Positions 1 through 46,405 of a DNA stretch of 46,405 nt are shown one piece after another. How positions within the stretch are numbered: the stretch's first letter is position 1; every line of letters starts with the position of its first letter. The DNA is taken from positions 1 through 46,405 of the forward strand of contig JABDBR010000009.1 of assembly GCA_013288545.1 (NCBI GenBank), read 5' to 3'. Made by a program: the position numbers and the translations under genes. The DNA comes from Nitrososphaerota archaeon (GTDB taxonomy: Archaea > Thermoproteota > Nitrososphaeria > Nitrososphaerales > Nitrosopumilaceae). The notes under the pieces were generated by a model. The model had not been told where the DNA came from and ran no database searches. It saw only the letters and a list, made by a program, of their open reading frames with translations.

Positions 1-152
1 CCTTTTTATCTTAAAAAACTCCTAACGATAGTTGTAAAATAATATTAAAAATTCAGATTCAAAATTCTAGAAAATTTTTCAGAAAATGTAAAACATATGC
101 AGATTACATTTTTTATATTGAATAACATCAAATACCTGATGCAAATTATTCC

Positions 153-1271
153 ATGTGGGAATTGTCGTATAAACTATCCACGTTAAGTTATGTACTTCTT
201 TTCATTGCAGGTCTTTGTACTTCAAGTTACTTTCTTTTTGTACATGATGTACATGCTGAACAATCATCTAATGGTCAGGCATCATTTACTATTACAAAAA
301 ATTTCATAGAAATAAACTCAACAACTGAAGGTACAATTCAGACTCTAAACATTCCAAAGGCATCACTTCTATTTGATGTCATAGGACATACGGATCAAAA
401 TGGAAATCTTTTGTCAATTTCTGTACAACGTAAACCTGAACTACAAAACTTGTACAAAGACCTGGAACTTTCCAAAGGATCACACGATGCAGTGTTTGTC
501 TATCCAAGCTTCACACAGGCAGCATACGAAAAGGGAGGTTTTTATGATTTTTATCGCAAAAATTGTGACTCTAGCTGCTTGACAGTGCCAATACCAACTA
601 GCGTAAATGGATTTCAATCGTCAAGTATTTTTGGTGCATGGTCTTTGAAGCTACTAAATTATTCCTATGTAAAAGACGAGGATATCGACAAAAATCCTGA
701 TATTCTAAAACCATACAAACGAGTTATAGTATTACACAATGAATATGTGACAAAAAAAGAATTTGATGCAATAACTAGTCACCCAGATGTAGTATTCTTG
801 TATCCTAATGCACTTTATGCAGAAGTCAAAGCTGATTATAGCAGTAACACAATAACTCTTGTCCGTGGGCATGACTATCCAGATTCCACAGTCAAAAATG
901 GGTTTGGCTGGCAATATGATAATTCAAGATTTGAATATAACGTAGATTGCGACAATTGGAATTTTTACAGGTCAGGAGAGTATACCATGTTAAACTGTTA
1001 TCCAGAATTCAAGATTCTTCATGCTGAACAATTAATACGTTCATTACAGAGTAAAGATCCTACAGATCTTCTTGATGATATCAATAACTGGCTAAGATAC
1101 CCCAATGATCCATCTGTTATAGCTGAATTGCTAAGTGATTATGATATTTCAGGAAAACATGTACCGCATTGGGTTAGTAATTCTGGAGTTTTAGTTATAA
1201 ATAATGAAATTTCAAAAACAGATTTTGCTCACCTGTTAAAGTATTTGTATGACAAAAACATGCTTAATTGA
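153..1271 (+). CDS. Secreted protein of unknown function, paralogue of the gene at 11991
   Basis: A 372-residue protein with an N-terminal hydrophobic segment (about residues 10-29) and a likely signal-peptide cleavage site near VHA-EQ (residue 35), so it is probably exported or anchored outside the membrane. I do not recognise the family. Its body (about residues 65-290) closely matches the product at 11991..12890: both contain HNEYVTKKEFDAIT, YPNALYA, WQYDNS and LNCYP, plus two cysteine pairs (C-x3-C near residue 140 and a pair near 265-282) that could form disulphides outside the cell. This copy has about 80 extra C-terminal residues that the paralogue lacks. It stands alone upstream of the oxidase operon on the same strand, with more than 120 bases between them. 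The ATG at 153 is the only start that keeps the signal peptide whole. Function unknown. Confidence 0.85.
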   Translation: MWELSYKLSTLSYVLLFIAGLCTSSYFLFVHDVHAEQSSNGQASFTITKNFIEINSTTEGTIQTLNIPKASLLFDVIGHTDQNGNLLSISVQRKPELQNLYKDLELSKGSHDAVFVYPSFTQAAYEKGGFYDFYRKNCDSSCLTVPIPTSVNGFQSSSIFGAWSLKLLNYSYVKDEDIDKNPDILKPYKRVIVLHNEYVTKKEFDAITSHPDVVFLYPNALYAEVKADYSSNTITLVRGHDYPDSTVKNGFGWQYDNSRFEYNVDCDNWNFYRSGEYTMLNCYPEFKILHAEQLIRSLQSKDPTDLLDDINNWLRYPNDPSVIAELLSDYDISGKHVPHWVSNSGVLVINNEISKTDFAHLLKYLYDKNMLN

Positions 1272-1363
1272 TCAATTAGTAAATTTCTCTAAATAGGCCT
1301 GACAGAACAACATCGGCAGCTTTTTAATAAAAAACTTACTCGATCGCTGGCAATCTACAAAAC

Positions 1364-1373
1364 GCTTAAATAG
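1364..1373 (+). promoter_or_regulatory. TATA-like box of the terminal oxidase operon
   Basis: The sequence gcttaaatag lies about 32 bases before the ATG at 1401. It fits an archaeal TATA box, with transcription expected to start a few bases before the first gene of the oxidase operon. This is inferred from spacing only. Confidence 0.5.
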
Positions 1374-1400
1374 AAAATTAAATTCACGTCAAATCAGCAA

Positions 1401-1700
1401 ATGAAAAAAGTCATTGCTGTTTCAGTTATTGCATTAATAGCACTAGCGCTTGTTCCTTCAATACATTTTGCACATGCCCAAGAAAAGTCTGCAAAACAAT
1501 ACATCAATCTAAGGGCAGAAGTTTGGAACGAATTCTTTAGGATGACAACAGCTGCATTTACAGTGGGTGCTGTAGTATCAGGTACCATGATCTGGCTTGT
1601 CTGGAGATTCCGTGAATCCCATCCAAAGAACAAAAATCCTACAAGATGGGAAAAACTAGATGATCCAACCACTGGCAACTATGAGAAGGAGGGCCATTAG
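1401..1700 (+). CDS. Small membrane protein of the terminal oxidase operon
   Basis: A 99-residue protein with an N-terminal signal-like helix (residues 4-26, ending AHAQ) and a second membrane helix at about residues 52-70, followed by a polar tail. It is the first gene of the haem-copper oxidase operon, and its stop codon is two bases before the subunit II start. Ordinary subunit II proteins have two N-terminal membrane helices, but the next gene encodes only one. This protein may therefore supply the missing helix or act as a small accessory subunit; that role is inferred from position. I see no metal-binding motif. A conserved gene in this place is known from ammonia-oxidising archaea. Confidence 0.85.
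   Translation: MKKVIAVSVIALIALALVPSIHFAHAQEKSAKQYINLRAEVWNEFFRMTTAAFTVGAVVSGTMIWLVWRFRESHPKNKNPTRWEKLDDPTTGNYEKEGH
1688..1693 (+). promoter_or_regulatory. Shine-Dalgarno site for oxidase subunit II
   Basis: GGAGGG inside the last codons of the preceding gene, nine bases before the ATG at 1703. It marks translation from within a polycistronic mRNA. Confidence 0.65.
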
Positions 1701-1702
1701 AG

Positions 1703-2125
1703 ATGGGTCATGATACCGCAGAATGGGTATTCATTGGTGTAGTTATTGCAATTCTAGTATACGTCGGTGTTGATTCTTGGATTGTCCAAAAAGAAGTAGA
1801 AGAGGTTCCAGCAGATGCTGAAACCATCAAAGTCACAGGCCAGCAGTGGTTCTGGAGTTTTGAACATGCTGATGGAACCAAAGAAATTAGCACACTTCAC
1901 CTAAAGAAAGGGCATGCGTATAATTTTGAGATTTATTCTAAAGATGTAATGCATTCTTTTAACATTCCAGACTGGGTGGTCTTTGAAGATGCAGTACCAG
2001 GTCATGTCAACCATGCATGGTTTGCACCAGATCAAACAGGAGAGTTCCCAATCCAGTGCAGAGAATACTGTGGCTTGTTGCATTACAACATGAGGGGCTC
2101 ACTAATAGTGGAGGACACACCTTGA
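1703..2125 (+). CDS. coxB: Cytochrome c oxidase subunit II (CuA domain)
   Basis: A 140-residue haem-copper oxidase subunit II. One N-terminal membrane helix (about residues 8-27) is followed by a cupredoxin fold carrying the dinuclear CuA centre. The CuA ligands are visible: His84 (DVMHSF) and then Cys119, Glu121, Cys123, His127 and Met130 (C-R-E-Y-C-G-L-L-H-Y-N-M). The aromatic run GQQWFWSF near residue 50 is the usual electron-transfer patch. The protein accepts electrons outside the membrane, in these archaea probably from small blue copper proteins, and passes them to subunit I. It is shorter than bacterial subunit II and lacks the first of the two usual helices; the 99-residue product just upstream may replace it. 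A GGAGGG site precedes the start. Confidence 0.95.
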   Translation: MGHDTAEWVFIGVVIAILVYVGVDSWIVQKEVEEVPADAETIKVTGQQWFWSFEHADGTKEISTLHLKKGHAYNFEIYSKDVMHSFNIPDWVVFEDAVPGHVNHAWFAPDQTGEFPIQCREYCGLLHYNMRGSLIVEDTP

Positions 2126-2180
2126 TAATTATCAAAAACGTTTTATGTGTACAAATGTCAAGTGAAACAGAGGGAACTAT

Positions 2181-3722
2181 ATGGTACTAGAACTAAAGAA
2201 GCCTCGTCCAGTCTGGCAGATAATGTTTTCAACACATCACACCGACGTAGGTCTGCTGTATACAATTACAGGTCTTGCATTCTTGTTCATGGCAGGAGTC
2301 TTGGCAATGATGATAAGAACACACTTGTTCTTCCCAGGCCAAGGTGTTCTAATCTCTGATTCTGTAACCTTTAACAGAATATTCACAGTTCACGGTCTTA
2401 CAATGCTATTCTTGTTTGCACTTCCAGTTGCTAACGGAGTTGGTAACTATCTTGTTCCACTCATGGTCCGATACAAAGACATGGCATATCCAAAACTAAA
2501 TGCAATCGCATTTTGGATGAATCCAGTCGGCGGTGTATTGCTATGGCTTGGATTCTCAGATACCTCGTGGGTATCATATGCTCCATACTCTGTTATTCGA
2601 GCACCAGGACCTGCCGCAGACATGATGATATTTGGCCTCAAGATTCTTGGTATCTCATCAATATTATCATCAATTAATTTCGTAGTTACAATTCTCAAAT
2701 GTAAACACCCAGACTTGCCATTGCGCAAGGTTCCACTCTTTGCATGGTCTATGATGACAGTATCTCTGATGACAATTGTTGCAATGCCATCCTATGCTGC
2801 AGCACTTATCATGTTACTAACAGACAGACTTGGGGTATCAGGCTTCTTCAACCCATCAATGGGAGGAGATCCAATTGCATACCTACACTTGTTCTGGTTT
2901 ACATTCCATCCCGAAGTGTACATCTTCTTGTTGCCGTCTATCGGAATGATGTATGAAATAATTCCTAGGTTTTCAAGAAAGCCTCTGTTTAGCCAAGGCA
3001 GTGGTGTCTTTGCATTTGTAATGCTTGGTCTTATTGGATTTGCATCCTGGGGTCATCACATGTACTCAACAGGTATGGACTTTACAACCAAAGTCGTATT
3101 CATGATTGGAACTTTAGCAGCAGTACCAGCATCTGGCATGCACGTGTTTAATTTCCTTGCCACAATGTGGGGAGGCAGAATCAAGTTTGCTGCACCAATG
3201 AAGTTTGCAGTAGGTGGAATTGCACTATTTTTCTCTGCAGGAGCTGGTGGTGTGTTGAATTCCGCAATGCCACTTGACTTTATCAGCCATGGAACTTATT
3301 GGGTAGTAGGACACATGCACTTGTTCCTTACAGGTACAATTGCATTTGGCTTTGTTGGCATGGTATACTACATGTTCCCACTGATTACCGGAAGAATGTA
3401 CAGCGAGAAACTAGCAAACATACATTTCATCGGAATGTTGTGGGGATCTGTCCAAGTCTTTTACACTCAACACTTGCTTGGTCTTGAAGGAATGCCAAGA
3501 AGAATTTACGATTATCCAGCAGAATATACATCATGGACTCAGCTTAACCAGATTGCAACAATAGGTGCTTGGATCTTAGGTGCAAGCTTTGTAGCATTCT
3601 TGATTAACTTGATATATTATTCTGCAAAGGGCAAGGAAGCAAACATGGACGATCCATTTGGTCTGGGTGGCAAGTATTACTATCCACACCAAGCCAAGAA
3701 TCCGCATCACATAGGATATTGA
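2181..3722 (+). CDS. coxA: Cytochrome c oxidase subunit I (haem-copper oxidase catalytic subunit)
   Basis: A 513-residue, roughly 12-helix catalytic subunit that reduces O2 to water and pumps protons. Metal ligands are in place: His71 (VHGLT) and His378 for the low-spin haem; His243 of HPEVY with Tyr247, then His292 and His293 (GHHMYS) for CuB; His380 (GHMH) for the high-spin haem. The glutamate of HPEVY and an aspartate in KDMAYPKLN (Asp100) match the D-channel residues of type A enzymes. Where the K-channel lysine of type A oxidases is expected (P-T-G-I-K-V-F in Paracoccus), this protein reads A-S-G-M-H-V-F, so His321 replaces the lysine. The gene sits between subunit II and the double cupredoxin; the next ATG is two bases after its stop. 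Alternative quinol oxidases are unlikely because a CuA subunit is present. Confidence 0.97.
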   Translation: MVLELKKPRPVWQIMFSTHHTDVGLLYTITGLAFLFMAGVLAMMIRTHLFFPGQGVLISDSVTFNRIFTVHGLTMLFLFALPVANGVGNYLVPLMVRYKDMAYPKLNAIAFWMNPVGGVLLWLGFSDTSWVSYAPYSVIRAPGPAADMMIFGLKILGISSILSSINFVVTILKCKHPDLPLRKVPLFAWSMMTVSLMTIVAMPSYAAALIMLLTDRLGVSGFFNPSMGGDPIAYLHLFWFTFHPEVYIFLLPSIGMMYEIIPRFSRKPLFSQGSGVFAFVMLGLIGFASWGHHMYSTGMDFTTKVVFMIGTLAAVPASGMHVFNFLATMWGGRIKFAAPMKFAVGGIALFFSAGAGGVLNSAMPLDFISHGTYWVVGHMHLFLTGTIAFGFVGMVYYMFPLITGRMYSEKLANIHFIGMLWGSVQVFYTQHLLGLEGMPRRIYDYPAEYTSWTQLNQIATIGAWILGASFVAFLINLIYYSAKGKEANMDDPFGLGGKYYYPHQAKNPHHIGY

Positions 3723-3723
3723 T

Positions 3724-4707
3724 ATGAGTCACACTGAACACGAGGAACCAATACTTCGAACAAGCCCTGCTAGAATAGGCAAGATGCTTGCAATTCTATT
3801 GGGAATCATGATAATCGGTGGTGCAATATTTTTCTTAAATTATGATTATTGGAATTCTTATCTTCCAACCGCAGGAAAAATCCAGGAAGCAGGTGCTGCC
3901 GGTAATCATGCACCAGGACAAGGACAAGTAACAGGAAAAACAATTAACGTAAATCTTGCTTTTGTGGAGTCTTCTGACTTTAAGGTATATGCTTTTAACA
4001 CCATATCATTATCAGATCCAAATCACAATCCAACAATTAATGCAAATGTTGGAGACAAGATAGTAATTGATGTAAAAAATTCTGGTAAATCATTTCATGC
4101 ATTTGCAATAACTAATTCAGCTACAGGGCCAGGTCCTGCCATTGACGGAACAACAGTTGGAACTGCTGACAACCCCATGAAACCTGGTTCATCTGGTGAG
4201 GCAACATTTGTGCCATCTGCAGCTGGTACATATTATTACATTTGTGCAGTCCCAGGACACAGAGAATTGGGAATGGAAGGTAAAATAATAGTAGCAGCCG
4301 GATCTGGTGCAAGCGCAGCTTCTGGCGCAGAAGTAAAGCCAACTGGAAACAAAGTCGAGTTTACAGTAAGTTTTGTCATGAGTGTTGATTTCAAGCAATA
4401 TGCATTTGATGCATTGCCAGGCCAACCAGGCTCTAATGCCGATATCAAAGTAAAATCAGGTGATACAGTTACAATCCATGTGAAAAATGACAGCAAATCA
4501 TTTCATGCATTTGGAGTTGTTACAGATCCAACTGACCCATCTAGTGTAGTATGGAACTCGGCATTTGGAACACCTGACAACCCTATGAAGCCAGGCAAAA
4601 CCGGTGATGTCACATTTGTAGCAGGCGCACCAGGAACATATCATTACATCTGTACAGTTCCTGGACATGCAGCACTTGGAATGGATGCTAAATTCATAGT
4701 CGAGTAA
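3724..4707 (+). CDS. Membrane-anchored tandem cupredoxin of the oxidase operon
   Basis: A 327-residue protein with a cytoplasmic N-terminus, one membrane helix (about residues 20-38) and two consecutive plastocyanin-like domains outside the membrane. Domain 1 (about 72-190) has type 1 copper ligands His125 (SFHAF), Cys174, His179 and Met184. Domain 2 (about 210-327) has His261, Cys310, His315 and Met320; both read C-x4-H-x4-M. The domains are similar enough to suggest internal duplication. The link between them is rich in Gly, Ala and Ser. It starts two bases after the oxidase subunit I stop, so it is probably a copper electron donor or extra subunit of this oxidase, taking the role of cytochrome c in organisms that rely on copper proteins. 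The donor role is inferred. Confidence 0.92.
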   Translation: MSHTEHEEPILRTSPARIGKMLAILLGIMIIGGAIFFLNYDYWNSYLPTAGKIQEAGAAGNHAPGQGQVTGKTINVNLAFVESSDFKVYAFNTISLSDPNHNPTINANVGDKIVIDVKNSGKSFHAFAITNSATGPGPAIDGTTVGTADNPMKPGSSGEATFVPSAAGTYYYICAVPGHRELGMEGKIIVAAGSGASAASGAEVKPTGNKVEFTVSFVMSVDFKQYAFDALPGQPGSNADIKVKSGDTVTIHVKNDSKSFHAFGVVTDPTDPSSVVWNSAFGTPDNPMKPGKTGDVTFVAGAPGTYHYICTVPGHAALGMDAKFIVE

Positions 4708-4709
4708 TA

Positions 4710-5156
4710 ATGTACTTCAAGTATCTTGCACTTGCCTCTCTTGTAATATTGTACTCACTGATGTTTATCGGTGGATATTTGCAAGCAAGTGGACAAGGAT
4801 TGACATGTCTTGAATGGCCACTCTGTCCAAGCGGTATCTTGCCTTCTGCAGAATTTCTTAAAGAGTGGATACACAGATTCATTGCTGCCACAACTGGAGT
4901 CTTGATAGTTGCAACTGCAATAGGTGCATGGAAGACCAAAGGCTCGCACAAAAAAATCAAGGCAACTGGTACCTTGGCAGGAATATTTGCAGTGTCCCAG
5001 ATAGGCCTTGGAGCCATAGTCATTGACACAAAACTTCATGCTGTTATAGTTGCAATCCATAATGGTGTTGGAATCTTGCTCTTTGCAATGACACTGCTTA
5101 CAGTGTTGTTTGCATTTAGGATAGCACGAGGCCAAAAGATAGAGACTAGTGCTTAG
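4710..5156 (+). CDS. ctaA: Half-size haem A synthase (COX15/CtaA family)
   Basis: A 148-residue, four-helix membrane protein of the COX15/CtaA family, which oxidises the C8 methyl of haem O to make haem A for the oxidase. It holds a cysteine pair (Cys33 and Cys39, C-L-E-W-P-L-C) in the first extracellular loop, His55 (WIHRF), and His110 and His117 (LHAVIVAIH), the expected haem-binding residues. Bacterial and mitochondrial members have eight helices from a duplicated four-helix unit; this protein has a single unit and would have to work as a dimer, as reported for other archaeal half-size forms. It starts three bases after the cupredoxin stop and closes the oxidase operon. Its 3' end overlaps the convergent gene at 5146 by 11 bases. 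Confidence 0.9.
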   Translation: MYFKYLALASLVILYSLMFIGGYLQASGQGLTCLEWPLCPSGILPSAEFLKEWIHRFIAATTGVLIVATAIGAWKTKGSHKKIKATGTLAGIFAVSQIGLGAIVIDTKLHAVIVAIHNGVGILLFAMTLLTVLFAFRIARGQKIETSA

Positions 5157-5703
5157 GCTTTATTTTTTTTCTTGTTAAAACTGCCCATATGACTAGAGCC
5201 GCAAATCCTATGCCACCAGATGATATGATGTATGGAAAGATGTTGCCAAATACATTGAGAACAGTAATGTTGTACACATATGTCAGAGTTGAACCATTTG
5301 GACCTACGTCATACAAGTCAACATATACAATATGATTTCCTGCTTCATGAAATGTATACTCTGTTGACCACTCTCCCTTGCTAAAACTTTGCACTGGTAT
5401 GGTTCCAACAAGTTGATCATTGTAATAGATTCTTGCACCCATTCTAAATTGACTCACCTCACTAATCTGTGTGTTAAGTGAATTCAAGATGTTTGATGCT
5501 GATTGATGGTTCAGCACTCTAAAGCTTAGCTTGAATGAATGATTGGCCTCTGGTATCTCTGGATCGGTTGCCACTTGGACTTCATAATTTCCTATTGTTT
5601 GATCATCAGAGTTTAGGTTGTTGTGAGCGCTTGCATAATTTATTGTTGGAAATAACATTAAAAGAACAAGGGGAAGAAAAGCTAGAAAATGAATCTTGAC
5701 CAA
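5146..5703 (-). CDS. Exported, C-terminally anchored protein of unknown function
   Basis: A 185-residue protein with a signal peptide (residues 1-26, ending YASA-H), a beta-rich extracellular domain (about 30-150) and a C-terminal membrane helix (about 155-175) followed by a lysine-rich stop-transfer tail. The mature N-terminus begins with His. The domain layout recalls small immunoglobulin-like or YtkA/FixH-like domains found beside oxidase and copper genes, but I see no decisive motif, so that link is weak. It converges on ctaA and overlaps it by 11 bases. There are no close neighbours on its own strand. Function unknown. Confidence 0.8.
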   Translation of the reverse strand: MVKIHFLAFLPLVLLMLFPTINYASAHNNLNSDDQTIGNYEVQVATDPEIPEANHSFKLSFRVLNHQSASNILNSLNTQISEVSQFRMGARIYYNDQLVGTIPVQSFSKGEWSTEYTFHEAGNHIVYVDLYDVGPNGSTLTYVYNITVLNVFGNIFPYIISSGGIGFAALVIWAVLTRKKIKPKH

Positions 5704-5771
5704 TGCTGTACTTGTAGTGTCATTTCTTTAATATACTGTTACGACACTCGATCTATGAAAATTAACAAAAG

Positions 5772-5780
5772 CTTTAAATC
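5772..5780 (+). promoter_or_regulatory. TATA-like box for the SRPBCC gene
   Basis: The sequence ctttaaatc is centred 25 bases before the ATG at 5801. This spacing implies a leaderless transcript and argues against the upstream TTG at 5795 as the start. Confidence 0.6.
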
Positions 5781-5800
5781 AAGTTCTAAGAAAATTGCCA

Positions 5801-6400
5801 ATGATGACTACTGTTAGTAAAACAATTGACATCAAAGAAAAAACCATGAATGTTTTTACGTACTTTGCAAGACCTGAACACATCTCTGACCAATTTGAAG
5901 AGAGAGTGGGAATGACAGTAGTTCCTATGGATGTAAAGGCAGGAATGGGAGTAGGCACAACATTTAGAGTAATTGGTGACTTTGATGGCAAGAGACTAGA
6001 GTGGGACTGTGAGACAACCGAATTCATTCCAGAAAAAAAGGTTGCTGCTAAAATGATAAAAGGTCCATTTAAGAAATGGGAGATTGCAGTTAATTTTGAG
6101 GAACTCAGCGAGAAAGAAACTAGAGTTACCATGACAGTAAATTATGATATGCCATTTGGCCCACTTGGCGCAATTATGGACAAGGCAAAGTTTGCCAAAA
6201 TAGCAGAAAAGGGAATGGAGACTGCATTGTACAGAGTGAGAGGCTTGCTTGAAGGCAACGGTTCAATTCCTGTATATATCACACTAGATGCATACAGAAA
6301 ACTCTTGGCAGAAAAAGAAAAGATGAACAATGCTCCAGTTTCTACCGTACTTACAAAAATACTCGAGAAATATTCTCAAGTAGAAGCAGTAAAAAACTAA
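5801..6400 (+). CDS. SRPBCC (START-like, polyketide cyclase/dehydrase) family protein
   Basis: About 199 residues. The first 145 or so form a helix-grip ligand-binding fold: an N-terminal strand (KTIDIKEKTMNVF), the acidic/aromatic middle (RLEWDCETTEF) and a long C-terminal helix ending near AEKGMETALYRVRGLLEG. Such domains bind lipids or other hydrophobic ligands; the ligand here cannot be read from the sequence. About 50 further residues follow, rich in charged amino acids. The TTG at 5795 extends the frame by two codons, but the TATA-like box 25 bases before 5801 favours ATG 5801 (or ATG 5804). It stands alone between the convergent exported protein and tRNA-Lys. Confidence 0.85.
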   Translation: MMTTVSKTIDIKEKTMNVFTYFARPEHISDQFEERVGMTVVPMDVKAGMGVGTTFRVIGDFDGKRLEWDCETTEFIPEKKVAAKMIKGPFKKWEIAVNFEELSEKETRVTMTVNYDMPFGPLGAIMDKAKFAKIAEKGMETALYRVRGLLEGNGSIPVYITLDAYRKLLAEKEKMNNAPVSTVLTKILEKYSQVEAVKN

Positions 6401-6421
6401 AATCATTTTCTTTTTGACTCA

Positions 6422-6430
6422 GTTTAAATA
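6422..6430 (+). promoter_or_regulatory. TATA-like box for tRNA-Lys
   Basis: gtttaaata, centred about 31 bases before the first base of the tRNA. Typical archaeal tRNA promoter spacing. Confidence 0.55.
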
Positions 6431-6456
6431 ACGAACTTGGCGAGAATTTTCTTACC

Positions 6457-6545
6457 GGGTCTATGGCTCAGCCAGGTAGAGCGAGGGACTCTTATGATCT
6501 TTCGGAGATATCCCTATGTCGTGGGTTCAAATCCCACTAGACCCG
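6457..6545 (+). tRNA. tRNA-Lys (anticodon CTT) with a 15-base intron
   Basis: A full cloverleaf can be drawn: acceptor GGGTCTA/TAGACCC, D arm GCTC/GAGC, anticodon stem AGGGA/TCCCT, five-base variable loop, T stem GTGGG/CCCAC and discriminator G6545. Between the anticodon stems there are 22 bases instead of 7. Taking CTT at 6491-6493 as the anticodon and A6494 as position 37, a 15-base intron (6495-6509) follows at the canonical 37/38 site. CTCT (6489-6492) pairs with GGAG (6504-6507), leaving three-base bulges TAT and ATA, each cut after its second base. This is the symmetric pattern of an archaeal bulge-helix splice site. The 3' CCA is not encoded. Confidence 0.92.
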
Positions 6546-6743
6546 CTGATTCTAAATTTTTCTAGATAGTAGAAAATTATTTTTTCTGCAAAATACAATT
6601 TTTTTTAAATCAGTTGTTTCATGATATAAAAATTTGAATACAAAACATACCATGATATTTTTTCAAACTGATTTTCAGTAATTTCAATACTGGTAAAAGG
6701 ATCGGCAGATCTATAAAGCGGAATTTGGGAGTCTTGCAAAGAT

Positions 6744-6824
6744 ATGGAAAAATTTGAACAATGGTGGAAAGGTTTGGTTAAACTTGAAGAAGATATTGAA
6801 ACGATAGTACCGCATGTTGAATGA
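6744..6824 (+). CDS. Possible 26-residue mini-protein
   Basis: ATG at 6744 opens a 26-residue frame ending TGA, rich in Glu, Lys and Trp (begins MEKFEQWWKG). A TATA-like ctataaag at 6711-6718 lies about 29 bases upstream, as expected for a leaderless gene. The rest of the roughly 480-base stretch between the SRPBCC gene and the Cys-rich gene holds only tRNA-Lys and AT-rich DNA. No family is recognisable; the call rests on promoter spacing and composition. Confidence 0.35.
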   Translation: MEKFEQWWKGLVKLEEDIETIVPHVE

Positions 6825-6881
6825 AATTAGATGATGCTCATCTGAAACAATTACTTACAGTTTCGTGCATTTTGTGAAAAT

Positions 6882-7040
6882 CTAATGTGCACACTGACAA
6901 TCTACAAGTTTTGTATCAAATGTACAGTCATGCGGGCCTTCTGATCTTCCCTGGGTTGGAATCTGTTTCATACAGTCCTCATGACGTCCCTTTCTACAAA
7001 ACCAACAGATGGGATTGGCAGCAGGTTCATTGCATTCCAT
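6882..7040 (-). CDS. Cys/His-rich 52-residue protein, probable metal-binding
   Basis: A 52-residue frame with seven cysteines and three histidines: Cys3, Cys12, Cys15 (C-W-F-C), His20, Cys23, His37, Cys39, Cys48, Cys50 and His52 (CQCAH at the C-terminus). This density is far above chance and fits one or two small zinc sites. It starts ten bases after the stop of the C2H2 zinc-finger gene and runs in the same direction, so the two are probably co-transcribed behind ilvE. No known family is recognised. Roles in nucleic-acid or protein binding are possible but not shown. Confidence 0.7.
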   Translation of the reverse strand: MECNEPAANPICWFCRKGRHEDCMKQIPTQGRSEGPHDCTFDTKLVDCQCAH

Positions 7041-7050
7041 GATATTTCAT

Positions 7051-7233
7051 CTAAAAGATTGTAACGTCTCCAGGTGTAGGGGAATGACTGTTTGTATCCT
7101 TGTGGAATTCCACAAATTCTTTATGAGAATCATCTTGATGCTTTCTTAACTCATCCAAGTTTTCAAACACATTGCTACACAGGTAACACTTTGGCTTGTG
7201 CTGATCTACCATTGACAGTACCATGCATTTCAT
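7051..7233 (-). CDS. Single C2H2 zinc-finger mini-protein
   Basis: Up to 60 residues with one C2H2 finger: C-Y-L-C at residues 16-19, then twelve residues containing the usual Phe and Leu core, then His32 and His37. Short one-finger proteins of this kind are frequent in thaumarchaea and haloarchaea and may bind DNA, RNA or a protein partner. Three in-frame ATGs (residues 1, 4 and 8) are possible starts; the third (7212) still keeps the whole finger. It lies 34 bases after ilvE and ten bases before the Cys-rich gene, all on the minus strand, suggesting one transcript. Confidence 0.75.
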   Translation of the reverse strand: MKCMVLSMVDQHKPKCYLCSNVFENLDELRKHQDDSHKEFVEFHKDTNSHSPTPGDVTIF

Positions 7234-7267
7234 TTACACTGTCTGTCATAATTGAATCTTTTTCAGG

Positions 7268-8182
7268 TTAGACTGAAGTAAACCACTCTGAAAAACGTTC
7301 ATCTTTTCCCCTGGATGCCTCATAGAACGCATCCTGTAACTTGCGGGTTATCTCTCCTAATTTACCATCTCCGATAGTTATGTTGTCAATCTCTGTTACT
7401 GATTTTACTTCAGCTGCAGTACCGGTCATAAAGACCTCGTCTGCCACATACAAGTCTTCTCTGTCAATGTCTCTCTCAATTACTGAAAGTCCCTCTGATC
7501 TTGCTATCTTGATTACACTATCCCTTGTTATGCCATCTAAAATTCCAGAATTAAGAGGAGGTGTTGAGATCTCGCCCTTGTTTACAATGAAAATATTTTC
7601 TGCACTTCCCTCTGATACCTTACCATGGTAATTCAACATGATTGCCTCGTCATAACCGTCTCTTAGAGCTTCAACTCTTGCCAGTGCTGCGTTTGCATAA
7701 TTTGATGCAGCCTTTGCCTGCATTGGCTGTGATCTGGAATCTATCCTAAGCCAACTTGATACCTTGCATCTTGCTCCACGCACCTTTCCTGCACTAGACT
7801 CACCAGTATTCCATTCCCAGCATGCTATTGCAACTTCAACCTTGTTTGGAGTTGGCGTAAGGCCCATTACTCCATGACCATAATATGCAATGGGTCTGAT
7901 GTAGCATTCTTTGAGCTTACTTGATTTTACTGTCTTGATTATCCCGTCTGAAATTTCTTTTTTAGAATAGGGCATTTTCATAGAGTACATTTTTGCTGAT
8001 TTGAATAATCTTTCAACATGTTCTGGTAGTCTGAAGATCATTGGACCTCTTGGAGTATTGTAACATCTAATTCCCTCAAATATTGCAGTCGAATAATGTA
8101 ATGCATGTGTAAGAACGTGCACCTTTGCATTCTTGTATGGAACAAGTTTACCGTTCATCCAAATCTTGCCCTGCTCTTTCAT
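7268..8182 (-). CDS. ilvE: Branched-chain amino acid aminotransferase
   Basis: A 304-residue fold-type IV PLP enzyme that moves the amino group between glutamate and the 2-oxo acids of Val, Leu and Ile. Seen directly: the N-terminal start-up (KIWMNGKLVPY), the conserved HYSTAIFEGIRCY, the PLP lysine Lys157 in QAKAASNYANA, the EGSAENIF motif and the cofactor-phosphate region GTAAEV near residue 260. Length matches the family. A TATA-like aatttaaag (8205-8213) lies about 27 bases upstream of the ATG, implying a leaderless start. Two tiny zinc-binding genes follow on the same strand. D-amino acid transaminase or aminodeoxychorismate lyase share the fold, but the motif set fits IlvE best. Confidence 0.95.
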   Translation of the reverse strand: MKEQGKIWMNGKLVPYKNAKVHVLTHALHYSTAIFEGIRCYNTPRGPMIFRLPEHVERLFKSAKMYSMKMPYSKKEISDGIIKTVKSSKLKECYIRPIAYYGHGVMGLTPTPNKVEVAIACWEWNTGESSAGKVRGARCKVSSWLRIDSRSQPMQAKAASNYANAALARVEALRDGYDEAIMLNYHGKVSEGSAENIFIVNKGEISTPPLNSGILDGITRDSVIKIARSEGLSVIERDIDREDLYVADEVFMTGTAAEVKSVTEIDNITIGDGKLGEITRKLQDAFYEASRGKDERFSEWFTSV

Positions 8183-8204
8183 ACCAAGTTGGATGAAGTT
8201 TGGT

Positions 8205-8213
8205 AATTTAAAG
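8205..8213 (-). promoter_or_regulatory. TATA-like box for ilvE
   Basis: Reads ctttaaatt on the minus strand, centred about 27 bases before the ilvE ATG, so ilvE mRNA is probably leaderless. Confidence 0.55.
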
Positions 8214-8283
8214 AATTAATCAAATTTTAATTATTAACGGGAAGGTTAATCGTCCTTAAATTAAAGAATGTCCAACTCTGGTT

Positions 8284-8490
8284 ATGCCACAACCTGTACT
8301 GTCGCTAGTCTCAGTTGCCTTGTTTGTTATTGGAATTGTAGGAAACGGATTTGAGATGAGAAAGATCCGTATGTCTACAGAAGGGCAGTCCAACTCAAAG
8401 AACGTGTTTGCAGACAAAAGGAACTTCAAGTGGTATGTACTAATTGGAATTGCTCTAGTGTTATGGGCAATCAACGGAACCTATACATGA
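8284..8490 (+). CDS. Small two-helix membrane protein
   Basis: A 68-residue protein with membrane helices at about residues 5-22 and 49-66, joined by a charged loop (RKIRMSTEGQSNSKN). Divergent from ilvE. No enzyme motif is present and I do not recognise a named family. The stop codon overlaps the start of a perfect 14-base palindrome at 8489-8502. Confidence 0.7.
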   Translation: MPQPVLSLVSVALFVIGIVGNGFEMRKIRMSTEGQSNSKNVFADKRNFKWYVLIGIALVLWAINGTYT

Positions 8491-8502
8491 TCTATATAGA
8501 TC
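8489..8502. repeat. Perfect 14-base palindrome
   Basis: GATCTATATAGATC reads the same on both strands. It overlaps the stop codon of the small membrane protein and lies just upstream of the TATA-like tctaaatatt that could serve the structured RNA. It could be an operator or simply a chance AT-rich palindrome. Confidence 0.4.
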
Positions 8503-8537
8503 AACTCTAAATATTTCCTGATCGTAACTATACTAGT

Positions 8538-8690
8538 GCGTGTTTTGGGTAACGCCGGGCTGATTCTAGATAAAGAGGCCCAAGAATAAACCCACTTTGA
8601 CATCTACAGGTATAGGCTTGTAGGTGTTCAATGTTCAAAGTTTTCTTATACCAAAGATAGAAATCACAGTAGGTTGCCTGAAAATTAGAT
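8538..8690 (+). ncRNA. Candidate structured RNA or leader upstream of a mini-gene
   Basis: This stretch has no long frame but nested complementarity. TGGGT (8546-8550) pairs with ACCCA (8590-8594), and inside it GGGC (8557-8560) pairs with GCCC (8578-8581). Next comes a longer imperfect hairpin: CTTTGA (8595-8600) with TCAAAG (8635-8640), and CATCTACAG (8601-8609) with CTTGTAGGTG (8617-8626), leaving an eight-base bulge on one side. A TATA-like tctaaatatt at 8505-8514 would place a start near 8538. The RNA could be free-standing or a 5' leader of the 24-residue basic peptide at 8691. It does not look like RNase P, SRP or box C/D RNA to me. The call rests on hand-drawn pairing only. Confidence 0.4.
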
Positions 8691-8765
8691 ATGGTTGCAA
8701 GAAAGACAGGAAAACACCAACGTAAGGCAGACCAACGCGCTACTCGCAGAAAAAGAAAAAAGTAA
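8691..8765 (+). CDS. Very basic 24-residue peptide, possible ribosome-associated mini-protein
   Basis: ATG at 8691 opens a 24-residue frame: 13 of 24 residues are Lys, Arg or His, and it ends in a run of Arg/Lys before TAA. Size and composition resemble the tiny ribosomal protein eL41, but the order of residues is not an obvious match, so that identity is only a guess. It follows the structured stretch at 8538-8690 and stands before the convergent aspartate kinase. It could also be an RNA-binding peptide or a chance frame; the strong basic bias argues against chance. Confidence 0.5.
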   Translation: MVARKTGKHQRKADQRATRRKRKK

Positions 8766-8819
8766 ACCAGTCGTTGTAATTTTATACAGACAAAATTATT
8801 TCGCTGATATTATTTTTAG

Positions 8820-10238
8820 TTAAACAAATTTTATTTTGGATCTTTCTGCGTGAACTGCTCTGATAGCTTTCTCTATACTGTCTCCACTGTCTTCAATTAC
8901 TATGATGATTCGAGATGTCTCTTCCTGAGCATCCATGTTGAGTATGTTCAAACCTGCCTCGCCTATTCTAGAGCTTGCCTTTGATGCAACTTGTTGTACG
9001 CGCCACATCTCATCTCCAATTAAGGTGATAACCCCCCTGTTGTAGGTTATAGATGCTAACGAGTCAAATCCCAAAATGTATCTTTCATTGCGCTTGACAT
9101 AGTCTGCGTCTAGAAATAATATTCTTGTAAATTCAATGTCATCTTTGGTAAATGGGGACAAGACTACAAATTCACTATATCTTTTGTCCTTGTCAAGTGA
9201 ATGAAATAGTCTTTCTGCTGACTCTTTTTCAATTCTTACAATGGAACAATTTTTCTTTCCTGTGACTATTTTTAGAGGATGACCACTTTTTTCACTGGGT
9301 TTTCTTTCAATTGTTGTTATTTTTTCAGGCCTGCTCATGTCTGTGATTATTATTGGCATTTCTACACCATTTTCTACAATCTCCTTTATTGCAATTGGGT
9401 CCAAAATCTTCATGCCAAACATTCCTGCAATCCTTGCCTCATTATACGAAAGACTGGTTATGCTTTCTAGCTCTTCTTTGACTACTCGTGGATCTGCAGA
9501 TAGTACAGCACTGTCCTTTTCAAAATCAATTCTGGTGTGATATTTTTTGCTAAACAAAATTCCAAGATCAGCAGCAGTCCTATCAGATCCACCTCTTTCA
9601 TATGTAGTCTCTACTCCATCTACTGTTTTTCCAATAAAACCGCCTATTGACAAGACATCATTTTTTTCAAGCAGTTTTTCAGCCTCGGTCATTTTTTCTG
9701 ATGACTCGGAGGCAAGAAAATTTGCAGATTCCAGGTTATTGTCTGTAATTATGGGCCAAATGTCAAATGAAATAACTTCTGACTTGATTCCTGAACTTTT
9801 CAATATGTAATTCATTACATGAGACATCAAGACTTCGCCTGAATATGCAAGCAATCTTGCCCTTGTTTCATTGGCAAATTCTCTTTTTTGCAGTATATCT
9901 GCTAAAACAGCCTCTGCCTTTTCTAGAAAAAAATTGATGATTTTATTGCAGTCATCCTGGAGTGTCTTGTCTACTATCATGCTAACGATCTTTTGGTATG
10001 GTTTTCTTAGAATCTCTGTACCAACATTTTCTCCTTTTTCTGCCCTGCGTCCAATCTCTAGTGCAATATCGGTAAGTGACCTTTGTTTTTCATTGTATAT
10101 TGTTAGCGGTGCAGAAAAAACTGTAATTACTTTGGAATCTTTTTTTAATTCGTTAATCCTTTTGATTATGGCAGGTATCAATATACCGTCTACACCTACC
10201 GCACTACCGCCAAATTTTGAAATGACTAGGTTCTTCAA
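8820..10238 (-). CDS. lysC: Aspartate kinase
   Basis: A 472-residue amino-acid kinase with C-terminal ACT regulatory domains. The N-terminus shows KFGGSAVG (canonical KFGGTSV), then GGFIG, the RGGSDRTAADLG substrate/ATP loop near residue 220, and SADPRVV near residue 249. ACT-like repeats fill about residues 320-472. The enzyme phosphorylates aspartate, the first step to homoserine, threonine and methionine; in archaea of this group lysine is generally made by another route, so threonine/methionine supply is the likely job. The start is a TTG with a TATA-like ctttatag (complement at 10265-10273) about 30 bases before it. It is divergent from the small gene at 10362. Confidence 0.92.
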   Translation of the reverse strand: MKNLVISKFGGSAVGVDGILIPAIIKRINELKKDSKVITVFSAPLTIYNEKQRSLTDIALEIGRRAEKGENVGTEILRKPYQKIVSMIVDKTLQDDCNKIINFFLEKAEAVLADILQKREFANETRARLLAYSGEVLMSHVMNYILKSSGIKSEVISFDIWPIITDNNLESANFLASESSEKMTEAEKLLEKNDVLSIGGFIGKTVDGVETTYERGGSDRTAADLGILFSKKYHTRIDFEKDSAVLSADPRVVKEELESITSLSYNEARIAGMFGMKILDPIAIKEIVENGVEMPIIITDMSRPEKITTIERKPSEKSGHPLKIVTGKKNCSIVRIEKESAERLFHSLDKDKRYSEFVVLSPFTKDDIEFTRILFLDADYVKRNERYILGFDSLASITYNRGVITLIGDEMWRVQQVASKASSRIGEAGLNILNMDAQEETSRIIIVIEDSGDSIEKAIRAVHAERSKIKFV

Positions 10239-10331
10239 AACGTCGTTATCTCTATTCCAATCCTTCTATAAAGTATTGGATGTTTTTATGATTATTCTAA
10301 AGAATTCAGACTGCATAAATCATACGCATTA

Positions 10332-10339
10332 CTTAAATC
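10332..10339 (+). promoter_or_regulatory. TATA-like box for the 52-residue gene
   Basis: cttaaatc, centred about 26 bases before the ATG at 10362. The spacing supports that short frame as a real leaderless gene. Confidence 0.55.
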
Positions 10340-10361
10340 CAAAAAACCAATAACTACGCTC

Positions 10362-10520
10362 ATGTCAGCAGAGTCAAATAACTTTGTCATCCAGGGGGAG
10401 CTTTTCAGAGACAAGAATACAAATCATATTCTGCAATTCGTTCCAGAGGTTGGTCTTGTTCACAATGAATCATTCTGTAAAGAGATCACTGGCTGTATTG
10501 ATTTTCAAAAGAACAACTAG
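10362..10520 (+). CDS. 52-residue protein of unknown function
   Basis: ATG at 10362 opens 52 codons ending TAG (begins MSAESNNFVIQGELFRDKN). The composition is that of a soluble protein, with a beta-strand-like first half (NFVIQGELF, HILQFVPEVGLVH) and two cysteines in the last third. A TATA-like box lies at the leaderless distance. The last four bases overlap the stop of the convergent glycosyltransferase gene. No family is recognised. Confidence 0.65.
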   Translation: MSAESNNFVIQGELFRDKNTNHILQFVPEVGLVHNESFCKEITGCIDFQKNN

Positions 10521-11533
10521 GCTAGAAATTTTTTTATTAAATTTGATGCCTTTTTTGCCCCATCAAAAGGTTTAGGATTTCTTTTTTCATCAATTTTTTC
10601 AAGTATTAATTTGTCAAGACGAAACATATCATCATGTGTATATCCTAATTCAATTGCATTTTCTTCTTGCTCAAAATGGCCTTTTATTGGAATGAATATT
10701 CCTGGTGTTCCATAATGCCTTGATTCATCTATGGTGGATTTTCCAGCAAGTGAAATTACCAAATCTGCGGCAAATATTGCTTCATGCAAATTATTTACAA
10801 ATCCAATATTCCTAATGTCTGGATGGTTCACCTTAAATGAAGGCCCACTTACAATCACAAGTTCAAAATTGGAATCAATCCTTGAATGGATATCAAGAAC
10901 TTTTTCAATCAAAAATCTACCAGAATCAGTTCCGCCTATGCTTACAACAATTGTCTTTTTGTGAAATGCAAATTTTTCCCGCAGTTGCTCGCGTGACTGT
11001 GATGTATTTCGTACTATTGGTCCAACTCTTACTATATTGTCTTCATTCTTTCCATTTTCCGGCAAGATTACAAGATCACACTTTTCAATTATTTTTTTCA
11101 TTGACTTGTTCATCTGTTTTTCAATTATAGAACCAATGCCTCTTGCAAAATTTGTCTTGAGTATGTCAGTTATCAAAATAGTCTTGATTCCCATATCCTG
11201 AGCAACCGCCAGTGACGCAAAATCTTCATCACTTGTGACAAGTCTTGGGTGATAGTTTTTCAGTATTTGAGATGAAATTACTTTGCATTCCTTGTAGTAA
11301 GAATAGTATTTGAAGAGCCATTTGAGTGGTTTACTGAGTTTTCCATTCTTGACTTGAAAAGCAGGAGGCCTGTACAAGTCATCTACATCAAATCCATTCT
11401 GTGAAATAATAGACGATGCAGCTATTCCACTTACAAATCTCTTTGATATGTTGTCAAGGCCTTGAGATATGGCTACATCGCGTGTGGCATGTCCCAACCC
11501 AATGGGGCTTGAGAAAAAAACTAGGTCTAACAT
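10517..11533 (-). CDS. Glycosyltransferase of the MurG/UGT (GT-B) type
   Basis: A 338-residue GT-B protein. The N-terminal domain opens with FFSSPIGLGHATRD, the glycine-rich loop of MurG/UGT-like enzymes, and the C-terminal domain has VSIGGTDSG near residue 196 and SLAGKSTIDE...GTPGIFIP near 265-285, which correspond to the nucleotide-sugar binding region. It probably moves a sugar from a UDP- or similar donor to a lipid or protein; donor and acceptor cannot be told. It is a lone minus-strand gene, with tRNA-Val upstream on the other strand and the 52-residue gene convergent at its 3' end. It is separate from the main glycan region at 32-46 kb. Confidence 0.85.
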   Translation of the reverse strand: MLDLVFFSSPIGLGHATRDVAISQGLDNISKRFVSGIAASSIISQNGFDVDDLYRPPAFQVKNGKLSKPLKWLFKYYSYYKECKVISSQILKNYHPRLVTSDEDFASLAVAQDMGIKTILITDILKTNFARGIGSIIEKQMNKSMKKIIEKCDLVILPENGKNEDNIVRVGPIVRNTSQSREQLREKFAFHKKTIVVSIGGTDSGRFLIEKVLDIHSRIDSNFELVIVSGPSFKVNHPDIRNIGFVNNLHEAIFAADLVISLAGKSTIDESRHYGTPGIFIPIKGHFEQEENAIELGYTHDDMFRLDKLILEKIDEKRNPKPFDGAKKASNLIKKFLA

Positions 11534-11589
11534 GTCTACAACCCAACTGGAATGTAATTTCTTTATTTTTATTTTGAGTGATTCTCAAA

Positions 11590-11598
11590 GTTTAAATT
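11590..11598 (+). promoter_or_regulatory. TATA-like box for tRNA-Val
   Basis: gtttaaatt, centred about 27 bases before the first base of the tRNA. Confidence 0.55.
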
Positions 11599-11620
11599 CA
11601 TTTTAACTTGGAGCTTGCTT

Positions 11621-11695
11621 GGGTTCATAGTCCAGGTCGGTTATGACGTCGCCCTTACACGGCGAAGATCCAGGGTTCAAATCCCTGTGGACCCA
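11621..11695 (+). tRNA. tRNA-Val (anticodon TAC)
   Basis: Acceptor GGGTTCA pairs with TGGACCC (with wobble pairs), anticodon stem TCGCC/GGCGA encloses CTTACAC with anticodon TAC at 11656-11658, and the T arm is CAGGG-TTCAAAT-CCCTG. Discriminator A11695; no encoded CCA and no intron. A recombinase-like fragment starts 87 bases downstream. Confidence 0.95.
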
Positions 11696-11781
11696 TTCTT
11701 TTCTGGGTACATTTGTGGGACTCCCAAGGTAGCTAAACGCGGCATAGCGCTATTCTATTACATCAAAGTGGTAGAAAAGCC

Positions 11782-11934
11782 ATGAAATCTGACTTTGTAC
11801 TCTCACTTGAGTACATAAAATCAAAGAATGAGAACGCATTGGAGCTGTTCTATTCTGGTATAAAATCAGAGCAGACAAGGCGTTCCATGGAGGGAAACCT
11901 CAAGATGTTCATTGTAATTGCGTGGCTGATGTAA
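11782..11934 (+). pseudogene. Remnant of a tyrosine recombinase N-terminal (core-binding) domain
   Basis: A 50-codon frame whose product has the pattern of the SAM-like DNA-binding domain of XerC/phage-type integrases: an N-terminal helix (SLEYIKSKNENALELFYSG) followed by IKSEQTRRSMEGNLKMF, like the common K-S-x-x-T-R-x-x-Y-x-x-x-L-x-x-F. The catalytic domain (Arg...His-x-x-Arg...Tyr) is missing and the frame stops at TAA. It lies just downstream of tRNA-Val, a typical integration target, so it is probably what is left of an integrated element. No repeat of the tRNA 3' end was found by eye in this window. The alternative is a short intact protein that resembles such a domain. Confidence 0.5.
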
Positions 11935-11990
11935 TTGTTTTAAGACTTAAACTTTGAATCAAGATCAATAAAGATCTGAATTACACATAA

Positions 11991-12890
11991 CTAATTTTTT
12001 ATGGCATAAAGTAATGATTGATTTGTAAGTATCTTAAAACTTGGATAGCAGTTTAGCATTTTTCCATTTGGAATTTTAGTAAACTGCCAACTGACACATT
12101 TGTTATCATATTCATATTTTGAATTATCATATTGCCAACTAAAACCATTAGCAATTGATTGTGAAGGATACTCATGGCCTCTGATCAGTGTTATAGTCCC
12201 ATTGTTATAATCAGCTTTGACCTGTGCATAAAGTGCGTTTGGGAAAAGATAGACAACATTAGGATGATGTGTAATTGCATCAAATTCCTTTTTAGTTACA
12301 TATTCGTTATGCAATACAATTACCTTGTCATACTTTTTTAATATGCCTGGATCCTTGTCTATTTCCATGTCATTTATTTGTGAATAATTTAACAATTTTA
12401 AAACAAATGCAGCAGAAATGCTTGAAGAATATGAGCCATTAATTTCTGTGGAAATGTGTACTGTTAGACAATCGGTTCCACATATTTTTTTATAATAATC
12501 ATAGAATCCGCCTTGTTTGTATGCCGCTTGTGTGAAAAGTGGATAGATAAAAGCTACATTTTGGGATTTACTTGAAAAACCAACTTGTTTGTAAATATTG
12601 GTCAATTCAGGCTTTAGTTTCACTATGTATGACTTGATATTTCTATTTGTATCGTATTGTTTGATTATATCGAAAAGAAATTTATCCCCAGTCATGGATT
12701 TAGGCTTTTTTTCATTTTCAATATTTACTTCATTTGTAAGATTTTTTTCAGACTGATCTTTTGTTGGAACATCATACTTTCCTGATGTGATGGCATTTAC
12801 TGTAAAGGTGTTGGTTGTTGCAGTGTATGAGACAAAAAAACAAAAAAGAACTAATATTATGACCATTCCTTGATTTGTATGAAATAACAT
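11991..12890 (-). CDS. Secreted protein of unknown function, paralogue of the gene at 153
   Basis: About 299 residues from the ATG at 12890; the frame can be extended to a GTG at 12932, and another ATG at 12866 also keeps the signal peptide (MVIILVLFCFFVSYTA, cleavage probably near VNA). The mature part matches the product at 153..1271 over about 220 residues, including FTQAAY, C-x3-C (ICGTDC), HNEYVTKKEFDAIT, YPNALYA, RGHEYPS and LNCYPSFKIL. It lacks the extra C-terminal segment of that paralogue. It is probably exported; the cysteines are placed for disulphides. It is alone on its strand near the tRNA-Val/recombinase remnant. Function unknown. Confidence 0.82.
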   Translation of the reverse strand: MLFHTNQGMVIILVLFCFFVSYTATTNTFTVNAITSGKYDVPTKDQSEKNLTNEVNIENEKKPKSMTGDKFLFDIIKQYDTNRNIKSYIVKLKPELTNIYKQVGFSSKSQNVAFIYPLFTQAAYKQGGFYDYYKKICGTDCLTVHISTEINGSYSSSISAAFVLKLLNYSQINDMEIDKDPGILKKYDKVIVLHNEYVTKKEFDAITHHPNVVYLFPNALYAQVKADYNNGTITLIRGHEYPSQSIANGFSWQYDNSKYEYDNKCVSWQFTKIPNGKMLNCYPSFKILTNQSLLYAIKN

Positions 12891-13068
12891 AATTTCAACA
12901 AATATGTATGTAATAAATGGGTATAGGTGCACTTGTCTAAATTAAAACAGAATTTGAAATTATTAAAAAATTAAGGAAGTTTTTTTTGTAGCTGCTCAGA
13001 TTATACTATACATCTACCAAATCTCCTCACAAAATATCCCGGACTCATATCATTTATAGCTAAAAAAC

Positions 13069-13947
13069 TTAAAATCCTCTAAGGCCAACAGGTCTGCATA
13101 ATTCTGGATGATTCCTCAAGTAAGAGATTTTTTGGAGCATGGATTGCTTGTCTTGTGGAAAAGTTCCACCTATTGGATAAGCATTTGACCCATGATTTGC
13201 GCGAAAGACTACCTCTGTACCTGGTTCCATTTTTGATATTAAAAGTTCGAGTTCTCCCAAGGCTTCGGAATCATCAATTGGTAAAAATGGTTCCTTGAAT
13301 TTTGTCAGAAATTCATCCCGTATACCATCTTCTAAATGTAAAGTGAGGGCCCCAACATAGTGAGGTGCAGAGGCGCTTAATACTTTGGCAGTCTCTTCAA
13401 TGTGGTCCTTTGAGTAGGTCTTTCCGCCCAAACCTAAAATGACCATGCATGATATTGTATATCCTGCATCTTTTGCTTTCTGACATGACCTTATGATTGT
13501 CTGACTTGTTACACCCTTGGTAACTTTTTTAAGAATTGTATCTGAACCGCTTTCTATTCCAATGTAGAACATTGTCAGCCCTGCAGCATACAACTTTTTG
13601 AGATCCTCTGGAGATTTTTTCATAATATTTTGTGGCATGGCATAACATGATATGCGATCAAAGTTTGGAAATTTCTCTCGCAGATAGTCTAGAATCTGGA
13701 TCATCCTTTCAGTTGATAGGTTCAATGCATCGCCGTCTGCAAGAAATATCCTAGTACTGTTGGGTATGTGCTTTGAGGCAAGATCAATTTCCATCTTGAT
13801 CTGGTCCCAAGGCCTTTCAGAATATTCCTTTGAGCGATACATATTGCAGTATGAACATTTGTTAAACGAGCAGCCTAATGTGACCTGAAAAATTAATGAC
13901 TTGGCTTCAGACGGAGGCCTGTAAAGGGGATAATCATAGTCTAACAT
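13069..13947 (-). CDS. Radical SAM protein of unknown reaction
   Basis: A 292-residue radical SAM enzyme. The [4Fe-4S]/SAM motif is Cys26-x4-Cys31-x2-Cys34 (GCSFNKCSYCN), a variant with four residues between the first two cysteines instead of three. Further TIM-barrel landmarks are FLADGDAL near residue 68, YIGIESGSD near 127 and the glycine-rich VILGLGGKT near 168. The order resembles the elongator/coproporphyrinogen-type (Elp3/HemN) superfamily domain, without a cobalamin domain. The substrate cannot be inferred; no partner gene is adjacent on its strand. Confidence 0.85.
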   Translation of the reverse strand: MLDYDYPLYRPPSEAKSLIFQVTLGCSFNKCSYCNMYRSKEYSERPWDQIKMEIDLASKHIPNSTRIFLADGDALNLSTERMIQILDYLREKFPNFDRISCYAMPQNIMKKSPEDLKKLYAAGLTMFYIGIESGSDTILKKVTKGVTSQTIIRSCQKAKDAGYTISCMVILGLGGKTYSKDHIEETAKVLSASAPHYVGALTLHLEDGIRDEFLTKFKEPFLPIDDSEALGELELLISKMEPGTEVVFRANHGSNAYPIGGTFPQDKQSMLQKISYLRNHPELCRPVGLRGF

Positions 13948-14114
13948 TATTCTAATCTATCTCCGTTGTATCTTATCAGTTATTCGATTCTATGTTGCCT
14001 AGAAAATACTTGCAGTATTTTTCATAATGATTCTATCATGACATGTTTTCTTAGATTCAAAAGTGATGGCAGATAAAAAAGATCTATTAATTAACTGATG
14101 ATACACGGAAATAC

Positions 14115-14417
14115 ATGCCAACAGATCCATATGCCAAACGTCTGCTTTGGTTTGTATTTATGGGCTCAAAAGGGGGATTAAACAGGATTCGCTTTATCTC
14201 TCATATACGCAATAAACCGCTTAACGCAAATCAGCTTGCAAAAGAGATGAATCTTGACTACAAGGCAATACAACACCATGTTGGAGTGCTTGAAAAAAAC
14301 AACCTGATAACTCGTGTGGGTGACAAGTACGGTGCAACATTTTTCATCTCTACATTTCTTGAGGTAAACTTGCAAGTCTTTGATGAAATTGTAAGCAAAT
14401 TGGAAAAAAGTACATAA
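14115..14417 (+). CDS. Winged-helix (ArsR-like) transcription regulator
   Basis: A 100-residue protein that is almost entirely one winged helix-turn-helix domain: RIRFISHIRNKPLNANQLAKEMNLDYKAIQHHVGVLEKNNLI is the helix-turn-helix with its recognition helix near residues 50-60, and VGDKYGATFFIS is the wing. No metal-sensing cysteines are present. It is followed 25 bases later by a three-helix membrane protein and then a second membrane protein on the same strand, so it probably regulates, or is co-transcribed with, them. The signal is unknown. Confidence 0.85.
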   Translation: MPTDPYAKRLLWFVFMGSKGGLNRIRFISHIRNKPLNANQLAKEMNLDYKAIQHHVGVLEKNNLITRVGDKYGATFFISTFLEVNLQVFDEIVSKLEKST

Positions 14418-14442
14418 GCAAAGTGGAACTAGTGTTTTTCAA

Positions 14443-14727
14443 ATGGAGCCAATAATGACTGCAAGCACAATTGTATCTGGGGCAAACATGATAGCACTTG
14501 GAGTGCTAATGGGAGTTTTTGCCAAGATGTATTCTAAAACCAAAGCACAACTGCCTCTTGGGATGATATTTTTTGCAGGTCTATTATTTTTGCATAACGT
14601 GATTGGAGTCTATGCATACTTTACAATGATGGAGCTCTATGCTGTTGCACTGTTGCCATACATGCTGGCAGTACATGTTGCAGAGCTTGCTGGCATATTG
14701 ATATTTTTGAGAATAACTCTACAATAG
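14443..14727 (+). CDS. Small membrane protein (three helices) paired with the regulator
   Basis: A 94-residue, strongly hydrophobic protein with membrane helices at about residues 7-27, 38-58 and 65-90. There are no catalytic motifs. It starts 25 bases after the winged-helix gene. Pairs of a winged-helix regulator and a small membrane protein recur in thaumarchaeal genomes, where the membrane partner may act as a sensor; that role is inferred only. Confidence 0.75.
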   Translation: MEPIMTASTIVSGANMIALGVLMGVFAKMYSKTKAQLPLGMIFFAGLLFLHNVIGVYAYFTMMELYAVALLPYMLAVHVAELAGILIFLRITLQ

Positions 14728-14762
14728 ACTTGATTTATTTGTAAGATAAATAAAATCAGTTT

Positions 14763-15215
14763 GTGAAGCAGCAATACAAAGAATATCTTAAACTAAACAA
14801 GAACATCCTTTTAGGATTTCTTGCATCAATTGCTGTATCTGCGGTTGTTGCACAAATGTTTTCAAATCAACAAAGCTATGTCAATGCAACAATAACTCTG
14901 GGTGTTGATTATCTTGTATATTTTTCCACTTTTGGAACGCTCTTTTATTTTGACAACAAGAAAAAATATCTCTTAAAGACAGGAGAGGTAGATAAGGTAG
15001 GTCTTAGGCGAGATCTTGTTAAAGTGATATCTTCTCTTGGAATAGGTGAAGTTATCTATACCATCTGTAGGTGGTCCCTACAATATTACCTACTTACAAA
15101 TTCATATCCAGCTTATGGGGCATCGCTGATATCTCAATCAATATCTACTGTAATCTACATGATTGCCGTAAATCTGAGTGTAAAATTCATGAGGTTGTAC
15201 AAAGATGGCCCTTAG
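14763..15215 (+). CDS. Multi-spanning membrane protein of unknown function
   Basis: A 150-residue protein with a GTG start and four likely membrane helices (about residues 15-32, 41-60, 86-105 and 120-140), with a charged cytoplasmic loop (DNKKKYLLKTGEVDK). I recognise no family. Its last 11 bases overlap the RNase H-like gene, which suggests translational coupling. The regulator, the three-helix protein and this gene are close together on one strand and may form one unit. Confidence 0.72.
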   Translation: MKQQYKEYLKLNKNILLGFLASIAVSAVVAQMFSNQQSYVNATITLGVDYLVYFSTFGTLFYFDNKKKYLLKTGEVDKVGLRRDLVKVISSLGIGEVIYTICRWSLQYYLLTNSYPAYGASLISQSISTVIYMIAVNLSVKFMRLYKDGP

Positions 15216-15561
15216 CATATTTGTTGATGGCTCGGGAGGTACCAACTCTGGTTTTGGCTATTTTGTCAAAGAGACAGGAGAATCGTTCTATGAAAAAAAA
15301 CCCGACATAACAAACAATCAGGCAGAATACATGGCCATAATTTCCGCTCTGAAAAAATTTTCAGGTATTACAGATGAGATTGTAATCTATAGTGATTCAA
15401 AAAATACCGTCTCACAGCTAAATCATGAATATGCCATAAACAATGATCAATTAAGAACACTTGCAAGGGAAGCGTGGGATCTAATGACCAAGCTGCCAAA
15501 CCTGAAAATAATCTGGATTCCAAGAAACCAAAATCTCGCTGGAAAGATGCTTGGCAGCTAA
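15205..15561 (+). CDS. rnhA: RNase HI-like protein lacking the fourth catalytic aspartate
   Basis: A 118-residue RNase H-fold protein. Asp8 (FVDGSGG), the glutamate of NNQAEY (about residue 41) and the aspartate of YSDSKN (about residue 63) match the first three residues of the D-E-D-D active site. The fourth, normally in N-x-x-A-D-x-L, is replaced: the sequence reads NQNLAGKML, with Gly where Asp is expected. The protein also ends within a few residues of this site, shorter than typical archaeal RNase HI. It may be a weakly active enzyme or bind RNA/DNA hybrids without cutting. It starts 11 bases inside the preceding membrane-protein gene. Confidence 0.85.
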   Translation: MALSIFVDGSGGTNSGFGYFVKETGESFYEKKPDITNNQAEYMAIISALKKFSGITDEIVIYSDSKNTVSQLNHEYAINNDQLRTLAREAWDLMTKLPNLKIIWIPRNQNLAGKMLGS

Positions 15562-15636
15562 AACTCTGACATTTGGGATCGGGTATTCTCTTGGATAAAC
15601 TTATTATACAAATACATTTGAGTCGATCTCATTAAA

Positions 15637-17742
15637 ATGAGCGAATCAATTTTTCTATCTCCAAAATCCATTGCCATAATCGGGGCTTCTGATAAAGAAG
15701 GAAGTGTGGGTCGTGCCATTACATCCAACATACTAAAAGGATACACTGGAAAGATTCTTCCAATCAGTCCTACTCGGGAAACAGTATTTGATAAAAAAGC
15801 ATACAAGAGTGTTCTAGATGTTCCAGAAGAAATAGATCTTGCAGTTATAGTCACAAAAAATGATGTTGTTCCTGCAGTGCTTGAAGAGTGCGGCAAAAAG
15901 AAAATCAAAGGAGCGATTGTCATCACTGCTGGATTCAAAGAAGTCAACGAAGAGGGAGCAAAACTTGAACGAAAACTTGCAGAGATTGCAAAACAGTACA
16001 ATATCAAAATCATAGGACCAAACTGCCTTGGTGTGATGAATCTGGCGCCACAAACAATGATGAATTCCACTTTTCTCAAGGTCACACCAAAATCTGGAGG
16101 AATCGCACTTGTATCTCAAAGTGGTGCTATCTGTGCAGCACTGGTTGAAGACGCAAGTGCTCAAGGAATAGGATTCTCATCTGTAATCAGCATGGGAAAT
16201 AAAGTCGATCTCAACGAAGTAGACATTCTAAAGATGCTTGCAGAACATGAGCAGACCAAAGTCATCGTAATGTATCTTGAGGACATGACCAATGGAAGAG
16301 AATTTTTGAAAATATGCAAGCAAATTACCCGACTAAACAAACTAAAGAAACCTGTACTGGTCCTAAAATCTGGCAGAAGTCCAGAGGGTGCAAAGGCAGC
16401 CATGTCTCATACTGGTGCACTCATGGGTTCTGATGAAATCTATGATGCCTTGCTTACACAATCTGGTGCAATCCGGGTTGATACCATGGAAGAATTATTT
16501 GATTATGCAGTGGCTTTTTCAAAACAACCATTGCCACTAAAAGGAGATCTGGTTATAGTTTCAAATGCAGGAGGACCTGCAATAATTTCTACAGATGCTT
16601 GTTCGAGGATGGGAATCAAGATGGCAAGCATCGAGGATATACGACCACAGATAAATGCAGTAATCCCTCCATGGGGAACCTCTAGAAACCCAGTAGACAT
16701 TGTGGGAGATGCCGATTTTAACAGATTTGATCATGTGCTAAATCTTGTACTTGCTCATCCAAATGTTGGTTCAGTCATAACAATGTGTACACCATCTGCA
16801 ACGCTTGATTACAACAAACTTGCCGAAGTAATTGTTACTGGCTCAAAAAAATATGGCAAGACAATGCTTGCAAGCCTGATGGGTCTTGATGAAGGAATAA
16901 AGAACCGAGAAATTCTTGCAGAAGGCGGAGTTCCATATTATACATATGCAGAAAAAGCAATCCGTGCACTCAAGGCAATGTTGAGATTTTCACAATGGTC
17001 CCAAACATCTGAAGGAAAGATACAACAATTCAAAGTAAACAAGAAAAAAGTAGAACAAATTTTTACCAAGGTAAAATCTGAGGGAAGAAAGAACCTGTTA
17101 GAAGAGGAGGGACAAGAAGTTTTGAAAGCATATGGTTTTCCTGTACCAAAAAGCATTCTTGCCACAAAGGAAAAAGATGCAACAGTTGCAGCAAAAAAAA
17201 TTGGATATCCAGTTGTGATGAAAATTGCCTCTCCACAAATCATTCACAAGTCTGATGCAGGTGGAGTAAAGGTGGGATTGAAGACTCCCCAGGAAGTCAA
17301 AAAGGCCTTTAAGGAAATAATAAAAAATGCAAAAAAATACAACAAGAAAGCAGTCATCAAGGGTATACTTGTCCAAGAGATGGTCAAAGGCGGAAAAGAG
17401 ACCATCGTGGGCTCAAAGCAAGAACCGGGATTTGGCTCTGTAGTTATGTTTGGAATGGGTGGAATCTATGTCGAAGTACTCAAAGATGTAACATTCCGAG
17501 TTGCACCTGTTACAGATTCTGAAGCAGACGAGATGATATCATCGATTAAAACAAACAAGTTGTTGCAGGGTGTAAGGGGAGAGAAACCATCTGATGTCGC
17601 AAAACTTTCAGACTGTATCCAAAGAATTTCCCAACTGGTGACTGATTTTCAAGAAATAAAAGAGCTTGACATGAATCCAGTACTAGTATTTGAAAAGGGC
17701 AAAGGATGCAAAGTAGTAGATGTAAGAATTGGGCTTGCTTAA
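15637..17742 (+). CDS. ADP-forming acyl-CoA synthetase, probable 4-hydroxybutyryl-CoA synthetase
   Basis: A 701-residue fused NDP-forming acyl-CoA synthetase. It has an N-terminal CoA-binding Rossmann domain (IAIIGASDKEGSVG at residues 12-25), a succinyl-CoA-ligase-like domain with the phospho-accepting His258 in AMSHTGALMG, and a C-terminal ATP-grasp domain (about 480-701, with GYPVVMKIASPQIIHKSDAGGV). In Nitrosopumilus maritimus the enzyme encoded next to 4-hydroxybutyryl-CoA dehydratase activates 4-hydroxybutyrate in the energy-saving HP/HB carbon-fixation cycle. The same neighbour is present here 56 bases downstream, which supports that substrate over acetate or 3-hydroxypropionate. A TATA-like cttattata lies about 33 bases before the ATG. 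Confidence 0.9.
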   Translation: MSESIFLSPKSIAIIGASDKEGSVGRAITSNILKGYTGKILPISPTRETVFDKKAYKSVLDVPEEIDLAVIVTKNDVVPAVLEECGKKKIKGAIVITAGFKEVNEEGAKLERKLAEIAKQYNIKIIGPNCLGVMNLAPQTMMNSTFLKVTPKSGGIALVSQSGAICAALVEDASAQGIGFSSVISMGNKVDLNEVDILKMLAEHEQTKVIVMYLEDMTNGREFLKICKQITRLNKLKKPVLVLKSGRSPEGAKAAMSHTGALMGSDEIYDALLTQSGAIRVDTMEELFDYAVAFSKQPLPLKGDLVIVSNAGGPAIISTDACSRMGIKMASIEDIRPQINAVIPPWGTSRNPVDIVGDADFNRFDHVLNLVLAHPNVGSVITMCTPSATLDYNKLAEVIVTGSKKYGKTMLASLMGLDEGIKNREILAEGGVPYYTYAEKAIRALKAMLRFSQWSQTSEGKIQQFKVNKKKVEQIFTKVKSEGRKNLLEEEGQEVLKAYGFPVPKSILATKEKDATVAAKKIGYPVVMKIASPQIIHKSDAGGVKVGLKTPQEVKKAFKEIIKNAKKYNKKAVIKGILVQEMVKGGKETIVGSKQEPGFGSVVMFGMGGIYVEVLKDVTFRVAPVTDSEADEMISSIKTNKLLQGVRGEKPSDVAKLSDCIQRISQLVTDFQEIKELDMNPVLVFEKGKGCKVVDVRIGLA

Positions 17743-17766
17743 AACACACAACAATTTTGTTAGAAT

Positions 17767-17775
17767 ATTTATATT
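17767..17775 (+). promoter_or_regulatory. TATA-like box for 4-hydroxybutyryl-CoA dehydratase
   Basis: atttatatt, centred 28 bases before the ATG at 17799. It gives the dehydratase its own leaderless promoter and rules against the upstream in-frame start at 17706. Confidence 0.6.
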
Positions 17776-17798
17776 ACTTACAAAGGGTATTAGCAGAT

Positions 17799-19301
17799 AT
17801 GCCAATTAAGACAGCTGCTGAGTACATTCAAAGTCTCAGAGGCCGTAACATGAAAGTTTACCTTTTTGGCGAACTTGTAAAAGAACCTGTGGATCATCCA
17901 ATGATAAGGCCTTCAATAAACGCCGTGGCAGAGACATATGATCTGGCAGAAAAAGAATCTGAGATGGCAACTGCAAAATCATCCATAACAGGTTTGCAAG
18001 TTAACAGATTTTTACACATTGCAGAAAGTGCAGATGATCTAGTAAATCAAAATAAAATGCAGAGAAAACTTGGCCAGCTTACTGGAACGTGTTTCCAGAG
18101 ATGTGTAGGAATGGATGCACTAAACTCATTATATTCTGTTACTTTTGAAATTGATGAAAAACACAAGACCGATTATCATAAGCGACTAGTCGAATTTATC
18201 AAGATGATTCAGCAAGAGAATTTTGTCATAGGTGGTGCGATGACTGATCCAAAGGGAGACAGAAGCAAAGCACCTCATCAACAAGAAGATCCAGACGTAT
18301 TTTTACACGTAGTAGAAAAAAATGACAAGGGAATATTTGTTACAGGTGCCAAGGCTCACCAGACAGGTTGTATCAATTCACACTGGATTATAGTCATGCC
18401 AACAATGAGATTGTTGGAAGGTGACAAAGATTATGCAGTGGTTGGTGCAATGCCTGCTGATGCTCCAGGAATTACATACATCTACGGACGTCAATCTTGT
18501 GACACAAGAAGCATGGAAGATGGAGATATCGACGCAGGAAATGCAAAGTTTGCAGGCCAAGAGGCACTCATGGTCTTTGATCGAGTCTTTATTCCGTGGG
18601 ATAAAGTATTCATGTTTGGCGAGTATGAATTTGCTGCAATGTTGGTAGAGAGATTCACATGTTATCATAGAAGAAGTTATGTATGCAAGACCGGTCTGGG
18701 TGATGTTTTAATTGGTGCAGCTGCTGCAATTGCTGATTACAACGGAGTTCCTGATGTTTCTCACATACGAGACAAATTGGTAGAGATGACTCATCTTAAC
18801 GAGACAATTTATGCAACTGGTATTGCTTCTTCATCACAAGCTCATCGCACCAAGTCCGGTGTATGGCTAAATGATGACATGCTGGCAAACGTCACCAAGC
18901 ATAATGTAACTAGATTCCCGTATGAAATAGGCAGACTTGCACAAGATATTGCAGGTGGTCTTGTTGTCACACTTCCGTCTGAAAAAGATTTGAAAAATCC
19001 AACTACAGGTCCAATGCTGAAAAAGTACCTCAGGGGACGAAAAGGTGTTGACGTCGAAAACAGAATCAGAATATTGAGATTAATTGAAAATATGACCTTG
19101 GGAAGAAATGCAGTAGGATATCTAACTGAATCAATGCATGGTGCAGGCTCACCACAGGCACAAAGAATACAGATTGCACGTCAGATGCAGCTTGGATACA
19201 AGAAAAAACTTGCCAAAAACCTTGCAAGCATCAAAGAAAATTCTGAACCAGAATCTGAACAATCAGATTATTTCCAACGCGTATTCAAGATAAGAAAATA
19301 A
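17799..19301 (+). CDS. 4-hydroxybutyryl-CoA dehydratase
   Basis: A 500-residue FAD and [4Fe-4S] enzyme that converts 4-hydroxybutyryl-CoA to crotonyl-CoA, a key step of the HP/HB autotrophic cycle. The cluster ligands known from the Clostridium enzyme are Cys99, Cys103, His292 and Cys299; here Cys98 and Cys102 (TCFQRCVG) and His290 and Cys296 (YHRRSYVC) occupy the same regions, although the last pair is one residue closer together. Other family segments include the MTDPKGDRSKAP substrate loop and GAKAHQTG. The frame is open up to 17706, but that start overlaps the previous gene; ATG 17799 has a TATA-like box at leaderless distance and gives the family length. Confidence 0.95.
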   Translation: MPIKTAAEYIQSLRGRNMKVYLFGELVKEPVDHPMIRPSINAVAETYDLAEKESEMATAKSSITGLQVNRFLHIAESADDLVNQNKMQRKLGQLTGTCFQRCVGMDALNSLYSVTFEIDEKHKTDYHKRLVEFIKMIQQENFVIGGAMTDPKGDRSKAPHQQEDPDVFLHVVEKNDKGIFVTGAKAHQTGCINSHWIIVMPTMRLLEGDKDYAVVGAMPADAPGITYIYGRQSCDTRSMEDGDIDAGNAKFAGQEALMVFDRVFIPWDKVFMFGEYEFAAMLVERFTCYHRRSYVCKTGLGDVLIGAAAAIADYNGVPDVSHIRDKLVEMTHLNETIYATGIASSSQAHRTKSGVWLNDDMLANVTKHNVTRFPYEIGRLAQDIAGGLVVTLPSEKDLKNPTTGPMLKKYLRGRKGVDVENRIRILRLIENMTLGRNAVGYLTESMHGAGSPQAQRIQIARQMQLGYKKKLAKNLASIKENSEPESEQSDYFQRVFKIRK

Positions 19302-19321
19302 TTAAAAATTTACTAGAGATT

Positions 19322-19999
19322 TTATTTTGAGCTAGAATCTTTATCTGTACTTGATTCATCATTTGCTTTAGTTTCAGACGAGTCTGAATTTTCTGTAAGG
19401 TATGACTTGTCACTTGACAAATTTTCATCTATGCTAGATTTGCCGATCTCCTTATCCGAATTCTTTGCTTTATCTTCATCTGACAATTTTTCTATCTCTG
19501 ACTTTGGCTTGCCAAATTGTTTTACTAGCATTACTCCAACAATGACTGCTATTATGATGTAATTGATTGGAGGTGTAAGTATTCTTGTCACGTAGCCTAT
19601 CTGGGGTATGACGTAAACCACTTTTCCGATATAGTCATTTTTTGTTATTGGAAAGTCAGTTCCAGGTATGGATCCAGGATTTGCATCTCCTTTTGTCCTA
19701 ATTACCAGAGGATCCTTGTTTAGTATCTCGGCAACTCTGTGAACTATTACCTTGTCGTGTCCATCTGGTCTATTGAATACTATGATATCTCCAACTTTTA
19801 ATTGATCAAAATTAACGTGTCCCTGAACAACAATCACATCAAAAATTTCCAGGTTTGGTATCATGCTTCCACTTGACACTACATAAAATGGATTTTCTGT
19901 ACCAAACGCTACTCGGAGTCCAATCCAAATTATTGCAATGCCTATTACTACAATTATAATGTCCTTTACGATGCCTGATTTGAGAGAAAGTTTACCCAA
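19322..19999 (-). CDS. Signal peptidase I (archaeal/ER type, S26B)
   Basis: A 225-residue membrane protease that removes signal peptides from exported proteins. An N-terminal membrane helix (about residues 12-31) is followed by the catalytic Ser45 in SSGSMIP, His87 in VIVHRV (ER/archaeal type, where bacteria have Lys) and an aspartate in RTKGDANPGS (Asp105). A second membrane helix lies at about residues 147-160. The last 60 residues are a Ser/Asp/Glu/Lys-rich, disordered cytoplasmic or external tail not usual for the family. It converges on the dehydratase gene, 20 bases apart. Confidence 0.93.
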   Translation of the reverse strand: MGKLSLKSGIVKDIIIVVIGIAIIWIGLRVAFGTENPFYVVSSGSMIPNLEIFDVIVVQGHVNFDQLKVGDIIVFNRPDGHDKVIVHRVAEILNKDPLVIRTKGDANPGSIPGTDFPITKNDYIGKVVYVIPQIGYVTRILTPPINYIIIAVIVGVMLVKQFGKPKSEIEKLSDEDKAKNSDKEIGKSSIDENLSSDKSYLTENSDSSETKANDESSTDKDSSSK

Positions 20000-20051
20000 T
20001 TATTTCTAGTTCTTTAAAATCGTAAGATAAATCTTGCTTAACAATGTAGAG

Positions 20052-20717
20052 TTACTTTAACTTGTTACCGCAACTTTCGCAGAATTTAGAACCCTGGCTA
20101 TTGGTATAACCACACTTACATTTTAAATTATTTTCAAGCGAACCTCCAAGCAACACAATTTCGCCAATTTTTTTTATGTCATCCCACTTTATTGTAACAT
20201 CTGTTCCATCATTTCTTGTTACAACCAGTACTATGCTGGATTGATCTGGTTGAATACCCATCTCCTTGACTATTCCAACTTTTCTTGCTTCAGTATCATA
20301 AACCCCAAGACCTGTGATTGAACTGAATGTCTTGACACTGGTAGATGCTTTTGGTTGTTCTTGTAATTCAAAACTTTGTGTTGGCTGTGGCGGTGTTACA
20401 CTATTTGTGCTAGAAACAGGTATTGCAGCTCCAACTGATGCTGTTTCATCAGGCTTGCTAAAGTTTCTATATTCTGCAAGAACTGATCCGCATGTAGTAC
20501 ACACATATTGTCCCTTTTCTAACAGAACAAGATTTTCTGCAACTATTTCATTAGGGTTTTCATATTCTATTTTTGGACTTCCTTCATATTCTTTCTCGCA
20601 TGTATTGCAATAATATTTGGAAATTTTTTCTGAATCAAGACGGCCAACGGGAGCAAGAAACAAGTCAGGTCCACCCAAGTTGCCCTTTCTTTGTTGATCA
20701 TCATTTACTGTTGCCAT
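20052..20717 (-). CDS. PRC-barrel protein flanked by zinc ribbons
   Basis: About 221 residues. Order of parts: a two-knuckle N-terminal zinc ribbon (YYCNTCEKEY, then VCTTCGSVLAEY about 40 residues later), a Pro/Gln/Ser/Thr-rich linker, a PRC-barrel-like beta domain (SSITGLGVYDTEARKVGIVKE...), and a C-terminal zinc ribbon (CKCGYTNSQGSKFCESCG). PRC barrels occur in RNA maturation and cell-division proteins (RimM, thaumarchaeal/crenarchaeal CdpB). The frame extends to 20768, but a TATA-like atttatgt (complement at 20779-20786) would start transcription near 20757, and GGAGG sits seven bases before the ATG at 20717, so I take that start. Function not known; a division or RNA-related role is possible. 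Confidence 0.82.
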   Translation of the reverse strand: MATVNDDQQRKGNLGGPDLFLAPVGRLDSEKISKYYCNTCEKEYEGSPKIEYENPNEIVAENLVLLEKGQYVCTTCGSVLAEYRNFSKPDETASVGAAIPVSSTNSVTPPQPTQSFELQEQPKASTSVKTFSSITGLGVYDTEARKVGIVKEMGIQPDQSSIVLVVTRNDGTDVTIKWDDIKKIGEIVLLGGSLENNLKCKCGYTNSQGSKFCESCGNKLK

Positions 20718-20724
20718 GATAAAA

Positions 20725-20729
20725 CCTCC
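20725..20729 (-). promoter_or_regulatory. Shine-Dalgarno site deciding the PRC-barrel start
   Basis: GGAGG on the minus strand, seven bases before the ATG at 20717. It supports that ATG over the upstream one at 20768. Confidence 0.5.
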
Positions 20730-20992
20730 AGATCCTCTTAATTTTTTTAATCGAAGTTCACTGCTCATACTTTAATCTACATAAATCTCAGATAATTATG
20801 TATATCATTTTGATGGGTCAAATCTATGCCACATATCGGAGCAAGAGATTATACAATTTCCAAAAATAATCAGATTTTTTTCAATATTTTGGAAAGAGTT
20901 ATTAGAGCCAGAGGGGTACGTTAAACAAAAATTGACGGAAATAGGTGATCGAACTTTTCTCTGTCGTTTCAATAAAAAGATGATGAATAAAT

Positions 20993-22306
20993 TTGACAAA
21001 ATTTGAAGAATTAGGACTAAAGGACACCATACTCACTGCACTTAATGAAATGGGTTTTCGCGAACCATTCCCCATTCAGTCAGGGGCAATTCCGGTACTT
21101 CTTTCAGGTCAGGATGTCATAGGTCAAGCACACACTGGAACTGGAAAGACAGCTGCATTTTCACTACCGATAATCCAAAATGTAATACCAAAAGGTGGAA
21201 TACAGGCACTCATCATAGCTCCAACAAGAGAACTTGCAGTACAGATATCTGATGAAATTGTAAAATTTTCAAGGCACTCTGGAATACGAAGTGTAACAAT
21301 CTACGGTGGTCAAAGCATGAATGTACAACTACAAGAACTTCACAGGGGAGTAGAGATTGTCGTTGCTACACCTGGACGTCTTATTGATCACATCAAGCGT
21401 GGCTCCATAAAACTACAGAAAGTAAAGTGGGTTATACTTGATGAAGCCGATACGATGCTTGACATGGGATTCATTGAAGATATCAAATTCATCTTGGATC
21501 TGGTTCCAGAAGATCACGTCAATGCACTATTTTCTGCTACCATGCCAGCTGCAATATTGATGCTGGCAGAAAAATACATGAAAAACCCACAAAAAATATT
21601 CATCGATTCCGATGATCTAAGTGGAGAAGGAATTGAACAAGCATTTCTTGTAATTAAAGACAGGGAAAAAACAGATTATCTATTCAAATTTATCAAAGAA
21701 AATGGTGCTGGCCAGGCAATAGTGTTTTGTTCTACAAAGGATAGAACAAGAAGAGTTGCCCATGAGCTTGAACAAGGAAGATTCAACGTAGTCTCAATTC
21801 AAGGAGACATGTCCCAGTTTAGAAGAGACAAGGCAATGTATATGTTTAAGAAAGGAAAAGCAGACATTTTGGTAGCTACTGATGTAGCAGCAAGAGGTAT
21901 TGATGTACCAAAAGTTGCATTGGTGATAAACTATGATGTTCCAAACCAAGACATGGTGTACTTCCATAGGATTGGAAGAACTGCACGTGCAGGAGAAAAA
22001 GGTAGAGCAATCACTCTAGTATCTTATTCTTCAATTGGCGATTTCAAGGCAATATCTAATCAAACCAAGGTCCAAATGAAAGATCTAAACAAAGAACTAG
22101 GAATTGTAGTCAACATTCCAGATCCACTAAAGAGAGAAGTAAGTCACAGGAGAAACTTTAGATCTGGCGGTGGTGGCTACGGTAGATCAGGAGGCGGCGG
22201 AGGTTATGGTAGATCTGGTGGTGGCTATGGAAGAAGTGATGATAGAAGAGGAGATCGCAGAAGATCAGGCGATAAAAACTATTACGGCTTGAGAAGTCGC
22301 TGGTAG
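20993..22306 (+). CDS. DEAD-box RNA helicase with a glycine/arginine-rich tail
   Basis: A 437-residue ATP-dependent RNA helicase with a complete motif set: Q motif (FPIQSG, Gln29), Walker A AHTGTGKT at 46-53, PTREL, TPGR, DEAD at 150-153, SAT at 181-183, ATDVAARGIDVP and HRIGRTARAG. The last 55 residues are an RGG/YGRSGG-type low-complexity RNA-binding tail, as in cold-shock helicases. It begins with TTG; no in-frame ATG precedes it. The gene shares its upstream region with the divergent PRC-barrel gene; thioredoxin follows 43 bases downstream with its own promoter. It probably unwinds RNA in ribosome assembly or at low temperature. Confidence 0.95.
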   Translation: MTKFEELGLKDTILTALNEMGFREPFPIQSGAIPVLLSGQDVIGQAHTGTGKTAAFSLPIIQNVIPKGGIQALIIAPTRELAVQISDEIVKFSRHSGIRSVTIYGGQSMNVQLQELHRGVEIVVATPGRLIDHIKRGSIKLQKVKWVILDEADTMLDMGFIEDIKFILDLVPEDHVNALFSATMPAAILMLAEKYMKNPQKIFIDSDDLSGEGIEQAFLVIKDREKTDYLFKFIKENGAGQAIVFCSTKDRTRRVAHELEQGRFNVVSIQGDMSQFRRDKAMYMFKKGKADILVATDVAARGIDVPKVALVINYDVPNQDMVYFHRIGRTARAGEKGRAITLVSYSSIGDFKAISNQTKVQMKDLNKELGIVVNIPDPLKREVSHRRNFRSGGGGYGRSGGGGGYGRSGGGYGRSDDRRGDRRRSGDKNYYGLRSRW

Positions 22307-22316
22307 AAAAACCGTT

Positions 22317-22327
22317 CAATATATTTA
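22317..22327 (+). promoter_or_regulatory. TATA-like box for thioredoxin
   Basis: caatatattta, centred about 28 bases before the thioredoxin ATG; a leaderless start is expected. Confidence 0.5.
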
Positions 22328-22349
22328 GGGATTCAGAATTTTATAATAC

Positions 22350-22682
22350 ATGGATAAAGCAAAACCTGTAAATTCACAGAACTGGGAAAAAGAGGTTATA
22401 TCTTCTCAAATTCCTGTGTTTGTAGATTTTTGGGCTGAATGGTGTGGCCCGTGCAGGATGGTAAGTCCTGTAATCGAAGAGCTAGCCGGTGAATATGCAG
22501 GAAAGATCAACTTTGTCAAGGTTAATGTTGATGAAAGCAACGAACTTGCATCAAAGTACAATGTCTTTAGCATACCAACACTAGCATTATTCAGCAAGGG
22601 CCAAGTTGTAGCACAACAGGTAGGCGCCGCATCAAAGGGCTCCTACAAGAATATGATAGACAACGCTCTTTCAAAAATCTAA
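22350..22682 (+). CDS. trxA: Thioredoxin
   Basis: A 110-residue thioredoxin with the active-site WCGPC (Cys32 and Cys35), the buried Asp in VDFWAEW and the cis-proline motif FSIPT near residue 77. Length and motif order are standard. It reduces disulphides in the cytoplasm. It has its own TATA-like box, so it is probably transcribed apart from the upstream helicase. A T-rich stretch after the stop (22684-22700) may end the transcript. Confidence 0.96.
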   Translation: MDKAKPVNSQNWEKEVISSQIPVFVDFWAEWCGPCRMVSPVIEELAGEYAGKINFVKVNVDESNELASKYNVFSIPTLALFSKGQVVAQQVGAASKGSYKNMIDNALSKI

Positions 22683-22683
22683 A

Positions 22684-22700
22684 CCTCATTTCTTCTTTTT
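22684..22700 (+). terminator. T-rich transcript end after thioredoxin
   Basis: cctcatttcttcttttt right after the thioredoxin stop. Archaeal termination often occurs in such T-rich runs without a hairpin. Weak evidence. Confidence 0.3.
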
Positions 22701-22742
22701 TCGATCTAAAATAATTAATACCGGTCAAGGAAAACAGTCCAC

Positions 22743-23258
22743 ATGTCATTTGGAGATATTGATACACTAAACCTTCTATTTGACAAACTACAGAATCTGC
22801 TAAATGACACCCAAGGATACTATGAATCATTTCTTGATGCAAATACTATGTACAAACAAGGAAAATTAACAGACAAGGAATTCTTTGAGAAGCTGGGAGA
22901 TTACGTAGTATCATATTCATCATTAGAGTTTTTGTCTGTCAAAGTAATTTTTGAGCTAAAAAAATCACTTGACAAGATAGCAGGTGGTCGCTCTTCTGGT
23001 GGTTCTACTATGGCAAGCCCAATGCCTCCAGGCATGGGACCGCAAGCATCACATGTGGCAGTATCTACCTTGCCAGGACCTGGACAGCCTCCATCAATTA
23101 TATCGGCCGCTGCAGCTTTTTCAACACCTGGTGAGCTTCCTAGACCTGATCCGTCCTTGTTGCCAAAACAAAGCTCAGGTGGTCCTGTATGCAATTCTTG
23201 TGGATCTGCTCTAAAGGCTAATGCTAAATTTTGTTCTAAGTGTGGAAATAAAACATAA
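22743..23258 (+). CDS. Helical protein with a C-terminal zinc ribbon
   Basis: A 171-residue protein. The first 80 residues are amphipathic helices (FDKLQNLLNDTQGYYESFL, SLEFLSVKVIFELKKSL), then about 60 residues rich in Gly, Pro, Ser and Ala, then a double-knuckle zinc ribbon (CNSCGSALKANAKFCSKCG). No enzymatic motif is present. The ribbon is close in sequence to those of the neighbouring genes at 20052 and 23283. A TATA-like taattaata lies about 28 bases before the ATG. Function unknown. Confidence 0.8.
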   Translation: MSFGDIDTLNLLFDKLQNLLNDTQGYYESFLDANTMYKQGKLTDKEFFEKLGDYVVSYSSLEFLSVKVIFELKKSLDKIAGGRSSGGSTMASPMPPGMGPQASHVAVSTLPGPGQPPSIISAAAAFSTPGELPRPDPSLLPKQSSGGPVCNSCGSALKANAKFCSKCGNKT

Positions 23259-23282
23259 TAGAGAAAAAAAATTCTGATATTG

Positions 23283-23648
23283 TTAGTCTTGGTTTGCGCC
23301 ACATTCTGTGCAGAATTTTGCAACCAAAGATAATTTTGAACCGCACTCTGGGCAAAACTTTGTGTTTGTTTCAGTAGGTGTACCAACACTGCCATACAGA
23401 CCGCCCATAGTCTTCATTGCACCAGTTGGCACAAATGTATCATCATCTACTAGAGGTGTTGGGGCAAAATCTTTCTCTTCTACAAAATTCATTATCCTAG
23501 GCATCTGCTGACCTGGATTTTTTGGATCAGGTACCATGTCACCGAGCCAAAATGCAAATCTAGTCAATGTAAGCTCTGGCGTAGAAAAGGTCAATGTATG
23601 ACTTGACATGTAATCATCTGCTGCTGTCTTGCCGTTGAATACTTTCAT
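23283..23648 (-). CDS. Small protein with a C-terminal zinc ribbon
   Basis: About 121 residues from the ATG at 23648; a GTG at 23657 adds three. The last 30 residues form a zinc ribbon (KFCPECGSKLSLVAKFCTECG) like that of the convergent gene at 22743. The first 90 residues have a beta-rich pattern (HTLTFSTPELTLTRFAFWLG) with no recognised fold. A TATA-like sequence (tgtatatt, 23671-23678, read on the minus strand) lies about 27 bases before the ATG and favours that start. Function unknown. Confidence 0.78.
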   Translation of the reverse strand: MKVFNGKTAADDYMSSHTLTFSTPELTLTRFAFWLGDMVPDPKNPGQQMPRIMNFVEEKDFAPTPLVDDDTFVPTGAMKTMGGLYGSVGTPTETNTKFCPECGSKLSLVAKFCTECGANQD

Positions 23649-23694
23649 CAAATGCACTAATTGGAATAGCTGTATATTGTTTTTTGTTTAATGG

Positions 23695-23767
23695 TGGACC
23701 GAGGGGGATTTGAACCCCCGACTTCCGCGTTGCGAACGCGGCATCACTACCACTAGACTACCGGCCC
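23695..23767 (-). tRNA. tRNA-Ala (anticodon CGC)
   Basis: On the minus strand: acceptor GGGCCGG pairs with TCGGTCC, including the G3-U70 wobble pair that marks alanine tRNAs; anticodon stem CCGCG/CGCGG encloses TTCGCAA with anticodon CGC; T arm GGGGG-TTCAAAT-CCCCC. Discriminator A, and the next three bases (23692-23694) read CCA, so the 3' end is encoded, unlike the two other tRNAs here. No intron. Confidence 0.95.
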
Positions 23768-23843
23768 TTTTGTTATCAAGAATACCAACTGCTTTTATCT
23801 ATTTACTCAAAGAATAATACTAGGTTTTCAATCCAAATTCCTG

Positions 23844-25235
23844 ATGACTGTTGATGCTGTAATTACAGGGTCACACGTTATTCTTCAAAATGGAATGGTG
23901 GACAAGAACATTGTCATAAACGAAGGCAAAGTTGTTGGCCTAACAAATGATGTTCCACAATGTGATCATAAAATAAAAGGAGATGGTCTAGTCTCACTTC
24001 CTGGAATAATTGATCCTCACATACATTATGGTGTGTATTCACCAATTGACGAAGCTGCAATCACGGAATCAAAAGTGGCGGCAATAGGAGGTGTTACTAC
24101 AATGATTCGGATGCTCAGGCTGAGCGGTTCGTACAAGAAAAATCTAGACTCACAGCTTGAGGCAAGCTCAAAAACTCATTATGTTGATTATTCAATCCAT
24201 GCCTCAATACTTTCCAAGAGTCAAATCAATGAAATGGAATTTTGTAAAAGCAGGGGTATAACGTCATTTAAGATATACATGAATCTTGGCGAAGAAGTGG
24301 GTCATGTCTACATGGACATGCAACCAGGAGAAAAATCTCTGCGGGAAGAAAGAGTGGAAATGACAACTGACATGATTGAAAAAATAATTGAAAAAGCAGC
24401 AGCTCTGAATTGCCAAGTTCTTGTTCATGCTGAAGATTACCAAATGTGTTCTTGCGGAATAAAGACTGCAAAAGAGAAAAGAATGGATGGACTTGGAGCA
24501 TGGTCTCAAAGCAGGCCTGTAGAATCTGAAGTCAAGTCAATTACTACTATATCACAAATTGCAAGAAAGTTTGGCTGCAATCTTTATTTTGTTCATATTG
24601 GATCGCGTGCTGCAATTGACGCAATATCTAAAGAAAAGAAAAATGGAACCAAGATTCACGTTGAAACATGCCCTCACTATCTTACATTATCATATGAATC
24701 CCAAAAAGGATATCTTGCAAAAGTTATGCCTCCTATACGCTCTTCTCAGGATATGGAAACTGTGTGGCATGAGGTACAAAGTGGCAGAATGGATACAATA
24801 GGAACAGATCATGTTGCAAATAGACTGAATCTAAAGCTTGGCGGAGAAAACGTATGGAGTGCACTTGCTGGATTTCCAGGAATGGGAACAATGGTTCCCA
24901 TACTACTGAGCGAGGGTGTCAACAAAGGAAAAATAAATCTCCAACAATTTTCAAACATGACAAGCTACAACACGGCACAAATATTTGGAATGTATCCAAA
25001 AAAAGGAATAATCCAAAAAGGCTCTGATGCAGATATTGTTCTAGTTGACTTGAAAAAGGAAGCAAAAGTGTCTTCTGTAGACATTGATGGATTTTCTGAT
25101 TATAATGTCTATGAGGGATGGAATCTCAAAGGATGGCCTGTTAAGACAATTGTTCGAGGAAATGTAATAGCTGAAGATTTCAAGATAATTGCAAAACCTG
25201 GTTATGGCAAGTTTGTTTCAAGGCCACAAACCTGA
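23844..25235 (+). CDS. Cyclic amidohydrolase (dihydroorotase/hydantoinase family)
   Basis: A 463-residue metal-dependent amidohydrolase. Metal ligands are in order: His59 and His61 (DPHIHYG), the lysine likely to be carboxylated, Lys143 (SFKIYMNLG), His195 (LVHAED), His251 (FVHIGS) and Asp322 (IGTDH). The protein hydrolyses or closes a cyclic amide, as dihydroorotase, dihydropyrimidinase or hydantoinase. The length and the FKIYMN segment lean to the dihydropyrimidinase/hydantoinase branch, but pyrimidine synthesis (PyrC) cannot be excluded; no other pyrimidine gene is adjacent. Divergent from tRNA-Ala. Confidence 0.88.
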   Translation: MTVDAVITGSHVILQNGMVDKNIVINEGKVVGLTNDVPQCDHKIKGDGLVSLPGIIDPHIHYGVYSPIDEAAITESKVAAIGGVTTMIRMLRLSGSYKKNLDSQLEASSKTHYVDYSIHASILSKSQINEMEFCKSRGITSFKIYMNLGEEVGHVYMDMQPGEKSLREERVEMTTDMIEKIIEKAAALNCQVLVHAEDYQMCSCGIKTAKEKRMDGLGAWSQSRPVESEVKSITTISQIARKFGCNLYFVHIGSRAAIDAISKEKKNGTKIHVETCPHYLTLSYESQKGYLAKVMPPIRSSQDMETVWHEVQSGRMDTIGTDHVANRLNLKLGGENVWSALAGFPGMGTMVPILLSEGVNKGKINLQQFSNMTSYNTAQIFGMYPKKGIIQKGSDADIVLVDLKKEAKVSSVDIDGFSDYNVYEGWNLKGWPVKTIVRGNVIAEDFKIIAKPGYGKFVSRPQT

Positions 25236-25249
25236 CTTGAAAATTTTTA

Positions 25250-26452
25250 TTAAATTGTTATAAAGCCTGATTTTACTGCTGACAGTGCAATGTTTAGGCC
25301 AAACAATGCAAATGTTACGGCATATATCGATATCATGGAGCCTTTCAATATTTTTTCAGATACCTTCTTTTCAATTATTGTATGAATGAACTTACCTCCA
25401 TCCAATATCGGTAATGGTAACATGTTGAATATTCCTATGAAAAATGACAGCATCCATAGCCACAATAAAAACATGAAGACTTCTGGACTCCAGTGAATGT
25501 AATATGGAACTACGGGCTGGTATGATGGCAAAGCCGCTCGCAAAATTCCAAGCATTCCCTTTTGTGGATCGGTTGTAGATGGGGTAGTGACAACAGGAAT
25601 CTGCAAAGTTTTTCCATCCCTTATTACGGTGACCATGGCAGTATCTCCTGCCTTTAATTTTACCTTGGCAAAGTCTTGGGGCAGAACAATGGGATTTCCA
25701 TCTATTGCGTTTATGATGTCGTCTTTTTGCAATCCTGCTTTTTCAGCTCCTGATCCTTGTGTAACTGAGACTATGGGAACTCCAAGAGGCTGATTATAAA
25801 ACACACCTTTGATTGGGTCTGGCATGATAAGTGCAAATGATGGATTGAATATCAACAGTCCTGCAATTATAAACGAAAACAAAACGTTTGATGTTGCGCC
25901 TGCTCCAATTACTCTAAGACGTGAGAGTTTTTTTGCCTTGACAAATTCTTCCTCGTCAGGCTCTACAAATCCTGCAAATAGCGCAATAAAGACTGCAAAT
26001 CCTCCGGTCTTGATTTTTATCTTTTCTAGCGTGGCAACAATTCCATGTGCACCTTCATGAATCACCAGTACGATTGGAACAGAAAGCAAAAAGTATGCAA
26101 TGTTTGAGGTTGACTGGATTGTAACTCCTGGTATCAGTACGGTCATCTCAGAGAATGATTCTGGCTTTACAAAAAAGTTTGACAGGTTTGATGCAAGATA
26201 CCAAAATGCAGCCCCCATCATAACAAAACCTAGAACCACACTTGTGTTGGCAAAGATTCTAGTTGCGCGTTGGGTTCGGCTCAAGATTCTTGTAAGTATC
26301 AGTTGTACATTCTGGTTCTTGTATGTAAGACTGTATGGTTTTATCTCAAATCCATGTTTGTCAAGCTTTGAGATTTTTGCAGCTGCAAATACAATGACCC
26401 ATGCAATCAAAACATAGATGATAGAGTTATGCGTTAAAAATTCAAAAGCCAA
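25250..26452 (-). CDS. Site-2 membrane metalloprotease (M50) with a PDZ domain
   Basis: A 400-residue intramembrane zinc protease. The zinc site is His132-Glu133-x-x-His136 (IHEGAHG) and the distant Asp351 in LPLPILDGGKF. A PDZ domain lies between the membrane segments (about residues 222-295, GVPIVSVTQGSGAEKAGL). Multiple helices flank both sites. Such proteases cut membrane-anchored regulators, as in regulated intramembrane proteolysis; the substrate is unknown. It converges on the amidohydrolase gene with 14 bases between. It is divergent from cutA. Confidence 0.92.
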   Translation of the reverse strand: MAFEFLTHNSIIYVLIAWVIVFAAAKISKLDKHGFEIKPYSLTYKNQNVQLILTRILSRTQRATRIFANTSVVLGFVMMGAAFWYLASNLSNFFVKPESFSEMTVLIPGVTIQSTSNIAYFLLSVPIVLVIHEGAHGIVATLEKIKIKTGGFAVFIALFAGFVEPDEEEFVKAKKLSRLRVIGAGATSNVLFSFIIAGLLIFNPSFALIMPDPIKGVFYNQPLGVPIVSVTQGSGAEKAGLQKDDIINAIDGNPIVLPQDFAKVKLKAGDTAMVTVIRDGKTLQIPVVTTPSTTDPQKGMLGILRAALPSYQPVVPYYIHWSPEVFMFLLWLWMLSFFIGIFNMLPLPILDGGKFIHTIIEKKVSEKILKGSMISIYAVTFALFGLNIALSAVKSGFITI

Positions 26453-26496
26453 ATTAATTGATACTCTTTTTAGTCAGGGCAAATTTATCAGTTGCT

Positions 26497-26844
26497 ATGG
26501 GAATTGTTCTAGTTTCAACATATCCTGACAAAAAATCAATTTCTAGAATAGCACATGTTGTAGTGGAACAAAAACTGGCAGCTTGCGTCAACTATACAAA
26601 AATAAACTCTATTTATTCATGGAAAGGCAAGATTGAAGATGCCGAAGAATTTCTTGCACTTTTTAAAACTACAGCAAAATCAAAACAAAGACTCAAAGAA
26701 GAAATAGCAAAATCTCATCCATATGATGTACCAGAGATTGTAGAGCTCAAGATGGATAGTGTCAGTGTACCATACATGAAATGGCTCGAAGAATCAACTC
26801 TGGGGAGCAAACCTAAGAAGCGAAATAACGCCTCCAAGAGATGA
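26497..26844 (+). CDS. cutA: CutA1-like divalent ion tolerance protein
   Basis: About 115 residues: GIVLVSTYPDKKS at the N-terminus, EQKLAACVNY, INSIYSWKGKIEDAEEFLALFKT and HPYDVPEIVEL are the standard CutA1 segments. Family members form ferredoxin-like trimers and bind copper or other divalent ions; the physiological role is not settled. The frame reaches back to a TTG at 26458, but only the ATG at 26497 gives the normal N-terminus. The C-terminal tail is Lys/Arg-rich. The last 51 bases overlap the 3' end of the convergent Pelota gene. Confidence 0.92.
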   Translation: MGIVLVSTYPDKKSISRIAHVVVEQKLAACVNYTKINSIYSWKGKIEDAEEFLALFKTTAKSKQRLKEEIAKSHPYDVPEIVELKMDSVSVPYMKWLEESTLGSKPKKRNNASKR

Positions 26845-27846
26845 GACCCGTAACCCTGCATCTGTGGTAGAATCTACTGCATAAACTTCAACTCCTTTTG
26901 ATTCGACCTGGTTGAGAAATTCTATTATCTTATCTTCGTCTTGTTTTTCAAAGATCTTGTCTGAAAATATCAGTGACTCTACTGCGCCAATCTCATTTGC
27001 CTTTGCAGTCTCCTCAAAGCCCATGGTAAACTTGTTGCTTTTCTTGTTGGCCCTTGCCATGGTCTCATCTAGTATGGCAGAAACTTTGGCAATCTTGCTT
27101 GTGTCAAGTGTCTGCTTCATTATGTCAGACTTGATGAAAGTGTAGATCCCGTCCTCGCCAGAAGAGTCTATTCCGTCAACTATCTGTATCTTGTGTCCCT
27201 TGATTGACGGAACTTCTAAAAGAAAATTTGCCAATCTTTTTTTGGTCTCACCCGGACCAAATATCACAATACTATCAGCATCTCTTATCAAAGTTGAGAT
27301 TGCACTCTGGACAACTTTAAAAAAATCTTGTATATTGAATTTAGACTGGTATCTCTTTCCGCTTGCACCAGAATACATGTTTGGTAAAAGTTTGAGATGT
27401 GTCCCACTTAATCTTCCCAAGCCGCAGTCTGTTGTATCTATTGCAACAAGAAGAAACGTACTACTGTCTTTTTTTCCAAAGATCAATTTTTGTTCAATAT
27501 CACTCCAACTTTTCTTGACAAGTGTAACTGCATCACCGATTTTTAGTGTCAGGGAATGGTGCGATCCCTTGCTTACTGATGGATTGTCTGACTCTGCTAT
27601 TGTACCCTGGACTCGTAGTCTATCAACTACCTCATCAATAGAAATTTTTTCAACATCAAGTGCTATGCGAATCTTGATTCTTTCTCCCTTGTCAGGTCTT
27701 GAAAAATCCTTTTCTTGCTTGACAGCTCGTGAAGTGTCCCCCGTCACCCTGTCTCCTTTGGCTATCACACGTCGTAGTGTAAAGAGATCGTCTGATTCCT
27801 CTGGTATGAGGGCAATCGCATTGTCATCTATTTTTTTAATAATCAA
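26794..27846 (-). CDS. pelA: Pelota (Dom34), ribosome rescue factor
   Basis: A 350-residue eRF1-like protein with three domains: an N-terminal Sm-like domain (about 1-125), a central domain (LLVAIDTTDCGLG...; about 130-250) and a C-terminal domain (about 255-350). It lacks the GGQ motif of peptide release factors, as expected for Pelota. It enters the empty A site of stalled ribosomes and, with an EF1A-like or ABCE1 partner, splits them. The start is TTG, with a TATA-like sequence (complement near 27865-27872) at about leaderless distance. Its 3' end overlaps cutA by 51 bases. Confidence 0.95.
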   Translation of the reverse strand: MIIKKIDDNAIALIPEESDDLFTLRRVIAKGDRVTGDTSRAVKQEKDFSRPDKGERIKIRIALDVEKISIDEVVDRLRVQGTIAESDNPSVSKGSHHSLTLKIGDAVTLVKKSWSDIEQKLIFGKKDSSTFLLVAIDTTDCGLGRLSGTHLKLLPNMYSGASGKRYQSKFNIQDFFKVVQSAISTLIRDADSIVIFGPGETKKRLANFLLEVPSIKGHKIQIVDGIDSSGEDGIYTFIKSDIMKQTLDTSKIAKVSAILDETMARANKKSNKFTMGFEETAKANEIGAVESLIFSDKIFEKQDEDKIIEFLNQVESKGVEVYAVDSTTDAGLRVSSLGGVISLLRFAPQS

Positions 27847-27887
27847 TCTAATACCTTTACAGAACTATAATAAAAAAGAAAAGTAAT

Positions 27888-28313
27888 CTAGTTTGTTAAC
27901 TCGTCCGTCTTGGATTCCTTCTTCTCTTCTGCCTTTTTTCTCAAATAGTTCTGGACCCATTCCTGTGTTATGACTCCAGATTCGGTCAAGTTAACAAGCG
28001 TGTTGGTTGAAGCCTCACCCACTACTTTGCCAGTGTTTCTTCTTACCTGTCTCCATTTTAGATTTGTATTGCCACTTTTTGACGAGTATATGATGCCAAG
28101 TACCTCTTTTGCGTTTACAAAAGTCATGTCTCGAATCTTTTTTAAAGTAACCTTGTCTGCAGCCTCTACATAAATTGGACCAGGCGTTGTCTCACGTTCT
28201 GGGAACACTTCGTAATCTTCCAAGTAACTTTCAGGAATAAACGAGTTACAGGTGCTTAGGATTACAAACTTCCTAAAACTTTCAAGAGAACACGTTGCAT
28301 CTATTGCTACCAT
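27888..28313 (-). CDS. Conserved-looking protein of unknown function
   Basis: About 141 residues from the ATG at 28313; a TTG at 28325 would add four. Soluble, mixed alpha/beta, ending in a highly charged helix (YLRKKAEEKKESKTDELTN). The centre (VTLKKIRDMTFVNAKEVLGIIYSS) and the segment RRNTGKVVGEASTNTLVNL look well structured. I do not recognise a family. It lies about 40 bases upstream of pelA on the same strand, so the two may be co-transcribed and function together in translation; that is inference. Confidence 0.78.
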   Translation of the reverse strand: MVAIDATCSLESFRKFVILSTCNSFIPESYLEDYEVFPERETTPGPIYVEAADKVTLKKIRDMTFVNAKEVLGIIYSSKSGNTNLKWRQVRRNTGKVVGEASTNTLVNLTESGVITQEWVQNYLRKKAEEKKESKTDELTN

Positions 28314-28484
28314 TTGTGTAAACAATGCTCTCGCCTTTTATCAAGCTTCTTGAAAGACTCAAGTATGAACAAACAAGATTGTTAGCTGCAGGCGTTGATG
28401 ACCAAATCCCTTTGATTTGATGAGAAGGATCTTGAGTTCTGAGCCTGCACTGGATTTTTATCGATAAATGATTCTATTGTTATC

Positions 28485-28904
28485 ATGAAATCACACACTG
28501 AATATCTTACATATGAAGTTCCATCAAGACGAGGATTTGTAAATATCACACCAGAGATAAGAAAAATAATTCAAAAAAGTGGAGTCAAAGAAGGTCTTTG
28601 TCTTGTCAATGCAATGCACATTACTGCAAGTGTCTTCATAAATGATAATGAAAGTGGATTACACCAAGACTATGAAAAGTGGCTAGAAGAGATCGCACCA
28701 CATGAACCTGTATCACAATATGAACATAACAATACTGGAGAAGATAATGCTGATGCACATTTGAAGAGGCAAATAATGGGAAGAGAAGTTGTAGTGGCTA
28801 TAACAAAAGGCCAACTTGATTTTGGTCCATGGGAGCAGATATTCTATGGAGAATTTGACGGCAAGAGACCAAAACGTGTTCTAGTTAAAGTGATAGGCGA
28901 ATAG
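28485..28904 (+). CDS. YjbQ/UPF0047 family protein
   Basis: A 139-residue protein covering the whole YjbQ fold: [30 protein letters not shown], the [35 protein letters not shown] block and RVLVKVIGE at the end. Members occur in all domains of life; some rescue thiamine-phosphate synthase mutants, but the natural reaction is not established. It is a single gene, convergent with the zinc-ribbon mini-gene at 28908. Confidence 0.93.
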
Positions 28905-28907
28905 ATT

Positions 28908-29063
28908 TTAGGATAAAGAACCTCGCTTCTGGGCTCCTTCTTCTAGTGGTTTTAGTTTGAAACTTTGTTCATGATTCTGTGCACCATGACTGCATTTTAC
29001 GCAACCTACCTTGAATCCGTTGCTGTCCTTTACAAAAGTCTCGCAACCACAAAAACAAGTCAT
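28908..29063 (-). CDS. 51-residue zinc-ribbon protein
   Basis: A 51-codon frame starting ATG 29063. Cysteines at residues 3, 5, 7, 21 and 24 (MTCFCGCETF ... GCVKCSHG) make a one-ribbon zinc site; the second half is polar and basic. A TATA-like gttatatca (29086-29094 on the minus strand) is centred about 27 bases upstream, as for a leaderless gene. It is convergent with yjbQ, four bases apart. No further function can be read. Confidence 0.7.
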   Translation of the reverse strand: MTCFCGCETFVKDSNGFKVGCVKCSHGAQNHEQSFKLKPLEEGAQKRGSLS

Positions 29064-29085
29064 TTGATTTTATGTTCCATCTCTC

Positions 29086-29094
29086 TGATATAAC
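29086..29094 (-). promoter_or_regulatory. TATA-like box for the 51-residue zinc-ribbon gene
   Basis: Reads gttatatca on the minus strand, about 27 bases before the ATG at 29063. Confidence 0.5.
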
Positions 29095-29103
29095 TTATTT
29101 CAA

Positions 29104-29544
29104 TTAGTTCTTGCAACAATTTCCGCGTGGAATGTCATTATCATGCGGGCATTTTCTTGGATGCTTGAGCATTGTACATAGTGCATCTGTGAATTGTGCA
29201 TTCATGTGATGTTCTATGCCACAAACCATCTCCTCATCAATGTCTACCTTTAGGGCACTATCCATGAGTACCTCAAGCAACCTGCTGTTTCGCATCATGT
29301 TAGAGCCTATCTCTTCACCGTTCTTGGTAAGAGAGACTCCACTTTTATTATAATTTACAAGCTTTGACTCGTTTAGTTTTTTTAGCATCTGGACTACACT
29401 TGGCTGTCTTACGTTTAGCATCTTGGCAATGGTACTAATTTTTACGGGATTCCCATCTTCTTTGATGTGCCATATTGCCTTGAGATACATCTCGACATGT
29501 TCTGCTTCTGCAGTTCCCACAAACAAGACTTCTTGATCTTTCAT
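29104..29544 (-). CDS. DtxR/MntR-family metal-dependent regulator
   Basis: A 146-residue regulator. The N-terminal winged helix (AEHVEMYLKAIWHI...VKISTIAKMLNVRQPSVVQMLKKLNESKLV) is characteristic of DtxR/MntR, followed by the dimerisation/metal domain with VCGIEHHMN, which supplies Cys/Glu/His ligands. The C-terminal end is Cys/His-rich (HPRKCPHDNDIPRGNCC), like the tails of related archaeal iron regulators. It probably represses iron or manganese uptake genes when the metal is plentiful; targets are not visible here. It starts ten bases after the TrmB-like gene, so the two regulators share a transcript. Confidence 0.92.
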   Translation of the reverse strand: MKDQEVLFVGTAEAEHVEMYLKAIWHIKEDGNPVKISTIAKMLNVRQPSVVQMLKKLNESKLVNYNKSGVSLTKNGEEIGSNMMRNSRLLEVLMDSALKVDIDEEMVCGIEHHMNAQFTDALCTMLKHPRKCPHDNDIPRGNCCKN

Positions 29545-29554
29545 AATTGATATC

Positions 29555-30334
29555 TCATTTACTTGATTTTACATCTTTTGATTCTTTTAGCAAATATTCA
29601 AAATATTCACGGGCAAAGCCTGCTAGGCCAGAATGGTCTGCCCATATGGCAACTGCTTCCTTTGTTCCTGTAGTACCAAGCTCCTCGCCAAGAAGCAAAA
29701 CAACATATCTTTTGTCGGAAATGATTCCTCCACCAAAGAGACCCTTCTTTACTTTTACCGTAGCCAGCCTTGATAATGACTTTAACGTGTCGCCTTCAAC
29801 ATCTTCTGAAACTAGAATTGTAATGTCTACTCCCCTGTCATGCAATAATCTAATCTTTGGCAAGGCTTCCTTTGCCAATTCTTCTGCAACTTTGGGAATG
29901 GCAATCATGACCTCGTTTCTACATGAATCTACCATCTCGAGGATCTTTGTTGCAATGTTTATCACACCTGAAATTATCCAAATGTCTGGACGCTCGCTTA
30001 TCCCGCTCTGTTCATAAAGTGGAGTGAGTTCCTTGAGTACGATATTTTCATTATTTCTAAATTCAGTCTCAAACTGTTGCTTTGATGTCTGGATTGCAGT
30101 GGCAGGCGATTTTGCAAAATATTGAGTAGGTCTTGAATCATCAGAACCTATCCACCCCTTCTCCTCCAGGGTGCCTAGAACCTCATAAATTTTTGAGTAT
30201 GGCACACCAGATTTCTGACTAAGATCAGAGGCAGTAATGGGACCTGTTTTTAAAAGTGAAGAATATGTCTTGATCTCATAACTTGTGAGGCCTATCTTTT
30301 CCAGTGATTTTCTTGCCTTGTCAGAGAGACTCAT
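29555..30334 (-). CDS. TrmB-family transcription regulator
   Basis: A 259-residue TrmB-like regulator: N-terminal winged helix (KIGLTSYEIKTYSSLLKTGPITASDLSQKSGVPYSKIYEVLGTLEEKGWI, residues about 12-62), a coiled linker, and a C-terminal phospholipase-D-like sensor domain (about 110-250). Classical TrmB proteins sense sugars; many thaumarchaeal ones have unknown ligands. It lies upstream of and in the same transcript as the DtxR-like regulator, suggesting a link between metabolism and metal control. It is divergent from the Tes-like gene. Confidence 0.92.
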   Translation of the reverse strand: MSLSDKARKSLEKIGLTSYEIKTYSSLLKTGPITASDLSQKSGVPYSKIYEVLGTLEEKGWIGSDDSRPTQYFAKSPATAIQTSKQQFETEFRNNENIVLKELTPLYEQSGISERPDIWIISGVINIATKILEMVDSCRNEVMIAIPKVAEELAKEALPKIRLLHDRGVDITILVSEDVEGDTLKSLSRLATVKVKKGLFGGGIISDKRYVVLLLGEELGTTGTKEAVAIWADHSGLAGFAREYFEYLLKESKDVKSSK

Positions 30335-30428
30335 CTCTATGATCGGAGGCTCTTTTGATATATATGTCTAGGATCGAGTTTTTCATGAGGAATGATCTAC
30401 CTATTCATCTGGTGTCTAGTAGGAAATT

Positions 30429-30437
30429 GATTAAATA
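30429..30437 (+). promoter_or_regulatory. TATA-like box for the Tes-like gene
   Basis: gattaaata, centred about 30 bases before the ATG at 30465. Confidence 0.5.
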
Positions 30438-30464
30438 CTATCTCCTAAGATATGCGTATAAGAC

Positions 30465-32129
30465 ATGGAATTAATTCAGATATCTAATCAGAAGACTCCT
30501 ACTCTAGGAAAGAAATCAACTATAAGATTTACCCAGAGTATCTGTCCTGAATGTAACATGATACTTGACGCAGAGGTCTTTGAGAGAGATGGCAAGGTCT
30601 TCATGACAAAGACTTGTCCAACACACGGAGAATGCGAAGAACTCTATTTTGGCTCTTATGACATGTACAAAAAATTCAGTACCTACTGGATTGACGGAAA
30701 AGGTGCACATGCTCCAAACGTAATGATTGACAAATGCTCTTGTCCTAACAACTGTGGTCTGTGTTCTAATCACTTGTCCCACAGTGGACTAGCAAACATG
30801 ATAGTTACAAATAGATGTGATCTTACATGCTGGTACTGCTTCTTCTATGTAAAGAAAGGACTAGAAGGTGCATACATGTATGAGCCATCACAAGACCAAG
30901 TAAGAGCAATGATGAAGACACTACGAGCCGAAAGACCAATTCCAGGTAACTCAATGCAGATTACTGGTGGTGAACCAATGCTCAGAGAAGATATCGTTGA
31001 TGTCATCAAAATAATGAAAGAAGAAGGTGTTGATCACATCCAGATGAACACAAACGGAATCAGATTTGCACTAGATCCAGAAGCAATGAGAGAAGTAAGA
31101 CTAGCAGGTGTAAACAATCTTTATCTTAGTTTTGACGGTGTAACTCCAAGAACGAATCCAAAGAATCACTGGGAAATTCCATATGCACTAGAGAGTGCAA
31201 GAAAGACAGGAACTACAGTAGTATTTGTTCCAACAGTTATCAAATCAATCAATGACCATGAATTAGGTCCGATTATCAGATATGCTCAAAAGAATCTCGA
31301 TGTTGTCCATGCAGTAAACTTTCAACCAGTATCATTGACTGGAAGAATGGGAAAGAAAGAACGTGAAAAATACCGTATCACAATACCAGACTGCATACAA
31401 AGAATTGAAGAGCAGACACAAGGTGAAGTAACAGTAGATGACTGGTTCCCAGTTCCAAGTTGCATGCCACTAACAAACGTAATTGAAGCATTCTCTAGCA
31501 AACCAAAGTATGAACTCTCAATCCACTTTGCATGTGGTGCAGGAACATACATCTTTGAAGATGCAGAGACAAAGAAGTTTGTACCATTGACAAGATTTGC
31601 TGACATTCAGGGAATGTTAGAACTCTTTGAAGACAAGGCAGAGGAAATCAAGTCTGGAAAGAACAAATATTTCACAATGCTCGAAGTAGTAAGAAAATTG
31701 TCCAGCTTTATCGATAAAAAGAAACAGCCAGCAGGTCTTGACTTGGCAAAGATGTTCGGTAGCATCTTGATGAAGAGATCATTCAACTCTGTAGGTTCAT
31801 GGCATGTCAAGGGATTATTCTTGGGCATGATGCACTTCCAGGACAAGTACAATGAAGACCTTGAAAGACTCCAAAGATGTGACATTCACTATCTTACACC
31901 AGACTTGAGAATCGTTCCATTCTGTGCCTTTAACGTAATTCCAGAGTGGTATAGAGACAGAATCCAAAAGAAATATTCCATCTCAGTAGAAGAATGGGAG
32001 AAGAGAGTTGGAGTAAAACTCGAAGATGGTCTATACAGAGGAATCATGAGAAGGGGTTCAGGTGACGAGCTTGCAGCAGGCTGTGCAAAGAGTCAGATGA
32101 TGCATGAAGCATCACAAGCCTTGTCTTAG
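30465..32129 (+). CDS. Radical SAM enzyme, probable tetraether lipid synthase (Tes-like)
   Basis: A 554-residue radical SAM protein. Before the catalytic barrel it has a zinc/iron cysteine set (C27-x2-C30 ... C51, and C91, C93, C97, C100), then the SAM cluster motif Cys118-x3-Cys122-x2-Cys125 (RCDLTCWYCF), the ITGGEP motif and FDG. More cysteines in the C-terminal third (FACGAG, RCDIHYL, FCAFN, AGCAKS) suggest an extra cluster. This layout matches the Tes/MJ0619 family, which joins the phytanyl ends of two archaeol lipids to make GDGT tetraethers, and these archaea are known for such lipids. Assignment is by family resemblance; related paralogues of other function exist. Confidence 0.78.
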   Translation: MELIQISNQKTPTLGKKSTIRFTQSICPECNMILDAEVFERDGKVFMTKTCPTHGECEELYFGSYDMYKKFSTYWIDGKGAHAPNVMIDKCSCPNNCGLCSNHLSHSGLANMIVTNRCDLTCWYCFFYVKKGLEGAYMYEPSQDQVRAMMKTLRAERPIPGNSMQITGGEPMLREDIVDVIKIMKEEGVDHIQMNTNGIRFALDPEAMREVRLAGVNNLYLSFDGVTPRTNPKNHWEIPYALESARKTGTTVVFVPTVIKSINDHELGPIIRYAQKNLDVVHAVNFQPVSLTGRMGKKEREKYRITIPDCIQRIEEQTQGEVTVDDWFPVPSCMPLTNVIEAFSSKPKYELSIHFACGAGTYIFEDAETKKFVPLTRFADIQGMLELFEDKAEEIKSGKNKYFTMLEVVRKLSSFIDKKKQPAGLDLAKMFGSILMKRSFNSVGSWHVKGLFLGMMHFQDKYNEDLERLQRCDIHYLTPDLRIVPFCAFNVIPEWYRDRIQKKYSISVEEWEKRVGVKLEDGLYRGIMRRGSGDELAAGCAKSQMMHEASQALS

Positions 32130-32192
32130 AAAAATCATCTTCTAACTTTTCATCTAATACCTTAATAGAAGTTAATCTAGATTTTCTGTATA

Positions 32193-33224
32193 TTGAAAAT
32201 ACTGATTGTTTCACCGACACATCAAGGAATTGGAGGAGTGGCAAGACATGTTCAGGGACTGGTAAATTTCCTGAAACAAAATGGACATCAAGTGGATATT
32301 ATTTCATCTGAGAATACATTTACAATTCCAGTTAGAAAATTAAAAAACCCGAGTTTTATGATATCTTCCTTTTTGAAGACTAGATTCAAAAAAGACTATG
32401 ATATCATACATGCGCAAAATCCTCCTGCCGCTCTTGCACTAAAAGGAGTGCATGCAAAAAAAATTCTTTCTTTGCATGGGGTGCATCATGAACAGGTTGA
32501 ACTTTTACATGGAAATACAGTAGGCGAAGTGGCAAAAGGTTTTGAAAAACATGCACTGAGCTGGGCTGATACAATAACAGTATCATCACATGAGTTGTAT
32601 GATCATTATACAAAAATGGGATATACGGTACACTATCTTCCAAATGCTATGGATATTTCTTCTCTGCCAACTGGTACTGATAGAAGATATGAAAAGCAGA
32701 TAGTCTATGCTGCAAGAATGTCAAGAGAAAAGGGTATAATTGACATACTCCAAATGGCGCAAAAACTCCCTGATGATATTCATCTCTTACTCTTGGGAAG
32801 TGGTCCTGAAGAAGATCTTGTAAAAAAGGCATGTGAGAACAAGAAGAATCTTCATTTTCTTGGATATCAAGAAAAACAAAAAACAATCGAAATCATGCGT
32901 GGGTCTGACATTGTTATACAGCCTTCTATAATGGAAGGAGGACTAAGCTATACTAGACTTGAAGCAATGGCTTGTAGAGTACCTCTAATTTCTACTACTG
33001 CTGGAGGGAGTAAGGATGTTTTACGTCATATGGAAAATGCATACTTGATAAACCCTAACGATCCAGAAGGATTACTGAAAGCAATTCTAGAATTAATGAA
33101 TAACCCACAAAAAAGAAAATCTATTGCTGAAAATGCATATCAAACAGTAAAAAAATATGATTGGAGTGAAATAGGTAAAATGTATCTAAAATTGTATGAT
33201 GATGTATTAAAACTCAGAATATGA
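32193..33224 (+). CDS. GT4-family glycosyltransferase
   Basis: A 343-residue GT-B glycosyltransferase starting with TTG. N-terminal KILIVSPTHQGIGGVARHV is the usual GT4 acceptor-side loop; the C-terminal domain has VYAARMSREKG near residue 175, then PSIMEGGLSYTRLEAMAC with the E-x7-E donor-binding motif near residue 250. It probably adds a hexose to a lipid-linked glycan; donor unknown. First gene of the glycan region, 63 bases after the Tes-like gene on the same strand. Confidence 0.9.
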   Translation: MKILIVSPTHQGIGGVARHVQGLVNFLKQNGHQVDIISSENTFTIPVRKLKNPSFMISSFLKTRFKKDYDIIHAQNPPAALALKGVHAKKILSLHGVHHEQVELLHGNTVGEVAKGFEKHALSWADTITVSSHELYDHYTKMGYTVHYLPNAMDISSLPTGTDRRYEKQIVYAARMSREKGIIDILQMAQKLPDDIHLLLLGSGPEEDLVKKACENKKNLHFLGYQEKQKTIEIMRGSDIVIQPSIMEGGLSYTRLEAMACRVPLISTTAGGSKDVLRHMENAYLINPNDPEGLLKAILELMNNPQKRKSIAENAYQTVKKYDWSEIGKMYLKLYDDVLKLRI

Positions 33225-33300
33225 AAACTAAGATTATAAAAACAAAAATTTCCTGATGATTTAATATGACGCTTAAAGATAGGATTACACACGAAAAGTT

Positions 33301-34200
33301 ATGAATTTTATAATAACCGGTGGTGCAGGTTTTATCGGAAGCCATCTTGCAGAATATCTTGTTAGTAAAAAGCATCATGTTACAGTGATAGACAATTTTC
33401 ACGTTGGAAGACATGATAATCTAATTAATATTAAAAATGATATTGAAATTATTAAACTCGATATATTAAACTATGAAAAACTCAAAAAAGTGGTAACAAA
33501 CACTGATGGCATATTTCATCACGCTGCATTAACTTCTGTTCAAGATTCTTTGATTCAAAAAGATGAATATTATAAAGTCAATGTTATGGGTACTGAAAAT
33601 ATTTTAAAACTTGCAAGCCAATTTGGATTCAAAGTAATATTTGCAAGTACCGCAAGTGTATATGGTAATCCAAAAAAAATTCCCATCATGGAGAATGTTA
33701 CAAAAAAACCTCTTAATCCTTATGGTGCAACCAAATTAAGAGGAGAAAAGTTATCGATAAAATATGCTAAAAAAGGAGTTTCTGTGATTGCACTAAGATA
33801 TTTCAACGTATATGGGTTACGACAGAATAGAAACTATGCAGGTGTTATTACAAAATTCCTTGATAAAATTAAAGATAAAAAACCGCCGATAATTTTTGGT
33901 GATGGCTATCAAATAAGAGACTTTGTATACGTCGGTGATATTGTTAGGGCTAATTTGTCAGCAATGACAAGTAACTTAAAAACTGGATTCATTAATATTG
34001 GTTCAGGAAAACCGACTTCTGTTAGTAATCTTGCTATATTGATGATAAATTTGTCAGGTTATGAGATGAATCCAGTATATCGAAAATCTAGATCTGGTGA
34101 AATTAATGAAAGTTTAGCTGACATAAGTTTGGCTAGTAAATTACTTGATTGGAAACCTAAAACTCACTTGAAGAATTGGCTAAAAAAAATTATGATTTGA
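33301..34200 (+). CDS. NAD-dependent sugar epimerase (GalE-like SDR)
   Basis: A 299-residue extended short-chain dehydrogenase. The NAD loop GGAGFIGSHL lies at residues 7-16; catalytic residues are the STAS segment near residue 120 and Tyr-x3-Lys in YGATK near residue 142. RDFVYVGDIV and the C-terminal LLDWKPKT are typical of UDP-glucose/UDP-GlcNAc 4-epimerases. The exact nucleotide sugar cannot be told. A TATA-like cttaaag lies about 26 bases upstream. It is convergent with the fusion gene at 34287. Confidence 0.9.
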   Translation: MNFIITGGAGFIGSHLAEYLVSKKHHVTVIDNFHVGRHDNLINIKNDIEIIKLDILNYEKLKKVVTNTDGIFHHAALTSVQDSLIQKDEYYKVNVMGTENILKLASQFGFKVIFASTASVYGNPKKIPIMENVTKKPLNPYGATKLRGEKLSIKYAKKGVSVIALRYFNVYGLRQNRNYAGVITKFLDKIKDKKPPIIFGDGYQIRDFVYVGDIVRANLSAMTSNLKTGFINIGSGKPTSVSNLAILMINLSGYEMNPVYRKSRSGEINESLADISLASKLLDWKPKTHLKNWLKKIMI

Positions 34201-34286
34201 TATTTTACATTCAGTATTACACAGATTCCATTTGTGATGGTAAATTTTTTAACAGATGCCTAAATCTAAAATAATTTTCAAGTTTA

Positions 34287-37058
34287 TTATTTTTCTATCA
34301 TTTGAAATTTGGAATAATCAATCTTGTAAATTTTTAAATGATATTTGAATCCGTAGTCTGCTGAATCAAATATCTTAATTAAATATGGAAAATGGTCATC
34401 GTGATTTAATATGTCTGCAAAAAATGATGGTCTATTATTACTATTGTCTATTACTAGATGAGTTAGACCATGATCTTTTCCATATTGAATGTATGCCTCT
34501 AGAGTGCTAAACCCTTCAGTTGCAATCTGTTTCGGTCCTTCAGAAAGTGAAGTACTTAACGTTGGAAAGTTTGTATTTGTAACTCCTGTAACCAAAAGAT
34601 ATTTTGATTCAGGAGGGTACGGGTTAATCCCTGTAGTATAATTTGCTACATAATGTGACAGAGTGAAAGCTTCTTTTTCATGTTCATTATTTATTTTGAG
34701 AGTAAGAAAAGCAAATGAAGTAATGATTATGCCAATGATTATTATGATCATGAGTGTGTTTTTCACTTTAAATCTCTGCCCGATTTCTTTTATTGCTATA
34801 ACTGATAAGATACTAAAAAATGGAAATAATGGAAAAATAAAACGAACATCTTCGGCTAATTCAAAATATGCATAAAAAATAGCTGGAATCATACATGCAA
34901 TTATGATTATTATTGTAAGATCCTTCTTCTTTTTTTCCTTAAATATTAAGTATATTCCAATAGGCACAAAAAGAATGAAAGTAGGAATTAAAGAAGAAAA
35001 CAAGAATCTGACAAGCATTTCTAATGAGGATATTATGTTATGTGGTGATCCAATATTCCCTCCATAAATAGTAAGTTCATCAGTTGCAGTAGTTAGTCTA
35101 CTAATCAGAGCATCATTACCAACAGTTTCAATTCTTGTAATGGATATTGGAAGTAATAATAAAACAAAAATACATATGGAGAATAAATAACTTATAATAT
35201 TTTTTTTACTTCTATTTCGAATAAAAAATAAGATTGATAATGCTAGTAAAACTCCAAATCCTTCTGTTCTTATCATAGTTGCAAATGCAACAATTGCAAA
35301 AGAAATCCATGTGATCTTCTCTTCATTTCTAAAAAATAATGCCAAGGATGTTGTAATTAATAATATAAACAAAGGATCTGTAATCCCAAGTAGAGAATTT
35401 TGTATGATGTGGGGTTCTAATACAAATAATGCAGAGCCTAATATTGCATAAGATTTATCAAAGAATTTTCTACAAAGAAAATAAACTGGAACTAGAGTTG
35501 ACACAGAAATTATGATGCTTATGAATCGTTGGAGATTCATATACTCTAGAAAATTATTGAAGTGAAAAATTTTGAAGATGAATGATAGTATGATGGGCCA
35601 ACCATTATTTGAAATAGTGTTTATGGTAGGTAGATGTCCCAAAATATTGGTATCTATAGCATATCGAAAGTATTCATATGCATCTAGAGTTACAGGAAGT
35701 TTCCATGGAAAGAAATACAGTCTAAGAAAAATAGCTATGATGCCAATTGTGAACAGAGAAAAAAATGGATTTCTAAATAAAATATTTAATTTTTTTTCTA
35801 TGGGCTCCATGTTTGAAATATTGACAATGAATTGGGTAGAATTTAAGGTGTAATTTTCTGAATTAATTTCTGGACCAGGTTCTAATTTTTCATGTGTGTT
35901 CAAACCTCTTTTAAAATAACGATCTGCTGATATCAGATAAATTGCCTCTGAAGTTGCTGCTAATACAAGTGCACCAGCAACTCCATTAATTCCGTATATT
36001 TTTCCTAATATTACAATGGCAGAAATTTGTACTAGTATGTATATTCCAGAACCTACAAGTACAACTTTACTCTTTTCTGTCCCAAGAAATCTTGAAATGT
36101 ACATGAGATTTATTGTAAGTGGTATTATTGCTAAACTGACAATCTGAATTATTCTTGTTGCTTCAGTGAATTTTGGAAATATCATTGGGAGTATTTTTGG
36201 TGCTAAGAAGACTCCTAAAATTGCAAGAATTATCGATACAATTATGGTAATTTTCTTTAAAATTTTATTTGGATTACCACTTGCATCATGTGGTAATGTA
36301 TATTGATAAACTACTGAAGGTATTAGGCTCAAAAGTGATAGAAATTGAGTTCCTAATTGATAGTTACCAAGTAAAGCAAAACCAAGCATTGGTGCGATGA
36401 ATAACTTATCAGTATTTCCACTAAATGTTCTTGATAGATCTAATACGTAACTATTAATCATGAATCCCTTATGTGACTTTAAAACAGAAAAGTCAAGTTT
36501 TGATTCTTTAAATCCTTTGTATATTCTGGATACATACGGAAAGAATGATACTGCAAATCCAACTATTACTCCATTAGGTCCTAACAGGAAATAGAATCCA
36601 AGTGCTAATCCTACAAAAAGAATTTTTTGGGTTATCATGTATTTCGAATAATCCTTGTACAATTTTCTCCCAAGTATCTCAGCAGTGGCAAGTCCAAAAA
36701 TTGTGTAACCTATAATGTACAAACTTACACCAAAATTGGCAAACATTATGAAAAGAACAATAGATGAGATGATACTAGCAATGATGGCAATAAAAAAAAT
36801 CGGTGCTTGAATTTTCTCCCCCTTTGCAGTATAAATTAACAGAGTATTGCCGGTGCCTAGAAATGAAACTACGCTTGCTATACCGGCTATTGCAATGAAA
36901 TAGCTAACTTCACCATAATGAGTTGTTCCCAATAATGAGGCCAGATAAAACCAAAAAATTCCAGATATTGCATTTGAAATTAAATTTGCAAATCCTATGG
37001 TTGATAGGTCTTTGAATCTTTTTATGAGATTCCAGATTTCATTCATTTTATTTACCAC
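34287..37058 (-). CDS. Fusion of a Wzx-like flippase and a GT-C glycosyltransferase
   Basis: A 923-residue, single uninterrupted frame with two membrane halves. Residues 1-385 look like a polysaccharide flippase of the Wzx/RfbX type: LIKRFKDLSTIGFANLISNAISGIFW opening, about 12 hydrophobic helices, GNTDKLFI near 214 and a polar link around 385-425. Residues 430-923 resemble GT-C glycosyltransferases (ArnT/PMT-like): VTLDAYEYFRYA near 456-467 with the acidic residues expected in the first external loop, then EPHIIQNSLLGITDPLF near 548-564, about ten more helices and a soluble C-terminal domain (about 800-923). Such a protein could move a lipid-linked sugar across the membrane and then use it. 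Separate proteins are the rule; I do not know of this fusion being described. Neighbours make polyprenyl-phosphate sugars (37093). Confidence 0.85.
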   Translation of the reverse strand: MVNKMNEIWNLIKRFKDLSTIGFANLISNAISGIFWFYLASLLGTTHYGEVSYFIAIAGIASVVSFLGTGNTLLIYTAKGEKIQAPIFFIAIIASIISSIVLFIMFANFGVSLYIIGYTIFGLATAEILGRKLYKDYSKYMITQKILFVGLALGFYFLLGPNGVIVGFAVSFFPYVSRIYKGFKESKLDFSVLKSHKGFMINSYVLDLSRTFSGNTDKLFIAPMLGFALLGNYQLGTQFLSLLSLIPSVVYQYTLPHDASGNPNKILKKITIIVSIILAILGVFLAPKILPMIFPKFTEATRIIQIVSLAIIPLTINLMYISRFLGTEKSKVVLVGSGIYILVQISAIVILGKIYGINGVAGALVLAATSEAIYLISADRYFKRGLNTHEKLEPGPEINSENYTLNSTQFIVNISNMEPIEKKLNILFRNPFFSLFTIGIIAIFLRLYFFPWKLPVTLDAYEYFRYAIDTNILGHLPTINTISNNGWPIILSFIFKIFHFNNFLEYMNLQRFISIIISVSTLVPVYFLCRKFFDKSYAILGSALFVLEPHIIQNSLLGITDPLFILLITTSLALFFRNEEKITWISFAIVAFATMIRTEGFGVLLALSILFFIRNRSKKNIISYLFSICIFVLLLLPISITRIETVGNDALISRLTTATDELTIYGGNIGSPHNIISSLEMLVRFLFSSLIPTFILFVPIGIYLIFKEKKKKDLTIIIIIACMIPAIFYAYFELAEDVRFIFPLFPFFSILSVIAIKEIGQRFKVKNTLMIIIIIGIIITSFAFLTLKINNEHEKEAFTLSHYVANYTTGINPYPPESKYLLVTGVTNTNFPTLSTSLSEGPKQIATEGFSTLEAYIQYGKDHGLTHLVIDNSNNRPSFFADILNHDDHFPYLIKIFDSADYGFKYHLKIYKIDYSKFQMIEK

Positions 37059-37092
37059 GGTATGGGTGGCGAATATACATTGTTATCAATTA

Positions 37093-37968
37093 CTAACGAC
37101 GTTCCCTTACCACATTAACAAGTGAATAGAGCATTATGGAAGTGACAAGTAATACTGTCCCTATTAGTATAGTTCCTATTCCTATTAGTGCCACATTTGT
37201 TATGATTTGCCTTGTTGCAGTAAATGCTTGAATAGTCCAAACTGTGAAAAAAAGTCCAATAGCTAAGAAAATAATTCCAGGAATTCCGTAAAATTTTAGA
37301 GGGTGCTCTATTGAAATAAACTTCATAGTGCTAAGTATTACTGATGTACCATGAGAAACTGGATTATGTGTTGAAGTATTTCCTTCATAAAGGACTGTTA
37401 TAGGAACTTCGCTAATTCTAAATTTCTTATTATTTGCTTTGATTAAAATCTCTGTAGAAACTCCCATTCCATAGTCCGACGGTGTTAACTCTCCTAGTAC
37501 TTTCTTATTGTATGCACGAAATCCACTTTGAGAATCTGTCAGTTTTATGTTTGTTGTTGCATTTGTTAAACCGGTAATTGTTTTGATTCCAATTTTTCTA
37601 TATTTTGGTATCTTTGTTGATTGTTCTAAAAATCTTGAACCTATTACAATATCTGATGTATTATTCAGTATCGGTTCTAAGACTTTTGATATATCTTCGA
37701 TTCTATGTTGTCCGTCTGCATCAAATGTGACAAGCACATCTGGATTGATTTCTCTGGCTTTCAGGAATATGCTTCTAATTGCTCCACCATATCCTAAATT
37801 TTTTGGATGATTGATGACAACTGCTCCCATTTTTTCTGCGATAGTGCTAGTCAAATCTGATGAACCGTCATTACATACTATGATTAAATCTGCTACACTT
37901 TGTAATTTTATGATAATTCCAGCAATGTTTTTTTCCTCATTATAAGCTGGTATTCCTACTACTATCAA
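37093..37968 (-). CDS. Polyprenyl-phosphate sugar synthase (GT2, DPM1/GtrB-like)
   Basis: A 291-residue GT2 enzyme beginning TTG. VGIPAYNEEKNI, NDGSSD and the metal-binding Asp83-Ala-Asp85 (TFDADGQH) form the GT-A domain; two C-terminal membrane helices (about 230-250 and 258-284) anchor it. It would transfer glucose or mannose from a nucleotide sugar to dolichol/polyprenyl phosphate on the cytoplasmic side. Its product is just what the neighbouring flippase/GT-C fusion, 34 bases downstream on the same strand, would need, so the two probably work together; that link is inferred. Confidence 0.92.
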   Translation of the reverse strand: MIVVGIPAYNEEKNIAGIIIKLQSVADLIIVCNDGSSDLTSTIAEKMGAVVINHPKNLGYGGAIRSIFLKAREINPDVLVTFDADGQHRIEDISKVLEPILNNTSDIVIGSRFLEQSTKIPKYRKIGIKTITGLTNATTNIKLTDSQSGFRAYNKKVLGELTPSDYGMGVSTEILIKANNKKFRISEVPITVLYEGNTSTHNPVSHGTSVILSTMKFISIEHPLKFYGIPGIIFLAIGLFFTVWTIQAFTATRQIITNVALIGIGTILIGTVLLVTSIMLYSLVNVVRERR

Positions 37969-38189
37969 ATCGTTCTATCGTTTTCTTTTTCAACGACGTT
38001 AAAAATTGTTTTGTTAGTCATACCATTTAGCTAATTTCAAATATTTATTCATAGGCATGTGTTATTTTGAGATGAATTCAATTCCAAAATTATTCTTGAA
38101 CATAAAATCTCTTAATTAAATACTTGATAACTTTCTCATATTGAAAGCCTTTGATACATATGCTGTTATTCTTTGTTATAATTGAATAA

Positions 38190-39083
38190 TTAATGAAAAT
38201 GAGTTACTATAACTCTGAGATTATTTCCTTTATTATATGCTGCAGGAACATAATAATCTCTTCCTAGTAACCAAAAAATCATATACCTCAAATGCTCTGA
38301 TATGGAAACAACTCTAGCTTCGAATGCATCTATCCTTATTATTTTGTAACCTAGTTTATTCATCAACTTTTCTAGACTCAATTTAGTGAAATGGTGAAGA
38401 TGAGGTTGTGTTTTTATTGAGTGCTCCAGAGTTTCTTTATTCTCACAATTTGGAATTTCTAAAAATAGGATCCCATTTTTTGAAAGAACTTTTTTCAAGT
38501 TTTGTAGAACTTCACTATGATTTATCAAATGTTCAAGCACATGAGACATTATTATTACATCAAACTTCTTATCTTGTTTCGTTATGTTTTCTGCAAATTC
38601 TATTTCACATTTTCCTTTTTTGATTTTTTTATTTATGATTTGTATATTTTCTTTTGATGGTTCTATTCCATGAACATCAAATCCATGTTTTTCAAACATT
38701 TCCAAAACAAAGCCTTCTCCAGAACCTAATTCGAGCATATTTTTTCCTGCTATGTAAGGTTTCAAGTACTTGTACTGAGAACGAGCTAGTGATTTTCTTA
38801 CTCCTGTAGCTTCAACTATGTGTCTTATTATCTTAGGTAATTTCTTTATGGCATAGGCGTCATCGACTACCCCATCTTTTATTTTTTTATTGTGTATGTT
38901 TCTAAAAACTCGCCAATATGTTTCTGAGTAATACTCCTTCATACTATTCTGGTCTTTGTAATCTACAAAATGAACTAAGCAATCTTCACACCTCAATATG
39001 GGCAAATTAAAAAAAGAATCATTGTATGCCTGAGTTATGTTTAATGAGTCACAACATTGACATTTGCCTATGCTCTTATCCAT
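38190..39083 (-). CDS. SAM-dependent methyltransferase with N-terminal cysteines
   Basis: A 297-residue class I methyltransferase. The N-terminus has a zinc-like cysteine set (C8, C10, C11 and C32-x2-C35), then the SAM loop ELGSGEG at residues 117-123 and the acidic IEPS at the end of strand 2, and HVLEHL near residue 185. This order is that of sugar/lipid-acting enzymes in polysaccharide clusters (TylF/SPOUT excluded; it is of the Methyltransf_23 kind). It could methylate a sugar of the surface glycan. The 220 bases between it and the GT2 gene contain no gene I can see. Confidence 0.88.
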   Translation of the reverse strand: MDKSIGKCQCCDSLNITQAYNDSFFNLPILRCEDCLVHFVDYKDQNSMKEYYSETYWRVFRNIHNKKIKDGVVDDAYAIKKLPKIIRHIVEATGVRKSLARSQYKYLKPYIAGKNMLELGSGEGFVLEMFEKHGFDVHGIEPSKENIQIINKKIKKGKCEIEFAENITKQDKKFDVIIMSHVLEHLINHSEVLQNLKKVLSKNGILFLEIPNCENKETLEHSIKTQPHLHHFTKLSLEKLMNKLGYKIIRIDAFEARVVSISEHLRYMIFWLLGRDYYVPAAYNKGNNLRVIVTHFH

Positions 39084-39205
39084 TTATTCTACTCATATGG
39101 TAGGTGGTGATATATTTTATAGGATGTAAATTGGCTCAAATTATGTATTAGTAATATAGTGATAATTTAGAAAGGTTTTTTGAAAGAGGTTTTGTATTTT
39201 GAATT

Positions 39206-40228
39206 ATGAAAATACTGTTGCTTACAAGAAGGTATTCTGGAACGGATGGTCATTCTACTGTAATGAATAATGTAGCTTATGCTCTTCTAGACAAAAAAAT
39301 AAAACCAGTGATAGGCGCATTAAACTTTTTACAAGATCCTCCTTCACAAATACCAAAATTGAAATTAAGATGGCCAAATGACATAATTGAATTTAATAAC
39401 TCTGTAAAGGAATATGATCTAATCCATAATTTCCAAACATTATCAAGTTACACTTCCTTACTTACTAACAAGCCATATGTTTTCCATTACTTGGGTATTG
39501 GAACTTCATTACAGGGTATTAACCTAAAGTTGTCAAGAATTTTTACAAAAAGATCGATCAGGAAATACTTGGTATCATCAGCTGTCAGTGCAAATGAATT
39601 ACATCAACTGATTCATGTTAATTCTGATATAGTTCCTTTGGCTATACATCCATCTTTCTTTCGTACTGACTTTAAACCGTTTTCCAGGAATGGTAATCCA
39701 CAATTATTAACAGTAACCAGAATGATGTCATACAAGAAGAATGAGGAATTATTGTACGGGTTTAAGAAATTTTTAACAATGTTTCCAGATTCTCACTTGC
39801 GAATTGTTGGAACCGGACCTCAATGGGATGATCTGCAAAGATTGGTTATCAAATTAGGTGTTTCTTCACATGTTGAATTGCTAGGACAAGTACAACACTC
39901 TGATCTTTTGCCCATATATGCCTCATGTGATATCTTTATCTCAACAAGTAGCAAAGAAGCATTTCCATTACCTGTTATAGAAAGTATGGCCGTCGAAAAA
40001 CCAGTTGTTATTTCTGATATTCCGATTCATCAGGAAATTATTCGTGAATCAAAAGCAGGCGAATGTTATAAAAGTGGAGATTATGAAGATCTTGTAAACA
40101 AATTAGTCATGGTATTAAATGATAAGTTTGTGTACATCTCTAATGCAAAAAAATATGCGCAAAAATGGAATTTGGATAATTTAGGAATAAAATTAACTCA
40201 GATTTATGATGAAATTTTAAGAAATTAA
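39206..40228 (+). CDS. GT4-family glycosyltransferase
   Basis: A 340-residue GT-B enzyme: KILLLTRRYSGTDGHSTV at the N-terminus, TVTRMMSYKKNEELL near residue 170, RIVGTGPQWDDL near 210 and EAFPLPVIESMA with the E-x7-E motif near 255. It stands between two minus-strand genes and overlaps the 3' end of the convergent epimerase by four bases. Sugar donor unknown. Confidence 0.9.
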   Translation: MKILLLTRRYSGTDGHSTVMNNVAYALLDKKIKPVIGALNFLQDPPSQIPKLKLRWPNDIIEFNNSVKEYDLIHNFQTLSSYTSLLTNKPYVFHYLGIGTSLQGINLKLSRIFTKRSIRKYLVSSAVSANELHQLIHVNSDIVPLAIHPSFFRTDFKPFSRNGNPQLLTVTRMMSYKKNEELLYGFKKFLTMFPDSHLRIVGTGPQWDDLQRLVIKLGVSSHVELLGQVQHSDLLPIYASCDIFISTSSKEAFPLPVIESMAVEKPVVISDIPIHQEIIRESKAGECYKSGDYEDLVNKLVMVLNDKFVYISNAKKYAQKWNLDNLGIKLTQIYDEILRN

Positions 40229-41082
40229 AAAAGTGTCATTCGAAGACCTTCTTCTAATGTTATCCGCGGTTGCCAATCAAACTTATTTTTAATTTTAGTA
40301 ATGTCTGCTTTAATTTCATTAATGTATGTTTTCTGGTTCTCATTATAGTTAATATTGAATTTCTTATCTGTTATATCTTCAATATGTTTTACTATGTCAG
40401 AAAATGCATATGATATACCTGTACCAACATTAAATGTTTCAAATTTATAATTAACATCCAATATCTTGATAATTAAACTAACAAAATCATCTATATGTAA
40501 ATAATCTCTTTTACTTTCCTTATTGGTAATAGTTATGTATGTTCCATTTTTAATTGCATCAACTAGATTTGGTATTAAAAAACCAAGTCGCTGAGACTTG
40601 CCAAATATATTAAATGGTCTTAATATGGTTACTTTGAGATCAGAATTGTCACTATACGTTTTACATAATAGTTCGCTGAGGTATTTGCTCATTGTATATG
40701 GCGTTTGTGGATTAACTGGGTGAATTTCATCAACTGGACAATACTTTGGGTAGCCATAGACATAAGTACTAACAAAAATTAATTTTTTTACCTTTTTCTG
40801 GAGACAATATTCTAAAATGTTAAGAGTTGCGGATGTATTATTATCGAAATAATCTGCTAATGTATGTGTATCAACTTGTGGTATTTTACCGGCAGTATGA
40901 ATTACAATGTCAACAGGTTCAGTATTGACCACTTCATTTCTATTTCTCAAATCTATTATTTTCTCATTAATTTTATCTGTTACAACACAAGATTTTGGTA
41001 ACTTGTTTATTATGTGTGAACCAATAAAGCCTGATGAACCTGTCACGAGTATTTTCTTATCTGAAATAGAATCTTGTTTCAT
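40225..41082 (-). CDS. NAD-dependent sugar epimerase/dehydratase (SDR)
   Basis: A 285-residue extended SDR. NAD loop GSSGFIGSHI at residues 15-24, VSTYVYG catalytic Ser/Thr near residue 105 and Tyr-x3-Lys in YTMSK near 132. Shorter than most GalE/RmlB proteins, it is nearest in outline to reductases and epimerases such as RmlD- or GDP-fucose-synthase-like enzymes. A reductase step completing a dTDP- or GDP-deoxysugar is possible. It converges on the GT4 gene with a four-base overlap. Confidence 0.85.
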   Translation of the reverse strand: MKQDSISDKKILVTGSSGFIGSHIINKLPKSCVVTDKINEKIIDLRNRNEVVNTEPVDIVIHTAGKIPQVDTHTLADYFDNNTSATLNILEYCLQKKVKKLIFVSTYVYGYPKYCPVDEIHPVNPQTPYTMSKYLSELLCKTYSDNSDLKVTILRPFNIFGKSQRLGFLIPNLVDAIKNGTYITITNKESKRDYLHIDDFVSLIIKILDVNYKFETFNVGTGISYAFSDIVKHIEDITDKKFNINYNENQKTYINEIKADITKIKNKFDWQPRITLEEGLRMTLF

Positions 41083-41237
41083 TATATGTGAATTTCAAAA
41101 ATTCTTTTAATTTAAAGGCGGTGCTTTCAGTATAAAAGTAATTACACAATAATTGCGTAAACCACATTTTGAACATGATGATCTAGACAGATAATTTGCT
41201 TTATCAGGTTTGGAACTTGACAGTGTGTTCATTTTGA

Positions 41238-41247
41238 CTTTAAATAT
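41238..41247 (+). promoter_or_regulatory. TATA-like box deciding the SDR start at 41270
   Basis: ctttaaatat, centred 27 bases before the ATG at 41270. The upstream in-frame ATG at 41210 would lie before this promoter, so it is unlikely to be used. Confidence 0.6.
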
Positions 41248-41269
41248 TCATGCTAATACAAGCAATACT

Positions 41270-42217
41270 ATGAAAATTATGATTACAGGCGGTTCTGGTT
41301 TTGTAGGTAGTCATCTTTGCGATAAACTGTTACAGAATAAACATGAAGTCATAATATTGACACGAAACGACTCTAAAATCAATAATCTAGGAGGAAATCT
41401 AGACAAAATACGTTTAGAGCATGTTGATGTAACCGATTTCTCTAGATTAGAGAGAAGCATTGAAGAAAATAAACCTGATGTAATATTTCATCTAGCTGGG
41501 GAAACTTCACACAAAAGATCATTTGAAAAACCTATGTATGATATAGATGTCAATTCAAAATCAACACTATGTATTCTTGAAAAAATAAAGAACTTGAATC
41601 TTCAATGTAAATTTATTCTAGGAAGTACCTTCATTGTAATTGGCCGTCCTGAAAAATTACCACTTAACGAAGAAAGCCCTTGTAATCCTACGACAATTTA
41701 TGGCACAAACCGATTGACAAGCGAATATTTCTGTAAAATATATCATAATGTGTACAACTTGGATACTACAATATTTCGAGTCACTAATTCTTTTGGACCA
41801 AGAGAACAACACCAAACTCCTACGAAAAATGCATTGAATTTTTTAATCTACGAGGCTTTTAGAGGGGAAAATGTAACCATCTATAATCAGGGAAAATTTT
41901 TCAGAGATGTTATCTACATTTCTGATGTTGTATCTGCCTTGGAAACCATAATGCTAAAGAGTAGTCCTGGAAATATCTATTGGATATCTTCAGGAGTAAA
42001 AACATGGTTCTATGAGATAGGACAATGGCTAGAGGAACTAACAAATGGAAAAATCCAATATGTTGATCCTCCATCATATACATCAAAAGTCGATGTCGGT
42101 AATTTTCTAGTAGATAACTCAAAATTAAAGTCTCTAGGTTGGTCTCCTAAAACTTCAGTTAAAGAGGGAATTATTAAAACACTGGAATACTTTAATTCCA
42201 TTTACAAATCTTCATGA
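41270..42217 (+). CDS. NAD-dependent sugar-modifying SDR with Tyr-x3-Arg
   Basis: About 315 residues. Rossmann loop GGSGFVGSHL, FHLAGETSH and LGSTFIVIG are as in GDP-mannose or dTDP-glucose dehydratases/epimerases. The catalytic Tyr-x3-Lys reads YGTNR, with Arg in place of the active-site lysine. GPREQHQTPTKN and FRDVIYISDV follow as in GalE/RmlB proteins. The frame extends to an ATG at 41210, but the TATA-like box at 41238-41247 and the normal N-terminus point to 41270. Its activity may be altered; the substrate is unknown. Lies convergent to the GT2 gene at 42221. Confidence 0.87.
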   Translation: MKIMITGGSGFVGSHLCDKLLQNKHEVIILTRNDSKINNLGGNLDKIRLEHVDVTDFSRLERSIEENKPDVIFHLAGETSHKRSFEKPMYDIDVNSKSTLCILEKIKNLNLQCKFILGSTFIVIGRPEKLPLNEESPCNPTTIYGTNRLTSEYFCKIYHNVYNLDTTIFRVTNSFGPREQHQTPTKNALNFLIYEAFRGENVTIYNQGKFFRDVIYISDVVSALETIMLKSSPGNIYWISSGVKTWFYEIGQWLEELTNGKIQYVDPPSYTSKVDVGNFLVDNSKLKSLGWSPKTSVKEGIIKTLEYFNSIYKSS

Positions 42218-42220
42218 TTC

Positions 42221-43255
42221 TTAACTAATCACGCTTCTTGCCAATTTACTAAGAACAGTGATGAAATTATTGAATAGTTTGTTAATCAATTTGGTAGATA
42301 CCTCTTTTGGTACAAATACCTCATTTTGGAAATAATGTGTGATTTTTTTATCATCGATTATTCGTGTACTTTGAAGTTCAGCATATCTTTTTGATATCTG
42401 TTTCCTGTTTTTTATGATATCTGAATATGCTCGAATTTTTGGTACAATCAATCCTTTTGAAAGGAAAAAAAAGAAAATGCCTATTTCTACCAAAAATAAC
42501 ATTGGTAATATTCTGTAAAATGTTCTCTTTGAATAATGTGTCAAAAGGCAATAATGTCTATTTCTTTCAAGTAAAAAGAATTTGTATGGGCTCCATTTAA
42601 AACTGAAACTCTCTGCATGGTACACTATTGATTTTGGAATATAAAATGACTTAATTCCAAGAAGCAACGATCTCCATCCTAAATCCAAGTCATCATGGTA
42701 TGCAAATAGGAAAGGATCAAACAAGCCAATTCTCTTGATTATCTTTAGTGATGTGAAAAGGCAAGCTCCTGAAGAATATCCTACAGTTTCATCATTGTTA
42801 AATTGACCATTGTCAATTTCGCCTTTACCGCGAGAATATCCAAATCCAAAAAGTTGGATCATATTTCCTGCACTGTTAAAGATTTGATGATTAGATGTAG
42901 AAAGAAGTTTTGGCTGGTATAATCCATCCCCAAATTTATTGTATGATAAAAGTAGCTCTTTTAACCATTGTGAATCTACAATGGTGTCGGGATTTAGTAT
43001 TGCTACAAATTCTCCTTTCGCATATCGCAATCCCACATTGTTTCCTTCACAATATCCTTCATTTTTGTCATTTTCAATTAGATTAATCATATTATATTTT
43101 TCTTTACATAATCTATGACTATTATCACTTGATGCATTATCTACTACAATAATTTCTAAGTTATCATAATTCGTATTTAATACTGATTCAACACAATTAA
43201 GTAATAACTCCCCTGCATTATAGTTGAGAATAATTACACTGATTTTTGGATTCAT
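42221..43255 (-). CDS. GT2 rhamnosyltransferase-like glycosyltransferase
   Basis: A 344-residue GT-A enzyme: ISVIILNYNAGELLLNCVESV, VVDNASSDNS, the metal site NPDT near residue 91 and LFAYHDDLDLGWRSLLLG near residue 185, which is typical of the WbbL/RfbF rhamnosyltransferase group. A hydrophobic helix near residues 245-270 attaches it to the membrane. With rmlA and rmlB next to it on the same strand, dTDP-rhamnose or a relative is a likely donor. Confidence 0.9.
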   Translation of the reverse strand: MNPKISVIILNYNAGELLLNCVESVLNTNYDNLEIIVVDNASSDNSHRLCKEKYNMINLIENDKNEGYCEGNNVGLRYAKGEFVAILNPDTIVDSQWLKELLLSYNKFGDGLYQPKLLSTSNHQIFNSAGNMIQLFGFGYSRGKGEIDNGQFNNDETVGYSSGACLFTSLKIIKRIGLFDPFLFAYHDDLDLGWRSLLLGIKSFYIPKSIVYHAESFSFKWSPYKFFLLERNRHYCLLTHYSKRTFYRILPMLFLVEIGIFFFFLSKGLIVPKIRAYSDIIKNRKQISKRYAELQSTRIIDDKKITHYFQNEVFVPKEVSTKLINKLFNNFITVLSKLARSVIS

Positions 43256-43322
43256 ATTACTTGGACTCTTATAATGAAAGATGATCTAGCTTATTTAATA
43301 TTGAGAGATGAAAAAAAGTGTA

Positions 43323-44390
43323 TTATAACGATATTTTAGTTCCTTCGCCAAGTAGAAATATTTTGTTATCATTGTTTTTTGGGTTAGAAATTATCTCCGA
43401 GTTGAATGCAATTATGCTATCTCTTATCTTGATATTGGTTTCAATATTGCAATTAGGCATAATAATGGAATTCTCAATGTCGCATTTTGATATCTTAGAG
43501 TTATCTCCTATGCTTGTATTGGGACCAATACGTGTTTCAGGATGAATCACACAATTTTTTCCTATTATAACTGGACCTATTATCTTTGAATTGGATTTGA
43601 TTATAGTATTTTCTCCAACCATGACCTTTCCAGTTATAGTTACATTGAGTTCTTTTATTCCATGAAAGTATGGTTCTATGCTTTCTAGAATTACTTTATT
43701 GGCATGTAATATATCATTGGGAGTTCCAGTGTCTTTCCAATAATCTGTTACCATGTAATATGTAATTTTGTATTTCTCATCTAATATCATTTGTAACGCG
43801 TCAGTAATCTCCAGTTCATTTCTCCATGAGGGTTTTAGTCTATCAATAATGTCAAATATTGTTGGAGTTAGAAAATAGATTCCTGTTACAGCTAAATTGG
43901 ATCGAGGATTTTCTGGCTTTTCCATTATTTTTATTATTTGACCGTCTTTTACTTCTGCTATTCCAAAAGCAGTGGGATTACTAACTTCACATAATAATAT
44001 TGAAGCATCAGCATCCGATTGTTGGAAATTTCTTGCATATTCACTGATGTGTTCTTTTATGATATTATCTCCCAAAATTACCACAAACTTTTGATCCCCC
44101 ACAAAATCTTTACACAAACGTACTGCATGAGAGATTCCTCTTGGTTGATCTTGTTGAATGTATGATATCTTGACCCCAAATCTTTCTCCTGAACCATAAT
44201 ATTCCTGAACTTTTGTCGCTCCTAATCCTCCAACAATTATTGCGATATCTGTAATTCCTGCCTCTTTCAGTGCTTCTAAGCAATACTGTGACATGGGTTT
44301 GTTTGCAATGGGTAAAAGTTGTTTTGGGCCAGTATGAGTAAGTGGGCGCAATCTTGTACCATGACCTCCATGAAGAATTATTCCTTTCAT
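43323..44390 (-). CDS. rmlA: Glucose-1-phosphate thymidylyltransferase (long form)
   Basis: A 355-residue nucleotidyltransferase. The N-terminal domain opens with GGHGTRLRPLTHTGPKQL (pyrophosphorylase loop and catalytic Lys), with LGDN for the metal near residue 112. Residues about 245-345 are hexapeptide repeats (INSTIIKSNSKIIG-like pattern) forming a left-handed beta helix, as in archaeal/actinobacterial long RmlA proteins. It makes dTDP-glucose from dTTP and glucose-1-phosphate. The gene follows rmlB, 29 bases downstream on the same strand. UDP- or other NDP-glucose activity cannot be excluded. Confidence 0.93.
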   Translation of the reverse strand: MKGIILHGGHGTRLRPLTHTGPKQLLPIANKPMSQYCLEALKEAGITDIAIIVGGLGATKVQEYYGSGERFGVKISYIQQDQPRGISHAVRLCKDFVGDQKFVVILGDNIIKEHISEYARNFQQSDADASILLCEVSNPTAFGIAEVKDGQIIKIMEKPENPRSNLAVTGIYFLTPTIFDIIDRLKPSWRNELEITDALQMILDEKYKITYYMVTDYWKDTGTPNDILHANKVILESIEPYFHGIKELNVTITGKVMVGENTIIKSNSKIIGPVIIGKNCVIHPETRIGPNTSIGDNSKISKCDIENSIIMPNCNIETNIKIRDSIIAFNSEIISNPKNNDNKIFLLGEGTKISL

Positions 44391-44419
44391 TTAATTCACA
44401 ATCGTTTATTGGAATTACC

Positions 44420-45412
44420 TTATCTAGTTTTCCAAGGGCTGGAACTAAATTCTTTATTAGAAATCTTTTCCAAATTTTTCTTATTTTTCATATACCAATC
44501 AACCGTATATTCTAGTCCTTTTTCAAAATTATGAGAAGGTTTCCAGTGTAATTCTCTGCAAATTTTTGACGAATCAAGACTATATCGATAATCATGACCT
44601 GGACGATCAGTTACAAGTTGAATTAGTTCATTTGATTTTCCCATAATTTTTAATATTTTTTTCACCACTGTCACATTATCTATTTCATTTGAGGCCGAAA
44701 TATTGTATGACTGTCCAAATTTTCCATCAAAATATACTTTTAACAAAGCCTTACAATGATCTACTACAAAAATCCAGTCTCTGATATTCGTACCTTTTCC
44801 ATAAATAGGGATTTTCTTATTCTTTGCAGCTAGTGTAATAACTTTGGGAATAAGTTTTTCTGGAGATTGTCTTGGACCATAGTTGTTGGTACATCTAGTT
44901 GTGATTACCTTACAATCATATGTTGTAAAATATGATTGTACTAGTAACTCTGCAGATGCCTTTGATGCTGCATATGGACTCGAAGGATTAAAACAATGAT
45001 TCTCATCTGCACTTTGAGTCTTAAGACTCCCAAATACTTCATCAGTCGATATTTGAATGAGTTGTTTTTTGAATTTTTTAATTGATTCTAAGATTGTATA
45101 TGCACCTATAATATTTGAATTCATGAAGGGTTTTGGATCTGAAATACTTCTATCTACATGAGATTCTGCAGCAAAATTGAAAACCACATCAGATTTTGAT
45201 ATTAATTTCTCAACTAATTTTTGGTTATTGATGTTTCCTTTGATGAATTCATAATTTTTGTTGTTCTTAATGTGATTGAGATTGTGTTTATTAGATCCTA
45301 TGAGTTGGGCATCCAAGTTTATTATTTTACAATCAGGATAATTATTTATAACGTGTAAAATAAAATTACTACCAATAAATCCTAAACCGCCTGTTACTAG
45401 AAATTTCATCAT
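44420..45412 (-). CDS. rmlB: dTDP-glucose 4,6-dehydratase
   Basis: A 330-residue extended SDR with the full RmlB signature: GGLGFIGSNF, NFAAESHVDRSI, STDEVFGS with the catalytic Asp-Glu, and Tyr-x3-Lys in YAASK; RCTNNYGPRQ and RDWIFVVDHC follow. It converts dTDP-glucose to dTDP-4-keto-6-deoxyglucose, taking the product of the adjacent rmlA. Two ATGs in a row allow either as start. Its long upstream gap (150 bases) separates it from the divergent cupin gene, which may share a regulatory region. Confidence 0.95.
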   Translation of the reverse strand: MMKFLVTGGLGFIGSNFILHVINNYPDCKIINLDAQLIGSNKHNLNHIKNNKNYEFIKGNINNQKLVEKLISKSDVVFNFAAESHVDRSISDPKPFMNSNIIGAYTILESIKKFKKQLIQISTDEVFGSLKTQSADENHCFNPSSPYAASKASAELLVQSYFTTYDCKVITTRCTNNYGPRQSPEKLIPKVITLAAKNKKIPIYGKGTNIRDWIFVVDHCKALLKVYFDGKFGQSYNISASNEIDNVTVVKKILKIMGKSNELIQLVTDRPGHDYRYSLDSSKICRELHWKPSHNFEKGLEYTVDWYMKNKKNLEKISNKEFSSSPWKTR

Positions 45413-45569
45413 ACTGCTAATTACCTTCTAACCATTCCTTTTGCCTGAATATCACATAAGACCTTGTCGATAATACTATTTATGATTAATTCAAAACTAT
45501 GTGTGAATAGTTTTCTATGTTACAATGAAATCAATATTCTTATAATGATACAAATCCAATGTGCAACTA

Positions 45570-46034
45570 ATGGAAGATGAAGGTGTACAGATAATAAAAC
45601 TTGAAAAACATGAAACAAAAGATATTAGAAATAAACATGTCAATGGGGCCCTGACAGTTATTTGGAGAGACTGGGATGATAAACCATCCATATCGCCTAA
45701 AATGATCTATGTTACAAGCGCTAATCCTTGGGAAATAAAAGGTCCTCACTTACATACAAAAAGAGATAGTTATTTTGTTTGTATCCAAGGCAAAGTTGTA
45801 TTTGTAGTACAAGATCATGATGGAAAATATAATGAAATAGAAACTAATGAAGAGGAACCTGTAATGATTCATGTGCCAAAAAACTATGCTTCAGCCCACA
45901 TGAATATAACTAATGAAAAAGCATCAATTCTTACTATTGCAAATCTTGCATGGCGACCTAATGATAATGAGATGCAAAATGTAAATTTTGATGATTATGA
46001 CTGGACAAAATGGAAGAAAAATGTTACAAACTAA
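45570..46034 (+). CDS. RmlC-like cupin (dTDP-4-keto-sugar epimerase/isomerase)
   Basis: About 154 residues. GPHLHTKRDSYF and HVPKNYASAH are cupin motifs with the histidines expected for RmlC or FdtA-type enzymes; the C-terminal FDDYDWTKW recalls the D-P-x-x-x-I-x-W tail of RmlC. It may epimerise at C3/C5 or isomerise the keto-sugar that rmlB makes. A GTG at 45561 extends the frame, but the TATA-like tcttataatg (45537-45546) is about 28 bases before the ATG at 45570. It is shorter than RmlC (about 180), so an exact reaction is not assigned. Confidence 0.83.
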   Translation: MEDEGVQIIKLEKHETKDIRNKHVNGALTVIWRDWDDKPSISPKMIYVTSANPWEIKGPHLHTKRDSYFVCIQGKVVFVVQDHDGKYNEIETNEEEPVMIHVPKNYASAHMNITNEKASILTIANLAWRPNDNEMQNVNFDDYDWTKWKKNVTN

Positions 46035-46130
46035 ACATAATTTCACTTTAAGACTTGATAATTACTCCCAAAACATATTTTTGTATTGATCAAATTTTAA
46101 ATTGTTGGATAATACTAAAGATGAGACAAT

Positions 46131-46405
46131 ATGGATAAAAAAATAACAATTGTTCTTGTAGACGAGTCAGTTGATACGAACATCATAAAATCTAAAATTC
46201 AAGAATTTGAAAATGTTAAAATTATTTCATACGATTACTATACTCATAAATCATTAAATAATTTGGGATTAAGTCATGAAAAAATAGAAAACTATCTTGA
46301 TGAAAAAGACCGTTTGTTTATTGATAAAATGGTTGTAGAATTATCTACTGGTTGGTATAAACATGAAGGTTTACAAAAATTTCTTCAATATGAAAATGTG
46401 AATCT
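46131..46405 (+). CDS. Start of a surface-glycan region protein of unknown function, cut by window end
   Basis: ATG at 46131 opens a frame that continues beyond the window (91 codons seen, no stop). The visible part begins with a beta-strand (KITIVLVDESVD) and is rich in Lys, Asn, Ile and Tyr. No family can be named from this portion. It lies about 100 bases after the cupin on the same strand, and a TATA-like ttttaaatt at 46095-46103 precedes it, so it is probably another glycan-assembly gene. Confidence 0.75.
   Translation, partial: MDKKITIVLVDESVDTNIIKSKIQEFENVKIISYDYYTHKSLNNLGLSHEKIENYLDEKDRLFIDKMVVELSTGWYKHEGLQKFLQYENVN

Follow-up and report, generated by a model that had tools for sequence, protein, structure and literature searches.

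A predicted MOP-type flippase and a PMT_2-type GT-C glycosyltransferase domain joined in single proteins of Nitrosopumilaceae

Introduction

In the three-component systems of transmembrane glycosylation, a GT2 enzyme loads polyprenyl phosphate, a flippase turns the loaded lipid outward and a GT-C enzyme uses it on the outside; some of these systems employ a Wzx- or MATE-type flippase, as described in the available excerpts of two papers (PMC8035078, PMC11127046). The bacterial examples include the GtrA-GtrB-Gtr type, CsbB-GtcA-YfhO, GacI-GacK-GacL and ORF15-ORF14-ORF12 of Citrobacter, and within the scope of these excerpts the components are separate proteins. The words "fused" and "fusion" are absent from the texts of both papers.

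An archaeal counterpart is found in Haloferax volcanii, in which AglD, AglR and AglS add the last mannose of the N-glycan, and likewise comprise a dolichol-phosphate sugar synthase, a flippase (or flippase helper) and an outside transferase, again as separate proteins (PMC3871713, in excerpt). A lipid-modifying enzyme and a flippase do occur in one protein in AglD, which consists of a GT2 domain and a C-terminal UPF0104 domain, and in the flippase-synthase MprF; as far as the excerpted source describes them, both have a flippase domain of the UPF0104/MprF type attached to the lipid-loading enzyme (PMC5898192). The assignment of a flippase to its lipid-linked sugar is hard to settle. For the flippases that they themselves assign by genetics or gene context, two papers describe direct or biochemical evidence as lacking (PMC11127046, PMC5836110).

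Here we describe an archaeal locus that would share the division of labour of the bacterial systems but has the last two components fused. It is comparable to AglD/AglR/AglS by its predicted role, and differs from that system in the same fusion. Unlike AglD and MprF, the fused archaeal protein joins a MOP-type flippase to a predicted outside enzyme that would use the lipid-linked sugar. Searches of the open-access PMC literature did not turn up any description of a single protein that combines a MOP flippase with a GT-C enzyme.

The fused gene and its genomic setting

The window, which is the whole stretch of 46,405 nucleotides analysed here, belongs to a contig of 48.6 kb in a draft assembly of 1.39 Mb, which has 57 contigs and 85% completeness. 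The genome encodes an archaeal AmoA gene (E 1.6e-107), and the organism is therefore an ammonia oxidiser. It also encodes a separate STT3-family protein. The G+C content is 0.37-0.42 at 21-33 kb, compared to 0.28-0.34 from 33 kb onward. An extra 1-kb dip, to 0.30, is seen at 12-13 kb. From 32 kb onward, the window contains a glycan locus of two GT4-type genes, GT2-type genes, epimerases, a methyltransferase, and RmlA- and RmlB-type genes. The last two encode a glucose-1-phosphate thymidylyltransferase (43323..44390, minus strand; TIGR01208 above cut-off) and a dTDP-glucose 4,6-dehydratase (44420..45412, minus strand; TIGR01181 above cut-off), respectively, and provide the context of the locus.

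The fused open reading frame (34287..37058, minus strand) runs uninterrupted over 923 codons from a GTG start, with zero internal stops. An in-frame ATG at codon 5 aligns with the ATG start of the closest relative, from TA_20 (VBPW01000083.1, termed L012), which shares 72% identity with the window protein in the best segment and whose frame ends at the contig edge, at residue 865. The fused protein may accordingly comprise 919 residues, if this ATG is the start. On the opposite strand, the frame adjoins a gene for an NAD-dependent sugar epimerase/dehydratase (33301..34200, plus strand), which is context only.

Upstream of the fused frame sits a GT2 gene (37093..37968, minus strand; PF00535), with 34 nt from its stop to the GTG. 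Its product is similar to dolichol/polyprenyl-phosphate sugar synthases: it matches the DPM synthase chain 5mlz with a phmmer E-value of 1.2e-14, and resembles the PpgS and AglJ models, both below their cut-offs. The initial annotation, which gave no strand, had described a single open frame adjacent to a DPM1-like enzyme, and both descriptions agree with these findings.

Family assignment of the two halves

To describe the two halves, homologues from related genomes were aligned, giving 55 flippase halves (alignment A3) and 45 GT-C halves (alignment A4). A3 excludes G009, the near-duplicates L057, L048 and L046, and matches of about 330 residues or shorter; A4 excludes G009, L057, L088, distant GT-C paralogues, and matches of about 440 residues or shorter. 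Two loci, L063 and L016, are represented in the alignments as the window and L012.

The N-terminal half (residues 1-384; 35907..37058, minus strand) has about 12 hydrophobic segments. A Pfam search with the whole window protein revealed zero flippase families at E<=0.01. Scanned alone, residues 1-384 matched Polysacc_synt (PF01943) with an E-value of 5.1e-6 and 26.5 bits, under the cut-off of 28.2, and the same family matched 37 of the 55 aligned flippase halves at E<=0.01, the best at 3e-10. Profile-profile comparison of the flippase half against 14 archaeal PF01943 flippases gave a probability of 99.5% and an E-value of 4.9e-23 over 359 of 384 columns, the 14 proteins being hand-picked and mostly high-scoring ones of other archaea, taken from a PF01943 search of 200 phylum genomes. 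The corresponding controls remained at 0.2% for the GT-C profile against the same 14 flippases, and at 1.2% for the flippase half against the GT-C half. The UPF0104 family, typical of MprF and AglD, is absent among the matches listed for the flippase half at E<=0.01, where Polysacc_synt families match instead, and the flippase profile had zero matches to solved structures at E<=1. Four residues are highly conserved, namely Lys79 (55/55), Asp217 (53/55), Lys218 (52/55) and Gln238 (55/55). An AlphaFold2 prediction of this half from a two-row alignment yielded an unusable model (mean pLDDT 38.4). By family, residues 1-384 are thus a putative flippase of the MOP/Wzx type.

The C-terminal half (residues 424-923; 34290..35789, minus strand) has about 11 hydrophobic segments. 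PMT_2 (PF13231) matches residues 490-637 with 31.9 bits, exceeding the cut-off of 26.1, and was found in 43 of the 45 aligned GT-C halves at E<=0.01. At this threshold, the families matching the window protein are PMT_2, DUF2079, PMT and Alg9-type, and STT3/AglB (PF02516) is not among them. In enzymes of the GT-C class, the first outside loop bears an acidic residue that is conserved. Asp459 (codon at 35682..35684, minus strand), in the first predicted outside loop, is invariant in the 44 sequences that have a letter at this position; other conserved residues are Arg446 (43/44), and Gln510, Arg597 and Glu599 (45/45 each). Weak STT3-like matches were seen for some aligned members, with PF02516 in 5/45 and TIGR04154 in 12/45. 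Compared with solved structures, the A4 profile matched the archaeal oligosaccharyltransferase (OST) 3waj with an E-value of 0.0026 over 44 positions, and the eukaryote-type OST chain 8i9p with an E-value of 0.0041. Overall, that search yielded weak OST fragments and one chance-level match. The AlphaFold2 model of this half, also from a two-row alignment, was unusable (mean pLDDT 35.6). By family, residues 424-923 belong to the PMT_2-type GT-C enzymes, and their transfer activity is predicted.

A polar linker of approximately residues 385-423 (35790..35906, minus strand) connects the two halves. In the alignments, its length and sequence differ among the fused members, and one linker bears repeats. 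The initial annotation had proposed a Wzx-type N-terminal half, a GT-C C-terminal half and a polar linker at about residues 385-425; the profile-profile match supports the first, the PMT_2 score and the invariant Asp459 the second, and the alignments the third.

Predicted membrane topology

MOP flippases have at least 12 membrane spans, with both termini inside. We predicted the topology with a home-made script from averaged hydropathy and Lys/Arg content. The flippase half showed 13 raw hydropathy peaks, taken as 12 spans after merging overlaps, and the GT-C half showed 11 spans. The automatic count for the flippase half was 11 spans, with a Lys+Arg content of the odd loops of 15.5 vs 11.4, opposite to the expected lean; adding a span near residue 172 by hand placed the Lys/Arg-rich flippase loops inside. 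For the GT-C half, the values of 15.2 vs 7.3 favour an N-terminus inside. The linker is thus predicted to be cytosolic, and both Asp459 and the C-terminal polar domain (residues 785-923; 34290..34706, minus strand) are predicted to lie outside. A cytosolic linker would be compatible with both halves, for which the flippase C-terminus and the GT-C N-terminus are predicted to be inside.

Occurrence of fused and unfused arrangements

The fused profile matches 71 of 250 genomes of the family at E<=1e-30, and the fusion was found in 7 of the 250: G000, G009, G014, G006 (genus code g1), G334, G079 and G416 (g25). Among them, G006 is a single contig of 1.97 Mb, and G334, which is sequence-identical to L012, has a frame that is open to the contig end at residue 865. 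The fused architecture read from the window therefore recurs as an uninterrupted frame in six other genomes, including the single-contig G006. The window protein has matches at E<=0.001 in 7 of the 37 genomes of its genus, indicating a patchy module.

A locus survey covered 67 of the 71 matching genomes (all except G407, G409, G412 and G415), with classes set by a script score rule within the stretches fetched. Besides the 7 fused loci, 20 genomes have flippase and GT-C genes as same-strand neighbours in this order within 100 nt, 2 have the reverse order, 2 have convergent neighbours, and 10 have the genes farther apart in one locus; the halves are at different places in 8, and only one half was found in 18. 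In three of the 20 flippase>GT-C neighbour pairs, those of G225, G355 and G405, the two genes share a frame that one stop codon interrupts. The long frames of these three genomes and of G143 and G116 were excluded as fusions, as stop codons split each into two frames. G304 was not counted either, its flippase being spread over two frames.

The GT2 gene accompanies both arrangements. In all seven fused loci, a relative of this gene precedes the fused frame by 13-46 nt on the same strand; of the 20 unfused flippase>GT-C pairs, 13 have one ahead of the flippase by a rule of -60 to 200 nt. These distances were measured between stop-to-stop frames. The other 7 pairs are without a GT2 by this distance rule; in one of them, G404, the GT2 overlaps the flippase frame. 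Unfused GT2, flippase and GT-C genes are clustered in many relatives. Unfused pairs of the family, for example G001, L005/L072, have homologous halves with 55% and 44-45% identity to those of the window protein, and share the order with the window, including the upstream GT2, but as two genes, which in G001 are about 40 nt apart by their called starts.

Outside the family, a search of samples of 400 order and 398 phylum genomes with the fused profile listed zero fused proteins. Three long frames of 841-1011 residues (G086, G069 and G574) match the GT-C profile only, with the flippase profile unmatched at E<=10. G086 appears STT3-like by eye. For 200 phylum genomes, a PF01943 search listed one match in a frame above 700 residues, that of G579. 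By eye, this frame seems shifted after the flippase start; both profiles leave it unmatched at E<=10, and it was not counted as a fusion. The PF01943 search of these 200 genomes, at E<=1e-6, overlooks the fused protein of the window itself and is no proof of absence. Plasmid records gave zero matches to the fusion, one scan of viral contigs gave zero relatives, and one scan of genome contigs gave one relative (TA_20).

Evolutionary history of the two halves

Careful trees were built from 24 of 63 flippase rows and 25 of 64 GT-C rows, hand-chosen around the fused members, following quick trees of 61 flippase and 62 GT-C rows; all rest on short membrane proteins with long branches. In the flippase tree, a single clade of the seven fused members is rejected (p-AU 0.002): G416 pairs with G350 (96/93), which is unfused and has the reverse gene order. 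This tree demands two changes between the fused and the unfused state. The genes were thus fused twice, or were fused once and separated once, in which case G350 may be a reversal from the fused state. In the GT-C tree, one clade of fused members is not rejected (p-AU 0.30), and keeping the five-member clade of the flippase tree together is rejected (p-AU 0.0007). The GT2 tree does not discriminate between these histories (p-AU 0.12).

The incongruence centres on G006, whose flippase half clusters with G000, G009, G014 and G334 (98/99), and whose GT-C half clusters with G079 and G416 (100/99). The quick trees concur on this placement, as do the counts of shared sites, which are 11 vs 1 for the flippase half and 7 vs 12 for the GT-C half (Fisher p 0.003, from few sites). 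When the fused loci are compared in all 21 pairs, median identity is 75% for GT2, 58% for the flippase half and 45% for the GT-C half. Between G009 and G014, the flippase half has a dS of 0.16 and a dN/dS of about 0.02, and the GT-C half a dS of 0.36 and a dN/dS of about 0.11; dN/dS is low in both halves for the two pairs compared.

Given the partly different trees of the halves, the GT-C half was probably exchanged while the flippase half was retained. On these sequences, the simplest reading is a probable exchange of the GT-C half behind a steadier GT2 and flippase. Across Shigella serotypes, gtrA and gtrB are not known to vary. The serotype-specific Gtr enzyme varies between the serotypes, according to the excerpted source (PMC11127046), and the GT-C half would vary likewise in the fused archaeal loci.

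Proposed pathway and alternatives

We propose that the fused protein carries out steps 2 and 3 of an archaeal three-component transmembrane glycosylation system, a reading that we consider fairly probable. In step 1, judged by homology and position, the upstream GT2 would put one sugar from a nucleotide sugar onto dolichol or polyprenyl phosphate at the cytoplasmic side. In step 2, as suggested by its fold family, the N-terminal MOP-type half would flip the lipid-linked sugar outward. In step 3, the C-terminal GT-C half, with an outside active site as its family and the invariant Asp459 suggest, would glycosylate an acceptor at the cell surface, for which an S-layer N-glycan made by AglB, or a related glycan of the surface, is the likeliest candidate. 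The STT3-family gene of the same genome makes N-glycans possible as the acceptor. The fusion would have arisen in an operon that already had the flippase and GT-C genes adjacent and in the same order. The family assignments, the recurring gene trio with its DPM-synthase-like GT2, the predicted topology and the low dN/dS speak for this scheme. Against it stand the Pfam score of the flippase half under the cut-off and its zero matches to solved structures, the low pLDDT of the AlphaFold2 models, the unadjusted Lys+Arg sums, the 7 unfused pairs without a GT2 by the distance rule, the STT3 likeness of some GT-C members and the patchy distribution in the genus. The initial annotation had suggested a pathway from a synthase through a flippase to an outward GT-C: the scheme fits the known three-component kind and the unfused trio in relatives, and its flipping step and direct transfer stay predictions. 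Its description of a compact route for surface glycosylation is a fair one.

Alternatively, the protein might handle oligosaccharides, with glycosyltransferases extending the lipid-linked sugar, the Wzx half flipping the finished chain, and the GT-C half transferring it en bloc to protein or joining repeats. This would account for the two GT4-type genes, another GT2-type gene and the sugar-nucleotide genes of the locus. The adjacent GT2 resembles AglJ, below the cut-off, and in Haloferax AglJ acts when the glycan is begun (PMC3871713, in excerpt); moreover, some GT-C members have the weak STT3 likeness noted above, and A4 touches 3waj and 8i9p. However, the families matched by the window protein are those of PMT_2, DUF2079, PMT and Alg9-type enzymes and not STT3, the GT2 beside the fused genes is DPM-synthase-like, and the genome has a separate STT3-family gene. 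We therefore regard oligosaccharide handling as rather unlikely, though worth weighing.

A more specific form of the proposed single-sugar pathway would have the MOP half pass the lipid-linked sugar directly to its attached GT-C half, the latter being a swappable specificity cassette that varies the surface glycans. We hold this version to be speculative and, on balance, unlikely. Separate recombination, which the halves have apparently undergone, speaks against a closely co-adapted channel.

The same partly different histories would also be expected of a passive tether, in which two translationally coupled genes became one by loss of the stop codon that separated them, the domains work independently, and the gain is little more than equal dosage. 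The single stop codon between the in-frame genes of G225, G355 and G405 points in this direction, as do linkers that are variable in length and sequence, one of them with repeats. Yet the fusion has been retained in seven genomes at only about 50% identity, though G350 may be a reversal, and we consider a mere tether quite improbable. An assembly or sequencing artefact that joined two genes, conceivable for a 57-contig draft of 85% completeness, is refuted by the seven genomes that share the fusion, including the single 1.97-Mb contig of G006.

Significance

A natural covalent pair of flippase and transferase identifies its own partner by construction, and having both in one protein would let flipping and transfer be tested together. 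A further prediction is that flippase and GT-C proteins from unfused neighbouring genes in this archaeal family cooperate on surface glycans. Should the reading of the GT-C half as a cassette prove true, one polypeptide would tie one lipid-linked sugar to one surface glycan, and GT-C swaps behind a conserved GT2-flippase core would give these archaea a gtr-like variation of their surface glycans.

Glycan locus and surroundings

Over the glycan locus (33000-46405) the G+C content of the window is 0.28-0.34, down from 0.37-0.42 at 21-33 kb, a fall likewise seen in exchanged surface-glycan islands. Adjoining this locus, the plus strand at 30465-32129 encodes a radical-SAM-like protein of 554 residues, assigned by eye only.

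Variation of the flippase and GT-C genes

Among the fused members, the linker varies in sequence and length. The fused gene of G079 (positions 7906-10707 of its locus L066) encodes a linker in which a seven-residue unit, KFEDQST/KFENQST, occurs four times in nearly identical form, and the near-identical fused genes of G009 and G014 (loci L002 and L003) have linkers that differ by a 10-residue stretch. Between the latter two genomes, the synonymous divergence of the GT-C half is about twice that of the flippase half.

Seven loci from relatives also carry a distant second GT-C paralogue of ~545-570 residues, close to the flippase/GT-C pair or the main GT-C gene: L045 (5120-6796), L059 (7119-8804), L069 (1653-3281; genome G355), L075 (267-1970), L076 (12193-13875), L090 (4524-6173) and L091 (5163-6860). 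In genome G304 (locus L071), the flippase gene is apparently broken and spread over two frames, which might reflect either an assembly error or decay; relatives with an intact gene exist.

In three loci, L067 (G225), L069 (G355) and L126 (G405), the flippase and GT-C genes share one frame, in which a single stop codon separates one from the other; they are thus one stop codon away from the fused state.
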